From Pleomorphomonas diazotrophica (GTDB lineage Bacteria > Pseudomonadota > Alphaproteobacteria > Rhizobiales > Pleomorphomonadaceae): a DNA stretch of 64,000 bases. The stretch's first letter is position 1, and each line of letters begins with the position of its first letter. The stretch covers positions 1-64,000 of the forward strand of contig NZ_PJNW01000001.1 of NCBI RefSeq assembly GCF_002844595.1. The letters are read 5' to 3'. The notes beneath the pieces are model-generated. The model saw only the letters and a list, made by a program, of their open reading frames with translations, had not been told where the DNA came from and did not search any database. Below are positions 1-64,000 of this stretch, in pieces. A program made the translations under genes and the position numbers.

Positions 1-1
1 C

Positions 2-442
<441 letters not shown>

Positions 443-507
443 TTGATCGTTTCGAGGTGATACGGGGCGGAGTTCGCTCCGCCCACGTCTCCTCTAGAGG
501 TAGAGAA

Positions 508-816
508 ATGAACGGTCAGAATATCCGTATCCGTCTCAAAGCGTTCGATCATCGTATCCTCGATGCCTCGACGCGCGAGATCGTCAACACGGCCAAGCGC
601 ACGGGCGCGCAGGTCCGGGGCCCGGTTCCGCTTCCGACGCGAATCGAGAAGTTCACGGTCAACCGCTCGCCCCATATCGATAAGAAGAGCCGCGAACAGT
701 TCGAGATGCGCACCCACAAGCGCCTCCTGGACATCATCGATCCGACCCCGCAGACCGTGGACGCGCTGATGAAGCTCGACCTCGCGGCCGGCGTGGACGT
801 CGAGATCAAGCTCTGA
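508..816 (+). CDS. rpsJ: 30S ribosomal protein S10
   Basis: A 102-residue protein matching S10 along its length, including the [15 protein letters not shown] segment and the HKRLLDI motif. S10 binds the 3' domain of 16S rRNA and also serves as the NusE antitermination factor. The ATG at 508 follows an AGAGG-type ribosome binding site; an upstream in-frame GTG at 457 would add 17 residues foreign to S10. It is the first gene of the S10 operon. Confidence 0.97.
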
Positions 817-845
817 GAACAAGAGCCGGGTTGAGAGAGAACGCT

Positions 846-1553
846 ATGCGCTCAGGTGTCATTGCACAGAAGGTCGGCATGACCCGCGTCTACAACGACG
901 CAGGCGAGCATGTTCCCGTGACGGTTCTCAAGCTTGAGAACTGCCAGGTGGTTGCTCACCGTACCGAAGAAAAGAACGGCTATACCGCGGTCCAGTTGGG
1001 CGCCGGTACGGTCAAGGTCAAGAATGTCTCGAAGGCGATGCGCGGCCACTTTGCCGTGGCGCAGGTCGAGCCCAAGCGCGAGCTTGCCGAGTTCCGGGTT
1101 TCCCCCGAGAACCTCATCGAGGTGGGCGCCGAACTGACGGCCGACCATTTCGTTGCCGGCCAGTTCGTCGACGTTACCGGCACCTCGATCGGTAAGGGCT
1201 TCGCTGGCGCCATGAAGCGCTGGAACTTCGGCGGCGGTCGTGCCACCCACGGTAACTCGGTCTCGCACCGCGTGCTGGGTTCGACCGGTCAGCGTCAGGA
1301 TCCGGGCAAGGTCTTCAAGAACAAGAAGATGCCTGGCCACCTCGGCGACGAGCGCGTGACCACTCAGAACCTCAAGATCGTGCGCACCGACGCCGATCGC
1401 GGTCTGATCCTGGTCGAGGGCGCTGTCCCCGGTGCCAAGGGCGGCTGGATCCTCGTCCGCGACGCGGTCAAGAAGAAGCTTCCGGAAGGTGTTCCCACCC
1501 CGGGCAAGTTCCGCAAGGCGGCGCCCGCTGCGACCGCGGAGGCAGGTGAGTGA
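846..1553 (+). CDS. rplC: 50S ribosomal protein L3
   Basis: 235 residues starting [13 protein letters not shown], the conserved L3 amino end; the middle has the [13 protein letters not shown] and MPGHLG motifs that contact 23S rRNA near the peptidyl transferase centre. L3 is an early-assembly protein of the large subunit. An in-frame start 15 bases upstream is less likely because L3 normally begins at this methionine. The alanine-rich tail is longer than in E. coli, as is common in this class. The stop overlaps the rplD start (TGATG). Confidence 0.97.
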
Positions 1554-2173
1554 TGGAACTCGAAGTCAAGACCCTCGATGGCGCCGTTGCCGGAACGGTC
1601 GCGCTTTCGGACGAGATCTTCGGTCTCGACCCGCGCGCCGACATCCTGCAGCGCGTCGTGCGCTGGCAGCTTGCCAAGCGCCAGGCCGGCACGCACAAGG
1701 CCCTGACCCGTACCGAGGTCACCAAGACCGGTAAGAAGATGTACCGGCAGAAGGGCACCGGCGGCGCCCGTCACGGCAACAAGGCGGCCCCCCAGTTCCG
1801 TGGTGGTGGCAAGGCCTTCGGTCCGGTGGTGCGCAGCCATGAGCACGACCTGCCCAAGAAGGTTCGGGCCCTCGGCCTGAAGCTCGCCCTGTCGGCCAAG
1901 GCCAAGGGTGCCAACATCGTCGTCCTGGACGAGGCGGTCGCCGCCGAAGCCAAGACGAAGGCCCTGAAGACGAAGCTCGCCGCGCTCGGCCTCACCAACG
2001 CGCTGATCATCGACGGAGCCAATCCGCAGGATCAGTTCCGCCTGGCGGCCCGTGCCATCCCGCAGATCGACGTGCTGCCCGTGCAGGGCATCAACGTCTA
2101 CGACATTCTGCGTCGTGACACGCTGGTTCTCACCAAGGCGGCCGTGTCGGCGCTCGAGGAGCGGTTCAAATGA
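1553..2173 (+). CDS. rplD: 50S ribosomal protein L4
   Basis: 206 residues with the L4 core, including [14 protein letters not shown] and the RGGGKAFGP loop that lines the nascent-peptide exit tunnel. L4 binds 23S rRNA domain I and in some bacteria represses its own operon. The ATG overlaps the rplC stop, and the gene end overlaps the rplW start by four bases, so translation is coupled across all three genes. Confidence 0.97.
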
Positions 2174-2463
2174 CCAATCTGAAGCACTACGACATCATCC
2201 GCACGCCGGTGGTCACCGAGAAGGCGACCATTCAGGCTGAGAACAACAAGGTGGTCTTCGACGTTGCCAAGACCGCAACCAAGCCCGAGATCAAGGCTGC
2301 CGTCGAGCAGCTCTTCTCGGTCAAGGTCAAGAGCGTGAATACGCTCGTGCGCAAGGGCAAGACGAAGCGCTTCCGGGGCATCATCGGCACCCAGTCCAAC
2401 GTGAAGAAAGCGATCGTGACTCTCGAAGAGGGCCATTCGATCGACATCACGACGGGCCTCTGA
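2170..2463 (+). CDS. rplW: 50S ribosomal protein L23
   Basis: 97 residues with the L23 signature ([14 protein letters not shown] near the start, and [18 protein letters not shown]). L23 sits at the tunnel exit and docks trigger factor and SRP. The ATG overlaps the rplD stop as ATGA. Length and position are standard for the S10 operon. Confidence 0.97.
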
Positions 2464-2482
2464 TCCGAGCGGCAGGACGATT

Positions 2483-3322
2483 ATGGCACTCAAATATTAC
2501 AAGCCGACGACCCCGGGCCAGCGCCAGCTGGTCCTCGTCGATCGCTCCGAGCTTCATAAGGGCGCGCCGGTGAAGGCGCTGACCGAAGGTCTCAACAAGA
2601 CCGGCGGTCGCAACAACCTCGGCCGCATCACCGCCTACCATCGTGGCGGCGGTCACAAGCGCTCTTACCGTCTCATCGACTTCAAGCGTCGCAAGCTCGG
2701 CATCAACGCCGTGGTTGAGCGTCTGGAGTACGATCCCAACCGCACCGGCTTCATCGCCCTCATCAAGTATGAGGACGGCGAGCTGAGCTACATCCTGGCC
2801 CCGCAGCGCCTGGCCGTTGGCGACACCGTCGTCGCCGCTGCCGCCGCCGACGTGAAGCCCGGCAATGCGATGCAGCTGTCGGCCATTCCGGTCGGCACGC
2901 TGGTTCACAATGTCGAGCTGAAGCCCGGCAAGGGTGGCCAGATTGCCCGTTCGGCGGGTTCCTACGCGCAGATCGTTGGTCGCGACCAGGGTTACACCGT
3001 GGTTCGCCTCAACTCCGGTGAGCAGCGCAAGGTGCTCGGCACCTGCTTTGCCACCATCGGCGCCGTGTCGAACCCCGACCACGCCAACGTGTCGATCGGC
3101 AAGGCCGGCCGCAACCGCTGGCTGGGCAAGCGCCCGGTCAACCGCGGCGTCGCCATGAACCCGATCGACCATCCGCACGGCGGTGGTGAAGGCCGCACCT
3201 CCGGTGGCCGTCATCCGGTCACCCCGTGGGGCAAGCCGACCAAGGGCAAGAAGACGAGGTCGAACAAGTCCACGGACAAGTTCATCGTCCGTAGCCGCCA
3301 CGCGCGCAAGAAGTCGCAGTAA
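2483..3322 (+). CDS. rplB: 50S ribosomal protein L2
   Basis: 279 residues, the usual L2 length. The conserved carboxyl region [19 protein letters not shown] carries the histidine next to the peptidyl transferase centre, followed by the [11 protein letters not shown] stretch. L2 is needed for subunit joining and peptidyl transfer. It lies 19 bases after rplW with a GCAGGA-type binding site. Confidence 0.98.
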
Positions 3323-3337
3323 GAGAGAGGAACGACC

Positions 3338-3616
3338 GTGACTCGTTCGGTTTGGAAAGGCCCGTTCGTTGACGGCTACCTCCTCAAGAAGGCGGAAGTC
3401 AGTCGCGCCAGCGGCCGCAATGAAGTCATCAAGATCTGGAGCCGTCGCTCCACGATCCTGCCGAATTTCGTCGGACTCACGTTCGGCGTCTACAACGGCC
3501 AGAAGCACATCCCGGTGTCCGTGAACGAGGACATGGTGGGTCACAAGTTCGGCGAGTTCGCGCCGACCCGTACCTACTATGGCCATGGCGCGGACAAGAA
3601 GGCGAAGAGGAAGTAA
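3338..3616 (+). CDS. rpsS: 30S ribosomal protein S19
   Basis: 92 residues beginning with a GTG start and reading [17 protein letters not shown], the standard S19 amino end, with the [11 protein letters not shown] motif near the end. S19 pairs with S13 in the head of the small subunit. An AGAGAGGA ribosome binding site supports the GTG start. The gene ends one base before the rplV start codon. Confidence 0.97.
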
Positions 3617-3617
3617 A

Positions 3618-3998
3618 ATGGGCAAGCCGAAGCGTGAACGCACGCTCGCCGACACCGAGGCGCAGGCGGTGACCCGCAACCTTCGCGTCTCGCCGCAGAA
3701 GCTCAACCTTGTCGCGGCCATGATCCGCGGCAAGAAGGTCAACACGGCCCTGGCCGATCTCGCCTTCTCGCGCAAGCGTATCGCCGGCGACGTGAAGAAG
3801 ACGCTGGAGTCGGCGATTGCCAACGCCGAGAACAACCACGACCTCGACGTCGACGCGCTCGTCGTCAAGGAAGCTTTCGTGAGCAAGGGCCTCGTCATGA
3901 AGCGCTTCTCGCCGCGGGCTCGTGGTCGCGTCGGTCAAATCCAGAAGCCGTTTGCGAACCTCACGATCGTGGTTCGCGAAGTCGAGGAGACCGCCTGA
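3618..3998 (+). CDS. rplV: 50S ribosomal protein L22
   Basis: 126 residues. The L22 signature [20 protein letters not shown] and the carboxyl [13 protein letters not shown] loop, which reaches into the exit tunnel, are both visible. The ATG at 3618 lies just after the rpsS stop. An upstream in-frame ATG would read through the end of rpsS and give a tail unlike L22. The stop overlaps the rpsC start by one base. Confidence 0.97.
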
Positions 3999-4777
3999 TG
4001 GGTCACAAAGTCAATCCGATCGGTCTGCGTCTCGGCATCAACCGGACCTGGGACTCGCGCTGGTTCGCCGGCAAGACCGAGTACGGCGCGCTGCTGCACG
4101 AGGATCTCGCCATCCGTAAGTTCCTTTTCGAGGAACTGAAGGCGGCGGCGGTGTCCAAGATCGTCATCGAACGTCCGCACAAGAAGTGCCGCGTCACCAT
4201 CCACTCGGCTCGTCCGGGCGTGGTGATCGGCAAGAAGGGTGCCGACATCGAGAAGCTGCGCAAGCAGATCGCCAAGTTCACCTCCTCGGAAGTGCACCTC
4301 AACATCGTTGAAGTGCGCAAGCCCGAGACCGACGCGACGCTGATCGCCTCGTCGATCGCCCAGCAGCTCGAGCGCCGCGTGGCCTTCCGCCGTGCGATGA
4401 AGCGTTCGGTGCAGTCGGCGATGCGTCTCGGTGCCGAGGGTATCCGCATCAATGCCGGCGGCCGTCTCGGCGGCGCCGAAATCGCCCGCCTGGAGTGGTA
4501 CCGCGAGGGCCGCGTGCCCCTGCACACCCTCCGCGCGGATATCGATTACGGCATTGCCACCGCCCACACCGCCTATGGCACCAACGGCCTCAAGGTCTGG
4601 GTGTTCAAGGGCGAGATCCTGGAGCACGACCCGCTCGCTTCCGAGCGTCGCGCGCTTGAGGGCGGCAATGACGGCGAGCGTTCGGGCGGCGACCGCCGTC
4701 GTGAGCGCGATCCGCGTGGCGACCGTGAAGGTCGGGGCCGTGGCCGTCGCGACCGCGACGCCGATGGTGCGCGCTAA
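3998..4777 (+). CDS. rpsC: 30S ribosomal protein S3 with a charged C-terminal tail
   Basis: The first ~215 residues are canonical S3: [13 protein letters not shown] at the start, the KH-domain motif [17 protein letters not shown], and the IDYG and VKVW-like segments near the end. S3 shapes the mRNA entry channel and binds 16S rRNA. The total of 259 residues exceeds the E. coli protein (about 233). The last ~40 residues are almost only Arg, Asp, Gly and Glu and are probably disordered. The gene overlaps rplV by one base. Confidence 0.97.
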
Positions 4778-4799
4778 CTAGAGTTTTGGGAGAAGGAAG

Positions 4800-5213
4800 A
4801 TGCTTCAACCGAAGCGCACCAAGTTCCGTAAGCAGTTCAAGGGCCGCATCCATGGCGTGTCCAAGGGCGGCACCGAGCTGAACTTCGGCGCCTATGGTCT
4901 CAAGGCCATGGAGCCCGAGCGCGTCACCGCGCGGCAGATCGAGGCGGCCCGCCGCGCGATCACCCGTCAGATGAAGCGTATCGGCCGCGTCTGGATCCGC
5001 GTGTTCCCGGACGTTCCGGTCACCGCCAAGCCGACCGAAGTCCGCATGGGTAAGGGCAAGGGTTCCCCCGAGTTCTGGTGCGTTCGCATCAAGCCCGGCC
5101 GGATCATGTTCGAGCTCGACGGCGTGCCCGAGGAGGTCGCCCGCGAGGCGCTCCGTCTCGGTGCGGCCAAACTTCCGATCAAGACGCGCTTCATTCAGCG
5201 CATCGCCGAGTGA
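4800..5213 (+). CDS. rplP: 50S ribosomal protein L16
   Basis: 137 residues, starting [16 protein letters not shown], the conserved L16 amino end, and containing [22 protein letters not shown]16 binds helix 38-42 of 23S rRNA and helps accommodate tRNA in the A site. A GGGAGAAGGAAG binding site precedes the ATG. It is followed by a nested hairpin in the gap to rpmC. Confidence 0.98.
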
Positions 5214-5221
5214 TCCGGAAG

Positions 5222-5266
5222 GGCACCTGCCCGGAAGGTTCATGACCTTCCGGCCAGCGGGTGCCG
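5222..5266 (+). other. Nested hairpin between rplP and rpmC
   Basis: A perfect 9-base stem (5231-5239 with 5245-5253, five-base loop) lies inside an outer stem pairing GGCACC with GGTGCC. No T-run follows, so it looks more like an RNA processing or attenuation structure than a simple terminator. Function is inferred from structure only. Confidence 0.5.
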
Positions 5267-5302
5267 ATCGGAAGCCGGCCCTACTGTTAGGACGATAAAA
5301 CG

Positions 5303-5503
5303 ATGAAGGCGAACGACGTTCGGGCCATGACGCCCGACCAGCTCGAGGACGAGCTGGCCAAGCTGAAGAAAGAGCAGTTCAACCTGCGCTTCCAGAAGGC
5401 GACCGGCCAGCTTGAGAATACGTCCCGCGTGCGGGTCGTGCGTCGCGACATCGCCCGCATCCAGACGGTTCTGCGCGACAAGCGCGCGACTGCGAACGCT
5501 TAA
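5303..5503 (+). CDS. rpmC: 50S ribosomal protein L29
   Basis: 66 residues, mostly helical, with the L29 features [23 protein letters not shown] and a terminal [16 protein letters not shown]29 lies beside L23 at the exit tunnel. The start ATG follows a weak binding site and a 90-base gap after rplP that holds a hairpin. It ends 11 bases before rpsQ. Confidence 0.96.
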
Positions 5504-5514
5504 GGAGAGACGAG

Positions 5515-5757
5515 TTGCCGAAGCGCATCCTGCAAGGCGTCGTCGTCAGCGACAAGACCGACAAGACGGTCGTAGTGAAGGTGGAGCGTCGCTTCACCCA
5601 TCCGGTGCTCAAGAAGACCGTGCGCCGGACCAAGAACTACCAGGCGCATGACGAGACGAACCAGTACAAGGTCGGGGACGTGGTTTCCATCGAGGAAAGC
5701 AAGCCCATTTCCAAGACCAAGCGCTGGGTTGTGCTCTCCACCGCCAGCGCGAGCTGA
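5515..5757 (+). CDS. rpsQ: 30S ribosomal protein S17 (TTG start)
   Basis: 80 residues: [26 protein letters not shown] at the amino end is S17. It initiates at TTG (5515) after an AAGGAGAG site ten bases upstream, and no ATG in frame would leave an intact S17. S17 binds 16S rRNA helices 7 and 11 early in assembly. Normally rplN follows within a few bases; here a gap of 446 bases follows. Confidence 0.95.
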
Positions 5758-6203
5758 GCGGGCGAGGCTTGCTCCCGGCGCCGTATGGGGCCGGGCAAAG
5801 CAGAAAGTCGTGTCGGGGATGCTGCCATTGGCGGTTTGCTCCGAAATAGCGTCCCCGGGTCATTGACTTCCGACCCGGAGAGGCTTATGCGGCAGACGCT
5901 GGTTTCAGAACGGAATGGCAGCTTCTGCCGTTCCGTTTCGGATTGTTTCGTCGAGGCTGCCTGAGGGCGCCGCGACTTGACGGCGAAAGCGAGACATCCG
6001 GCCTTGGTTCCGGCCGCCTCACGAGGCGGCAGGGTAGGGGTCGGGCCTCCCGGGCTGCGGATACGGCCGGGGACTGGGATGAACTCGAAACGAAGGGTCC
6101 GGCACGCCGTACCCCTATTTTCCGAGTTCCAAAACAAAGTCGCTGCCCGCCTGCGCCATCCGGCGCCGGTGGGTGCATGCATCAAAGATAAGGCGGCCAA
6201 GTC
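5758..6203 (+). other. 446-base non-coding gap splitting rpsQ and rplN, with four hairpins
   Basis: No convincing gene is present. The stretch contains at least four inverted repeats: an imperfect one at 5767-5801, a 13-base stem with one G-U pair and a three-base loop at 5909-5937, a 7-base stem at 6013-6030, and a two-part hairpin at 6081-6129. Such a gap in the middle of the spc operon is unusual. It could hold an internal promoter, an attenuator, a repeat element or a small RNA; the sequence does not decide. Confidence 0.6.
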
Positions 6204-6572
6204 ATGATTCAGATGCAAACCAACCTCGACGTGGCGGATAATTCCGGCGCGCGTCGTGTTATGTGCATCAAAGTGCTCGGCGGCGCGAAGCGGCGGTACG
6301 CCTCGGTGGGCGACATCATTGTCGTCTCCATCAAGGAAGCCATCCCTCGTGGTCGCGTGAAGAAGGGCGACGTGATGAAGGCGGTCGTGGTCCGCACGGC
6401 CAAGGACATCCGGCGCACGGACGGTTCGGTCATTCGTTTCGACAAGAATGCCGCCGTTCTCATCAACAACCAGAAAGAGCCGATCGGGACCCGCATCTTC
6501 GGGCCGGTTCCGCGCGAACTTCGCGCCAAGAACCACATGAAGATCATCTCGCTCGCCCCGGAGGTTCTGTAA
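6204..6572 (+). CDS. rplN: 50S ribosomal protein L14
   Basis: 122 residues, the standard length, starting [27 protein letters not shown] and ending with the [11 protein letters not shown] segment. L14 lies at the subunit interface and binds translation factors. A GATAAGGCGG binding site sits upstream of the ATG. It is the first gene after the long gap, so it may have its own promoter. Confidence 0.98.
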
Positions 6573-6574
6573 CC

Positions 6575-6892
6575 ATGGCCGCCAAGATCAAGAAGGGCGA
6601 CAAGGTCGTGGTTCTCGTTGGCAAGGACAAGGGCAAGACCGGTGAGGTCATCGAGGTCCGTCCGTCCGAGAATCGCGCCGTTGTCCGCGGCGTCAACATC
6701 GCTCGCCATCATCAGAAGCAGTCGGCCAAGTCCGAGGGTGGTATCGTCGCCAAGGAAGCGGCGCTCCAGATCTCGAACCTCGCCATTGCCGACCCCAAGG
6801 ACGGCAAGCCGACTCGCGTTGGTTTCAAGCTGCTCGACGACGGCCGCAAGGTCCGCTTCGCCAAGCGTTCCGGAGATGTGATCGATGGCTGA
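6575..6892 (+). CDS. rplX: 50S ribosomal protein L24
   Basis: 105 residues with the KOW motif near the amino end ([20 protein letters not shown]) typical of L24, one of the two assembly initiator proteins of the large subunit. The ATG is two bases after the rplN stop. Its end overlaps the rplE start by eight bases, indicating translational coupling. Confidence 0.97.
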
Positions 6893-7442
6893 TGCGGTCT
6901 ACATTCCGCGCCTCAAGCGCACCTATGACGAGACCATCCGCAAGGCTCTCATCGAACAGTTCGGCTACAAGAACGCGATGGAAGTCCCGGTCCTCGACAA
7001 GATCGTCCTGAACATGGGCGTCGGCGAGACCGTTGCGGACGGCAAGAAGATCAACTCTGCCGTTGGCGACCTGACCCTCATCGCCGGCCAGAAGCCGGTG
7101 ATCACCAAGGCCCGCAATTCCATCGCCACCTTCAAGCTGCGCGAGGGAATGAACATCGGTGCCAAGGTGACGCTTCGCCGCCAGCGCATGTACGAGTTCC
7201 TCGACCGCCTCATCACCATCGCGCTCCCGCGCGTGCGTGACTTCCGTGGTCTGAACCCGAAGTCCTTCGATGGCCGTGGCAACTTCGCCATGGGTATCAA
7301 GGAACACATCGTTTTCCCCGAGATCGAGTACGACAAGGTCGAGCAGGTCTGGGGCATGGACATCATCGTCTGCACCACGGCGAGGACCGACGACGAAGCG
7401 CGCGCGCTTCTCAAGGGCTTCAATTTCCCGTTCCGGCAGTGA
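6885..7442 (+). CDS. rplE: 50S ribosomal protein L5
   Basis: 185 residues. Visible L5 motifs include [34 protein letters not shown] and [21 protein letters not shown]5 binds 5S rRNA and contacts the P-site tRNA. The start overlaps rplX by eight bases. Confidence 0.98.
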
Positions 7443-7462
7443 CGAGAAGGGTTCGGATTTAA

Positions 7463-7768
7463 ATGGCAAAGAAGAGCGCCATCGAGAAGAACAAGCGTCG
7501 CCAGAAGCTGGTGAAGCAGTTCTCCGCCAAGCGTGAGGCCCTCAAGGCTATCGCAAGCGACAAGTCGCTGACGATCGAGGAGCAGTTCGCTGCTCGCCTG
7601 AAGCTCGCCGAGCTTCCTCGCAATTCGTCCGCGGTGCGTGTCCGCAACCGTTGCGAAGTCACCGGCCGTCCGCGGTCTTATTATCGCAAGCTCAAGATGA
7701 GCCGTATCGCCCTGCGTGAGCTGGGGTCGCTCGGTCTCATCCCGGGCCTTGTGAAGTCGAGCTGGTAA
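7463..7768 (+). CDS. rpsN: 30S ribosomal protein S14 (long, zinc-free type)
   Basis: 101 residues, the length of the zinc-independent form, with the carboxyl motif [21 protein letters not shown]. The two CxxC pairs of the zinc-binding form are absent. S14 binds the head of the small subunit. It lies 20 bases after rplE and 13 before rpsH. Confidence 0.97.
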
Positions 7769-7781
7769 GGAGAACGGTCCC

Positions 7782-8177
7782 ATGCCGATGACCGATCCTT
7801 TGGGTGATATGCTCACCCGCATTCGTAATGCCCAGATGCGCAAGATGTCGAAGGTGTCGACGCCGGCTTCCAAGCTGCGCAAGAACGTCCTCGATGTCCT
7901 GGTCGCCGAGGGCTTTCTGCGTGGCTACGCCGAGGTTGATGCCGACGGCCGTGCCGAGTTCGAGATCGAGCTCAAGTACTATGATGGCCTTGGCGTCATC
8001 CGTACCATCGAGCGCGTCTCCAAGCCGGGCCGCCGCGTCTACGCTTCGGTGAAGAACCTCCCCCGAGTTGCCAACGGCCTCGGCGTGTCGATCCTCAGCA
8101 CCCCCCGCGGTGTGATGGCCGACCACGACGCCCGCGAGCAGAATGTCGGTGGCGAAGTTCTCTGCCGCGTCTTCTAA
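7782..8177 (+). CDS. rpsH: 30S ribosomal protein S8
   Basis: 131 residues with the S8 features [16 protein letters not shown] at the start and [14 protein letters not shown] near the end. S8 binds the central domain of 16S rRNA and, in E. coli, represses the spc operon. An AAGGAGAA binding site lies upstream. Spacing to neighbours is that of a normal spc operon. Confidence 0.98.
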
Positions 8178-8204
8178 CCTTCGACTGGAAACGGGTTAAA
8201 AACC

Positions 8205-8741
8205 ATGTCGCGCATTGGCAAGAAGGCTGTTCCGGTCCCCTCGGGGGTCACGGCCGACATCGCTGGGCAGACCGTTTCGGTCAAGGGACCGAAGGGTACG
8301 CTCAAATTCGATCTGAACGAGCACGTCAACGTCGCCAAGACGGACGACGGTTCGATCCAGGTCGAGCCGAAGGACGAGACCAAGCTGGCCCGCGCCAGCT
8401 GGGGCATGTCCCGCACCCAGATCGCCAACCTGATCAAGGGTGTGACGGTCGGCTTCGAGAAGAAGCTGGAAATCTCCGGCGTTGGCTACAAGGCGGCTCT
8501 CCAGGGCAAGACCCTGCAGCTCTCGCTGGGCTATAGCCACGACATCGCCTATCCGGTGCCGGAAGGCATCGCGATCGCCGTTCCGAAGCCGACGGAAATC
8601 GTCGTCTCCGGCATCGACGCCCAGCGTGTCGGTCAAGTCGCCGCCGAAATCCGCAAGTACCGTCCGCCGGAGCCCTACAAGGGCAAGGGTGTGAAGTACG
8701 CGGGCGAGTTCATCGTCCGCAAGGAAGGCAAGAAGAAGTAA
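8205..8741 (+). CDS. rplF: 50S ribosomal protein L6
   Basis: 178 residues, starting [15 protein letters not shown], with the repeated L6 fold and the carboxyl signature [19 protein letters not shown]6 sits by the sarcin-ricin loop and affects factor binding. The start is 27 bases after rpsH. Confidence 0.98.
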
Positions 8742-8751
8742 GGGGACGATC

Positions 8752-9111
8752 ATGGCTCACCTCACCGGCAACGATCGCCGCCGCGCCCGCGTGCGCCGCG
8801 CGATCAAGGCGGCGGCCAACGGTCGCCTCCGGCTTTCCGTGCATCGCTCGTCGCTGCACATCTACGCACAGGTTATCGATGACGTTCAGGGTCGCACCCT
8901 GGCGTCCGCGTCGACCCTCGACAAGGACGTCCGCGACACTCTGAAGACCGGGGCCAACGTGGCCGCGGCCGCCGTGGTCGGCAAGCTCATCGCAGAACGC
9001 GCCAAGGCGGCGGGGGTGACCTCGGTCATCTTCGATCGTGGACAGTTCCTGTACCACGGCCGCATCAAGGCGCTCGCGGATGCCGCCCGCGAGGGCGGAC
9101 TCGACTTCTAA
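8752..9111 (+). CDS. rplR: 50S ribosomal protein L18
   Basis: 119 residues with [18 protein letters not shown] and the closing [26 protein letters not shown], the L18 signature. L18 binds 5S rRNA together with L5. A GGGGACG site precedes the ATG. Gene order rplF-rplR-rpsE is standard. Confidence 0.98.
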
Positions 9112-9141
9112 GGCCGGTCCCGATCGAGAGAGATAAAGACA

Positions 9142-9720
9142 ATGGCTGAACGTGAACGCAATAACCGGGACCGGGATCGCAACGAAGAGCGCGACAGCGA
9201 GTTCGTCGATCGCCTGGTCCATATCAACCGCGTCGCCAAGGTGGTGAAGGGTGGTCGTCGCTTCGGCTTCGCCGCGCTCGTCGTCGTTGGCGACCAGAAG
9301 GGCCGGGTCGGCTACGGCCACGGCAAGGCGCGCGAAGTGCCCGAGGCCATCCGCAAGGCGACGGAAGCCGCCAAGCGTGCCCTCGTGCGCGTGCCGCTCA
9401 AGGAAGGCCGGACGCTGCATCATGACGTCGCCGGCCGCTGGGGCGCTGGCCGCGTCTACGTGCGTGCCGCGCCGGCCGGTACCGGCATCATCGCCGGTGG
9501 CCCGATGCGCGCCGTGTTCGAGACGCTCGGCGTCCAGGACGTGGTGGCGAAGTCGCTCGGCTCCTCCAACCCCTACAACATGATCCGCGCTACCTTCTCC
9601 GCCCTGGCGAACGAAGATAGCCCGCGGTCGGTTGCCGCCCGCCGCGGTCTCAAGGTCTCGACCTTGCAGTCCCGTCGTCGCGACATCGACCCGGAAGCTG
9701 CGGCGTCGGCCGAAGGCTGA
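9142..9720 (+). CDS. rpsE: 30S ribosomal protein S5
   Basis: 192 residues. After a charged ~20-residue leader (many Arg, Asp, Glu) comes the S5 double-stranded RNA-binding region, [18 protein letters not shown] and [18 protein letters not shown]5 helps proofreading and mRNA unwinding at the entry channel. The charged leader is commonly longer in alphaproteobacteria than in E. coli. Confidence 0.98.
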
Positions 9721-9733
9721 TGGATCGAACGGG

Positions 9734-9749
9734 GGGAGGGCAGCCTCCC
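9734..9749 (+). other. GC-rich hairpin between rpsE and rpmD
   Basis: GGGAGG pairs with CCTCCC across a four-base loop in the 66-base gap. No T-run follows. This is a small intercistronic stem, one of several in this ribosomal cluster. Confidence 0.4.
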
Positions 9750-9786
9750 TCCTCATTCGTAAACTGGCTTTCGTAAGGTGAACATC

Positions 9787-9990
9787 ATGTCGGCCAAAAA
9801 GAAGTCGAGCAAGACCGTCACGGTCGAGCAGATCTACAGCCCCGCCCGCCGGCCCGCCGATCAGCGCGCCACGCTGGTCGGTCTCGGTCTCAACAAGCTG
9901 CATCGCACCGCCACGCTGGAAGACACTCCGGCCGTTCGCGGCATGATCGCGAAGGTCCAGCACCTCGTCCGCGTCGTGGACGAGGCCTGA
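9787..9990 (+). CDS. rpmD: 50S ribosomal protein L30
   Basis: 67 residues with the L30 core [23 protein letters not shown]. The ATG at 9787 sits six bases after AAGGTG, a good binding site; an upstream GTG overlaps that site and is less likely. L30 is a small protein on the back of the large subunit and is often the least conserved of the operon. Confidence 0.95.
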
Positions 9991-10018
9991 GATACCGCCG
10001 GTCGAAAGGATCGATGAA

Positions 10019-10486
10019 ATGAAGCTCAACGAGCTCAAGGATAACGAAGGCGCGACCAAGCCGCGCATGCGCGTCGGTCGCGGTATCGGCTCGGGCAAGG
10101 GCAAGACCTCGGGTCGCGGCGTCAAGGGCCAGACCTCCCGGTCGGGCGTTGCCATCGCCGGTTTCGAGGGCGGCCAGATGCCGCTGCATCGCCGCCTGCC
10201 GAAGCGCGGCTTCAAGAACATCTTCGCGCTCGATCTCAACGAGATCAGCCTGACCAAGGTCCAGGCCGCCGTCGATGCCAAGAAGCTCGACCCCAAGGCG
10301 CCGGTGACCGTCGAGGCGCTGGTGGCGGCCGGCCTGCTGCGCCGTCCGCTGGATGGCGTCCGCGTCCTGGGCGGCGAGATCAAGACGGCCCTGACCTTCG
10401 AGGTCGTCGGTGCTTCGGCGCCCGCGATCGCCGCGGTCGAGGCTGCCGGCGGCAAGGTCACCGTTTCGGTGGCCGCCAAGGCGTAA
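10019..10486 (+). CDS. rplO: 50S ribosomal protein L15
   Basis: 155 residues with the Gly/Arg-rich amino region [20 protein letters not shown] and the [18 protein letters not shown] motif of L15. L15 is a late-assembly protein contacting several 23S rRNA domains. The start ATG overlaps a short upstream ATG-AAA-TGA triplet set at 10014. The stop is followed by 281 bases before secY. Confidence 0.98.
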
Positions 10487-10767
10487 AGACAAGGCCCTCG
10501 GGGTGACGCCGTCTTCACGTGATCGTTTGCGCGGCGCGTGGGGGTCGGCATCTCCCGGGGGCTTATTTCGTCCGCGACTTGGGTCTATATAGCGGACGGT
10601 GCGGATTGGCTGGCGCGCGGGTTTCCGCGCTGTGGCGGTCCGAGGCCGGAACAAGGCGCTTCATCGAATCGCTCGAAGGCGCTAAGGCCGGCGATATGAC
10701 GGGTGGAACGGTCTCGCTCAGGGCGGGGCGGTGCGCCCCGAGGTTCCCCATTCGGGCGGAGTGAGAC
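10487..10767 (+). other. Gap before secY with a hairpin and a possible promoter
   Basis: No gene is visible. A TATATA at 10585-10590 could be part of a -10 element but has no good -35 partner, so a promoter is only a guess. A six-base GC stem with a three-base loop lies at 10725-10739, about 30 bases before the secY ATG, and could affect secY translation. Confidence 0.35.
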
Positions 10768-12098
<1,331 letters not shown>

Positions 12099-12102
<4 letters not shown>

Positions 12103-12677
12103 GGCTGATTCTTCTCGGGCCGCCGGGCGCCGGCAAGGGGACGCAGGCGCAGAAGCTGGTGGACCGCTACGGCATCGTTCAGCTGTCGACAGGTGACATG
12201 CTGCGCGCCGCCGTTGCCGCCGGCACCGAGATCGGCAAGAAGGCCAAGGCCGTCATGGACGCCGGCCAGCTCGTGTCCGACGAGATCGTCATCGGCATCG
12301 TCTCCGATCGCATCGAGGAGCCGGACGCCAAGAGCGGCTTCGTGCTGGACGGCTTCCCGCGCACCGTGGCCCAGGCCGAGGCGCTCGACAAGCTGCTCGC
12401 CGAGAAGAAGCTCAAGCTCGACGCAGTCATCGAGTTCAAGGTTGACGAGGAGAAGCTCGTCGACCGCATCGTCCGCCGCGCCGAAGAGGCCAAGGCGGCC
12501 GGTCAGCCGGTGCGCAAGGACGACAATCCGGAAGTGTTCCGCAAGCGTCTGGAAGAGTTCCGGGCGCTGACGGCGGCGCTGACCCCCTTCTATGCCAAGA
12601 GCGGCCTTTTGAAGCCGGTCGATGGCATGGCCCCCATTGAAGAGGTTGCCGGCGCGATTCGCGCGGCCCTCGAGTGA
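12099..12677 (+). CDS. adk: Adenylate kinase (short form)
   Basis: 192 residues. The P-loop [14 protein letters not shown] is at residues 5-18, and the NMP-binding and FVLDGFPRT motifs follow. It converts ATP + AMP to two ADP. The LID is short, without the four-cysteine zinc site of long forms; the length fits the short alphaproteobacterial type. It is translated by coupling to secY. Confidence 0.98.
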
Positions 12678-13000
12678 GACGGACGCCCGGCGAGGAACCC
12701 AGCGTTCCACTTGCCGGGCGATCGGTCGCCGACCGGGCGTTCCGGCGGCGATTTCGGCGATAAACCCGTGTCCGAAAGGTTGACGGAGAGGCCGGTTCCG
12801 GCTATGAACCGCCACCTATCCACGGGTTCTTCGTGCGATGGCCCGTATGCGCTTGTCCATGTTGGATGGGGTGCTCTGGCTCTCGCGAAAGATAACCCGG
12901 CCGGCGCCACGTCATGGGGCCGCCGTCAAGACACCGACCTCCACGGCTCGATCGGGGGAGGGAGCGATCCAGAGGATCGCGACGACAGGAGTGAAGTGAA
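12678..13000 (+). other. 323-base gap between adk and rpsM with a nested hairpin
   Basis: No gene is supported. Right after the adk stop a nested hairpin runs 12684-12720: an outer 8-base stem CGCCCGGC with GCCGGGCG and an inner 5-base stem GGAAC with GTTCC. No T-run follows. It may act as an attenuator or RNA-stability element between the spc and alpha operons. Confidence 0.5.
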
Positions 13001-13369
13001 GTGGCCCGTATCGCTGGCGTCAATATTCCCACCGCCAAGCGCGCCCTGATCGCGCTGCAGTATATCCATGGCATCGGCCCGAAGTTCGCCGAGGAGATCC
13101 TGGAGAAGGTCGGCATCGATCAGGCCAAGCGCGTCAACGAGCTTTCGGACGCCGAAGTGCTGCAGATCCGCGAAGTGATCGACCGCGACTACGTCGTCGA
13201 GGGCGATCTGCGCCGTGAGACCGCGATGAACATCAAGCGCCTCATGGACCTCGGCTGCTACCGTGGCCTGCGTCACCGCAAGGGCCTGCCGGTCCGCGGC
13301 CAGCGCACGCACACCAACGCCCGCACCCGCAAGGGTCCGGCGAAGGCGATCGCCGGCAAGAAGAAGTAA
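13001..13369 (+). CDS. rpsM: 30S ribosomal protein S13 (GTG start)
   Basis: 122 residues starting at [28 protein letters not shown], with the carboxyl [17 protein letters not shown] segment that contacts P-site tRNA. S13 forms bridge B1 with L5. An AGGAGTG binding site precedes the GTG. It opens the alpha operon. Confidence 0.98.
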
Positions 13370-13374
13370 TTCCC

Positions 13375-13409
13375 TTTCGCCGGTCCGGCCATGCGTCGGT
13401 CCGGCGAAA
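13375..13409 (+). other. Hairpin after rpsM
   Basis: TTTCGCCGG (13375-13383) pairs perfectly with CCGGCGAAA (13401-13409) just after the rpsM stop. The descending arm is followed by only one further A and then GG, so it is not a classic T-tailed terminator. It probably modulates the rpsM-rpsK boundary. Confidence 0.45.
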
Positions 13410-13620
13410 AGGCTCGGACATGGCGCCGGTTCCGCGAGCAATCGCGGTCGGCGCTTTGTCCATGGTGGAAGGTCCGAGAGGATCGTTCGCCGTTCCGGGG
13501 AAGGGCAAGGGTGCCCGTCCTCATTCGTTCCGGTGCGCGGGGTTTCTGTAGAGGCGTGCGCTCCGGTGTAGCCGCTGGCATTACGGCGGTGACGAGATCG
13601 AAAACGAGAGAGTTAAGAGC

Positions 13621-14013
13621 ATGGCCAAGGAAGCCGCAGGCCGCGTCCGCCGTCGCGAACGCAAGAACATCACGTCCGGCATCGCCCACGTGAACTCCAC
13701 CTTCAACAACACGATGATCACCATCACCGACGCGCAGGGCAACACCATCTCCTGGTCGTCTGCCGGCACGATGGGCTTCAAGGGTTCGCGCAAGTCGACC
13801 CCCTATGCCGCCCAGATGGCCGCCGAGGATGCCGCTCGCAAGGCGTCCGAGCATGGCGTCAAGACCCTGGAAGTCGAAGTCTGCGGTCCGGGCTCCGGCC
13901 GTGAGTCGGCGTTGCGTGCCCTGCAGGCCGCCGGCTTCCTGGTGAGCTCCATCCGCGACGTTACCCCGATCCCGCACAACGGCTGCCGTCCGCGCAAGCG
14001 TCGCCGCGTCTGA
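13621..14013 (+). CDS. rpsK: 30S ribosomal protein S11
   Basis: 130 residues with [22 protein letters not shown] and the closing [18 protein letters not shown], both S11 signatures. S11 lines the E-site region of the platform. A 251-base gap with a hairpin separates it from rpsM, more than the usual few tens of bases. Confidence 0.98.
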
Positions 14014-14131
14014 CGCTCATCCGCGAACGTCCGGCGACCACCGGTGTGGCGCCGGGCTTGGCCCGTCAAGGCGGTTGTCCCTGCGGGGGATGCGGCCCGC
14101 AGCGAACCGCTTCATATGAAAGGGTATCAAC

Positions 14132-15154
14132 GTGAGCATCCAGAAGAACTGGCAAGAGCTCAAGAAGCCGAACAAGCTCGAGGTCATTCCGAGCCGCGAT
14201 CCGAAGCGCTTTGCGACCGTCGTCGCCTCGCCGCTCGAGCGTGGCTTCGGCCTGACGCTCGGCAACGCGCTCCGTCGTGTCCTCTTGTCCTCGCTGCAGG
14301 GTGCGGCGGTGACGGCGGTTCAGATCGACGGCGTGTTGCACGAGTTCTCCTCGATCGCCGGCGTGCGTGAGGACGTCACCGACATCATCCTCAACATCAA
14401 GGAAATCGCCGTCCGCATGCAGGGCCAGGGCCCGAAGCGGATGGTCGTGCGCAAGCAGGGTCCGGGCGTCGTCACCGCCGGTGACATCCAGACCGTTGGC
14501 GACATCGAGATCCTGAACCCTGAGCTGGTCCTCTGCACCCTCGACGAGGGCGCCGAGATCCGCATGGAGTTCACGGTCGACACCGGCAAGGGCTATGTCC
14601 CGGCCGACCGCAACCGTCCCGAGGACGCTCCGATCGGTCTCATTCCGGTCGACAGCCTCTACTCGCCGGTGCGCAAGGTGTCCTACAAGGTCGAGAACAC
14701 CCGCGAGGGCCAGGATCTCGACCTCGACAAGCTGACGCTGACCGTCGAGACCGACGGCTCGGTGAAGCCCGAGGATGCCGTCGCCTACGCCGCCCGCATT
14801 CTCCAGGACCAGCTGGCGATCTTCGTCAACTTCGAAGAGCCGCAGAAGGATACCAAGGTCGAGACCGTTCCGGAGCTCGCCTTCAATCCGGCGCTGCTCA
14901 AGAAGGTCGACGAGCTCGAGCTGTCGGTCCGTTCGGCCAACTGCCTGAAGAACGACAACATCGTCTACATCGGCGATCTGATCCAGAAGAGCGAGGCGGA
15001 AATGCTCCGCACGCCGAATTTCGGCCGCAAGTCGCTCAACGAGATCAAGGAAGTGCTGGCGCAGATGGGGTTGCATCTCGGTATGGAAGTCCCGAACTGG
15101 CCGCCCGAGAACATCGAAGACCTGGCCAAGCGCTACGAAGACCACAACTACTGA
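14132..15154 (+). CDS. rpoA: RNA polymerase alpha subunit (GTG start)
   Basis: 340 residues. The amino-terminal assembly domain has [20 protein letters not shown]; the carboxyl-terminal domain (about residues 255-330) has [16 protein letters not shown] and [13 protein letters not shown], which bind UP elements and activators. It starts at GTG after a GAAAGGG site. Length and order (rpsK-rpoA-rplQ) are typical; rpsD is not between them, as usual in this class. Confidence 0.98.
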
Positions 15155-15244
15155 GCATCACGCTCGCCGGAGGGCGTGGCTCTCCGGCTCGTCCAAAACA
15201 ACATGCCCGGCGTGAGCCGCGCGAAAGACAAATAGGAGTAGGCC

Positions 15245-15679
15245 ATGCGTCACGGTAATGCGGGCCGTCGGTTCAACCGCACTCAGAGCCATCGCAAGGC
15301 GATGCTCGCCAACCTCGCCATCTCGCTCGTCGAGCATGAGCAGATCGTCACCACCCTGCCGAAGGCGAAGGACCTGCGTCCGATCGTCGAGAAGCTGGTG
15401 ACCATCGCCAAGAAGGGCGACCTCGCCGCTCGTCGTCAGCTCGCTTCCGAGCTGCAGAACAACGAGATCGCCGCCAAGAAGCTGTTCGACGTGCTCGGCC
15501 CCCGCTACAAGGCCCGCGCCGGTGGCTACACCCGCGTGCTGAAGGCCGGCTTCCGCCATGGCGACTCGGCCGCGGTCGCGGTGATCGAGTTCGTTGATCG
15601 CGACGTCGCCGCCAAGGGTGCCGCCGACAAGGCCCGCCAGGCTGCCCAGCCGGCCGAGGCCGAGACGGCCGCCGCCTGA
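15245..15679 (+). CDS. rplQ: 50S ribosomal protein L17
   Basis: 144 residues starting [21 protein letters not shown] and with the [15 protein letters not shown] motif. L17 lies near the tunnel exit. A TAGGAG site precedes the start. The alanine-rich tail is a common alphaproteobacterial extension. It is the last gene of the ribosomal cluster and is followed by a terminator. Confidence 0.98.
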
Positions 15680-15704
15680 TAGGCGATCTTCGCTAAAAGT
15701 TGCG

Positions 15705-15739
15705 CAAGGGGCGGCCCATCGGGTCGCCCCTTGTTGTTT
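15705..15739 (+). terminator. Rho-independent terminator after rplQ
   Basis: CAAGGGGCGGCCC pairs with GGGTCGCCCCTTG over an ATC loop, with one G-T mismatch-type pair, followed by TTGTTT. The position 26 bases after the rplQ stop and the T-rich tail mark the end of the ribosomal transcription unit. Confidence 0.85.
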
Positions 15740-15811
15740 GGGCGTCCTTCCGTTGCCATATTCGGCGGCGTACAAGACGGCATGTCGATGCTGCGCTTCC
15801 GGAGACACGCG

Positions 15812-17232
<1,421 letters not shown>

Positions 17233-17236
<4 letters not shown>

Positions 17237-18546
17237 GCGACCTGTTCGGCGTCAGCACCGCGGAGAACCGCGCCGGCCGGCCCCTGGCCGATCGCCTGCG
17301 CCCGGCCAGCCTCTCGGAGGTGGTCGGCCAGGACCATCTGGTCGGGCCCAGCGGCACCATTACGCGCATGCTGGCGTCGGGTTCGCTCGGCTCGCTGATC
17401 CTCTGGGGGCCGCCCGGCTCGGGCAAGACCACCGTCGCCCGTCTCCTGGCGCACGAGACCAACCTCGCCTTCGAGCAGGCCTCGGCCATCTTCACCGGCG
17501 TCGCCGACCTCAAGAAGCTGTTCGAGGCGGCGCGTCAGCGACGGGCGCTCGGCCGCGGCACGCTGTTGTTCATCGACGAGATCCACCGCTTCAACCGCGC
17601 CCAGCAGGACAGTTTCCTGCCGGTGATGGAAGACGGCACGGTGACACTGATCGGCGCCACCACCGAGAACCCGTCCTTCGAGCTCAACGCGGCGCTTCTG
17701 TCGCGCGCCCACGTGCTGGTATTCAAGCCGCATGACGAGGTGTCGATCGGCCAGTTGCTCGACCGCGCCGAGGAGGTGACCGGCAAGCCGCTGCCGCTCG
17801 ACGAGGAGGCGAGGGCGGCGCTCGTCCGCATGGCCGACGGCGACGGCCGCGCCGCGCTGACGCTCGCCGAGGACGTCTGGCGCGCCGCCGGCGAAGGTGA
17901 GGTGTTCGACGCCAAGACGCTGCAGGAGATCGTTCAGCGGCGGGCCCCCGTCTACGACAAGGCGCAGGACGGCCACTACAATCTGATTTCGGCGCTGCAC
18001 AAGTCGGTGCGCGGCTCCGACCCCGACGCGGCGCTCTATTACTTCTGCCGCATGATCGATGCCGGCGAGGACCCGCTCTACGTCATCCGTCGTGTGATCC
18101 GTATGGCAGCGGAAGACATCGGCCTCGCCGACCCCCAGGCGCTGTCCGTCTGCATCGCCGCCCAGGGCGCCTATGAGATGCTCGGCTCGCCGGAGGGCGA
18201 ACTCGCCATCGCCGAGGCGGTCGTCTATGTGGCGACGGCGCCCAAATCCAACGCCGTCTATACCGCATTCAAGACGGCGATGGCGGCGGCCAAGGAGTTC
18301 GGCAGCCTGGTGCCTCCGCGCCATATCCTCAACGCCCCCACCAAGCTGATGAAGGGCGAAGGCTACGGGTCCGGCTACCGCTACGACCACGACGAGCCGG
18401 ACGCCTTCTCCGGCCAGGATTACTTCCCTGAGAAGATGGGCCGCCGCGCCTTCTATCACCCGGTGGAGCGCGGTTTCGAGCGGGAGCTCAGGAAGCGCCT
18501 CGACTATTGGGCGCGCCTGCGCCGCGAGCGGCAGGGCGAGAGCTGA
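17233..18546 (+). CDS. rarA: Replication-associated recombination protein A, AAA+ ATPase
   Basis: 437 residues. Walker A is GPPGSGKTTVARLL, Walker B LLFIDEIHRFNRAQQD, and sensor 1 IGATTENPSFELN, the hallmark of RarA/MgsA. The carboxyl half has the conserved PPRHILNAPTKLMKGEGYGSGYRYDHD region. RarA acts at stalled replication forks. The start overlaps the protease stop as ATGA; the protease-rarA pairing is common in Rhizobiales. Confidence 0.95.
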
Positions 18547-18771
18547 GGTTAACGTCTCTCGCCGTCTTGGGACGAGCATTTTCCGCCGGTGGCCTTGATT
18601 CCTCATCAGTTCGGAGCGACCCGGCCCGCTGAGACCCCAGGGAGGCCGCGGAAAGCCCGGAATTCACCCGTTAACCATCTGTCTTCAATAGTTTTTTAAC
18701 CCGTTCCCTTAAGCTCGAAGTCGGAATTGTGGTGTAGCGTCATCCTTGACGGCAAACCACGGGAGCGGGGG

Positions 18772-19740
18772 ATGATGAGCGACAGCGGAAAGACGACAGC
18801 GCCCGGCGCCGCACCGCTCGACGCGATCGCCCGTTTGCGGGCGGCCGTCTATGCCGACGGCGGCATCAACGCCGAGGAAGTTCGTCAGCTTTGCCGCCTC
18901 GCCGCCGAGGAAGGCTTCCCAACGGCGGCCGGCCGTCAGCTCTACATCGAGGCCCTCACCGACTATGTCGCCTTGCAGACGGCCCCGAGCGGCCACGTCA
19001 GCGAGGAGATGGCCCGCTGGCTGATCGGCGTTCTCTCGGCCGATGGCATCACCACCGACCTCGAGGTCGACCTCCTGGTCAACATCATGCGCCGCACCGA
19101 TTCGGTGCCGGTCGAGCTGTCCGCCTTCGCGCTTGCAGAGGTGTCGCGCTCCGTGCTGAACGGCGCCGAGGACGGCGAGGGCGGCGTCATCTCAGCCGCC
19201 GACGTCGAGCGCATGCGGTCCATTCTCTACGCCTTCGGCAACGAGCGCTCCGTCGGCATCAGCCGCGAGGAGGCGGAGGTGCTGTTCGACCTCAACGATC
19301 GCAGCCGCGAGGCCGAGAACGATCCCTCCTGGTCCGACCTGTTCGTCAAGGCGATCGCCTCCTTCCTGATGGCCGCGCGGGGCTACACGCTGATGTCGCG
19401 CGAGGAGACGCTGAGCCGCGACGCCTGGCTCGACGCGCCGTCCGGCGGCGTCACCGCCCTGTTCGGCGACATGCTGTCGAACATGCTGTCCAACGGCCTG
19501 CGCGGCGTCTGGTCAGCCTGGAGCCAGCCAGACGACGCAAGCTCGAAGCCGATCGAGGCCGACGAGGCGCGCATCCGCGAGGCGGAAGCGGTCACATCCG
19601 AGGAAGTGAAATGGCTGGCCGACCGCATCGGCCGCGACGGTGTCATCCACGCCAACGAAAGGGCGCTCTTAAAGTTCCTGTCCGAGGAAAGCCCGGACAT
19701 TCATCCTTCGCTGCGTACTCTGCTCGACACCGCTGCCTGA
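18772..19740 (+). CDS. TerB-like helical protein of unknown function
   Basis: 322 residues, all helical by inspection, no signal peptide or membrane segment. It has recurring short motifs of the form acidic-DG-hydrophobic-x-x-x-E: YADGGINAEEVRQL (near residue 25), SADGITTDLEVDLL, GGVISAADVERMR and GRDGVIHANERALLKFL. Such repeats are typical of the TerB fold, which may bind metal, but I cannot assign a function. GGAG lies upstream of the ATG at 18772 (18775 is an alternative). It is followed by a strong terminator, so it is transcribed alone. Confidence 0.8.
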   Translation: MMSDSGKTTAPGAAPLDAIARLRAAVYADGGINAEEVRQLCRLAAEEGFPTAAGRQLYIEALTDYVALQTAPSGHVSEEMARWLIGVLSADGITTDLEVDLLVNIMRRTDSVPVELSAFALAEVSRSVLNGAEDGEGGVISAADVERMRSILYAFGNERSVGISREEAEVLFDLNDRSREAENDPSWSDLFVKAIASFLMAARGYTLMSREETLSRDAWLDAPSGGVTALFGDMLSNMLSNGLRGVWSAWSQPDDASSKPIEADEARIREAEAVTSEEVKWLADRIGRDGVIHANERALLKFLSEESPDIHPSLRTLLDTAA

Positions 19741-19777
19741 CCCGGTGAAGAGCGCTTCCCCTACGCAGCGCCCTGCG

Positions 19778-19818
19778 CGCGGCGCCCGGAGATCCCCCCG
19801 GGCGCCGCGGATTTTTTT
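19778..19818 (+). terminator. Rho-independent terminator after the TerB-like gene
   Basis: A perfect 12-base stem (CGCGGCGCCCGG with its complement, 19778-19789 and 19798-19809) with an eight-base loop is followed by seven T. A textbook intrinsic terminator, 37 bases after the stop codon. Confidence 0.93.
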
Positions 19819-19920
19819 GGAACCAGCGCCCCTTTGGCCGAGCGCCAATCATCTGCGCCGGGGGCGCTTCAGGCTCGTCTGCACTCTTCCCAGCCAGCAA
19901 ATTTTCGTCCGCCTGACGCC

Positions 19921-19950
19921 TTGACTTGCCCCGCCGAGGGCCATTATATC
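19921..19950 (+). promoter_or_regulatory. Promoter for tRNA-Val
   Basis: TTGACT (19921-19926), 17 bases, then TTATAT (19944-19949). This fits the alphaproteobacterial housekeeping consensus. It lies about 110 bases ahead of the tRNA, so a 5' leader would be trimmed by RNase P. The rest of 19,819-20,060 shows no gene. Confidence 0.7.
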
Positions 19951-20060
19951 GCGCCACCGCATGACGGTTCGGGCGCGTCGCTCAACGGAAGACCACTTCG
20001 TTCACACGGGTGTACTCTTCCTTGAAAAACGTGTTCCTGCGCTGTAGTAGGTTGGTTCAA

Positions 20061-20135
20061 GGTCGCTTAGCTCAGCGGGAGAGCATCGCATTCACACTGC
20101 GGGGGTCGTAGGTTCAATCCCTACAGCGACCACCA
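20061..20135 (+). tRNA. tRNA-Val, anticodon CAC
   Basis: A 75-base cloverleaf including an encoded CCA. The acceptor GGTCGCT pairs with AGCGACC, discriminator A. The D arm has TAGCTCAGCGGGAGAGCA, the anticodon loop is TTCACAC (anticodon CAC, reading GUG), and the T loop is GGTTCAATCC. It is preceded by a promoter and followed by a terminator, so it is a stand-alone gene. Confidence 0.97.
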
Positions 20136-20140
20136 TCCAA

Positions 20141-20180
20141 CAAAAGGCCCTGCTGGCGACAGCGGGGCCTTTTGTTTTTT
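20141..20180 (+). terminator. Terminator after tRNA-Val
   Basis: CAAAAGGCCC pairs with GGGCCTTTTG, with an inner GCTG/CAGC stem, followed by six T. Starts five bases after the tRNA CCA end. Confidence 0.92.
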
Positions 20181-20329
20181 CCAAGACCTCGGCGCGAGGC
20201 CGCGTCGCGCTGCCGACCGGCCATTTTCGCCCTTTGTCTTCTACCTGACAGACCCGATCACCTTTCGGCGCGATGATCGCGGCCGGGCCTCCAGCGTCCG
20301 ACGGACGCGATTGCTCGGGGAGTGGGATC

Positions 20330-21382
20330 GTGGCGGATCAGGTGGCGGCGGTCGTTCGCGATTATTATGGGGCTCGGCTCACGGGGCAGGGCGATCTCAA
20401 GACCGGCGCCTGCTGCTCCTCCGAGCCGCTGACGCCGCGCCTGCGGTCGATCGTCGCGACGATCCACCCGGACGTGCTGAACCGCTTCTATGGCTGCGGT
20501 TCGCCCATGCCGGACGATGTCGACGGCCTGACCGTGCTGGACCTTGGCTGCGGCAGCGGGCGCGACGTGTTCATGCTGTCGGCGCTGGTCGGGGAAAACG
20601 GCCGGTCGATCGGCGTCGACATGACGCCGGAACAGCTCGCAATCGGCCGCGCCCATCAGGCGGAGCAGGCGCGCGTCTTCGGCCACCGGACGTCCAACGT
20701 CAGCTTCCTCGAAGGGCGGTTCGAGAATCTGTCGTCCCTCGGCATCGCCGACGCTTCGATCGACGTGGTGATCTCCAACTGCGCCCTCAACCTGTCCGAG
20801 GACAAGGCGAGGGTGTTCGCCGAGATCCGCAGGGTGCTGAAGCCCGGTGGCGAGCTTCTGTTCTCCGATGTTTTTGCCAGCCGCCGACTGCCGGCCGACG
20901 TGGCGTCCGACCCGCTCCTGGTGGCGGAATGCCTGGGCGGGGCGCTCTACGTCGAGGATTTCCGCCGGCTGATGGCGGCGACCGGCTGGGCGGACTATCG
21001 CTTGCTCGCCAAGCGGACGATCGCCATCGGTCATCCCTATGCTGAGCTCTTGGTCGGCCCGACCACCTTCTGGTCGATGACAGTGCGCGCCTTCAAGCTC
21101 GATGGCCTCGAGGACTGCTGCGAGGATTACGGTCAAGTCGCGACCTACCTAGGCACTATGCCCGACTCGCCCACCGCCTTCCTTCTCGACGATCATCATC
21201 GCTTCATTGCCGGCAAGCCGATGCTGGTTTGCGGCAACACGGCCGCCATGATCGGCGAAAGCCGCTTCCGGCGGCATTTCCGCGTCGATGGCGACCGCAG
21301 CGTCCATTTTGGGCGGTTCGACTGTTCCCCCTCGGAGAGCCGCGCCGCGATCGATGCGGCCCCGGCGTCGGCATGCTGCTGA
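20330..21382 (+). CDS. ArsM/AS3MT-like SAM-dependent methyltransferase
   Basis: 350 residues from a GTG at 20330 that has GGGGAG seven to twelve bases upstream; an ATG at 20273 in the same frame lacks such a site. The protein resembles arsenite methyltransferases: DLKTGACC, then FYGCG (Cys56), the SAM motif LDLGCGSGRDV (residues 70-80), SNCALNL (Cys151) and ECLGGALY (Cys201). These three cysteines match the arsenic-binding set of the family. It ends in Cys-Cys. The family transfers methyl groups to As(III). Its place 44 bases before the flavodiiron gene suggests co-transcription with the Mop cluster, so a substrate other than arsenite is possible. Confidence 0.85.
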   Translation: MADQVAAVVRDYYGARLTGQGDLKTGACCSSEPLTPRLRSIVATIHPDVLNRFYGCGSPMPDDVDGLTVLDLGCGSGRDVFMLSALVGENGRSIGVDMTPEQLAIGRAHQAEQARVFGHRTSNVSFLEGRFENLSSLGIADASIDVVISNCALNLSEDKARVFAEIRRVLKPGGELLFSDVFASRRLPADVASDPLLVAECLGGALYVEDFRRLMAATGWADYRLLAKRTIAIGHPYAELLVGPTTFWSMTVRAFKLDGLEDCCEDYGQVATYLGTMPDSPTAFLLDDHHRFIAGKPMLVCGNTAAMIGESRFRRHFRVDGDRSVHFGRFDCSPSESRAAIDAAPASACC

Positions 21383-21426
21383 GCCCGTTCCCGTTTTTTC
21401 TGTCTTCAAGTGAAAGGTAGCCGGAG

Positions 21427-22614
21427 ATGATCCCGCAAAAGGTTACGGATGGCATCCACTCGTTTCGCGCCATCGATTGGGACCGCGAGCTGTTCGATGA
21501 GTTGGTGCCGCTGCCGGAGGGCACGACCTACAACGCTTATCTCATCAAAGGCAGCGAGAAGACGGCGCTGATCGACACCATCTACCCGCCGAAGACGGCC
21601 GAGTTCATCGCCGCCATCAAGAAGTCGGGCGTCGAACGGATCGACTATATCGTCGCCAACCACGCAGAGCAGGACCACTCCGGCTCCATCCCCGCCATCC
21701 TCGAGCTCTTCCCCGAGGCCAAGGTGGTGACCAACGCCAAGTGCAAGCGGTTCATCATGGATACGCTGCCGGTCGACCGTGACGCCTTCATCACCGTCGG
21801 CGACGGTCATACTCTGTCGCTCGGCAACAAGACGCTGCAGTTCCTGATGACGCCCTGGGTGCATTGGCCCGATACCATGTGCACCTATGTGCCGGAATCC
21901 CGCATCGCCTTCACCTGCGACTTCCTGGGCGCCCATCTCGCAACCACCGACCTCTACGCCGACGACGAGGCGCGGGTCGAAACGGCGGCCAAGCGCTATT
22001 ATGCCGAGATCATGATGCCCTACCGGGCCTTCTCCAAGGAGGCGGTCGACAAGGTCGGCGCGCTGGCACTCGACTTCATCGCGCCCAGCCACGGTCCGGT
22101 CTATGCCCGCCCGCCCTTCATCCTCGACCTCTACCGGAGCTGGACCTCGGACGCGCCCAAGCCCTTCGTCGTCATCCCCTATGTGTCGATGTACGAGAGC
22201 ACGGCGCAGATGGTCGCCTATCTCACCGACCGGCTCATCGAGCGGGGCATCGGCGTCAAGCCGATCAACGTGGTGGATCTCGACACAGGCGAGTTCGCCA
22301 TGAGCCTCGTCGAGGCGTCGACCGTGGTGTTCGCTTCGCCGACCGTGCTGTCGGGGCCGCACCCCGGCGTCGCCTATGCGGCGCTGCTTGCCAACGTGCT
22401 GGGGCTCAAGGCCAAGTATGCGGCGGTGATCGGCTCCTTCGGCTGGGAGGGCAACCTGCCGGAGATCGTCCAGTCGATGCTGCCGAAGCTCGGCGCTACC
22501 TTCTTCGAGCCGGTGATGGTCAAGGGCCTGCCGCGCGAAGCCGCCTTCGCCGAGCTCGACCGGCTCGCCGACGACATCGCCGCCGCCCATGCCGCCGCGC
22601 CGGTGGCGGCCTGA
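21427..22614 (+). CDS. Flavodiiron protein (FprA type)
   Basis: 395 residues. The amino half is a metallo-beta-lactamase-like diiron domain with ligands in NHAEQDHSG (His79, Glu81, Asp83, His84) plus the HWPDTM, TCDFLGAH and PSHGPV segments. The carboxyl half (from about residue 250) is a flavodoxin domain with the FMN loop VSMYESTAQM. These proteins reduce O2 to water or NO to N2O in the cytoplasm of anaerobes. It has no rubredoxin domain, so it needs an external electron donor. It probably protects the oxygen-sensitive proteins encoded downstream. Confidence 0.95.
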   Translation: MIPQKVTDGIHSFRAIDWDRELFDELVPLPEGTTYNAYLIKGSEKTALIDTIYPPKTAEFIAAIKKSGVERIDYIVANHAEQDHSGSIPAILELFPEAKVVTNAKCKRFIMDTLPVDRDAFITVGDGHTLSLGNKTLQFLMTPWVHWPDTMCTYVPESRIAFTCDFLGAHLATTDLYADDEARVETAAKRYYAEIMMPYRAFSKEAVDKVGALALDFIAPSHGPVYARPPFILDLYRSWTSDAPKPFVVIPYVSMYESTAQMVAYLTDRLIERGIGVKPINVVDLDTGEFAMSLVEASTVVFASPTVLSGPHPGVAYAALLANVLGLKAKYAAVIGSFGWEGNLPEIVQSMLPKLGATFFEPVMVKGLPREAAFAELDRLADDIAAAHAAAPVAA

Positions 22615-22628
22615 CCATGGAGAACGCG

Positions 22629-22901
22629 ATGGAAGCGTCGGCGAGGGACGTGCATCTCATCTATTTCGCCTGGGTGCGCGAGCGCGTCGGCCTCTCCGAC
22701 GAGCGGCTGAGCCTGCCCGCCAGCGTCCGCACGGCCGGCGAGATGATCGCCTGGCTGGCGGAGCGCGGCGACAACTACGCCTATGCGCTGGAATCGCCGT
22801 CGACCATTCGCGTCGCCGTCGATCAGTTGCATATCGAACAGGACGAGCCGCTCGGCGACGCGCGGGAGATCGCCCTGTTCCCGCCGATGACCGGCGGCTG
22901 A
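22629..22901 (+). CDS. MoaD/ThiS-family small sulfur carrier
   Basis: 90 residues ending MTGG; the terminal Gly-Gly is the site of adenylation and thiocarboxylation in MoaD. The amino end YFAWVRERVGLSDERLSLP and the closing EIALFPPMTGG are MoaD-like. I chose the ATG at 22629 because GGAGA sits six bases upstream; an ATG at 22617 gives 94 residues. MoaD donates sulfur for the molybdopterin dithiolene. It lies just after the flavodiiron gene and ahead of xdhC. Confidence 0.88.
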   Translation: MEASARDVHLIYFAWVRERVGLSDERLSLPASVRTAGEMIAWLAERGDNYAYALESPSTIRVAVDQLHIEQDEPLGDAREIALFPPMTGG

Positions 22902-23240
22902 CCTTGTCGCGCCGGTCATCGGGCCCGGCGCGCCTCCCCATGCGTGGTCATACGCATGGAGCGACCGGCTTCAGCCGGAATGCCAGGAAATGGCGGTTTT
23001 CCGCCAACCAGGCTCCTCTCATCCATCTCTATCGTCCAAATCCGTCGCATGGGCGACAGCGATTTCCACGTCGCGAGTCCTGCACCGGACAGATTTCGCC
23101 CTCGCGAAGGTCGAGTCTTGCCAGCATGGACAGGTCGCCGCTCGGCGCCGCCCCGGGGAGGAAGATCGGGACCGGCAAGAAGGCATGGAGACGGCCGACC
23201 GTCCGGGAGCGCTGCGTGCCGCAGGCCGCCGGAGGACGAC
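22902..23240 (+). other. 339-base gap before xdhC with three tandem hairpins
   Basis: No gene is supported. Three perfect stems follow each other: CCATGCGT with ACGCATGG (22938-22959), CCGGC with GCCGG (22965-22978) and TGGCGG with CCGCCA over TTTT (22991-23006). None has a T-run. They sit between the MoaD-like gene and the xdhC-mop unit, so this could be a leader, attenuator or processing site for the molybdoenzyme operon. Confidence 0.55.
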
Positions 23241-24089
23241 ATGGATATCTACAAGGAACTCATCCGCGAGCGGGATGCCGGCCGTCGGGCTGCGCTGGTG
23301 TCCATCGTCACGCAGTCGGGATCGACGCCCTCGGCGACGGCGGCCAAGATGCTGGTGCGCGCCGACGGAACCATCGCCGGCACGGTGGGTGGTGGTGCGG
23401 CTGAGGGCAGGGCGATCATGGTCGCCCGCGATGTGATCGCAACGGGCCAGTCGCAGATGCTGGCCATCGACCTGCACAAGAACCCGACGCTCGACCTCGG
23501 CATGATCTGCGGCGGCAACCTGCAGTTCTACATCGAGGCGATCATGCCCAACCGCACCGTCTACATCTTCGGCGGCGGGCACGTCGGCCTGATGACCGAG
23601 ACGATCTGCCGGACGTTGGGCCTTGAGACGGTGGTCATCGACGACCGGGCCGAGTTCGCCAATGCCGCCCGCTTCCCGGCGGCCGCGAGCACCCACGCCG
23701 GCCCGCTTGCCGAGGCCACGGCCGAGCTGGCACCCAATGCCTCGTCGCTGGTGTTCATCGCCATGCGCGGCCACGCCCTTGATCAGGAGGCGCTCGCCTG
23801 GGCGCTTGGCACGCCGGCCGGCTACATCGGCATGATCGGTTCCAAGCGCAAGGTGCTCACCGTCTACCAGAATCTCATCGCGGCCGGTTTCGCTCCGGAA
23901 GCCTTCGCCCGCGTCCGCGCCCCGGTCGGTCTGGAGATCGGCGCCGAGGGGCCGGAGGAAATCGCGGTCTCCGTCACCGCCGAAATGATCGCTCACATCC
24001 GAGGTGCCGACAAGGCCTGCCCGCTGACGCGGACCATGGATTGGTGCGGGACTGCCCAGGAAGGAAAGCCTCTCTCCGCCGCCAGCTGA
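23241..24089 (+). CDS. XdhC/CoxI-family molybdoenzyme maturation factor
   Basis: 282 residues. The amino domain has the XdhC pattern VSIVTQSGSTPSATAAKMLV and GTVGGGAAEGRAI; the carboxyl half is a Rossmann-like domain, YIFGGGHVG near residue 110, with GYIGMIGSKRK later. XdhC binds the molybdenum cytosine dinucleotide cofactor, keeps it sulfurated and inserts it into xanthine dehydrogenase family enzymes. GGAGG lies five bases before the ATG. The mop gene follows 42 bases downstream, and it is the likely client. Confidence 0.93.
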   Translation: MDIYKELIRERDAGRRAALVSIVTQSGSTPSATAAKMLVRADGTIAGTVGGGAAEGRAIMVARDVIATGQSQMLAIDLHKNPTLDLGMICGGNLQFYIEAIMPNRTVYIFGGGHVGLMTETICRTLGLETVVIDDRAEFANAARFPAAASTHAGPLAEATAELAPNASSLVFIAMRGHALDQEALAWALGTPAGYIGMIGSKRKVLTVYQNLIAAGFAPEAFARVRAPVGLEIGAEGPEEIAVSVTAEMIAHIRGADKACPLTRTMDWCGTAQEGKPLSAAS

Positions 24090-24131
24090 TTGGGGATGCT
24101 GCGACGGATGGAATAACCCTAGGAGGAAGAC

Positions 24132-26897
24132 ATGAAACGCATTTCCGTGAATGTGAACGGCGTGGAGCGCTGGGTCGTTGCCGACCCCAAGCGTTCGCTC
24201 GCCGACGTGCTGCGCGAGCAGATGATGCTCACCGGCTGCAAGGTCTGCTGCGCTGACGGCCAGTGCGGCTCCTGCACCGTGCTGATCGATGGCAAGCCCA
24301 TCCGCGCCTGCGTGACGCCGATGGAAAAGCTCGCCGCCGGCGCGAAGATCGTCACCATCGAGGGCATCGGCACGCCCGAGAACCTGCATCCGCTGCAGAT
24401 CGCCTGGATGGCCCACGGCAGCGCCCAGTGCGGCGTCTGCTCGCCCGGTTTCATCATGTCGGCCAAAGCCTTGCTGGACAAGACCCTCACCCCGACCCGT
24501 GAGGAAGTCCGCGCCTGGTTCCACCGCAACCGCAACCTCTGCCGCTGCACCGGCTACAAGCCGCTGATCGATTCGGTGATGGACGCCGCCGCCATCATGC
24601 GGGGCGACAAGACCATTTACGACGTGATGCCCAAGGCCAAGGAAGACGGCTCCATCCTCGGCACCGAGTACATCCGTCCGTCGGCGGTCGCCAAGGTCAC
24701 CGGCACCTGGGACTTCGGTGCCGACGTGGCGCTGAAGATGCCGGCCGGCACGCTGCGCCTCGCGCTGGTGCAGGCCGAGGTCAGCCACGCGCTCATCAAG
24801 AACATCGATACGGCGGAAGCCGAGAAGATGGTCGGCGTCGAGCGGATCATCACCTGGAAGGACGTGGGCGGCAAGAACGCCATCACCGGCCTCATCACCT
24901 TCCCGACCAACAAGGGCGACGGCTGGGATCGTCCGATCCTCTGCAAGGAGAAGATCTTCCAGTTTGGCGACGCCATCGCCATCGTCGCCGCCGACACCGA
25001 GGAACATGCTCGCGCGGCCGCCAAGAAGGTCAAGGTCGAGGTCGAAGTGCTGCCGGCCTACATGTCCGGTTTCGCGGCTCTCGCGCCCGACGCCATGGAA
25101 ATCCACCCCGGCGTTCCCAACGCCTACTATGAGCAGGGCGTGGTCAAGGGCGCCGACACCAAGCCGCTGATGACCAGCGCCGCCGCCATGGTGGACATCA
25201 CCACCTATTGCTCGCGCCAGCCGCATCTGCACCTGGAGCCGGACTGCGGCGAGGCCTTCGTCGATGACGACGGCGTGCTGACGATCCTGTCGAAGTCGAT
25301 CGGCGTGCACCTGCACCACGCCATGATCTGCCCCGGCCTCGGCATTCCTCCCGAGAAGCTGCGGCTGATCCAGAACCCCACCGGTGGCACCTTCGGCTAC
25401 AAGTTCTCGCCGACCATGGAAGCCTTGCTCGGCGTCGCCGCGCTGGTCACCAAGAAGCCGGTATCGCTGGTCTACGACCAGTATCAGAACATCACCTACA
25501 CCGGTAAGCGCAGCCCGGCGAACATCAACATCCGCCTCGCCTGCGACAAGAACGGCAAGCTCACCGCCATGGAAACCGATTGGTGGCTGGATCACGGCCC
25601 CTATTCGGAGTTCGGCGATCTCGTGACCCTGCGTCAGGCCCAGTTCACCGGCGCCGGCTACCACCTCGAGAACATCCGTGGCAAGGGCCGTACGGTGGCG
25701 ACCAACCATGCCTGGGGCTCGGCCTTCCGCGCCTATGGCTCGCCGCAGTCCTTCCTCGCTTCGGAAATCGCCATCGATATGCTGGCCGAGAAGATGGGCG
25801 AAGACCCCTTCGAGTTCCGCTACAAGAACCTCTACAACGAGACCTCGACGACGCCGACCGGCCAGAAGCCGGAGGTGCTGGTGCTGCCCAAGCTGTTCGA
25901 CATGATCCGGCCGAAGTACCAGGAAGCCAAGAAGCGCTGCGCCGAGTTCAACAAGGCCCACAGCGACAAGAAGCGTGGAGTCGGCGTGTCGCTCGGCATC
26001 TATGGCTGCGGTCTCGATGGGCCCGACAGCTCGGAAGCCCGCGTCGAGATGACGCCGAGCGGCTTCATCGTCCACTCCGGTTGGGAAGACCACGGCCAGG
26101 GCGCCGACCTTTCCGCCCAGACGATGGCACATGAGGTGCTGCGCGCTGCCGGCGTCAAGCCGGAAGAGATCGGTCTCGTCATGGCCGACACCTTCGGTCC
26201 GAACTCCGGTCCGGCCGGCGGCAGCCGCTCCAATGTCTTCTCCGGCAACGCCATCCGCGTCGCAGCCGAGATGATGCTCAACGCCATGAAGAAACCGGGC
26301 GGCGGCTATCGCACCTACAAGGAGATGGTGGCCGAGAACATTCCGCTCTCCTATGACGGCAAGTGGGTGGCGGCGGCCTGCACCGACTGCTCGCCCGAAA
26401 CCGCCCAGGGCAACCCGTTCCCGATCTACATGTACGAGGTGTTCCTGCCGGAAGTGGAGGTCGATCTCGAAACCGGCGAGACCAAGGTGGTCAAGTTCAC
26501 CACGTCGGTCGATGTCGGCACCATCATCAACAAGGCGACGGTGGACGGCCAGATCTACGGTGGTCTCGCGCAGGGCATCGGTCTTGCCCTGACCGAGGAC
26601 TTCGAGGACCTGGAGCTGCACACCAACCTCAAGGACTGCGGCATCCCCTATCCGAAGGACGTGCCCGACGACATCGAGATCCTCTATCTCGAAACGCCGC
26701 GCGACCTCGGACCGTTCGGAGCCGCCGGCGTTGGCGAAGCGCCGCTCACCGCGCCGCATCCGGCCATCCTCAACGCCATCAACAATGCCTGCGGCGTGCG
26801 CGTGTTCCGCGTTCCCGCCCTGCCGGAGGTGATCAGGATGGGGCTTGAGGCGAAGGCCGGAAAGTCCGCCACCAAGTCTGAACTCCAGCACAACTGA
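24132..26897 (+). CDS. mop: Molybdopterin-dependent aldehyde oxidoreductase (Mop type)
   Basis: 921 residues, a single-chain xanthine oxidase-family enzyme. Cluster cysteines are at 40, 45, 48 and 60 (plant-type 2Fe-2S) and at 100, 103, 137 and 139 (helical 2Fe-2S domain), and the active-site glutamate in GVGEAPLTAPH is residue 869. All of these positions are, as I recall them, the same in Desulfovibrio gigas Mop (907 residues). The middle and end bind molybdenum-MCD. There is no FAD domain. The enzyme oxidises aldehydes to acids and passes electrons to a separate acceptor. A perfect AGGAGG precedes the ATG. A double hairpin follows the gene. Confidence 0.95.
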   Translation: MKRISVNVNGVERWVVADPKRSLADVLREQMMLTGCKVCCADGQCGSCTVLIDGKPIRACVTPMEKLAAGAKIVTIEGIGTPENLHPLQIAWMAHGSAQCGVCSPGFIMSAKALLDKTLTPTREEVRAWFHRNRNLCRCTGYKPLIDSVMDAAAIMRGDKTIYDVMPKAKEDGSILGTEYIRPSAVAKVTGTWDFGADVALKMPAGTLRLALVQAEVSHALIKNIDTAEAEKMVGVERIITWKDVGGKNAITGLITFPTNKGDGWDRPILCKEKIFQFGDAIAIVAADTEEHARAAAKKVKVEVEVLPAYMSGFAALAPDAMEIHPGVPNAYYEQGVVKGADTKPLMTSAAAMVDITTYCSRQPHLHLEPDCGEAFVDDDGVLTILSKSIGVHLHHAMICPGLGIPPEKLRLIQNPTGGTFGYKFSPTMEALLGVAALVTKKPVSLVYDQYQNITYTGKRSPANINIRLACDKNGKLTAMETDWWLDHGPYSEFGDLVTLRQAQFTGAGYHLENIRGKGRTVATNHAWGSAFRAYGSPQSFLASEIAIDMLAEKMGEDPFEFRYKNLYNETSTTPTGQKPEVLVLPKLFDMIRPKYQEAKKRCAEFNKAHSDKKRGVGVSLGIYGCGLDGPDSSEARVEMTPSGFIVHSGWEDHGQGADLSAQTMAHEVLRAAGVKPEEIGLVMADTFGPNSGPAGGSRSNVFSGNAIRVAAEMMLNAMKKPGGGYRTYKEMVAENIPLSYDGKWVAAACTDCSPETAQGNPFPIYMYEVFLPEVEVDLETGETKVVKFTTSVDVGTIINKATVDGQIYGGLAQGIGLALTEDFEDLELHTNLKDCGIPYPKDVPDDIEILYLETPRDLGPFGAAGVGEAPLTAPHPAILNAINNACGVRVFRVPALPEVIRMGLEAKAGKSATKSELQHN

Positions 26898-26908
26898 GTT
26901 CCGACAGT

Positions 26909-26970
26909 CGAGGAGCGTCCCGCCCGCTCCTCGAAAACGCGGGCGGCCCGTCCTCTCCCGGGCCGCCCGC
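26909..26970 (+). other. Double hairpin between mop and the FeS/FAD gene
   Basis: Two perfect GC stems stand in series: 9 bases (26909-26917 with 26925-26933, followed by AAAA) and 12 bases (26939-26950 with 26959-26970). No T-run follows on the plus strand. This is the only sizeable gap from xdhC to the AMP ligase and could trim expression downstream or stabilise the mop message. Confidence 0.6.
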
Positions 26971-27005
26971 ACCTCATCGGTCAGCAATCACGCATCGAGA
27001 CCATC

Positions 27006-29336
27006 ATGGACGGCGATCAGGTCAAGGCCTGGGAAGCGCTCTGCATCGAGGAACAGCCGCCGGCCTGCAGCGCCGCCTGTCCCTTGCGCGTCGATGCGCG
27101 CGCCATGGCCGAGAAGATGGCCGCCGGAGATTTCACCGGCGCCATGGGCCTTTATGCCCGCGTCGTTCCCTTCCCCGCCATCATCGCCCACATCTGCGAG
27201 CATCCGTGTGAGAGCGCCTGCCGCCGGGCCGAGGCCGGCGGCGCCGTTCGTATCGGCGCTCTGGAGCGGGCGCTCGTCGAGGAGGCCTACCCGACCATAC
27301 GCCGCACCGCCCAGCGGGCGCGCAGACCGAAGACCATTGCCATCGTCGGCGCCGGGCTGGCCGGCCTCACGGCGGCAGCCGATCTCGCCATGAAGGGGCA
27401 CGCCGTCACCGTCCTCGAGGCGGAAGCCCGGCCACTCGAACGTCTCCGCCACGACATCGACCCAACCGTGCTGCCGCCTTCGGCGATCGAGGCTGATCTC
27501 GGCGCGCTCACGGCGCTCGGCGTCGACATCCGCTGCCGGCAACGGGTGACCGGCGGCGCCGGCCCGTCGTCGCTCGACGACCTGATCGCCGGCCACGATG
27601 CCGTCCTCCTGGCCATCGGTCCCGGCCCGGCCAGCCAGTTCGCAGGAACGCTGCGGCTTACGACCGCTGGTCGGCTCGACCTCGATCCGCAGACGCTGGC
27701 GAGCTCGCGACCGGCGGTGTTCGGCAGCAGCCGTCACGGCGGCGACGACGAACCCTATTCGGCCATTCTCTCCGTCCGCGACGGCCGGCGGGCCGCGGTT
27801 TCCATCGATCGCTTCCTTCAGGGCGCCTCGCTGACGGCGAGCCGCGTCGACGACAGCGCCACCGGCACCTGCCTTTATGTCGACACCGCGCGTCACGCCG
27901 CAGTGCCGCCCGTTCCGCCCTCCGACCCCATTGCCGGCTATTGCCATGCCGAGGCCATGGAGGAAGCGGCGCGCTGCTTCCCCTGCCACTGCCTCGAATG
28001 CGTCAGGGCCTGCGCCTATCTCGCCCACTACAAGACCTATCCCAAGCGAGCGGTGCGCGAGATCTACAACAACGACTCGATCGTCATGGGCAACCGCAAG
28101 TCCAACCGGATGATCGACAGTTGCGCCCTGTGCGGTCTGTGCGAGGCGCTCTGTCCCAACGACCTCGCCATGGGAGACGTCTGCCTCGACGCGCGCCAGA
28201 GCATGGTCGAGCGCGGCCACATGCCGGCGTCGCACCACGACTTCGCGCTACGCGACATGGCCTTCAGCCGCTCGGACGAGGTTGCCTTCGTCCGCCATCA
28301 GCCGGGACATGATCGAAGCGCCGTGCTGTTCTTCCCCGGCTGCCAGCTTCCGGCCTCGGCGCCGCGTCAGGTCGAGGCGATCTACCGCCATCTCTGCGAT
28401 CGCATTCCCGGCGGGGTCGGCTTCCTGCTCGACTGCTGCGGTGCGCCCGCCCATTGGTCGGGGCGCAAGGCGCTGCACGGGGAGGTGCTCGATCATCTCA
28501 GCGCTGTCTGGGAAGGGCAGGGGCGGCCGCGCCTCGTGACGGCCTGCTCCACCTGCCTGAAGGAGATCGGTGAGTTCCTGCCGGACATACCGGTTTCCTC
28601 CCTCTGGACGGAGCTCGCCGCCATCGGCCTGCCGGAAGCCGCCGTGCCGAGACCTGTCGGACCGCTCGCCATCCACGATCCCTGCACCAGCCGACATGCC
28701 GTCGACGTTCAGGCGGCGGTGCGGTCGATCGCCGCATCACTGGGAGCCGAGGTGCGCGAGCTGACCGGCGCCGAAAAGACCACCTGCTGCGGCTATGGTG
28801 GCCTTGCCTCCTTTGCCAACCCCGAAGTCGGCAACGCCTTCGTCGACCGGCGGATCGAGGAAAGCGACGACGACTTCCTCGCCTATTGCGCCATGTGCCG
28901 CGACAATTTCGCCCGGCGCGGCAAACGCGCCCTTCATCTCATTGACCTTGTGTTTCCCTGTGACGACGATCCGGCGGCGCGTCCGGATCCCGGCTTTTCC
29001 GGACGCCGCGACAACCGGTTGCGGCTGAGCCGGCGCATGCGGTGCGACCTCTGGGGAGAAAGCATGAGCGATCCCGTTCCGCCCGTGGTCCTGGTGATTG
29101 CCGACGCCGTCCGCGCCGACATCGAGCGCAAGCTGCTGCTGGTTGACGACATCGCCGAGGTGATCGCCGAGGCAGAGCGAACCGGGCGCATGCTGAAGGA
29201 TAGGACGACCGGCCATCTCACCGCCTCCGGCCGCATTGGCACGGTGACGACCTGGGTCGAGTACGAGCCGACCGAGGTCGGCTATGTCGTGCATCGCGCC
29301 TATGGCCACCGCATGCAGGTCGAGGTGAAGCCATGA
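27006..29336 (+). CDS. FAD/iron-sulfur/CCG-domain electron-transfer protein
   Basis: 776 residues. In order: a GltD-like amino domain with Cys13, 21, 25 and Cys64, 68, 72; a nucleotide-binding motif VGAGLAG (114-120); a 4Fe-4S pair CFPCHCLEC-VRAC (324-336) and CALCGLCEALCP (373-384); then two HdrB/GlpC-like CCG repeats (C446, CC477-478, C514, C517 and C560, CC594-595, C628, C631). A further ~90 residues follow a low-complexity linker. It resembles the DVU_1558-type 'dicluster-binding' proteins I recall next to Mop. A likely role is taking electrons from the aldehyde oxidoreductase. ATG at 29064 (Met687), with GGGGAG upstream, could start the tail as a separate protein. Confidence 0.85.
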   Translation: MDGDQVKAWEALCIEEQPPACSAACPLRVDARAMAEKMAAGDFTGAMGLYARVVPFPAIIAHICEHPCESACRRAEAGGAVRIGALERALVEEAYPTIRRTAQRARRPKTIAIVGAGLAGLTAAADLAMKGHAVTVLEAEARPLERLRHDIDPTVLPPSAIEADLGALTALGVDIRCRQRVTGGAGPSSLDDLIAGHDAVLLAIGPGPASQFAGTLRLTTAGRLDLDPQTLASSRPAVFGSSRHGGDDEPYSAILSVRDGRRAAVSIDRFLQGASLTASRVDDSATGTCLYVDTARHAAVPPVPPSDPIAGYCHAEAMEEAARCFPCHCLECVRACAYLAHYKTYPKRAVREIYNNDSIVMGNRKSNRMIDSCALCGLCEALCPNDLAMGDVCLDARQSMVERGHMPASHHDFALRDMAFSRSDEVAFVRHQPGHDRSAVLFFPGCQLPASAPRQVEAIYRHLCDRIPGGVGFLLDCCGAPAHWSGRKALHGEVLDHLSAVWEGQGRPRLVTACSTCLKEIGEFLPDIPVSSLWTELAAIGLPEAAVPRPVGPLAIHDPCTSRHAVDVQAAVRSIAASLGAEVRELTGAEKTTCCGYGGLASFANPEVGNAFVDRRIEESDDDFLAYCAMCRDNFARRGKRALHLIDLVFPCDDDPAARPDPGFSGRRDNRLRLSRRMRCDLWGESMSDPVPPVVLVIADAVRADIERKLLLVDDIAEVIAEAERTGRMLKDRTTGHLTASGRIGTVTTWVEYEPTEVGYVVHRAYGHRMQVEVKP

Positions 29337-29536
29337 CAGCGACGTCCGGCGTTCCCGATCTCGTCTGCGCCCGCTGCGACAAGCCGCTGGAGATGCGGAA
29401 GGTCGAGGCGAGCTATCTCGGCCAGACCTTTCCGGTCGAACTGCCCTGCTGCCCGTCTTGCGGCTTCGTCTACATCTCAGAAGAGCTGGCTTACGGCCGA
29501 ATGCTGAAAGTCGAGCAGGCGCTGGAGGACAAGTGA
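29333..29536 (+). CDS. Small four-cysteine redox or zinc protein (DVU_1557-like)
   Basis: 67 residues with two Cys pairs, CARC (residues 12-15) and CCPSC (39-43), in a rubredoxin-knuckle-like layout: VCARCDKPLEMRKVEASYLG then ELPCCPSCGFVYI. It may bind iron or zinc. It overlaps the previous gene by ATGA and the next by one base. I recall a family named after Desulfovibrio DVU_1557 with this size and pattern; function is unknown. Confidence 0.8.
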   Translation: MTATSGVPDLVCARCDKPLEMRKVEASYLGQTFPVELPCCPSCGFVYISEELAYGRMLKVEQALEDK

Positions 29537-30204
29537 TGGACAAGCTCGCCTCCGTCCACGGCCTGTTCGGTTGCGGTTGCGTCGAGGGTGCCCCGGGCGA
29601 ATGGCTGCGGCCGGGAGACGGGGCGATCGTCAAGGTGCTGTTCGAGCGGTCCGGCCTGCGTCTCGGCGCCAAGGTGCTGGATGTCGGCTGCGGCGCCGGC
29701 GAGAGCCTCGCCTGGCTTGAACGGCGCGGTTTCTCCGGCATCGGCATCGACCGCGACGAGCGGACGCTGGCGCTCGCCGCCTCACGCGTCGCCTCGCCGC
29801 TGTTCCACGGCGACGGCGCTCACCTGCCGTTCACCGACACCTGCCTGGACGCCGTGCTGTCCGAGTGCAGCTTGTCGCAGATGCCGGACCGGCGCGCGGC
29901 GCTCGCCGAATGGCGGCGCGTGCTGAAGGCCGGCGGCCGGCTGTTGCTCGCCGACGTTGACTGGCCGGGTTCGGATGGACGCGACGGTCTTGCCGAGGAC
30001 ATCGCGTCGGCCGGCTTCCGCATCCTCCACGACGAGGATCGGTCGGACGTGCTTGCCCGCTTTGTCGCCCGCTTCATCTTCCATTATGGCTCGCTCGATC
30101 CACTGTGGGGCGATCATGACTGCGCGCCGCCGGCGGAAGGCCGGCCGGGCTATCGGCTGATCGTCGCCGAACCGACACCGCCGACAGGGAGTGAACGTCC
30201 ATGA
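29536..30204 (+). CDS. Class I SAM methyltransferase (DVU_1556/TrsM-like)
   Basis: 222 residues. The SAM-binding motif VLDVGCGAGESLAWL is near residue 45, with DGAHLPF and LLLADVDWPG later. An early FGCGCVEG segment gives two cysteines near residue 13-15 that are not part of the usual fold. GGAGG lies upstream and the ATG overlaps the previous stop. I recall a methyltransferase of this size at the same place in the sulfate-reducer cluster. The substrate is unknown. Confidence 0.82.
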   Translation: MDKLASVHGLFGCGCVEGAPGEWLRPGDGAIVKVLFERSGLRLGAKVLDVGCGAGESLAWLERRGFSGIGIDRDERTLALAASRVASPLFHGDGAHLPFTDTCLDAVLSECSLSQMPDRRAALAEWRRVLKAGGRLLLADVDWPGSDGRDGLAEDIASAGFRILHDEDRSDVLARFVARFIFHYGSLDPLWGDHDCAPPAEGRPGYRLIVAEPTPPTGSERP

Positions 30205-30653
30205 GCGAGGACGCCTTCCGCGTCGCCGAACTGCTGCTCGACGATTTCAAATGCAGCCACGTCCTGATGCGGCTCGCCCTCGATGCCCAGGGCCGCGACG
30301 ACCCCGATCTCGTCCGCGCCATGTCCGGCCTCGCCCTCGGCATGGGCCAGGGCTTCAACTGCGGCGCGCTGTCGGCCGGTTGCTGCGTCATCGGCTACTA
30401 TGCCGGGCGTGGCGGCGATGGCGAGCGCGAACATCCCGAACTGGGCGCCATGCTCGACGATTTCACCGGCTGGTTCAACGCCTCAGCGACAGGTCAGTAT
30501 GGCGGGATCGATTGTTCCGATATCATGCAGTTCGACGAGGGGCTGAAGCGCCAGCGCTGTCCGGAGCTGATCGTCGCCACCTGGGAGAAGGTCAAGGAAG
30601 CGCTCGCCGCCCACGGCATCGACATCGCCGTCCCACCGGAGGAGGCCTCGTGA
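30201..30653 (+). CDS. C-GCAxxG-C-C family redox protein (DVU_1555-like)
   Basis: 150 residues. The motif FNCGALSAGCCVIGYY (about 53-66) is the C-G-A-x-x-G-C-C signature of a family of putative redox-active proteins, and a further DCSDI with a later RCPELI gives more conserved cysteines. No signal peptide. ATGA overlap with the methyltransferase and GTGA overlap with the NTP transferase show tight coupling. The biochemical role of the family is not established. Confidence 0.85.
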   Translation: MSEDAFRVAELLLDDFKCSHVLMRLALDAQGRDDPDLVRAMSGLALGMGQGFNCGALSAGCCVIGYYAGRGGDGEREHPELGAMLDDFTGWFNASATGQYGGIDCSDIMQFDEGLKRQRCPELIVATWEKVKEALAAHGIDIAVPPEEAS

Positions 30654-31792
30654 ACGCTTCGGTCGAGCTCTCATCGACACGCATTGCGGTCGTGATCCTG
30701 GCGGCCGGCTGGTCGTCGCGGATGGGCGGCCTGAAACCGCTGCTGCCCTTCGGCGACCATACCGTCCTCGGACACGTGCTCTCGACGATAGCCGACGCGG
30801 CCGTCGGGCCGGCCTATGTCGTCGTCGGCAACGAGGCGGGGCGCGTGGCGCCGGTGGCCGAGGATCACGGTGCGGCGGTGGTCGAGAATGCCGCCTTCGC
30901 GGAGGGCATGATGTCCAGCGTCAAGGCCGGGATCTCCGTGCTGCCCGCCAGCGTGGACGCGGTGATGATCCTGCCGGCCGACGTGCCGCTCGTCAGGGCG
31001 GAAACGCTGCGCCGGCTTGCCCAAAGCGCCGGGTCGAGCGACGCAGCGGTGCTTCGTCCGACCTTTCGCGGGCGGCCCGGACATCCGCCGCTCATCAGCC
31101 GCTCGCTGTTTGCGGAAATCCTGGCCGCGCCGCCCGACGCGACACTGCGCGACGTTCTGGAGCGACATGAGCCGCGGGCTCTCCCCGTCATCGACAGCGG
31201 CATATTGCGCGACATGGACTATCCTGACGACTATCGCCGCCTTGCCGCGTCGCTGGCCGAGCGTCGCCACCCCGACGAGGCGGAATGCGAAGCGATGCTG
31301 GAGGCGGCCGGCACGCCGGAGCCGACGTGTCGTCACAGCCGCGCCGTCGCGCGCCTTGCGGTGGATCTCGCCGCCCGGCTGATCGCCAAGGGGCTCTCTC
31401 TCGACCTTGGAGCGGTCAGGGCCGGCGCGCTACTGCACGACATCGCCAAGGGCGAGCCCGACCACGCGGCGGTCGGTGCCCGGCGCGTCGCGGCCTACGG
31501 ATTTGCAGAGGTCGCCGATATCGTCGCGGCCCACATGGAGATCGCCTACGCGCCGGGGCAACCGATCGACGCCCGCCACGTGGTGTTTCTTGCCGACAAG
31601 CTGATCAAGGAAGAGCGCCGCGTCGGCCTTGAGGAGCGTTTCGCGCCGGCGTTTACCGCCTTCGCCGACGACCCTGCCGCCCTGGCCAGCGTCCGGCGCC
31701 GCCACGCCGCCGTCGCCGCCGTGCTGGCGGCGGTGGAGGCCCTGACCGGTCCGCTCGGTGACCCCGCCTCGCCCTTGGGAAATGGGCGATGA
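30650..31792 (+). CDS. MobA/MocA-like NTP transferase fused to HD phosphohydrolase (DVU_1551-like)
   Basis: 380 residues from a GTG that overlaps the previous stop and has GGAGG upstream. The amino half has the nucleotidyltransferase motif VILAAGWSSRMGGLKPLLPF (residues 11-30) and LPADVPLV; it resembles MocA, which makes molybdenum cytosine dinucleotide for XdhC clients. The carboxyl half is an HD domain: CRHSRAVARLA, then LLHDIAKGEPDH. A natural role is making the MCD cofactor of the Mop protein, with the HD part cleaving a phosphate ester or nucleotide. That role is inferred from context. Confidence 0.87.
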   Translation: MNASVELSSTRIAVVILAAGWSSRMGGLKPLLPFGDHTVLGHVLSTIADAAVGPAYVVVGNEAGRVAPVAEDHGAAVVENAAFAEGMMSSVKAGISVLPASVDAVMILPADVPLVRAETLRRLAQSAGSSDAAVLRPTFRGRPGHPPLISRSLFAEILAAPPDATLRDVLERHEPRALPVIDSGILRDMDYPDDYRRLAASLAERRHPDEAECEAMLEAAGTPEPTCRHSRAVARLAVDLAARLIAKGLSLDLGAVRAGALLHDIAKGEPDHAAVGARRVAAYGFAEVADIVAAHMEIAYAPGQPIDARHVVFLADKLIKEERRVGLEERFAPAFTAFADDPAALASVRRRHAAVAAVLAAVEALTGPLGDPASPLGNGR

Positions 31793-33180
31793 CCGCACCG
31801 GTTCGCTTGTCCTTCGGGCGCACCCGCAGCGTCTGCCCCGACTGTCTCAAGACCATTCCGGCCGAGCGCTTTGCCATCGGCGACACTGTCTATCTCGACA
31901 AGACCTGCCCGGAGCATGGCCGTGTCGTGACGCCGGTCTGGCGGGGGCTCCTGAGCTACGAGATTTGGGCGAGGAGCCGCAGTGCCACCTCGGCGCCGGT
32001 GAGCGTGGCGACCGATATCGCCGAGGGGTGCCCGAGGGATTGCGGTCTTTGCGTCGATCACCGGCAGCAAGGCTGCTGCGTGCTGATCGAGGTGACATCG
32101 CGCTGCGATCTGGTCTGCCCGGTCTGTTTTGCCTCGGCCGGACGTCACGGTGCCGACATGCCGATCGATGACATCGCCGTTGCCCTCGAAGAGCTGCGGG
32201 CGAGCAGCGGTCAGGTGCACATCCAGTTGTCGGGCGGCGAGCCGACGGTGCGCGACGATCTGCCTGAGATCGTCGCCCTGGTGCGGGCCAAGGGCTTCGA
32301 CTTCATTCAGCTCAATACCAACGGCATCAGGATCGGGTGCGAGCCCGATTATCTCGCCGCGCTGGCCAATGCCGGCCTCGACTGTGTCTTCCTGCAGTTC
32401 GACGGCGTCAGCGATGCCGTCTATCGGCAGTTGCGCGGCCGCGACCTGCTCGCGGCAAAGCGGCTCGCCATCGAAAGCGCGCGCGCCTCCGGGGTCGGCG
32501 TGGTTCTGGTGCCGACGCTGGTGCCCGGCGTCAACGCCGGCGAGATCGGTGCCATCGTCGATTTCGCCAAGAGGGAGATGCCGACCGTGCGGGCCGTGCA
32601 CTTCCAGCCGATCTCCTATTTCGGGCGCAATCCCGGTGCGCCGCGCGACGAGGATCGCGTGACTCTACCGGAGGTGATGGAGGCGCTGATAAGGCATGCC
32701 GGCGGATCCATCCGACTGGAGGATTTCCGCCCCGGTTCGGCCGAAAACCCGTTCTGCTCCTTCAGCGGCCGCTTCGCCGTCGACCCGGCGGGTCAGCTTC
32801 GCTCCGATCCGGAGATGGCGCCCGGCTGCTGCGGCCCCGCCGCCGAAGCGGCAACGGCGGCGGCCTGCTGCGGCCCGGCGCCGAGGCGGTCGCCGGAGGT
32901 TGTGCGCGCCCAACGCTATGTGGCCGGCCAGTGGACGGGCGCCACGGTGGAAGCCTCTTCGGCACCCGGCCTCGAGGCCTTCGACGCCTTTCTCCAACAA
33001 AGGAGCCGTCATCTGTCGCTGTCCGGCATGGCCTTCCAGGACGCCTGGACGCTCGACCTCGATCGCCTGCGCCAATGCCACATCCATGTGGCGAAGCCCG
33101 ATGGCAGCGTCATACCCTTCTGCGCCTACAACCTGACCGACCTCAGGGGACGGTCGCTCTATCGCGAGCCCAAGGTATGA
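31789..33180 (+). CDS. Cysteine-rich radical SAM protein (TrsS-like)
   Basis: 463 residues. CxxxCxxC for the SAM 4Fe-4S cluster is at Cys106, 110, 113 (SRCDLVCPVC); the SAM-binding SGGEPT is at 148-153. Ahead of it lie CPDC (16-19) with CPEHG (40) and CPRDCGLC (81-88). After the barrel come PFCSF (323), a duplicated CCGP motif (347-350 and 360-363) and a closing C430xH...PFC445 segment. The extra Cys pattern recalls the Tes/MJ0619 group of radical SAM enzymes, which use auxiliary clusters to join carbons or methylate pterins. It overlaps both neighbours by ATGA. I recall 'TrsS' as the family name; the reaction is unknown. Confidence 0.85.
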   Translation: MTAPVRLSFGRTRSVCPDCLKTIPAERFAIGDTVYLDKTCPEHGRVVTPVWRGLLSYEIWARSRSATSAPVSVATDIAEGCPRDCGLCVDHRQQGCCVLIEVTSRCDLVCPVCFASAGRHGADMPIDDIAVALEELRASSGQVHIQLSGGEPTVRDDLPEIVALVRAKGFDFIQLNTNGIRIGCEPDYLAALANAGLDCVFLQFDGVSDAVYRQLRGRDLLAAKRLAIESARASGVGVVLVPTLVPGVNAGEIGAIVDFAKREMPTVRAVHFQPISYFGRNPGAPRDEDRVTLPEVMEALIRHAGGSIRLEDFRPGSAENPFCSFSGRFAVDPAGQLRSDPEMAPGCCGPAAEAATAAACCGPAPRRSPEVVRAQRYVAGQWTGATVEASSAPGLEAFDAFLQQRSRHLSLSGMAFQDAWTLDLDRLRQCHIHVAKPDGSVIPFCAYNLTDLRGRSLYREPKV

Positions 33181-34481
33181 GCGGGACGCTGGACGCCTGG
33201 GTGGGACGGACGATCGGCGTCGGACGGCTGCCGAGCCGCGACGATCTCGATGCCTATCAACTCCGGTGCCTCAACGAGACGCTCGCCCACGCGCGGGCCG
33301 CAAGCCTCTTCTATCGGTCGCAAGCCGGCTGGCCGGGGCGGGACCATCTCGCCGATATCAAAGACCTCGTCCGATTTCCGTTGACGACGCCCGCCAATCT
33401 GTCGCGCGGCGATCCGTCGCTCATCGCCCTGCCGCTTCGCGACGCGGCGCGCCTGGTGACCATTCCGACATCCGGCACGTCAGGGCCCCAGAAGCGCCTG
33501 TTCTTCACCGAAGCGGACATCGAGGCGACCATTGCCTACTTCGAGCACGGCATGGCAACCATCACCCGCCCCGGCGGCCACGTGGCCATCGCCTTTCCCG
33601 CCGAGCGGCCGGACAGCGTCGGCGATCTCCTGATGCGGGGGCTCACACGCCTCGGCGCCGTCCCCATGACGCTGCCGGTCAGCGGTTCGGTGGATGCGCT
33701 TGTCGGCGCCTTGCGGGACATGCAACCGGCGGCGATCGCCGGCATGCCGGTGACGCTGGGGGCAGCCGCCCGGCGCATGGCGACCGACGGCGGCCCTCCG
33801 CTTGCGATCGAGACGGCACTGGTCAGCGCCGACAGCGTGTCGCCGAGCTTCAAGGCGGCGCTGGCCGCCATCTGGGGAACGGAGGTTTTCGAGCACTGGG
33901 GCATGACAGAAACCGGATATGGCGGTGCGCTCGCCTGCCATGCCCATGACGGCCTGCACATCCGCGAAACCGATCTTTACGTCGAGATCGTCGACGCCGA
34001 CACCGGCGGTCTGCTGCCGGCCGGGGACGAGGGAGAAATCGTCATTACCACCCTGCGACGACGGGGGCTGCCCCTCATCCGCTACCGCACCGGGGACCGG
34101 GGCAGCATCGCCGAGAGCCCATGCCGATGCGGGTCCCTGCTCCGCCGGTTGCGCCTCGGCGGGCGGATCGGAGAGCCGATTGTGTTGGGCCGGGAAAGAC
34201 ATCTGCCGCGCGAGATCCTCGATGATGCCATCTTCGCGGTGGACGGCGTCATCGACTTCTCGGTCGCACTGCGATCCGCGGGGCATCCCCGCCTCGCCAT
34301 CGGTTTGGTAGCGGATCACCCTGAGGTGGCGGACAATGTACGGGCGGCCCTTCTGCACCATCCTTTACTTGGTCCGGTGCTGCAATCACCCGAAGTTGAC
34401 ATCGCTGTCGAAATAACATCCGATTCAAAACTCACCCTCTGCCGAAAGCGCAAGGTGTTGGAGGCTCAAGGGGAGGGGTAA
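33177..34481 (+). CDS. PaaK-like AMP-dependent CoA ligase family protein (DVU_1553-like)
   Basis: 434 residues. The adenylation P-loop is IPTSGTSGPQKRLFF (about 99-113), with HWGMTETGYGG and LIRYRTGDRG later, as in phenylacetate-CoA ligases. The family activates carboxylic acids as acyl-AMP. The product of the Mop enzyme would be a carboxylic acid, so it may activate that acid or a biosynthetic precursor. It overlaps the radical SAM gene by four bases and is the last gene of the string. Confidence 0.85.
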   Translation: MSGTLDAWVGRTIGVGRLPSRDDLDAYQLRCLNETLAHARAASLFYRSQAGWPGRDHLADIKDLVRFPLTTPANLSRGDPSLIALPLRDAARLVTIPTSGTSGPQKRLFFTEADIEATIAYFEHGMATITRPGGHVAIAFPAERPDSVGDLLMRGLTRLGAVPMTLPVSGSVDALVGALRDMQPAAIAGMPVTLGAAARRMATDGGPPLAIETALVSADSVSPSFKAALAAIWGTEVFEHWGMTETGYGGALACHAHDGLHIRETDLYVEIVDADTGGLLPAGDEGEIVITTLRRRGLPLIRYRTGDRGSIAESPCRCGSLLRRLRLGGRIGEPIVLGRERHLPREILDDAIFAVDGVIDFSVALRSAGHPRLAIGLVADHPEVADNVRAALLHHPLLGPVLQSPEVDIAVEITSDSKLTLCRKRKVLEAQGEG

Positions 34482-34711
34482 ATGGTTGAAGATGAAAGAC
34501 AAACCTGACGGTTATACCGGAACGGGCGACATAGACTGAAGGATCATAACGATTTAGCTCAGCCGAGCTTATGATCGAACTCATGAAAGGAAAGCCCGCT
34601 TTTGCCTGACGTTCGGCCTAAGGCCGCGTGGCTCATCCGAAGTAAACCCGTCGCGGACGCGCAACGAACGTCTTCGGACCTCAGCAATGGACGCACCCGG
34701 GAGGTGCTGGA
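34482..34711 (+). other. Gap before the regulator gene
   Basis: 230 bases without a gene. It contains a nested inverted repeat at 34542-34576 (listed separately). The spacing suggests the regulator is transcribed from its own promoter here, but no clear -35/-10 pair is visible. Confidence 0.5.
34542..34576 (+). promoter_or_regulatory. Nested inverted repeat, possible operator or cruciform
   Basis: GATCATAA (34542-34549) is repeated inverted as TTATGATC (34569-34576); between them AGCTC pairs with GAGCT (34556-34560 and 34565-34569). The outer arms are AT-rich and unlike nearby GC-rich hairpins, and there is no T-run. It sits between the operon end and the regulator start, so an operator for the Crp-type regulator or a transcript-end structure are both possible. 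Confidence 0.5.
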
Positions 34712-36457
34712 ATGGTCCTGCCCCAGCGGCTCGATACCGAAACATGCGCAATTCCCTCCGGCGGACCGGCCGCCTGCGGAACGTGCAGGAGCACCTCGGG
34801 ACGACATGAGCGCAACGCGCGCCCCGGCCCGATTCCGGACCAGGGCAAGCTCCTGGCCGTCCGCTCGAAGTTCATGTCCGACGGCATTGTCCCCGAGGGC
34901 ATTCCGCTGCCGATCCTTCGTTCGTGGGAGCGCAGCAGCCTGCACGGCCTTTCCAACGGAACGCCGCGCCGCAGCGAAACCCGCCTCACTGAAACCGCGC
35001 TGAAGGAACTGAGGGAGCGGAACGAGGAACTGCTGATATCCGCTTGGGGCGAGATCGTCTCGCTCTGCCGGGAAACGCAGCCGCTCGGCGGTGTGGTGGT
35101 GCTGACCGACCCCAACGGAGTGGTGCTGGTCCGCCTTGGCGACAGTAGTTTCAGCGACGAAGCGGAGCGGCTTGGCCTGTGCCCAGGCGGCGACTGGTCG
35201 GAACAAGCCAAGGGCACCAATGCCATCGGGACGGCCCTGTCCGAGCGCTTTGCCCTCTCGGTCATAGGTGCCGAGCATTTCTGCAACGGCAACACCGACA
35301 TCAGTTGCTCGGCGGTGCCGATCATCGACCCTTGCGGTGCCCTGGCCGGCATCATCGATCTGTCGACATCGGTCACGGTGGCGCATGACTATTCGCTGCC
35401 GCTGTTGAAGCGGGCGGCCAACGAAATCGAGCGGCGCCTGTTCGAGCGGCGCTATGGCCGCTTCGAGCAGATGCACCTGCACTCGAACCCGCGCCTTCTC
35501 GGCGGCCCCAACGAGGGACTGCTTGCCTTCGACAGCGACCGCCTGATCGGCGCCAACCGCACGGCCGTCGAGCTGATCGGCCTGAGCTGGTCGGCGATCG
35601 GCGTCATGCATTTCCGCCAACTGTTCTCGGTTCAGCACGCCAGCGTCACGCGGCAGGCCTCCGCCGACGAATGCGTAGTGCAATCCGCGCAGGGGTCGAC
35701 CTTCTTCGCCCGCATGCAGATGCCGACGAAATCGCACGGCGTCGCCGACGCGGCGAAGACCATCGACCGCGAGCCGGCGCGGCCGGCGCTTGCCGAGCCG
35801 GCCACCGGCAGAGACGCGCTGCCGCATGTGGTGCTCGAGGCACTGCAGGGCGAGGGCGGCCCCAAGCTGCGCAAGATGAAGGTCGGCCAACTGGTCTATG
35901 GCGCCAACCTGATGGATGAGACCGGGGAGGCCATCCTGGTGGTCGCCTCGGGCCGCTATCGCTGCTTTGCCTCGCATGAGGGCAAGGAGCTGACGCTCTT
36001 CACGCTGGGGCCTGGCGATGCCGTGCCGCTCCAGCCGGAGATGGTGGTCGAGGTGCGCAAGGAGGGCGAGGCGGCGGTGATCGCTCGCGCGGCCTTCCGG
36101 CGGCTGACCCGCGATCATCCCGAGTTCGGCATGTGCATTCTGCCGGCCGTCGAGAAGATGCTGAACCGGTCGCTGACCATGGTCGGCGAGATGGCCTTCC
36201 GCAGCGTGCGCTATCGGCTGATCCGTTACCTCTGCGAAATGGCCGAGCATGACGGTCGCCAGACGCCGAATGGGGTGGTGATTGAGTCCGCGCCGCATGG
36301 CGACGACCTCGCCATGGCCATCGGCGCGGCGCGCCAGTCGGTGTCGACGGTGCTGGCCGAGCTCATCCGGGCGGGCGACGTTCAGCGGCCGGCGCCGCGG
36401 ACCTTCGTCATTCCCAATATCGAAAGCCTCAAGGAGGAGCTGCGGATCTTGCGTTGA
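34712..36457 (+). CDS. AcoR-like sensor fused to Crp/Fnr-type DNA-binding module
   Basis: 581 residues from an ATG with GGGAGG seven bases upstream. The amino part matches AcoR-type activators: ILRSWERS (about 69-76), a GAF region GTNAIGTAL...GAEHFC...CSAVPIIDPCG, and a PAS-like GLLAFDSDRLIGAN. But there is no AAA+ sigma-54 domain. From about residue 375 a cyclic-nucleotide-binding-type fold (VVLEALQGEGG...) is followed by a Crp-type helix-turn-helix (HGDDLAMAIGAARQSVSTVLAEL). It lies just after the Trs-like genes on the same strand and probably controls them. The ligand is unknown. Confidence 0.88.
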   Translation: MVLPQRLDTETCAIPSGGPAACGTCRSTSGRHERNARPGPIPDQGKLLAVRSKFMSDGIVPEGIPLPILRSWERSSLHGLSNGTPRRSETRLTETALKELRERNEELLISAWGEIVSLCRETQPLGGVVVLTDPNGVVLVRLGDSSFSDEAERLGLCPGGDWSEQAKGTNAIGTALSERFALSVIGAEHFCNGNTDISCSAVPIIDPCGALAGIIDLSTSVTVAHDYSLPLLKRAANEIERRLFERRYGRFEQMHLHSNPRLLGGPNEGLLAFDSDRLIGANRTAVELIGLSWSAIGVMHFRQLFSVQHASVTRQASADECVVQSAQGSTFFARMQMPTKSHGVADAAKTIDREPARPALAEPATGRDALPHVVLEALQGEGGPKLRKMKVGQLVYGANLMDETGEAILVVASGRYRCFASHEGKELTLFTLGPGDAVPLQPEMVVEVRKEGEAAVIARAAFRRLTRDHPEFGMCILPAVEKMLNRSLTMVGEMAFRSVRYRLIRYLCEMAEHDGRQTPNGVVIESAPHGDDLAMAIGAARQSVSTVLAELIRAGDVQRPAPRTFVIPNIESLKEELRILR

Positions 36458-36463
36458 GGGGGC

Positions 36464-37204
36464 TCAGCCGAGCGATCGGTGATCGGCGAGCAGCCTGTCG
36501 GCGAGATTCCGGAAGCCCTCGCTTGCGTTCCCCGGCAGGACGATATCGGCGGCAGCCTTGAGCTCCGGCGCGGCGTTGCCGACGGCTGCTTTCAAGCCGC
36601 AGCCTTCAAGAAGCGCGATGTCGTTGGCCTCGTCGCCCACCGCCGCCACGTCGCAATGGTGCAGTCCAAGGGCGGCGAGGGCATGGGAAAGGCCGCTGCC
36701 CTTGTCGATTCCCACGGGCAGGACCAGCACCCGTTCGCCGCAGGCGGTGATGTGAAGATCGTAGCCGCCGCGCGCGATGACCATCTCGATGCGCCCCGCA
36801 TGGCCAGCGTCGGCCGCCACCATCGACCGGCCGACGAACAGGGATCCGCCGGGAAGCTCCCGCTTGAGATCGGCGAGAAACCTCTCGTCGACGGTCGGCG
36901 CGAGCATGTCTTCGGTTCCCGTTCGCGGACGGAAGGAGACGGCGCCGTTTTCCAGGATCACCGCCTCGAAGAGGTCGAGCACGTCGCAGGCGCGTCGGAT
37001 GTTCTCAAGCCTGCGGCCAGACACCAGGATCAGGCGAAAGCCGGCGTCCCGCAGGGCGCGAAGTGTCGCCTCGGTGACAGCGCTCACCCGGCCCTGTTCG
37101 GCTATGGTGCCATCGTAGTCGACGGCAATGGCCTTGCAGACGAACGACCCGCTGCCGTCTTCCGCGGACGGCCCTTGGGGCGGGATGGCAGAAACCAGGT
37201 GCAT
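36464..37204 (-). CDS. HAD-IIB (Cof-type) sugar phosphatase-like hydrolase
   Basis: 246 residues from an ATG at 37204; a longer start at 37276 is possible and neither has a clear binding site. HAD motif I is [12 protein letters not shown], motif [10 protein letters not shown], and motif [20 protein letters not shown]. The cap is of the IIB type, so the substrate is probably a phosphosugar or small phosphate ester. It converges with the regulator gene (six-base gap) and starts near moaC, which is divergent. Confidence 0.82.
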
Positions 37205-37305
37205 GTCTGGCGCCCACGGGTATCTTGGCGGCTGAAAAGGACGATCGGCACCGGACCGGTATCGCAGGTGGCCCAAGCGCCATTCTTCAGGGAGAAAAGC
37301 ACGTC

Positions 37306-37788
37306 ATGAAGGACGGTCTCAGTCATCTGGACGACAAGGGCGCTGCCCATATGGTCGATGTGGGCGAGAAGGACGTCACCCAAAGGGCGGCGACGGCCAG
37401 CGGCCGGGTGATCATGAAAGCGGAGACGCTGGCGCTGATCGTCGACGGTAGGGTGCCGAAGGGCGACGTCATCGCCACGGCACGCCTTGCCGGCATCATG
37501 GCCGCCAAGAAGACGGCCGACCTCATCCCGCTCTGCCACCCGCTGGCGCTCTCGGGCGTCGTGCTGGAGCTCGAGCCCGATCCGGCGCTGCCCGGCGTCC
37601 TCGTGTCGGCGACGGTCCGCTGCACCGGCAAGACCGGGGTGGAAATGGAAGCGCTCACGGCCGTCTCGGTCGCCTGCCTGACCATCTACGACATGGTCAA
37701 GGCGGTCGAGAAGGGCGTGCGCATCGAGGCCATCCACCTCGTGGAGAAGAGCGGCGGCAAGTCCGGCCATTGGTTGGCCGAGGCCTGA
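37306..37788 (+). CDS. moaC: Cyclic pyranopterin monophosphate synthase MoaC
   Basis: 160 residues, the usual length, with [19 protein letters not shown] at the start and the active-site segments LIPLCHPL and [20 protein letters not shown]. MoaC makes cyclic pyranopterin monophosphate, the first stable intermediate of the molybdenum cofactor. An in-frame ATG at 37225 lies within the divergent region, so 37306 is preferred. It is convergent with the MoeB-type gene. Confidence 0.96.
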
Positions 37789-37803
37789 GTCAGCCGACCT
37801 GAA

Positions 37804-38601
37804 TCACGCGGGCTGATCGGCTTTCGCCTTGATCACCGGCGCCACGGTGTCCGGGCGGCGCTTGTAGCCGATGGTGTCGATGCGCATGTCGCGGATGTCG
37901 ACCATCAGGAGGCGTCCGATCAGCGGCGTGCCGACGCCGGTGATCAGCTTCAGCACTTCGCAGGCGGCCAGCGTGCCCAGCACGCCGACCACGGCGCCGA
38001 GAATGCCGACCTGCGAGCAGGTCGGCACGTTACCGTCAGGCTCGTGCGGCATCAGGCAGCGCCAGCTCGGCTGGAGCTGGCCGTCGGCGTCGGCCACATA
38101 GGGCAGAAGCGTCGTCACCGAACCGTAGAACTCCTGCACCGCGGCGGTGACCAGCGGTTTCTGCAGCGCATAGGCGGTATCGGCCACCAGAAAGCGCGTC
38201 GGGAAGTTGTCCGTTCCATCGACGACGATGTCGAAGCGGTCGATGATGCCGGCGACATTGTCGGCGTCGAGGCGAACCGGCAAGAGCTCCGTCGTCACAT
38301 GCGGGTTCAGGGCCGCCACGCGCTCGGCCGCGCTCTCCACCTTGGGCTTGCCGACGTTGTCCGTCGAGTGAACGACCTGCCGCTGCAGGTTGGACAGCGA
38401 CACCACGTCGTCATCGACAAGACCGAGCGTCCCGACGCCGGCCGCGGCGAGATATTCGATGATGGGGGAGCCGAGCCCGCCGGCGCCGACGCAGAGAACC
38501 TTCGCCGCTTTCAGCTTCTGCTGGCCGGGGCCGCCGACGTCCCGCAGCAGCAGGTGGCGCGAGTAGCGGCGGACTTCGTCTTGGCTGAGGGCGGAGGTCA
38601 T
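37804..38601 (-). CDS. moeB: Molybdopterin-synthase adenylyltransferase (MoeB/ThiF family)
   Basis: 265 residues. The ATP-binding VLCVGAGGLGSPIIEYLAAAG and the VDDDVVSLSNLQRQV stretch are E1-type. Zinc ligands are partly visible: CLMP and TCSQVGILG. MoeB adenylates the terminal glycine of MoaD-type carriers, so the MoaD-like protein at 22,629 is a plausible partner. A ThiF role is possible. The ATG chosen is the one just before the conserved ALSQDEVRRYSRHLLL. Confidence 0.93.
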   Translation of the reverse strand: MTSALSQDEVRRYSRHLLLRDVGGPGQQKLKAAKVLCVGAGGLGSPIIEYLAAAGVGTLGLVDDDVVSLSNLQRQVVHSTDNVGKPKVESAAERVAALNPHVTTELLPVRLDADNVAGIIDRFDIVVDGTDNFPTRFLVADTAYALQKPLVTAAVQEFYGSVTTLLPYVADADGQLQPSWRCLMPHEPDGNVPTCSQVGILGAVVGVLGTLAACEVLKLITGVGTPLIGRLLMVDIRDMRIDTIGYKRRPDTVAPVIKAKADQPA

Positions 38602-38705
38602 GCGGCGTTTCCTTGGTATGCCGGTTTTGGCAAAGTTGATGCCGATCATCGCGTATCGGCCTCGGCCTTTCCAGCTCCATCATAGGCGGCACCGGCGACG
38701 CCGGC

Positions 38706-38747
38706 AAAAACAAGGCCTGCGGGAAACCTTGCGGCGTCTCGCAGGCC
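38706..38747 (-). terminator. Terminator of the Cache chemoreceptor gene
   Basis: On the minus strand GGCCTGCG and CGCAGGCC (38740-38747 and 38714-38721) form a perfect 8-base stem with an 18-base loop, followed by TTGTTTTT. It lies 20 bases past the chemoreceptor stop. Confidence 0.75.
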
Positions 38748-38766
38748 CATCGATCTTCAGCGCGTC

Positions 38767-40974
38767 TCAGGCGGCTCTGACGGTCGCCAGGAAGGTTCTG
38801 ACCTGATCCTTCAGCATGTCCGACTGCTGCGAAAGCTCTGCTGAGGAGCTCAGCACCTGCTCGGCAGCGGCGCTGGTGGCCGAGGCCGCCTGGGTCACCA
38901 GGGCGATGTTGCGGGAGACGCCGGCCGTACCGGTCGACGCGCTCTGGACGTTCTGGGCGATGTCCTGCGTCGTGGCGGCCTGTTCCTCGACCGCCGAAGC
39001 GATCAGAGCCGCGATCTGGTCCATCTTCTCGATGGTCTTCGAGATGCTGTCGATCGCTGTGACCGCCGTCTCGGTGGACGACTGGATGCCCGAGATCTGG
39101 GCACTGATCTGCGCCGTCGCCTTCGCCGTCTGGTCGGCGAGGTTCTTGACTTCGGAGGCCACCACGGCAAAGCCCTTTCCGGCCTCGCCGGCCCGGGCGG
39201 CCTCGATCGTCGCGTTGAGCGCCAGAAGGTTGGTCTGGCCGGCGACGTTGCCGATCAGATCGATGATCTCGCCGATACGCTGGGCGGCATCGGACAGATC
39301 CTTCACCGTCCGGGCGGTGCCGATGGCTTCCTGCACGGCGCTGGCTGCCATGCGGGCGCTTTCGGCGACCTGCCGGCTGATCTCCTGAACCGAGACCGCC
39401 ATCTCCTCGGATGCCGACGCGACCGTGTTGACGTTGGCGGAGGCCTCCTCGGAGGCATGGGCAACCTCGGAGGAACGCACCGACGTATCCTCCGCGGTGT
39501 TGGTCAGGGTCTCGGCGGCCGACTGGAGCTGGCTCGACGCCGAGGAGACCGAGCCGACGATGGCGCCGACCGACTGCTCGAACTCGTCGGCCATGCGGGC
39601 CATGGCGACCTTCCGTTCGGCGGCGATGCGGGCGTCGTTGGCAGCTGCCTGTTCGCTTGCCGCCCTGGCGTCGACAACGGCGTTGTCCTGGATGATGCCG
39701 ACGGTCCGCGCCATGGCGCCGATCTCGTCCTTGCGGTTGGTGCCGGGCACGACGATGCCGGTCTTGCGGGCCGCCAGGCCTTCCATCGCGGCGGTCAGAC
39801 GCTGGATGGGCTTGCTGACCGACAGCGACACCAGCCACATGACGATAATGCCGGCGAAGGAGACGACCATGGAGACCAGGATCTGGTTGCTGGTGCTGTC
39901 ACTCTGCGCGGCGGCGGTCTCGGTCGCCAGCTTGGTGACGTCGGCCATCACCACCGCCCTGGGAACGCCGATGATCACCGACCAGTTGGTGCCGGTGCGG
40001 CCGAGCGGCACCGGGGCGAACACGCGCAGGCGATCGTTGGATTCGTCGTGGGTGACCGTCTGCTTGCCGGCGGTAATCGTCTCCATGTCCTGTTGCCAGG
40101 AGGTGTCGATCTTCGACAGCGGCCCGCCGATGGCCGTCGGGTCGAGGCTGGAGGCGACGATCAGGCCCTTGTCGGTCACGATGGTGACCGAGCCTTCGCC
40201 GCCATAGATCTGTCCGTCGACGGCCTCGGCGAGCTTCTGGATCGCCGACAGGTCGAAGTCGGCGCCGGCGACGCCCAGGAACTTGCCCTTCACGCTGATC
40301 GGCACCGACATGGTGGCGAGATGCACGGCCTTGCCCTGCACGATATAGGGTAGGGGCGCAAGGATGCTTTCCTTGCCGGTTTCCTGCGGCCCGATGAACC
40401 AGCCGCCCTTCATGAGGCCGTTGCCGTGGCTCTCGCGGCTGTCATACTCGACCAGCGGCTGGAGAGCGATCTTGCCGGCGCTGTCACGCGTCCAGTAGGG
40501 CAGGGCGCGCCCCGTTGCGTCCGAACCGATGTTCGCTTTGCCTTTGAAGGCCGTGTCGTTGCCGTCGAGGCCGTCGGGAATCCAGGCGCTATAGGTGCCG
40601 TTGAAGCGGGGATTGTCCTTGAGGACGTTGAGCAGCGTGCCGTTGAGCTGAGCCCTGCGCAGGTCCGGCGGCGTCGCCGTCGGGCCGTCGTCGACCATGG
40701 TCTCCAGGGAGCGCGCCATGTTGCGGGCCGCCGCGAAGGCCGAATCCACTTCGGCGCGGATGTCGCCAGCCTGCGTCGTGGCAATGCCCAGAAGGGCCTC
40801 GCGCGACTTGGCGTCCAGCAGTTGCGCGACGCTTGCGCTGGTCTGCTCGTTCACGGTCTGGCTGGCGAACACGCCATAACCGACCACGGCCGCGACGGTC
40901 GTTACCAGACAGACGACGGAGAGCGCGACGATTTTGACTTTAATCGATTGAATGTTCACCGGATCCCCCAGCAT
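38767..40974 (-). CDS. Methyl-accepting chemotaxis protein with a Cache sensor
   Basis: 735 residues. A first membrane segment ([21 protein letters not shown]) is followed by a large periplasmic part (about 40-370) resembling a double Cache domain with [10 protein letters not shown] and [20 protein letters not shown]; these commonly bind small organic acids or amino acids. A second membrane segment ([16 protein letters not shown]), a HAMP region and the signalling hairpin with [34 protein letters not shown] follow. The ligand is unknown. The start at 40974 precedes the membrane anchor. Confidence 0.94.
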
Positions 40975-41405
40975 TGACAGTGCTGTCTGCGTGGCAGCAA
41001 CACCGGTCTAGCTGGCACCCGTTAACAACGAAAAAATATTCGCCAAGCAATGAGCGCCAATACTGGACCTTCCGACCATCGTCGTAAGCTTGCCCTCAAC
41101 GCAGCATAAGTTCGACTGGAGAATTAAACTTCGTATTGTTTACAGGGCGTCGCGGCGGATTCTTCGCGCAGGCGTTGTGATCGCTGCTCCCAATATACGA
41201 GTTATGCTAGATATTTCCGTCGCTTGATTTAAATCCGGTGCAATCTTGGCCTGAACGCGGAAAAGGTGATGCAGGACGTCGTAATCTAGGTCATGTCGAG
41301 CATCTCTATTGAATGAGCTGAGTATTACTACTTGGTCCTGGAAATGCTGGGATGGAACCTTTCCGGTCTCCGAAACTTGTTTGTCGGAGAAGCAGGAGAC
41401 GGTCT
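40975..41405 (+). other. 431-base divergent gap between the chemoreceptor and MgtC genes
   Basis: No gene is supported; small open frames lack binding sites. The stretch is more AT-rich than its surroundings. A perfect 7-base hairpin TCTCCGA with TCGGAGA sits about 20 bases before the mgtC-like ATG, close to its AGGAG site, so it may regulate translation. Another short stem TGCTG/CAGCA lies near 40,980-41,000. Confidence 0.5.
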
Positions 41406-41912
41406 ATGCCTCAAAGCCTTATCGACGAGTTCACCTTCGAGTTTCCCTTGCCGATCGAGATCCTGCTGCTCAGGACGATCGGCGCCGCCGTCTTGTGCGG
41501 TGTGATCGGTCTGGAACGCGGGGTGCACAACAACCCGGCGGGCCTCAGAACCAACATGCTGGTAGGCCTCGCCGTCTCCACCTTCTGCATGATCACCTTC
41601 TACATGATGGAGACCATGACAGCCGGCAACAATGCCATGCAGTTTGACCCGATCCGCCTGGTGGAGGCCGTGACCGCCGGCATCACCTTTCTGGCCGCCG
41701 GCGTCATCGTCTTCACCAAGGGCGACGTGAAGGGCCTGACGACGGGCGCCAGCATGTGGCTTTCCGGCGCCATCGGCCTCGCTTGCGGTCTTGGTCTCTG
41801 GTCGGTCGCCTTGCTGGCCAGTTTTGCCGGTGTCGTCATCCTCTGGGTGCTGCGCCACGTGCAGTACAAGACCGGCCTCAAGGATGGAGATCCTTCCGCC
41901 GACGGTAAGTGA
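41406..41912 (+). CDS. MgtC/SapB-family membrane protein
   Basis: 168 residues with the amino MgtC domain: IEILLLRTIGAAVLCGVIGLERG, then GLRTNMLVGLAVS and AVTAGITFLAAGVIV. About four membrane segments. MgtC proteins help survival in low magnesium or modulate ATP synthase in some bacteria. The ATG at 41406 has AGGAG nine bases upstream; an in-frame start at 41352 would overlap the leader hairpin. Confidence 0.88.
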   Translation: MPQSLIDEFTFEFPLPIEILLLRTIGAAVLCGVIGLERGVHNNPAGLRTNMLVGLAVSTFCMITFYMMETMTAGNNAMQFDPIRLVEAVTAGITFLAAGVIVFTKGDVKGLTTGASMWLSGAIGLACGLGLWSVALLASFAGVVILWVLRHVQYKTGLKDGDPSADGK

Positions 41913-42001
41913 ACATCTCCTGATCCGCGGCCGGAACGAAACGGGCGTGGGGGCGTTTTCTCCCGGCAGCCCTCACGCTGCACTGGAGAGGGAGAGTAAC
42001 T

Positions 42002-42640
42002 GTGAGAACCTTTTTCCGGGACAATGGGCTGACGATCGCCTTGATGGCGATGTTCCTGGTCAGCGTGATCGGCATGATCCTGGCCGGCCACGCCAGTTAC
42101 AATGAGGAGCTCACCGAGCACAGCGTGCCGGCCGTCGGGCTTCTTGCCTATCTCGGCAGCGGCAGTTTCCTGTCGGCACTGTTCGAGAACTGGGAAAGCG
42201 AGTTCCTGCAAATGTCGGTCTACGTCATCCTGACGGCCATGCTGTTCCAGCGCGGCTCGGCAGAGTCGCGCGATCCCGACGATCCTGACCGGCCGAAGGA
42301 CGAGTTGCCGGCCGACCTTCGCCGGCGTCATCCAGTTCTGTCCTGGCTCTATTCCAATGCGCTCGGCCTCGCGCTCGCCGCCCTGTTCGTCGCGTCCTTC
42401 TGCCTGCACTGGTGGTCGAGCTTCGTCGCCGCCAACGACGAGGCGGCGCGGCACGGCGGCGAGCTTCAGTCCCTCGGTGCCTATCTCCTCGATGCCCAGC
42501 TCTGGTTCGAGTCCTTCCAGAACTGGCAGTCGGAGTTTCTGTCGACGGCGGTGCTGGTGGTGCTGTCGATCTTCCTACGCCACAAGGGCTCGCCGGAATC
42601 GAAGCCGGTTGGCGCCACCAATGCCGAGACGGGCGCGTAG
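42002..42640 (+). CDS. DUF6766-like integral membrane protein (GTG start)
   Basis: 212 residues from GTG at 42002 after a GGAGAGGGAG site. It has four hydrophobic segments: LTIALMAMFLVSVIGMIL, VYVILTAMLF, LGLALAALFVASFCLHWW and STAVLVVLSIFLR. The halves are a tandem repeat: both contain FENWESEFLQMS / FQNWQSEFLSTA. This matches a family I recall as DUF6766; function is unknown. It ends six bases before the convergent phosphatase gene. Confidence 0.78.
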   Translation: MRTFFRDNGLTIALMAMFLVSVIGMILAGHASYNEELTEHSVPAVGLLAYLGSGSFLSALFENWESEFLQMSVYVILTAMLFQRGSAESRDPDDPDRPKDELPADLRRRHPVLSWLYSNALGLALAALFVASFCLHWWSSFVAANDEAARHGGELQSLGAYLLDAQLWFESFQNWQSEFLSTAVLVVLSIFLRHKGSPESKPVGATNAETGA

Positions 42641-42645
42641 TCCCC

Positions 42646-43314
42646 TCAGCCGGGGAGAAGCGCGTCTATTGTCCGGTCAAGCTGGTCATAATGGCCTATG
42701 ACGGCATCGGCGCCGAACTCGATTGCCGGCCGTCCGCCATAGCCGAACTCGACGGCGATCACCGGCACGCCGGCGGCGCGGGCGGTGGCGATGTCGGTTT
42801 CGCTGTCGCCGACCATCACCGCGGCGTCCGGCGTGCCGCCGGCCCGGTTGATCGCCTCAAGCAGCGGGCGCGGATGCGGCTTCTGTTCGGGCAGGCTGTC
42901 GCCGCCAATGACGGCCGCGAACAGATGGGCGAGGCCGGTACCCTCGAGCACGGCACGGCCGAGCGCTTCCCGCTTGTTGGTGCAGACCGCAAGGCCGAAA
43001 CCGCGTCGGGACAGGCGGTCAAGCGCGCCGGTAACGCCGGGGTAGGGGCAGGTCTCCACCGCGATCTCGGCTCCGTAGAAGGCGATGAAGCGTTCGATGA
43101 GCTCCGGCAGCCTTGCGGTGTCGATGTCCCGGCCGGCGCGGCGGAACCCTTCGCCGATCATTGCCCGCGCACCGTGACCGAACAGATTGGCGACGTCGGC
43201 GCGCTGCAGCGCGGCCAGGCCCTCACCGTCGAGTGTCCGATTGAGAGCCCTCAGAAGGTCTGGACCTGTGTCGAGAAGCGTTCCATCGAGATCGAAGACG
43301 ACAACCGGACGCAT
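42646..43314 (-). CDS. Phosphoglycolate phosphatase-like HAD hydrolase
   Basis: 222 residues from the ATG just before VVVFDLDGTLLDTGPDL. Motif I DxDGT, motif II AVCTNKREA and motif IV MVGDSETDIATARAAGVP are all present, as in Gph. The family dephosphorylates 2-phosphoglycolate arising from DNA repair or photorespiration; relatives act on other small phosphates. A longer start at 43359 adds residues foreign to the family. Confidence 0.88.
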   Translation of the reverse strand: MRPVVVFDLDGTLLDTGPDLLRALNRTLDGEGLAALQRADVANLFGHGARAMIGEGFRRAGRDIDTARLPELIERFIAFYGAEIAVETCPYPGVTGALDRLSRRGFGLAVCTNKREALGRAVLEGTGLAHLFAAVIGGDSLPEQKPHPRPLLEAINRAGGTPDAAVMVGDSETDIATARAAGVPVIAVEFGYGGRPAIEFGADAVIGHYDQLDRTIDALLPG

Positions 43315-43682
43315 CGGCCGCAATGCCTTTCTTTTGCAACGATGGGAGGGATTTAGCACGATCGTGGCCGGTCGCCAGAACTATCGGCGGTCCACCGGCA
43401 TGAAAGGGCCAACAATGGTCGTGCCCGAGCGCAACGGACTTGCGACTTTTCGCAGATTGCGGCAAACCAGCGGGGGCCGTTCTGGGGGAAATGGGGCTTG
43501 ATCGCGGCGGGCGCATCATTTCGCCAGAATTCGGTTTCACAGGCTGGGCGACGGCGCTTTGGCGCGATCGGGCCGCCGGCGATTCCGACGGAGTCGCCTG
43601 GGCGTGACGAGCGGTCGTGACAAGCACCTGCCCTTCGGGACCACATGAAGCCAACGACGCAGTCGATATCGGAGTTTTGTTT
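43315..43682 (+). other. 368-base divergent gap
   Basis: Between the HAD phosphatase and the DUF2059-like gene. I see no gene, repeat or clear promoter. Parts of the minus strand read open only because of GC bias. Confidence 0.4.
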
Positions 43683-44189
43683 ATGCACCGGACCCTGAAC
43701 CTTCTCCGCCGCCCGCTGGCGGCGGCCATGGTGATCGCCGCGCTGGCGTCTCCGGCATTGTCTGAGGACTTCACCGAGTCCCATCTCGCCGCGGCCCGCG
43801 AGACCATCGCCGCCGCCCATGCGTCCGAGCAGTTCAACGGAATTCTGATCGCCCTGGCCGAGCAGACCAAGGCGCTGTTCCAGCGTTCCAACCCCGGTGC
43901 CGCAAAGGACATCGAGGAAGTGGTGAGCGCCGTCGCCCTCGATCTCGCCAAGCGTCGTCCCGATCTCGATCGAGAGCTCGAGCGTGTCTGGGCCGGCCGC
44001 TTCAACGAGGACGAACTGAAGCAGATCACCACCTTCTTCAAGTCGCCGGTCGGCGAGAAATACGGCCAGCTGGCGCCAGTGATCATCCAGGACTCGATGC
44101 GCTCGGCCGGTATCTGGCGCGACGCCCTGTCGACGGAAATTCTCACGCGCTCGCGTGACGAGCTCAACAAGCGCGGCTACAGCTTCTGA
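43683..44189 (+). CDS. Secreted DUF2059-like protein
   Basis: 168 residues: signal peptide LRRPLAAAMVIAALASPALS, then a helical DUF2059-like domain with FNGILIALAEQTKALFQ and FNEDELKQITTFFKSPVGEKYGQL. Members are envelope proteins of unknown role. The ATG at 43683 places the signal peptide correctly; an upstream GTG would hide it. Confidence 0.85.
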   Translation: MHRTLNLLRRPLAAAMVIAALASPALSEDFTESHLAAARETIAAAHASEQFNGILIALAEQTKALFQRSNPGAAKDIEEVVSAVALDLAKRRPDLDRELERVWAGRFNEDELKQITTFFKSPVGEKYGQLAPVIIQDSMRSAGIWRDALSTEILTRSRDELNKRGYSF

Positions 44190-44258
44190 GGACGGAGTTG
44201 CCACGACCGGCCGCCGACGTGATATGAGGACATCGGTTCCTCCATACGGCGGTTGGTG

Positions 44259-45626
44259 ATGGCTTCCTTCGACTATGATCTCTTCGTCATCGGCGCGGGC
44301 TCCGGCGGGGTCCGCGCCGCTCGCATTTCCGGCGGCTACGGCGCGCGCGTCGCCATCGCAGAGGAGTCCCGCATCGGCGGCACCTGCGTCATTCGCGGCT
44401 GCGTGCCGAAGAAGCTTCTGGTCTATGCGTCGCGATTCGCCGGCGAGTTCAATGACGCGGCCGGCTTCGGCTGGACGGTTGGCGACCGGGCATTCGACTG
44501 GGCGGCGCTGCGGGCGGCCAAGGAGCGGGAAATCACCCGGCTCGAAGGCATCTACGCTGGCAATCTCCAGCGATCGGGCGTGGACGTCATTCGCGACCGC
44601 GCCGTCATCACCGGTCCTCACGAGATCCGCCTCGTCGCCGAGGAGCGGACCGTCACGGCCGGCCGCATCCTGATCGCCACCGGCAACCGCCCCGTGCTGC
44701 CGAATATTCCAGGCATCGAGCATGCCGTCACCTCGACCGACATGTTCGATCTGCCGACCCTGCCGGAAAAGGCGATCGTGATCGGCGGCGGCTACATCGG
44801 CCTCGAGTTTGCCTCCATCCTCAACGGCCTCGGCGTCGCCACCACGGTGCTCTACCGCGGCGAGCAGGTGCTGCGCGGCTTCGATCGCGAGGTCAGGGAC
44901 AAGCTTGCCGACGCGCTCCGGGCACGTGGCATCGACCTCAGGACCGGCGTGCAGGTGAAGAGAATCGACAAGACGGCGGTCGGTTTCGACGTCGAGCTGA
45001 TGGACGGCGCCAACCTCGACACGGATCTCATTCTCGCCGCCACCGGGCGCCATCCCAACACCGAGGGGCTCGGCCTGGAGGCGTTGGGCGTGACGCTCGA
45101 TGCCGACGGCGCCGTCGTCGTCAACGCGCTGTCGGAAACCTCGGTGCCCTCGATCTACGCGGTGGGCGACGTGACCAATCGCGCCCAGCTCACGCCGGTG
45201 GCGATCCGCGAAGGCCACGCCTTCGCCGACACGGTGTTCGGTGGCAAGGAGAGCTTCGCCGACCACACGATCCTGCCGACCGCCATCTTCACCACGCCGG
45301 AAATCGGCACGGTCGGCCTGTCCGAGGAAGCGGCCTGCGCGGCGCATGCGGCGGTGGACGTCTACAAGACCGAGTTCCGCCCCATGCGCAACATTCTCGC
45401 CGGCCGCGACGAGCGCACCTTCATGAAGGTGGTGGTCGATGCCGTGACCGACCGCGTGCTCGGCGTCCACATCATGGGACCGGAGGCCGGCGAGATGATC
45501 CAGATCGTTGGCATAACCATGACCATGGGCGCGACCAAGCGCGACTTCGACCGAACCATGGCCGTCCATCCCACCGCCGCCGAGGAACTGGTGACGCTGC
45601 GGACGCCCGCCGTGCGCCACAGGTAG
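44259..45626 (+). CDS. gor: Glutathione-disulfide reductase
   Basis: 455 residues. FAD motif IGAGSGGVRAAR (11-22), active disulfide Cys43-Cys48 (GGTCVIRGCVPKK), NAD(P) motif VIGGGYIGLEFASIL, and the carboxyl HPTAAEELVTLR with the catalytic histidine. The enzyme reduces oxidised glutathione with NADPH. The ATG follows GTG and TTG triplets and is the best start. It is convergent with the AraC-type regulator gene. Confidence 0.94.
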   Translation: MASFDYDLFVIGAGSGGVRAARISGGYGARVAIAEESRIGGTCVIRGCVPKKLLVYASRFAGEFNDAAGFGWTVGDRAFDWAALRAAKEREITRLEGIYAGNLQRSGVDVIRDRAVITGPHEIRLVAEERTVTAGRILIATGNRPVLPNIPGIEHAVTSTDMFDLPTLPEKAIVIGGGYIGLEFASILNGLGVATTVLYRGEQVLRGFDREVRDKLADALRARGIDLRTGVQVKRIDKTAVGFDVELMDGANLDTDLILAATGRHPNTEGLGLEALGVTLDADGAVVVNALSETSVPSIYAVGDVTNRAQLTPVAIREGHAFADTVFGGKESFADHTILPTAIFTTPEIGTVGLSEEAACAAHAAVDVYKTEFRPMRNILAGRDERTFMKVVVDAVTDRVLGVHIMGPEAGEMIQIVGITMTMGATKRDFDRTMAVHPTAAEELVTLRTPAVRHR

Positions 45627-45655
45627 CAAACGGCGGGGTTGGTCCGCGTCGTTCG

Positions 45656-46483
45656 TCAGGCGAGAGGGATCCAGATTTCCACCGTGCCGCTGCTGGTCTT
45701 CGGGTCGTAGCGCTCATCGTAGAGCTCGAAGTCCGGCGCCTTGGCGGGCGTCAGTCCGGCGTCGGGCAGGGCCTTGTTCCAGATGGTGTAGACGGTCTTG
45801 TTGAAGTCGGAGATATGGCCGACGTGCTTGAAGACGGCATATCGGCTCGCCGGAATGTCGACCGTGTCGAGACCGTCGGGTACGTGCGTGGCCGTCGTCG
45901 CCTGGCCCGCGACGTAGCGGAAGTGGCCGTCGGCCTCCATGTCGCAGCAGACCCCGTAGTAGACGCCGGCGACCGGCGACGGAATCTCGTTGCAGTGCTG
46001 GTCGAACTCGCCCCACAGCTTTGGAATGACGGAGTTGGTTTCAAAGGTGCAGCGGGTCGAAAGCCCCATCACCCGGAACGCACCACGCTCGCGAAACTCC
46101 GGCGCGGCGATGTCGATGATCATGTCCTTGTTCATGGTCCAGGGCTCCATCAGGGGGAGATTGCAGGTCGTCCGGGCCAGCCGAACCGCGCTCGGCAGCA
46201 TGCCGAAACAGCCGGCGAAGGCCCGGGTGAAGGCTTCGTGCGAGCCATAGCCGGCATCGAGGGCGATGGGCAGGATGTCCTGGTCGCCCTTTGCCAGCGC
46301 TTCGGCGGCGATGGTGAGCCGCCGGGCTCTCAGGTAGCTCATCGGTGCGAGGCCGACGTTGGTCTGGAAGAGACGCGTGAGGTGCCAGGGGCTGGCGCCG
46401 CAGAGGTCGGCAAGCTCGGCCAGCGTAAACGGCCGTCCGATATTCAGCTCCAGGTACCAGACTGCCTTTTCCAGGACGCCCAT
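45656..46483 (-). CDS. AraC-family regulator with GyrI-like effector domain
   Basis: 275 residues from an ATG with GAGGAAGAG upstream. Two AraC helix-turn-helix units fill residues 1-105 (FTLAELADLCGASPWHLTRLF and ILPIALDAGYGSHEAFTRAF). The rest is a GyrI/Rob-like small-molecule domain, with GVYYGVCCDME and YAVFKHVGHISDFNKTVYTIW. Such proteins sense amphipathic compounds. The start is separated from the ABC operon upstream by a terminator, so it has its own promoter. Confidence 0.92.
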   Translation of the reverse strand: MGVLEKAVWYLELNIGRPFTLAELADLCGASPWHLTRLFQTNVGLAPMSYLRARRLTIAAEALAKGDQDILPIALDAGYGSHEAFTRAFAGCFGMLPSAVRLARTTCNLPLMEPWTMNKDMIIDIAAPEFRERGAFRVMGLSTRCTFETNSVIPKLWGEFDQHCNEIPSPVAGVYYGVCCDMEADGHFRYVAGQATTATHVPDGLDTVDIPASRYAVFKHVGHISDFNKTVYTIWNKALPDAGLTPAKAPDFELYDERYDPKTSSGTVEIWIPLA

Positions 46484-46575
46484 CTCTTCCTCGCGACGTT
46501 GAGAGCGCTTCGTTGATGATCGAAGCCGGACAGCTCCGCTTGATCGAAATTGCTTGACCACGACCACCATAACGA

Positions 46576-46599
46576 AAACGCCGCCCGAAGGCGGCGTTT
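46576..46599 (-). terminator. Terminator ending the amino-sugar ABC operon
   Basis: A perfect 10-base stem AAACGCCGCC with GGCGGCGTTT and a four-base loop (46576-46599), followed on the minus strand by T-rich TCGTTATGG. It is 21 bases past the ATPase stop and ahead of the AraC regulator. Confidence 0.85.
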
Positions 46600-46620
46600 G
46601 CAACGCGAGTGTCCGAAGGA

Positions 46621-47622
<1,002 letters not shown>

Positions 47623-47627
47623 GGGGC

Positions 47628-48686
47628 TTATCCTTGCAATTTGACCGGCTTGCCGGTGCGGACGCTCTCGTCGGCGGCGAGGCAGACGGCAAGCGATTTC
47701 AAAGCGTCGTTCATGTGCTGGGTGAGGTCGAGGTCCTCGACGATCGCCCTGAGCATATAGGCCTGTTCCAGCTCGCAGAGTTCCTGGTGGCCGGGCTCGC
47801 CGGCCATGGTGTGGTCGGTGTCCGGCGAGAGGAACGCGCCGTCAGGACCGGTCGCCGCCTTGTGGACGCGGATGGTCGAGGTGCGGGTGTGGGCGTCGAC
47901 GTCGTCGGACTTGCCCTCCCTCATGACGATGGAGGCCGAACCGTTGGGCGAGATGATATCCTTCACGAAGAAGGCCTGCTCGGACATCATCGGTCCCCAG
48001 CCCGCCTCGTACCAGCCCACCGAACCGTCGGAGAACAGCACCTGCAAGTGGCCGTAGTTGTACATGTCCGGCGCGATCTCATTGGAGAGGCGGAGACCCA
48101 TGCCGCGCACTTCAACAGGTTCGGCGTCGGTCACCTGACACATGACGTCGATATAATGGACGCCGCAGTCGACGATCGGCGCGGTGGTGTTCATCAGCGC
48201 CTTGTGCGTCTCCCAGGTCTTGCCGGAGGACTGCTGGTTGAGGTTCATGCGGAAGACGTAGGGGCCGCCGAGCGCCCGCGCCTCGGCGATGAAACGCTGC
48301 CACGACGGGTGGTGGCGCAGGATGTAGCCGATGACCAGCTTCCGCTTGTTGGCGACCGCGCAGTCGATGATCCGCCGTGCGTCGGCCACCGTGGTGGCCA
48401 GCGGCTTTTCCACGAAGACGTGGCAGCCCTGTTCCATGGCCATTACAGCATAGTCGGCGTGGCTTTCCGAATAGGTGCTGATCGACGCCATGTCCGGCTT
48501 CAGCGCCTTGAGCGCCTCCGGGAAGGAGGGGGAGATCTCGTAGCCCTGGAGTTCGTCCGGCAGCGGCACCTTGGTGCGGTTGACGAGGCCGACGATCTGA
48601 AAGCCCGGATTGCGATGGTAGGCGAGGGCATGGCTCCGGCCCATGTTGCCGAGGCCGGCCGAGAGGACGCGAACGGGCGACGTCAT
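47628..48686 (-). CDS. Gfo/Idh/MocA-family oxidoreductase
   Basis: 352 residues from the ATG that overlaps the permease stop. The NAD(P) motif [19 protein letters not shown] is at 4-22, and the [15 protein letters not shown] motif of the family follows. Members oxidise or epimerise sugars. Its position inside the transporter operon suggests it acts on the imported sugar, for example an anhydro- or keto-derivative of an amino sugar. The exact substrate is unknown. Confidence 0.9.
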
Positions 48687-49522
48687 TTGACCGCTCCCGA
48701 GGTGATGCCGCGGATCAGTTGCCGCGAGAAGATGACGTAGAGGATGAGCACCGGGAAGATGGCGAGCGACAGCGCCGCCAGCACGGCGTTCCAGTTGGTG
48801 ACGAACTGGCCGATGAACAGCTGCGCGCCGAGCGTCACCGTCTTGGTGCTCTCGCTCGGGGCGAGGATCAGCGGGAACCACAGGTCGTTCCAGATGGGGA
48901 TCATGGTGAACACGGCCACCGTCGCCATGGCCGGCCGCACCAGCGGCAGCACCAGGCGGAAGAAGATGGCGTACTCGGAAAGGCCGTCGATGCGGCCAGC
49001 GTTCTTGAGGTCGTCAGAGACCGTCCGCATGAACTCCGACAGGATGAAGACGGCAAGCGGCAGCCCTTGCGCCGTATAGACCAGGATGAGGGCGGTCAGC
49101 GTGTTGACAAGGCCGGTCGCCACCATGCCCTGCAGCAGCGCCACCGTACCCAGGCGGATCGGGATCATGATGCCGATGGCAAGATAGAGCCCCATCAGCG
49201 TGTTGCCGCGGAAGCGATATTCGGCGAGCGCGAAGGCGGCCATGGCGCCGAAGAGCAGCACCAGGAAGATCGAGACGACCGTGACGATGGTGCTGTTCTG
49301 AAAATAGGTGACGAAGTCGCCCTGCTTCAGAACCGTCTCATAGCCGATCAGGCTGAAGGTCGACGGCCCCGGCAGACGCAGCGGCTGGCCGAAGATCGCC
49401 TGCTTGCTCTTGAACGAGTTGATGATGGTGAGGAACACCGGGAACAGCGCCACCAGCGTGTAGGCGATCAGCGCCACATGGACGAGACTGGTGCGCAGCG
49501 TCGATTGTCTTGCCTTGGACAT
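48683..49522 (-). CDS. Sugar ABC transporter permease (MalG/UgpE type)
   Basis: 279 residues, six hydrophobic segments, with the EAA loop RTVSDDLKNAGRIDGLSEYAIFFRLVLPL. It pairs with the permease upstream to form the membrane channel. Its end overlaps the Gfo/Idh start by four bases. Confidence 0.95.
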   Translation of the reverse strand: MSKARQSTLRTSLVHVALIAYTLVALFPVFLTIINSFKSKQAIFGQPLRLPGPSTFSLIGYETVLKQGDFVTYFQNSTIVTVVSIFLVLLFGAMAAFALAEYRFRGNTLMGLYLAIGIMIPIRLGTVALLQGMVATGLVNTLTALILVYTAQGLPLAVFILSEFMRTVSDDLKNAGRIDGLSEYAIFFRLVLPLVRPAMATVAVFTMIPIWNDLWFPLILAPSESTKTVTLGAQLFIGQFVTNWNAVLAALSLAIFPVLILYVIFSRQLIRGITSGAVK

Positions 49523-49534
49523 CCGCCCCTCCCG

Positions 49535-50485
49535 TCAGAACTGGTAGCGGCGGATGCGCCGCTGGATGCCGAACAGGTAGATGCAGACACCCGTCAGGAT
49601 GATCAGGAACATGATCGTGGCGATGGTGGCGCCCATCGACTGGTCGCCGAGCTGCAGCTGGAACCCGAAGAAGGTGCGGTAGAGGAAGGTGCCGAGAATA
49701 TCGGTCGTCTTGTCCGGCCCGGCCAGCGCGCCCTGCATGGTGTAGACGAGGTCGAAGGCGTTGAAGTTGCCGACGAAGGTCAGGATCGAGATGATGCCGA
49801 TGGCGGGAAGGATCAGCGGCAGCTTGATCTTGAAGAACTGGCCCCACCCGGTGACGCCGTCGATCTCCGCCGCCTCGATCACCTCCTCGGGAATGTTGAG
49901 GAGCGCGGCGTAGATCAGCATCATCGGTATGCCGATGAACTGCCAGACCGAGACCAGCGACACGGCGATCAGCGCCGAGCCGGACTTGCCGAGCCAGGGA
50001 CCGAACAGCGCCTTCATGCCCACGAGGTCCATCAGCCAGGGGGCGACGCCCCAGATCGGCGACAGGATCAGCTTCCAGATGAAGCCGACGATGACGAAGG
50101 AGAGCAGCGTCGGCAGGAAGAAGGCGGTGCGGTAGAAGGCGGCGAACCGGAGGCCCGGCAGCGACAGCAGCGCGGCCAGCGCGATGCCGATCGGGTTCTG
50201 CACCGCCATATGGATCAGGAAGAAGATGAAGTTGTTGCCGAGCGCGTTCCAGAAGTCGGCCGCCCAGCGCGGGTCGCCGAACAGCGTGGCGAAATTCGCG
50301 AAGCCGACGAAGACATGCTCGCCGTCGACGACGTTGAAGAAGGACTGCCGCAGCGTCTCGATGAGCGGCAGGATCATCACCGCGGTGTAGATGATGACGG
50401 TGGGAGCAAGGAAGACGAGAATATGCCAGCGCCGCGGTCGCCGCCGCGCAGCTTCCCCGCCCTGGTCGGGTGCAAGGTCGGTCAT
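49535..50485 (-). CDS. Sugar ABC transporter permease (MalF/UgpA type)
   Basis: 316 residues with six to seven hydrophobic segments and the EAA loop LNIPEEVIEAAEIDGVTGWGQFFKIKLPLI. It is the first permease of the operon, 88 bases after the binding-protein gene; a hairpin lies in that gap. Confidence 0.95.
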   Translation of the reverse strand: MTDLAPDQGGEAARRRPRRWHILVFLAPTVIIYTAVMILPLIETLRQSFFNVVDGEHVFVGFANFATLFGDPRWAADFWNALGNNFIFFLIHMAVQNPIGIALAALLSLPGLRFAAFYRTAFFLPTLLSFVIVGFIWKLILSPIWGVAPWLMDLVGMKALFGPWLGKSGSALIAVSLVSVWQFIGIPMMLIYAALLNIPEEVIEAAEIDGVTGWGQFFKIKLPLILPAIGIISILTFVGNFNAFDLVYTMQGALAGPDKTTDILGTFLYRTFFGFQLQLGDQSMGATIATIMFLIILTGVCIYLFGIQRRIRRYQF

Positions 50486-50537
50486 GTCAGTCTCTGTGGC
50501 GCCGGCAACCGGTCGGCGATAGCCGACGGGCGGAGGA

Positions 50538-50567
50538 GACGACGGCGCGGAGGACCGCGCCGTCGTC
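50538..50567 (-). other. Intercistronic hairpin between binding-protein and permease genes
   Basis: A perfect 13-base GC stem (50538-50550 with 50555-50567) and a four-base loop directly follow the binding-protein stop on the minus strand. No T-run. Such stems usually protect the upstream message so that binding protein is made in excess over permease. Confidence 0.75.
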
Positions 50568-50573
50568 CGCGTT

Positions 50574-51833
50574 TTACATCTTGGCCGGCTTGTACCAGCT
50601 GTCGAGGCCGTCCTGCAGCTTCTTGGCAGCGGCTTCCGGCGTCTCGGTGCCGTTGATGACGTTGGCCGAAGCCGCCCAGGTCTCGTTCTCGAGGTTGGGC
50701 GTGCCGCGCGACAGGATCTGGTAGGTCGAGCGGATGGTCGGCTTGCAGGTCTCGCGCCAGGAGACGAACTCCTTGGCCAGCGGGTCGCTCATCTCCACGG
50801 CCGTCGAGTTCAGGCTGAAGAAGCCCGGCAGCGCGTTGGCGTAGATGGTGGCGAACTCGGGCGAGGCCACCCACTCGAGGAACACCTTGGCTTCCTCCTT
50901 GTGGGCGCTGGCCGCGTTGAGGCCCATGGCGATGTCGTTATGGTCGGAGATGTAGCAGGTGTCCCCGTCTTTCGCGACCGGCGGCGGGAAGGCGCCAAGC
51001 TTCAGGCCGGCGGTGTTGAACAGCGAGATCTCCCACGAGCCGGCCGGGTAGATGGCGGCACGGCCGAGCGTGAACAGGTTCTGGCTGTCGGGGTAGGTCT
51101 GCGCCTCGAAGCCATCGCCGAGATAGGGCTTCCACTTGGCGAGCACGCGATAGGGCTCGACCCAGGCGTCGTCGGTCAGCTTCTGGGTGCCGGCGATCAG
51201 CGCCTTGCGGCCCTCCTCACCCTTCCAGTAGGTCGGACCGATGTTCTGGTAGCCCATCGTGGCGGCTTCCCACATGTCCTTGGTGCCCATGGCCATGGGA
51301 ATGTAGGTGCCGTCGGCCTTGATCTTGTCGAGGGCGGCGAAGAACTGATCGACGGTCTTGGGAACCTCGACGCCGGCCTTCTCGAAGGCTTCCGTATTGT
51401 AGATGAAGCCGTGGATGACGGAGGCCATCGGCACGCAGAAGGTCTTGGAGCCGTCGTCGGTGGTCCAGGCGGACTTGGCGACGTCGGAGAAGTTCTTCAT
51501 GCCCTCAAGGCCGGTGAGATCCTCGAGCTTGCCCTTCTCGAAGAGCTGCAGCGACGTGTCGAACGGCCGGCAGGCGACGAGGTCGCCGGCGGAGCCCGCG
51601 TCGAGCTTGGCGTTGAGCGCGGCGTTATATTCGGTCGGCGCGCTGGGCGAGAAGGTGACCTTGATGCCCGGATGCTTGGCCTCGAAAGCCGGAATGATCT
51701 TTTCCTGCCAGATCTGAAGGTCGTCGTTGCGCCAGCTCTCGATGTTGAGCGTGACGTCGGCCGCGGCGGCCGTGCCGACGCCGGCCAGAATGCTCGATGC
51801 CAGCAGGACACCCTGCAACGTAGTGCGATACAT
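50574..51833 (-). CDS. Sugar ABC transporter substrate-binding protein
   Basis: 419 residues: signal peptide LLASSILAGVGTAAA, then a family 1-type binding protein starting DVTLNIESWRNDDLQIWQEKIIPAFEAKHPGI. It captures a sugar in the periplasm. With MurQ, NagA and the kinase nearby, GlcNAc, a chitin oligomer or a muropeptide sugar is likely. It lies 50 bases after murQ. Confidence 0.95.
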   Translation of the reverse strand: MYRTTLQGVLLASSILAGVGTAAAADVTLNIESWRNDDLQIWQEKIIPAFEAKHPGIKVTFSPSAPTEYNAALNAKLDAGSAGDLVACRPFDTSLQLFEKGKLEDLTGLEGMKNFSDVAKSAWTTDDGSKTFCVPMASVIHGFIYNTEAFEKAGVEVPKTVDQFFAALDKIKADGTYIPMAMGTKDMWEAATMGYQNIGPTYWKGEEGRKALIAGTQKLTDDAWVEPYRVLAKWKPYLGDGFEAQTYPDSQNLFTLGRAAIYPAGSWEISLFNTAGLKLGAFPPPVAKDGDTCYISDHNDIAMGLNAASAHKEEAKVFLEWVASPEFATIYANALPGFFSLNSTAVEMSDPLAKEFVSWRETCKPTIRSTYQILSRGTPNLENETWAASANVINGTETPEAAAKKLQDGLDSWYKPAKM

Positions 51834-51883
51834 CGTCCGTCTCCCTTTGCTCGCGTCTTGATGACGCGCGTTGAGAACCCCGA

Positions 51884-52786
51884 TTATGATTTTGCGACGA
51901 GCGACATCGCCCGACGCAGGTTTTGGCCGGCCTCGACGAGAGCGGCATTTGCCGTCTCGATATCTCCCGCGCCGGCGGCGAGCAGAATGGCGTGTTTGAC
52001 CGAACCGCGGCTCTCCCGGAGGAGCCCTGTCGCCGCGTCGGCCTGAATTCCGGTGATGTCCGTCACGATGCGGGCGGCGCGCGCCCGGAGCTTGTCGTTG
52101 TCGGCCCTGACATTGACCATATGGCCGTCGAGCACGTGGCCGAGATGGACGGCCATCAGCGTCGACAGCATGTTGAGGGCGATCTTCTGGGCCGTACCCG
52201 CTCCCATGCGGGTCGAGCCGGAGATGACCTCCGGCGGCGTTTTCAGCAGCACCGCCACGTCGGCGGCGGTGAGAAGCGGCGCGCCGTCGTTGTTGGCGAT
52301 GCCGATCACCGTGGCGCCGCGTTCCTTGGCGGCCCGGGCGGCGGCGAGCGTGTAGGGCGTCGAACCGGAGGCCGATACGGCGATGACGCAGTCGCCCTGT
52401 CCGATGCCGGATGCCGCGAGATCGGCGGCACCGGCCTCGACGTCGTCTTCGCCCGCGCCAAGCATGTCGACCAGACTGTCACGGCCGCCGGCCAGAATGA
52501 CGATGGCCTCGTCAAGGCCGATACCATAGGTACCCGGCAGTTCCAGGCAATCGGCGAGTGCCATCAGGCCGGAGCTGCCAGCGCCGACATAGACGAGGCG
52601 ATGGCCCGACGACAAGGCGGCGGCGGCACGGCTCGACGCTTCGGCGATGGCGGGAATGGCCGCTTCAACGCTGCGCGCAGCATTCACCTGGGCGGCGGCA
52701 AGCGCGCCGAGAATCCGCGCTGGCGGCAGGGTGTCGAACCCCTTCGCATGGACATCGCGATCCTCGGTACCGAGCTGTGCCGTCAT
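51884..52786 (-). CDS. murQ: N-acetylmuramic acid 6-phosphate etherase
   Basis: 300 residues from the ATG with GGGGAG upstream. The SIS-domain motif VYVGAGSSGLMALADCLELPGTYG and SGSTPYTLAAARAAKERGA are those of MurQ, with the GSTRMGAGTAQKIALNMLST stretch later. The enzyme cleaves the lactyl ether of MurNAc-6-P to give GlcNAc-6-P and lactate, which NagA then deacetylates. It is the first gene of the minus-strand operon, divergent from the kinase gene. Confidence 0.96.
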   Translation of the reverse strand: MTAQLGTEDRDVHAKGFDTLPPARILGALAAAQVNAARSVEAAIPAIAEASSRAAAALSSGHRLVYVGAGSSGLMALADCLELPGTYGIGLDEAIVILAGGRDSLVDMLGAGEDDVEAGAADLAASGIGQGDCVIAVSASGSTPYTLAAARAAKERGATVIGIANNDGAPLLTAADVAVLLKTPPEVISGSTRMGAGTAQKIALNMLSTLMAVHLGHVLDGHMVNVRADNDKLRARAARIVTDITGIQADAATGLLRESRGSVKHAILLAAGAGDIETANAALVEAGQNLRRAMSLVAKS

Positions 52787-52827
52787 TATGCCACTCCCCA
52801 CTCGGGCAATAATGCCAAAAAGCTACC

Positions 52828-52848
52828 ACTTGTCTAGAGGGACAATCA
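52828..52848. promoter_or_regulatory. Candidate GntR/NagR-type operator in the divergent promoter region
   Basis: CTTGTCTAGAGGGACAA is an imperfect palindrome around TCTAGA, like the TGGTCTAGACCA-type sites of NagR/DasR regulators. A second, weaker match, TTTCTAGATCAA, is at 52931-52942. Both lie between murQ and the kinase gene, so the UTRA-type GntR protein at 53,899 is the probable ligand-controlled repressor. Confidence 0.55.
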
Positions 52849-53020
52849 TACTTCGTTCATTTTTGCCGCAGCTGGAGTTGGGTGGGTGTGAGCAGGCTGC
52901 ATAAAACGCAACTAAAACAATTGGTTGTCGTTTCTAGATCAAAAATCCTAAGGGCAGAGCCAATATGCCGATTGGCAAATGGTATTTTTTTGGTACTTTC
53001 GAGGGAGGAGGGCGTTCATC

Positions 53021-53902
53021 GTGGATTACCTGATCGGCGTCGACGGGGGCGGGACCGGTTGCCGGGCGGCTGTGGCCGGCCGGGACGGGCGAACCATTGC
53101 CACCGGCGCGGGCGGAGCGGCGAACGTGTTGAGCGATCGCGCCGGCGCGCTTGCCAACATCCTCGTTGCCATTGATGCGGCCCTTGCCGCCGCCGGGCTC
53201 GACAAGGCCGTTCTCCAGCGCTCGTCGGTGCTGCTCGGCCTTGCCGGCAGCAACGTTGGCGATACCGCCGCCTTCATCGCCGCCTCACTGCCGGCCGCAA
53301 GAGTCGAGGTTGTCTCCGACGGTCTCATCGCGCTTGAGGGCGCCATTGGCAACGGCGACGGCGCGGTGGCCATTCTCGGCACCGGGTCGATCTTCTTTGC
53401 CCGGCAGGCCGGCATGGTTCGCTCCTATGGCGGCTGGGGCTTCGTCATCGGCGACTTCGGTTCCGGCGCCAGCCTCGGCCGGTCGGCGCTCGCCGCGACG
53501 CTACTCGCCCATGATCGCATCATCGCCGCCTCGCCGCTCACCGATCGACTGATCGCCGATTTCGGCGGCGCCCCCGGCCCGATGGTCGAGTTCGCGCGGA
53601 CGGCGGCGCCCGGTGATTTCGGGCGCTTTGCGCCCGCCGTCTTCGCGGCCGCGGAAAGCGGCGATCCCGTCGGCCTGGACATCGTCGGAAGGGCGGCCGC
53701 CTCGGTCGATCTGGCCCTTGATCGCATCGTTGCCGATGGCGCCGACCGCGTCGCGCTGCTCGGCGGCCTCGCGCCGCTCTACCCCGCCTATCTTGCCGAT
53801 CGGCATCGGCCGCGTCTTGTGGCGCCGTTGAGCAATGCCCTGGCCGGCGCGGTGGCGCTTGCCGTGCGGCATTTCCTCGATAGCGAGAGAGGGGCGGCAT
53901 GA
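53021..53902 (+). CDS. BadF/BadG-type sugar kinase (NagK-like)
   Basis: 293 residues from a GTG with GAGGGAGGAGGG eight bases upstream. ASKHA phosphate motif IGVDGGGTGCRAAVAG (about 5-20), AILGTGSIFFARQ and the GGWGFVIGDFGSGASLGR stretch match the N-acetylglucosamine kinase group. It phosphorylates an amino sugar such as GlcNAc or MurNAc with ATP in the cytoplasm. It overlaps the GntR gene by four bases. Confidence 0.9.
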   Translation: MDYLIGVDGGGTGCRAAVAGRDGRTIATGAGGAANVLSDRAGALANILVAIDAALAAAGLDKAVLQRSSVLLGLAGSNVGDTAAFIAASLPAARVEVVSDGLIALEGAIGNGDGAVAILGTGSIFFARQAGMVRSYGGWGFVIGDFGSGASLGRSALAATLLAHDRIIAASPLTDRLIADFGGAPGPMVEFARTAAPGDFGRFAPAVFAAAESGDPVGLDIVGRAAASVDLALDRIVADGADRVALLGGLAPLYPAYLADRHRPRLVAPLSNALAGAVALAVRHFLDSERGAA

Positions 53903-54663
53903 GCGGCGATATCTCCAGCATCCTGGCCCCGGAGCAGTTGCAGGCCGCCGGCACCGGGCCGCTCTATCTCAAGCTCAGGCAGGCCATCGAGGCGGCGATC
54001 AATGGCGGCCGGCTGAAACACGGCGACGCCTTGCCGCCCGAGCGGGAGATCGCTGATTCTGCCGGCATCAGCCGCGTCACGGTTCGCAAGGCGGTGGACG
54101 ATCTCGTCGAGGCCGGCCTGCTGGTGCGTCGCCACGGCTCCGGCACCTTCGTCGTGAAGCCGGTGCAGCGCGTCGAGCAGTCGCTGTCGCTGTTGACCTC
54201 CTTTACCGAGGACATGGCGCGGCGCGGTCTCAAGGCCAGCTCCCGCTGGCTCGACCGGGGGCTTCATCTGCCGTCTCCGGAGGAGGCGATGATGCTGGGG
54301 CTGGCGGGCGGTGGTCTGGTTGCCCGGCTCGAACGTCTGCGCATCGCCAACGACCTGCCCCTCGCCCTCGAACGGGCCTCGCTGTCGGCCGAGGTGATGC
54401 CCGACCCCAACGCCGTCGCCGGTTCGCTCTACGAGGCGCTGGCCTTGAGCGGCCATCGGCCGGTACGAGCCGTGCAGCGCATCTCCGCCTGCAACATACG
54501 CGGTCAGGATGCGGCGCTGCTCGGCGTCCAGGCCGGCGACGCCGGTCTGTCCATCGAGCGCATTTCCTATCTCGCATCCGGCCGGGTGGTGGAATTCACC
54601 CGGTCGCTCTATCGGGCCGACGCCTATGACTTCGTCGCCGAACTGACCCTTCCCCAGTCCTGA
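53899..54663 (+). CDS. GntR-family regulator with UTRA domain (HutC/NagR type)
   Basis: 254 residues. The winged helix LPPEREIADSAGISRVTVRKAVDDLVEAGLLVRRHGSGTFV is at about 50-90, and the effector UTRA domain follows. NagR-type members bind GlcN-6-P or GlcNAc-6-P and repress amino-sugar genes. ATGA overlap with the kinase gene; nagA starts 26 bases later. Confidence 0.94.
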   Translation: MSGDISSILAPEQLQAAGTGPLYLKLRQAIEAAINGGRLKHGDALPPEREIADSAGISRVTVRKAVDDLVEAGLLVRRHGSGTFVVKPVQRVEQSLSLLTSFTEDMARRGLKASSRWLDRGLHLPSPEEAMMLGLAGGGLVARLERLRIANDLPLALERASLSAEVMPDPNAVAGSLYEALALSGHRPVRAVQRISACNIRGQDAALLGVQAGDAGLSIERISYLASGRVVEFTRSLYRADAYDFVAELTLPQS

Positions 54664-54689
54664 CCCGTCATCCCCAAGGAGACGTTTCG

Positions 54690-55835
54690 ATGTCCGCCCT
54701 TCTCATCCGCGGTGCCCGCCTGTTCGATGGCGATGTCTGGCACGATGAAGCCGAGATTGCCGTGCGGGACGGCCGCTTCGTTGCCGCCGCCGACCTGCCG
54801 GCCGGCGCCGAGGTGGTTGACGCCGGCGACCTTCTTCTCGTGCCCGGTTTCATCGATCTTCAGGTCAACGGCGGCGGCGGCATCAACTTCAACGACGGTC
54901 CGAGCGTTTCCGCCATCGAGCGCATCTGTGTCGCCCATGCCCGCTTCGGCACGACGGCCCTCTTGCCCACCTTGATCACCGATCGCCGCGAGGCCCGCAC
55001 CGAGGCGATCGCCGCCGGCAAGGCGGCTCGCGCGTCCGGCGTGCCGGGCTTCCTCGGGCTGCACCTCGAGGGGCCTCACCTCTCCGCCGCCAAGCGGGGT
55101 GTCCATGCCGTCGCCTACGTGCGGCCGATGGAGGAGGCCGACATCCGGGAACTGGTCGAAGCAGTCGCCGAAGCCGGCCCGACCTTGTTGACCGTTGCCC
55201 CCGAATCGACGCCGATCGAGGCGGTTCGGCGTCTTGCCTCGGCCGGTGGCATTGTCAGCCTCGGCCATACGGACTGCGACTACGATACGGCGCAAGCCTA
55301 TATCGCTGCCGGTGCCTCCACCGCGACGCATCTCTTCAACGCCATGAGCCCGCTCGGCCACCGGACGCCCGGCATGGTCGGCGCGGTGCTGGACAGCGGC
55401 ATCTCCGCCGGCCTCATCGCCGACGGAATCCACGTGCATCCGGCGGCGGCGCGGGTGGCGCTCAGGGCCAAGCGCGGACCCGGCCGGATTTTCCTGGTCA
55501 CCGACGCCATGCTGACCATCGGCACCGATCTGCCGGATTTCGAGCTCAACGGCCGCACCATTTTCCGGCGCGACGGCCGGCTCGCCCTTGCCGACGGCAC
55601 GCTGGCCGGCGCCGATATCGATATGCTCTCTTCGGTGCGCTATGCCGCTGAGCATTTCGAGATCGAGCTGGGGGAGGCGATCCGCATGGCCACGGTCTAT
55701 CCGGCGGAAACGATGCGCATCGCCAATCGCAAGGGCAGGATCGCCCCTGGATTTGACGCCGACTTCCTGCTGCTGACGCCGGAGCTCGACCTCAAGTCGA
55801 CCTGGATCGGCGGCGCCAAGGTGTACCAGGCCTGA
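54690..55835 (+). CDS. nagA: N-acetylglucosamine-6-phosphate deacetylase
   Basis: 381 residues. Metal and substrate motifs: FIDLQVNGGGG near 55, GLHLEGPHLS with the metal glutamate, SLGHTDCDYDTAQ, THLFNAMSPLGHR and the catalytic aspartate in FLVTDAM. It removes acetate from GlcNAc-6-P, the common product of MurQ and of the kinase. No nagB lies in the window, so deamination must be elsewhere. Confidence 0.96.
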   Translation: MSALLIRGARLFDGDVWHDEAEIAVRDGRFVAAADLPAGAEVVDAGDLLLVPGFIDLQVNGGGGINFNDGPSVSAIERICVAHARFGTTALLPTLITDRREARTEAIAAGKAARASGVPGFLGLHLEGPHLSAAKRGVHAVAYVRPMEEADIRELVEAVAEAGPTLLTVAPESTPIEAVRRLASAGGIVSLGHTDCDYDTAQAYIAAGASTATHLFNAMSPLGHRTPGMVGAVLDSGISAGLIADGIHVHPAAARVALRAKRGPGRIFLVTDAMLTIGTDLPDFELNGRTIFRRDGRLALADGTLAGADIDMLSSVRYAAEHFEIELGEAIRMATVYPAETMRIANRKGRIAPGFDADFLLLTPELDLKSTWIGGAKVYQA

Positions 55836-55847
55836 GCCGTCGTTCCG

Positions 55848-56801
55848 TCACAGCTTCCTGAGCATCACCTGCTCGATGGCGTGGCTGGCGCTCTTGCGCA
55901 GCACCAGATCGGCCCTGAGGCGGGTCGGCTGGATGTTCTCGCGGAGATTGGCGAGGTTGATGCGCGTCCAGAGGCCGACGGCGGTCTCCAGCGCCTCCTG
56001 TTCCGAGATTTCCGCATAGCGGCGGAAATAGGACTGGGGATCGCGGAAGGCGGTTTCCCGGAGGCGCATGAAGCGCTCGACATACCAGCGCTGCAGGTCG
56101 GCCTCGTCGGCGTCGATGAAGATCGAGAAGTCGAAGAAGTCGGACACGAAGGGGATGCCGCGCCCGTCGCGCGGCAGCTTGCCGGTTTGCAGGACGTTGA
56201 GCCCCTCGAGGATCAGGATGTCCGGCTGGTCGACGACGATGCGCTCGTCAGGCACGATGTCATAGACGAGGTGCGAATAGACCGGCGCCCAGACATTGGG
56301 CTTGCCGGCCTTGATGTCGGTCAGGAAGGAGAGCAGGGCGGCCCGGTCGTAGCTCTCGGGGAACCCCTTCTTCTCCATCAGCCCTTCCTCGCGCAGCACT
56401 GCGTTCGGAAACAGGAAGCCATCGGTGGTGACGAGATCGACCTTGGGCGACGACGGCCAGCGCGACAGCATGGCCCTCAGAATGCGCGCCGTCGTCGATT
56501 TGCCGACCGCCACCGAGCCGGCGATGCCGATGATGAACGGCCGCTTGGCGTCGGTCCGGCCAAAGAAGCGCCGCGTCGAGTTATGCAGCGACTGCGCCGA
56601 CTCGACGTAGAAGGACAGCAGCCGGGCAAGCGGCAGGAAAATGTCCGACACCTCGTCGAGCTGCACCGGGTCGTTGAGGGCGCGCAGGCGGATGACGTCG
56701 TCGAGCGACAGCGTCAAGGGCATGCCGGCCCTGAGCTCGGCCCAGTCGGCACGGGTGTAGACTTCGTAAGGCGACAGCGCTTTCCGCACGAACTGTTCCA
56801 T
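55848..56801 (-). CDS. coaA: Pantothenate kinase, type I
   Basis: 317 residues, with the P-loop [18 protein letters not shown] (about 92-109) and LNVLQTGKL and [20 protein letters not shown] later, as in CoaA. The enzyme phosphorylates pantothenate, the first step to coenzyme A. It lies downstream of hisE, the usual Rhizobiales order. Confidence 0.96.
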
Positions 56802-56899
56802 TCGTCACCGTCTCAGGATCGCCGCGTGGCGAACCGCTGGTTCCAGAAGCATGGCGGGACTTGGCCGCCGGCCGCGGCCGGCGCACCATGGTCTTGTGG

Positions 56900-57229
56900 T
56901 CAGTCGGCTGGGCGGCTGGCCTTTTCCTGCAGACCCGACTGCGCCGTCCGGCGCTTGAGTTCGGCCAGCACCTCATCGAGCGGCACGCCCTTGAGCGCCA
57001 GCACCACGACGAGGTGATAGAGGAGGTCGGCGCTCTCGTAGATCAGCGCATCGGCGTCGCCGGTCAACGCGGCGATGACCGTCTCCACCGCCTCCTCGCC
57101 AAGCTTCTGCGCCGCCTTGGCGACGCCCTTCTCGGCAAGCTTGCGGGTATAGGAGGTGGCATCGCCATTCACGAGGCGATCGGCGACGATCGCTTCGAGA
57201 TCTGAAAGCGAGAAGGTGGTGTCAGCCAT
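56900..57229 (-). CDS. hisE: Phosphoribosyl-ATP pyrophosphatase
   Basis: 109 residues. [25 protein letters not shown] and [17 protein letters not shown] carry the acidic metal ligands of HisE. It hydrolyses phosphoribosyl-ATP in step 2 of histidine synthesis. The ATG at 57229 has AGGG nine bases upstream; an ATG at 57238 overlaps the hisF stop but has no spacing for a binding site. Confidence 0.94.
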
Positions 57230-57234
57230 GCCAA

Positions 57235-58011
57235 TCATCCCTGGAGGCGGACGGGGACGCCGGCCGCAGCGAGATGCGCCTTGGCCTCGCCGATGGTGAA
57301 CGTACCGAAATGAAAGATCGACGCCGCGAGCACGGCGCCGGCGTGGCCGTCGCGGATACCCTCGACGAGATGGTCGAGCGTGCCGACGCCGCCCGAGGCG
57401 ATCACCGGCACCGATACCGCGTCGGCAATGGTACGGGTCAGTTCGAGATCGAAGCCGATCTTGGTGCCGTCGCGGTCCATCGAGGTCAGCAGGAGTTCGC
57501 CGGCGCCGAGTGACACCACTTCCTGGGCGTATTCGACGGCGTCGATGCCGGTTGCCTGCCGACCGCCGTGGGTGAACACCTCCCAGCGCGGCTTGCCGTC
57601 ATCGGAGGAGACGCGCTTGGCGTCGATGGCGACGACGATGCACTGGTCGCCGAACTTTTCCGAGGCGCGGCGCACCAGATCGCGGTCGCGGACGGCCGCC
57701 GACATGATCGACGCCTTGTCGGCTCCGGCCAGCAGCAGCTCGCGGATGTCCTCCACCGAGCGGACGCCGCCGCCCACCGTGACGGGCATGAAGCAGCGTT
57801 CGGCGGTGCGACGCACCACGTCGAGAATGGTGCCCCGATTCTCGTGGCTGGCGGTGATGTCCAGGAAGCAGAGTTCGTCGGCGCCGGCCGCGTCATAGGC
57901 AGCGGCGGCCTCGACCGGATCGCCGGCGTCGACGAGGTCGACGAAGTTGACCCCCTTGACCACCCGACCGTCCTTGACGTCGAGACAGGGGATGACGCGC
58001 GCTTTCAGCAT
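57235..58011 (-). CDS. hisF: Imidazole glycerol phosphate synthase subunit HisF
   Basis: 258 residues, the usual length: [20 protein letters not shown] at the start with the catalytic aspartate near residue 11, FCLDITAS-like and VGGGVRS loops, and the carboxyl [13 protein letters not shown] barrel segment. With HisH it makes imidazole glycerol phosphate and AICAR. It opens the hisF-hisE unit; hisA and hisH are not next to it here. Confidence 0.97.
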
Positions 58012-58420
58012 TGGGGGTCACCGCGATTGAATTGCGCCCATTTCTTATACGGCTCCATGACCGGATGCCAGTCCCATGGCGCCGAACAGGCCTGCGATGG
58101 GCGGGAAGCAAATCACGCTAGGTGCGCGCCCGCGGCTGCTGTGAACTGAAGTATTTCATCCAGATGAACTCGTTTATGAGTCTGATATATACGTCTAAAT
58201 GCGTACACTGGAAAGTAGATACTCCGAAAACAAGTATTCCAGGTGGCATAAACGCTCCGTAAATAAATGGTGACCTAAATGAGAATGACAGGCAGGTTGC
58301 CTCGGCCGCGCGTGATATTTTCCGGCTGGCATTCAACATATGCGATTTGCATATTACAGGGCCAGTTTCTGGATGGTTCCTCGGCGCTGCTGTCGGTGGA
58401 CAAGGTAGGAGCTGAGATCC
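58012..58420 (+). other. 409-base gap, AT-rich in the middle
   Basis: Between divergent hisF and a chemoreceptor gene. The part at about 58,130-58,350 is clearly more AT-rich than the rest of the window. A 73-codon open frame on the minus strand has no binding site and no recognisable family, so I do not call it. No repeat or clear terminator was seen. The stretch may hold promoters for both genes or mark an insertion site. Confidence 0.5.
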
Positions 58421-59896
58421 ATGTGGCCCTTTTCAAGTCACGAAGCCGCGGTGCTTGCGGCTCTTGACCGTTCCCTGGCTGTCATCGAGTTCGATCCAAC
58501 CGGGCAGATCCTCAGCGCCAATGCCAACTTCCTGAAGGTCATGGGCTATGACCTTGCCGATATCGTCGGCAAGCATCACTCGATCTTCGTGGATCCCACG
58601 GAAGTGAAGAGCCCGGCCTACACCGCCTTCTGGGGCAACTTGCGCGCCGGCCAGTTCACGTCGGCCGAAGTTCGGCGCATTGCCAAGGGAGGGCGGCCGG
58701 TCTGGATCCAGGGCACCTACAATCCGCTGATGGATCGCGCCGGCAAGGTCTACCGCGTCGTCAAGTTTGCCACCGACGTCACCGAGCGCAAGCTCCAGGA
58801 TGCCCGGATCCAGGGCGAGATCGACGCCATCAACCGTGCGCAGGCCGTCATTTCTTTCCAGCCGGATGGCACCGTCGTCGAGGCCAACGAGAACTTCCAG
58901 AAGGCGCTCGGCTATCGGCTGGACGAGATCGTCGGCAAGCATCACTCGATGTTCGTCACGCCTGAGGAGCGCGCCAGTCCGGCCTATAGACAGTTTTGGG
59001 ATGACCTTCGGGCCGGAAAGTTCAGGTCCGACGAGTTCCACCGCGTCGGCAAGGGCGGGCGCGACGTCTTCCTCCAGGCGACCTACAACCCGATCTTCGA
59101 CGTTGATGGCCAGCTGGTTCGGGTTACCAAGTTCGCGACGGACATCAGCGCCGTCATGGAGCGCCGGCGCAAGCGCCAGGCTGCCCAGACCGAAATCAAT
59201 CGCGAACTTGACGAGGTCGCCGGCATGATCGCCCGGTCGAATGCCGAGGCGGCCGGCGCCAACTCCACGGCGGGCGTCACCGCCTCCAACGTGCAGGCGG
59301 TAGCGGCTGGGGCGGAGGAGCTCGCGTCCTCGGTCGCTGAAATCAGCCGGCAGGTGAGCATCGCCCTGTCGGTCTCCCAGGAGGCCGTAACGCAGGCCGA
59401 CACCGCCACCAAGGTGGTCTCCGGCCTGGCGACAGCGGCCCAGAAGATCGACCAGGTGGTGGAGCTCATCAACACCATCGCCGGACAGACCAATCTTCTC
59501 GCCCTCAACGCCACCATCGAGGCGGCGCGCGCCGGCGAGATGGGCAAGGGCTTTGCGGTCGTCGCCTCGGAGGTGAAGCAGCTCGCCGCCCAGACCTCGC
59601 GCGCCACCGATGAGATCGCCAGCGAAATCGCGGCGGTGCAGACCATCTCTTCCAAGGCCGTGCAGTCCATCGACGGCATCACCACAATCATCAATCGCAT
59701 CAACGAGATATCGTCGTCGATCGCCACGGCCGTCGAACAGCAGACCTCCGTGACGCAGAACATGTCCGGCAGCATGCATACGGCGGCGAGCGGCGTCGAA
59801 GAGATTGCCAAGGCGCTGGCCGATATCAGCCGCTCGACGCAATCGATCGACGAAGCGGCCAACAAGCTGCAGAAGGCGGCGGCGACACTCGCCTGA
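58421..59896 (+). CDS. Soluble chemoreceptor with two PAS domains
   Basis: 491 residues, no membrane segment. Two tandem PAS domains (about 15-125 and 138-250) share the pattern [20 protein letters not shown] / [20 protein letters not shown]. The methyl-accepting signalling hairpin follows with [34 protein letters not shown]. It probably senses redox or energy state, since PAS domains of this type often bind FAD or heme, but no ligand is seen. Both PAS copies are very alike, suggesting recent duplication. Confidence 0.94.
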
Positions 59897-59957
59897 CAGG
59901 TCTTGCTACAATCATCCAAACCGCTTCCCGCCATCCGGCGAGGGGCGGCTTGCCTTG

Positions 59958-60830
59958 TCAGCGCCAGCTTCCCTCGGCCCACATGCGGGCAAAGGCTGCG
60001 CGATAGTTCGGGTAGGCGTAGGCAAGCCCGAGGACGGACTTGCTGCGGCCGTTGGCCACCCGTTTGTTCTCGCCATAGAAGCTGCGGGCCATCGGCGACA
60101 GCTCCGCCGTCTCGAAATCCTGCTCAGGCGGCGGGGGCACGCCCATCAGCTCGGCAGCATAGGCGACGACATCCTGCGGCGGTGCCGGCTCGTCGTCCGT
60201 GATGTTGAAAAGGCCGCTGGCGCCCGTCGCGAAGGCCCGCTCCACGGCGGCGGCGATGTCTTCCACATGAATGCGATTGAACACCTGCCCGGGTTTGATC
60301 AGGCGCCGCGCACTGCCGTCGGCGAGGTTGACGAGGGCGTTGCGGCCAGGACCGTAGATGCCGGAGAGGCGCAGCACCGACACCGCCACGCCGGTGCGTT
60401 CGCCAAAGGCCAGCCATTCGTTTTCTGCCTTCACCCGGGCAACGGAGCGGGCACTTTTGGGCCGGCAGTCCGACGTCTCGTCCACCCAGGCGCCGCCGTG
60501 GTCGCCATAGACGCCCACCGTCGAGAGATAGGCGACGGAGACGAGCGAGTTCTCGCCGGCAAGCGCTTCGCCGAGCACGGGAAGCACGCGGTCGCCGCCG
60601 TCCTGTCCCTCGGCAGGTGCGATCGAGACGAGAACATGGGTGACGCCGGCGAGCGCCGGCCGCAAGGCCTCGGCCGCCTCCCGCGATCCGTCGAAATGGC
60701 GCATGTCGGCGAGCTGAGCCAGGGCGGCCGCCTTTGCCGCCGAGCGTGTCGTGCCGATTGCCTCCTTGGGGGCGAGGCGGCGCAACGCCGCCGTGGCGCT
60801 GTAGCCAAGGCCGAGTGCCATGAGCTTCAT
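59958..60830 (-). CDS. NAD(P)-binding epimerase/reductase-like protein (YeeZ-like)
   Basis: 290 residues. The amino GLGYSATAALRRL is a Rossmann dinucleotide motif; YLSTVGVYGDHGGAWVDET and LRLSGIYGPGRNALVNL are like the extended SDR family, though the catalytic YxxxK is not obvious. Function is unknown. It is divergent from hslV, with about 156 bases between them. Confidence 0.85.
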   Translation of the reverse strand: MKLMALGLGYSATAALRRLAPKEAIGTTRSAAKAAALAQLADMRHFDGSREAAEALRPALAGVTHVLVSIAPAEGQDGGDRVLPVLGEALAGENSLVSVAYLSTVGVYGDHGGAWVDETSDCRPKSARSVARVKAENEWLAFGERTGVAVSVLRLSGIYGPGRNALVNLADGSARRLIKPGQVFNRIHVEDIAAAVERAFATGASGLFNITDDEPAPPQDVVAYAAELMGVPPPPEQDFETAELSPMARSFYGENKRVANGRSKSVLGLAYAYPNYRAAFARMWAEGSWR

Positions 60831-60894
60831 CGGACGATCTCCTTGGGGGTCGGGACGGTGTCAGAACCGTGATGCGTGCTTTGCCAGAGGCAAG

Positions 60895-60922
60895 TTGCAT
60901 AGAGGCATTTCTGTCCTACATA
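60895..60922 (+). promoter_or_regulatory. Possible heat-shock-type promoter for hslVU
   Basis: TTGCAT (60895-60900) and CCTACATA (60915-60922) lie 14 bases apart, about 65 bases before the hslV ATG. The spacing and the C-rich -10 loosely resemble RpoH promoters. The match is weak and could be chance. Confidence 0.3.
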
Positions 60923-60986
60923 AAGACGTCATTCAGGGACGGCCTCCGCGCCACGGGCGGACGGCCGTTGCCGCAAGGAGCATCTC

Positions 60987-61544
60987 ATGATGGAACACAC
61001 GAACCCGTCCACCTGGTACGGCACCACCATCGTATCGGTCCGCAAGGACGGCAAGGTGGTGATCGCCGGGGACGGGCAGGTCACGCTTGGCGCCACGGTG
61101 ATCAAGCACACGGCGCGCAAGGTGCGTCCGCTCGGGCGCGGCGACGTGATCGCCGGCTTCGCCGGCGCCACTGCCGATGCCTTCACGCTGTTCGAGCGGC
61201 TGGAAGCCAAGCTCGAACAGTACCCCGGCCAGTTGATGCGCGCCTGCGTCGAACTCGCCAAGGACTGGCGCACCGACCGCTATCTCCGCCGTCTCGAGGC
61301 GATGATGATCGTCGCCGACGCCAATGTGACGCTGGTGCTGACCGGCACCGGCGACGTGCTCGAGCCCGAAGGCGGCATCGCCGGCATCGGCTCCGGCGGC
61401 ACCTATGCGCTGGCCGCCGCCCGTGCGCTCGCCGACAGCGACAGCGACGCCGAGACCATCGCCCGCAAGGCCATGAAGATCGCCGCCGACATCTGCGTCT
61501 ACACCAACGAGAACGTCGTCGTCGAAAGCCTGCCGAAGGCCTGA
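60987..61544 (+). CDS. hslV: ATP-dependent protease peptidase subunit HslV
   Basis: 185 residues. After a short propeptide, [28 protein letters not shown] contains the catalytic amino-terminal threonine of the mature subunit. The [14 protein letters not shown] segment follows. HslV forms the proteolytic double ring driven by HslU. GGAG lies upstream of the ATG. hslU starts 64 bases later. Confidence 0.97.
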
Positions 61545-61608
61545 GTTCCATCCACCCGGATTGCTGGCCCCCAGGCCACTCCGGGTCGCTCCACCCGAGG
61601 ATAAAGTC

Positions 61609-62904
61609 ATGCCCGATTTCTCGCCCCGCGAAATCGTCTCCGAACTCGACCGTCATATCGTCGGCCAGAAGGACGCCAAGCGGGCCGTCGCCATCGCGCT
61701 TCGCAACCGCTGGCGCCGCCTTCAGCTGGATCCCTCGTTGCGCGAGGAGGTCCTGCCCAAGAACATCCTGATGATCGGCCCCACCGGCGTCGGCAAGACG
61801 GAGATCTCCCGTCGCCTCGCCCGGCTCGCCAACGCGCCCTTCGTCAAGGTCGAGGCCACCAAGTTCACCGAGATCGGCTATGTCGGCCGCGACGTCGAGC
61901 AGATCGTCCGCGATCTTCTCGAAGTCGGCATCTCGCTCGTCCGCACGCAGCGGCGCAAGGATGTCGAGGCCAAGGCCCATCTCGCCGCCGAAGAGCGGGT
62001 GCTCGATGCACTGGTCGGAACATCCGCCAGCCCGTCGACGCGCGACGCCTTCCGCCGCAAGCTCCGGGCCGGCGAACTCGATGACAAGGAAATCGAGGTG
62101 GAGCTGACGGCCACCGGCGGTCCTGGTGGCATGGAGATCCCCGGCATGCCGGGCGGACAGGTCATCAATCTCTCGGAGATGATGCAGAAGATGATGGGCG
62201 GCGTGAAGAAGACGCGCCGCGTCTCCGTCAAGGACAGCCACGACCTGCTCACCGCCGAGGAAGCCGACAAGCTGATCGATCAGGACAAGATCGTCGCCGA
62301 GGCGATCGAGGCGGTTGAGAACAACGGCATCGTCTTCCTCGACGAGATCGACAAGATCTGCGCCAAGGACGGCCGTGACGGTTCGGTATCCCGCGAGGGC
62401 GTGCAGCGCGATCTTCTGCCGCTGATCGAAGGTACCACGGTGTCGACCAAGCATGGGTCGGTGAAGACCGACCATATCCTGTTCATCGCCTCCGGCGCCT
62501 TCCACGTCGCCAAGCCCTCGGACCTGTTGCCCGAGCTTCAGGGCCGGTTGCCGATCCGCGTCGAGCTGAAGCCGCTCGACAAGGACGATTTCCGTCGCAT
62601 CCTGACCGAGCCGCAGGCCAGCCTCATCAAGCAATATGTGGCGCTGATGCAGACGGAGGGGGTGACGCTCAACTTCACCGATGATGCGATCGACGCCATC
62701 GCCGAGATCGCCGTCCACGTCAACGCCACCGTCGAGAACATCGGCGCCCGGCGCCTGCAGACGGTGCTGGAGCGCATTCTCGACGATATCTCCTTCTCGG
62801 CCCCCGACCGGTCGGGCGAGGCGATCACCGTCGACGGCGCGGCGGTCCGGGCGGCGCTCGGCGATCTCGCTCACAACACCGACCTCAGCCGGTTCATCCT
62901 CTGA
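61609..62904 (+). CDS. hslU: ATP-dependent protease ATPase subunit HslU
   Basis: 431 residues from the ATG opening [19 protein letters not shown]. Walker [18 protein letters not shown] (about 59-75), the [16 protein letters not shown] pore segment, Walker [13 protein letters not shown], and a carboxyl DLSRFIL tail that docks in HslV. It unfolds substrates for HslV. An earlier in-frame TTG at 61561 is not needed. Confidence 0.97.
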
Positions 62905-63024
62905 GGCTCGCATCCGGGAGAGAGCCGAGCGCTCTTTCCCGGCGGAGCCGGCCGGCGAAACACCCGGACAACGGGCATCCCCTCGGTGCGCCGGTGCGAC
63001 GAAAGGTTATGAAACGCAAGTTTC

Positions 63025-63053
63025 TTGTTGTTCTGAAGGGTTTTGCGTATATC
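63025..63053 (+). promoter_or_regulatory. Sigma-70-type promoter for the LacI-family gene
   Basis: TTGTTG (63025-63030), a 17-base spacer and TATATC (63048-63053). Transcription would start near 63,060, giving a leader of about 190 bases. Confidence 0.6.
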
Positions 63054-63073
63054 GTTTCAACGAGATCGGTCGC

Positions 63074-63088
63074 ATCAGTTGAACTGAT
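63074..63088. promoter_or_regulatory. Palindrome just after the promoter, possible operator
   Basis: ATCAGTT-G-AACTGAT is a perfect inverted repeat around a central G, flanked by two copies of ATCGGTCG. It lies about 20 bases past the -10 element, a typical place for an autoregulatory operator of LacI-type proteins. Confidence 0.5.
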
Positions 63089-63250
63089 CGGTCGGCCGCT
63101 CGCCGGGGGGCATGGGTGGCTGACTTTCCGGGCGACGCTTGCCGGTTGCTGACCGGTGGGCGTCGCGCGGATTTCGGTTGCGATCTCGGGAAGAGAGACG
63201 CCGTTGTCCCTCGTCAGTACTGCCGGATACCCGGTGCATCGGACGGACAG

Positions 63251-64000
63251 ATGGGTGAAAGTTCAATTCCGCACACCAAGACCGTAAAACTTGCCGATGT
63301 GGCGCGAGCCGCCGGGGTCAGCCAGGGAACGGTGTCCAACGTCTTCAATCGGCCGGGCCTTGTCTCGGAACAATTGCGCGAGCGAGTCGAGGAAGCGGCT
63401 CGCTCGCTTGGTTATCGGGGGCCTGATCCGCGCGGCCGCCTTCTCCGGGCCGGTCGGGTCAATGCCATCGGCGTCGTGACCGTCGGACCGCTCAACTGCT
63501 TCTTCGACGATCAGTATACCCGCCTGTTCCTGTCCGGCGTCGCCAAGGCCTGCGAGGCGCGCGGCGCCGGCATCTCGCTGGTGTCGGCGGTGGACGACGA
63601 GATCGCCGCCTGGAACATCCGCACGGCGCTGGTCGACGGCTTCATTCTCAACTGCCTCAACGAGGGCAACACGCTGGTCGAGCTGGCCAAGAAGCGCGGC
63701 CTGCCGTTCGTGGCGGTGGACTTCCCCGTGGGACCCGGCTTCGATGTGGTCAGGATCGACGACTACCGCGGCGCCCGCGAGGCGGCGCAGCATCTCGTCG
63801 ATCTCGGTCACCGTCACTTCGCTGTCTTCACCTTCGAGACCGAGAAGGAAGTGCGTGTCGGCTTCGTCGACGACGACAGGGCGGAGCGCGCCTCGTTCGA
63901 GGTGGTGCGCCGACGCCTTTCCGGCTATCGCGACGTGTTCAGGGCCGCCGGTCTGCCGCCGCAGCCGGTGTTCGAGACCGGCTCCGAATATGACGGCGTA
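63251..64000 (+). CDS. LacI-family transcriptional regulator, amino part (cut by window end)
   Basis: 250 codons, open to the last base. The helix-turn-helix is VKLADVARAAGVSQGTVSNVFNRPGLVSEQLRERV (about 11-45), followed by a periplasmic-binding-like domain starting AIGVVTVG. Serine instead of the common alanine in the hinge region makes it slightly divergent. The ligand cannot be told because the end is missing. It is probably a sugar regulator. Confidence 0.92.
   Translation, partial: MGESSIPHTKTVKLADVARAAGVSQGTVSNVFNRPGLVSEQLRERVEEAARSLGYRGPDPRGRLLRAGRVNAIGVVTVGPLNCFFDDQYTRLFLSGVAKACEARGAGISLVSAVDDEIAAWNIRTALVDGFILNCLNEGNTLVELAKKRGLPFVAVDFPVGPGFDVVRIDDYRGAREAAQHLVDLGHRHFAVFTFETEKEVRVGFVDDDRAERASFEVVRRRLSGYRDVFRAAGLPPQPVFETGSEYDGV

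Follow-up and report, generated by a model that had tools for sequence, protein, structure and literature searches.

What signal, and which genes, are connected by a regulator whose amino half belongs with sigma-54 activators and whose carboxyl half belongs with Crp/Fnr proteins? The gene that raises this question lies in Pleomorphomonas diazotrophica, on the 64,000-nucleotide stretch analysed here (hereafter the window), behind the genes of a trs/aldehyde oxidoreductase operon. The window's ORF list contains a 581-residue frame at exactly 34712-36457 on the forward strand, and its G+C content by codon position (0.68/0.49/0.85) has a coding-like third-position pattern. The fusion is neither a frameshift nor an assembly artefact, because nine further loci encode the same architecture (79–92% identity, eight of them spanning residues 1–581 and one residues 1–576); these come from seven named Pleomorphomonas and two MAGs named only as Proteobacteria, and the pattern scan of species genomes behind them could detect close relatives only. 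The features discussed are collected in Table 1.

Table 1. Features of the fusion regulator and of the trs/aldehyde oxidoreductase operon, in window positions.
Feature	Position	Strand	Remarks
Predicted operator TGTC-N8-GACA	20235..20250		TGTCTTCTACCTGACA; upstream of trs/aldehyde oxidoreductase operon
ArsM-like methyltransferase	20330..21382	+	First gene of operon; below NCBIfam cut-offs
ODP/flavodiiron-like protein	21427..22614	+	Pfam ODP above cut-off, NCBIfam below
XdhC-type maturation protein	22944..24089	+	Start probably near 23241, by eye
Molybdopterin-dependent aldehyde oxidoreductase	24132..26897	+	NF045668, 1542.8 bits, cut-off 1100
Pyridine nucleotide-disulfide oxidoreductase/dicluster protein	27006..29336	+	NF045663
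DVU_1556 family methyltransferase	29458..30204	+	NF045667
DVU_1551 family NTP transferase	30191..31792	+	NF045665
Radical SAM protein TrsS	31789..33180	+	NF045646
DVU_1553 family AMP-dependent CoA ligase	33177..34481	+	NF045666
Fusion regulator, 581 aa	34712..36457	+	Cys-containing N terminus, GAF, PAS-like region, linker, CooA-type beta-roll and winged helix
N-terminal extension	34712..34846	+	C12 and C22 invariant, C25 nearly so, in 16 aligned fusion proteins
GAF domain, residues 125-242	35084..35437	+	Pfam PF01590, E 1.7e-8
PAS-like region, residues ~255-340	35474..35731	+	Bounds by eye; without Pfam match
CooA-like beta-roll, residues ~387-468	35870..36115	+	Q441 at position of CooA heme-ligand His77
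Winged-helix DNA-binding domain HTH_Crp_2, residues 502-575	36215..36436	+	Pfam, 4.8e-9
Recognition helix RQSVSTVLAEL, residues 541-551	36332..36364	+	RQxxST pattern as in R. rubrum CooA

An earlier note, made from the sequence alone, had pointed to four AcoR motifs in the amino half, to the absence of the sigma-54 AAA+ domain and to a Crp/Fnr module in its place, and all of this held up in our searches: the translation contains SWERS, GTNAIGTAL, GAEHF and CSAVP and has no GAFTGA motif, a Pfam scan found no sigma-54 domain (PF00158) in the 581-residue protein, and where a Fis-type C-terminal helix-turn-helix (HTH) would stand Pfam identified HTH_Crp_2. The carboxyl half can be assigned more closely, being Crp-type by sequence and specifically CooA-type, with the heme-ligand histidine lost. 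A Pfam cNMP_binding match to residues 402–467 scored 15.7 bits, below cut-off, and the linker that connects the sensor to the CooA-type module is variable in the aligned fusions, by eye roughly 30–45 residues long. As the fusion carries no AAA+ domain, GAFTGA motif or Fis-type HTH, we would expect no sigma-54 remodelling. The reading that we prefer, and consider likely, is that a heme-less CooA-type module governed by an AcoR-type sensor switches Mo-/W-dependent aldehyde oxidation from CooA-like operators.

The window copy adjoins the trs operon listed in Table 1, whose first gene we start at a conserved GTG at 20330, judged from alignment, the ORF list starting it at 20273; the word "regulator" is absent from the main text of PMC6365974 and PMC13328260. 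A tRNA-Val gene (20061-20135) lies just ahead of the operon, a position that the alignment does not show in all species; a genomic island at this tRNA was considered and rejected, the 3' end of the tRNA having no second copy in the window at up to three mismatches. An Rfam search of 18000-37500 returned only the tRNA above a gathering score and so gave no support to a known riboswitch ahead of the regulator. Ahead of the regulator gene an inverted repeat, GATCATA...TATGATC (34542-34576), is kept in 9/9 aligned loci, and four loci (L008, L011, L012 and L013) carry CGTTATATA...TTATATCGA just upstream (L009: CGCTATATA), the window copy being degenerate. This element is similar to the ModE consensus that PMC545781 gives, and the regulator gene may itself be under Mo control. 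Downstream, a moaC gene occupies 37225-37788 in the window, and in four other genomes the gene directly after the trs-type regulator encodes a radical SAM protein (G446:C64, G449:C41, G450:C261 and G451:C23, weak matches to the TrsS model) that is probably moaA.

A second copy in the same genome, 55% identical to that of the window, belongs to a locus with the order AOR (aldehyde:ferredoxin oxidoreductase; PF01314/PF02730), ThiF, CCG protein, MoeA, paralog, Tup-like B, C and A, and MoaA. The AOR is probably tungsten-dependent, judging from its family. The three Tup-like proteins and MoeA fall short of NCBIfam's equivalog cut-offs, and the TupC match is one among many to ABC ATPases, so that uptake of tungstate by the TupABC-like genes is likely, not certain; the Tup-like scores count against our reading. 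Before the AOR operon lies a strongly conserved dyad, ATTATGT-N8-ACATAAT (L046:2840-2900, L125-L131), which we rejected as an operator of the fusion since a version of it occurs in the regulator-free genome G467 and it is absent from the window at up to three mismatches; another regulator likely acts there.

The signal would be read by the amino half, which by its sequence matches is an AcoR/DhaR-type GAF (plus PAS-like) sensor. The NCBIfam DhaR model covers residues 67–294 (1.1e-20; 73.5 bits, far below the equivalog cut-off of 551), and among PDB entries the first 364 residues matched, at E-values up to 1, nothing but the DhaR structure 4lrx (residues 118–292, 8.3e-6). All eight relatives of the sensor half that were scanned whole, six from other genera (L049, L050, L051, L052, L053 and L054) and two from fusion-free genomes of the genus (L118 and L119), are sigma-54 proteins with HTH_8 (Fis HTH). 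At four of these loci (L049, L050, L052 and L053) the sigma-54 relative and an aldehyde dehydrogenase gene (PF00171) are divergently oriented. None was seen by eye near L118 or L119, nor among ORFs of at least 280 residues near L051, which has an NRAMP-like transporter nearby, and these three loci count against our reading; at L054 the single ORF scanned, which is non-adjacent, gave no match. It also counts against our reading that DhaR, the one relative of the sensor half with a solved structure, answers to partner proteins and is not known to answer to a small molecule. Acetoin binds AcoR (PMC10018347). Since the sensor relatives, the gene neighbours and the target enzymes all point there, the GAF/PAS half would most likely bind or feel an aldehyde or related carbonyl compound, or else a partner tied to aldehyde metabolism.

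The main rival to this keeps the chimera and its operators and replaces the signal by metal or redox state, be it molybdate/tungstate, the status of the cofactor, or the N-terminal cysteines acting as a switch. It is the main rival because both loci handle Mo/W cofactors, the two copies standing among genes for these and one predicted operator preceding the TupABC-like uptake genes, and because C12 and C22 are invariant; together with C25 they stay conserved in both paralogs while the rest of the N-terminal extension varies, and may possibly form a metal or thiol site. However, the sensor is AcoR/DhaR-like and four of its sigma-54 relatives stand beside aldehyde dehydrogenase genes, no Mo/W genes were noticed by eye at two of those four loci, which were read with translations, and no pattern like C12/C22/C25 was seen by eye in L049, L050, L051 or L118. 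We therefore regard sensing of metal or redox state as unlikely, though a serious contender. In the two fusion-free genomes a sigma-54 AcoR-type gene is, by eye, convergent with an adjoining FixK-like Crp gene (L118:8207-10894 in G467; L119:330-3380 in G459); this Crp gene was rejected as a source of the Crp half on its recognition helix, which differs by eye.

The carboxyl half raises the question of whether CO could be sensed as well. Against PDB sequences the last 217 residues matched CooA chains first (2FMY, 2.1e-19; 2HKX, 2.9e-18; 1FT9, 9.6e-17), and the next, non-CooA, Crp/Fnr protein (2.0e-8) was 8–11 orders of magnitude weaker. The alignment with CooA extends over ~170 residues, and the RQxxST recognition helix is kept in all 15 sequences of a Crp-half alignment (eight fusions, six stand-alone homologues and R. 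rubrum CooA); that of 2FMY reads RQTVSV. Heme in CooA is held by His77 and the N-terminal Pro2, and its binding requires the absence of CRP residues 72–82 (PMC12937710). The fusion aligns with 2FMY and 1FT9 ungapped across this stretch, for which reason no CRP-type phosphate cassette is expected. In the His77 column the eight fusions have Q, Q, R, R, G, G, Q and G, with Gln in the window protein and His in none, and the module is internal, beginning ~365 residues into the chain, which leaves no free N-terminal Pro2 ligand. As His77 is replaced, the CooA-type heme site has very probably been lost, and with it CO becomes an unlikely ligand. Five of the six stand-alone homologues have His in this column; the sixth (L076:1501-2091, genome G449) has Arg, and perhaps it too is no CO sensor any more.

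The proposal that the carboxyl half is still a heme-binding CO sensor, to which the GAF half would add another input, draws on the fact that its closest structural relatives sense CO and that a Pleomorphomonas-like isolate converts CO to H2 and CO2 (PMC5603099); against the loss of both CooA ligands, in 8/8 aligned fusions for His77, we judge it very improbable. Structural modelling agrees with the sequence result as far as it goes. A full-length model (pLDDT 43.5, from a ten-sequence alignment of close relatives) was poor and was discarded; a model of the carboxyl half reached pLDDT 62.8, with 74–92 in its last eight ten-residue blocks, the winged-helix part. A Foldseek search with this low-confidence model returned CooA 2FMY first (2.8e-14), with a superposition so weak (TM 0.37, rmsd 11.6) that it backs the sequence result and adds no independent geometry. 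The earlier note would have been refuted by a structure prediction in which the carboxyl half is no Crp fold; this did not occur, the half being Crp-type by sequence and, on the low-confidence model, by Foldseek.

A further question is where the regulator might bind. CooA sites have been described as TGTC-N8-GACA (PMC7306483) and as TGTCGGCNNGCCGACA, and TGTCGGCTAGCCGACA is listed before D. vulgaris cooSC (PMC545781). A motif of this form was first noticed in aligned trs promoters and then looked for at further sites. In the window it lies ~80 bp before the conserved start of the first trs operon gene, and the palindrome is present in the trs promoters of 9/9 fusion-bearing genomes examined, its arms fixed and its spacers varying; of the twelve fusion-bearing genomes this count omits G461, G464 and G465, in which two contigs end too early and one is broken. 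At the AOR locus a palindrome follows the paralog in 9/9 genomes, and in the three where the next gene was read behind it (G000, G465 and G458) that gene is tupB. The moeA-tupB gaps of the fusion-free G467 and G459 contain no exact TGTC-N8-GACA, and in G459, whose trs cluster begins with xdhC, unlike that of the window, the gap upstream of xdhC has no site at up to one mismatch.

These operators are predictions, and several points count against our reading. The 4.53-Mb genome has 34 exact sites against 23 for a reversed-pattern control, a modest excess from which most exact matches must be put down to chance; in favour of our reading, the chance of matches in the trs, tup and hydrogenase intervals jointly is ~4.5e-9, an optimistic figure since not all intervals were chosen beforehand. 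It counts against our reading, too, that no exact site was found in the AOR operon promoters, nor in the regulator's own promoter in the window or the listed loci. Of the promoter regions that the earlier note had singled out, 20,180-20,330 holds the palindrome at 20235-20250, and 22,902-23,240 and 34,482-34,711 hold no exact one. Exact matches also occur at window positions 37064-37079 and 49506-49521, the former probably by chance, as it lies inside ORF 36464-37276.

The genome of the window has one stand-alone homologue of the Crp half (C9:40409, 42% identity); among PDB entries it matches R. rubrum CooA best (1FT9, 9.4e-26). It adjoins hypB-like and NnrS genes ~2.2 kb from an energy-converting hydrogenase-type operon with 1272-aa antiporter-like, NADHdh, ferredoxin-like, 30-kDa and 49-kDa/NiFe-type subunits; no CO dehydrogenase was found among the ORFs scanned at this locus. 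Before the hydrogenase operon stands TGTCGGCTAGCCGACA, identical to the published D. vulgaris site, and a single copy of this 16-mer is present in each of L178 and L179, close to the CooA homologue. That homologue could use the same predicted sites as the fusions, which counts against our reading. The fusion might instead be a heme-less competitor mainly antagonising CooA at shared sites, without switching aldehyde genes. The CooA-type palindromes and the perfect site near a CooA homologue would suit such a role; both copies, however, are linked to aldehyde oxidoreductase operons and not to coo-like genes, and the spacers of the trs and tup sites are unlike that of the coo-like site, so that we give this idea only a slight chance.

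The spread of the fusion and its link to the two loci were traced across genomes. Matches were found in 9 of 385 genomes sampled from the class (at 1e-30) and 38 of 398 from the phylum (at 1e-40), the best three candidates per genome being scored in both, and in 18 of 61 from the order (at 1e-20); across these samples only the genome of the window, which is included, matched end to end, the rows of other genomes representing the sensor half only. As these counts come from samples, rare fusions in further genomes are possible. Among 20 genomes of the family the fusion is present in 12/14 of the window's genus and 0/6 of the others. TrsS is found in all 14 genus genomes, AOR in 11, the trs-type fusion in 12 and the AOR-type fusion in 9. 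In 11 of the 12 fusion-bearing genomes TrsS lies ~1.5–1.6 kb upstream of the trs-type fusion on the same strand; in G465 the two are near the ends of different contigs. The AOR-type fusion occurs in 9/11 genomes with AOR and 0/3 without, and in 9/9 paralog-bearing genomes the paralog's start and the AOR match share a strand and lie ~5.4 kb apart. The genetic link to the locus that the note had presumed is thus present.

Its description of the regulator as the likely trs switch is supported, in that linkage and the palindrome before the trs operon speak for it. The regulator is not indispensable, since two of the 14 genomes (G459 and G467) lack any fusion although TrsS and AOR are both present, which also counts against our reading. 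In these, by eye, genes other than the regulator come after the ligase gene; a moeA-tupB gap of 0.27–0.29 kb has no regulator either. That the regulator is a passenger, its position accidental and its targets elsewhere, would fit these two genomes, but linkage at two separate loci (with the trs pair on two contigs in one assembly) and palindromes at both leave this scarcely credible.

Taken together, we propose a one-component transcription regulator in which an AcoR/DhaR-type sensor is joined to a CooA-type Crp module minus the histidine and the free N terminus that hold heme in CooA. The protein would dimerise, most likely via the long helix of the Crp module, and the state of the sensor would pass through the variable linker to this module, whose winged helix would then bind TGTC-N8-GACA operators, recruit ordinary RNA polymerase and activate sigma-70-type promoters. 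The genes switched in this way would be the Mo-dependent aldehyde oxidoreductase/Trs operon for the window copy and, for the paralog, the TupABC-like uptake genes (probably for tungstate) beside the AOR operon.

In a sensor tree the sigma-54 sensors stand apart from the fusion sensors, among which the trs-type (two rows) and AOR-type (four rows) are each supported. In a tree of Crp halves a long branch (2.33) separates fusions from CooA homologues, which counts against our reading, and the base is unresolved; given this base and the great length of the CooA outgroup branch, we claim no order of events. More tentatively still, and as a doubtful rather than a probable scenario, we speculate that a CO sensor was recycled as a DNA-binding part without a sensor of its own: a CooA, its heme lost, would have acquired an AcoR-type sensor, been duplicated and carried CooA-type operators to Mo/W aldehyde-oxidation genes. 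One operator family might then respond both to CO, by way of true CooA, and to aldehydes, by way of the chimeras. If our reading is true, the regulator would exemplify a sensor swap made in nature, both of whose parents have relatives that can still be recognised within this one genus: sigma-54 proteins with an AcoR-type sensor in G459 and G467, and a CooA homologue that stands alone. It would be a testable case of an allosteric Crp module working after loss of its heme ligand. It would also provide a candidate switch and operator for the poorly understood Trs/aldehyde oxidoreductase and an AOR system in culturable bacteria.

Each half of the fusion is already known; in the open-licence literature, a limited body, we found neither their pairing nor the heme-ligand loss nor the shared operator type. 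With CooA (PDB 1FT9, 2FMY and 2HKX) the fusion shares a carboxyl half alignable over ~170 residues, the RQxxST helix, the absence of a gap at the CRP 72–82 stretch and TGTC-N8-GACA-type palindromes in linked promoters; it differs in having Q/R/G for His77, no free N-terminal proline, a sensor and linker of ~365 residues ahead of the module, and a linkage to aldehyde oxidoreductases. With AcoR/DhaR-type sigma-54 activators, some relatives of which adjoin aldehyde dehydrogenase genes, it shares the motifs of a GAF plus PAS-like amino half, but not the AAA+ domain, GAFTGA or Fis-type HTH. Like CRP of the cAMP type it has a Crp module with winged helix, yet its cNMP_binding match is below cut-off and a CRP-type phosphate cassette is not expected. 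RcoM, a PAS-LytTR CO regulator, similarly places a sensor domain ahead of a non-sigma-54 output, the domains being PAS and LytTR in RcoM whereas they are GAF/PAS-like and CooA-type in the fusion. With a beta-roll, whose Pfam match alone is below cut-off, and a Crp winged helix, the fusion is by its sequence a variant within the Crp/Fnr superfamily that is related to CooA, and is neither a CooA nor a sigma-54 activator.
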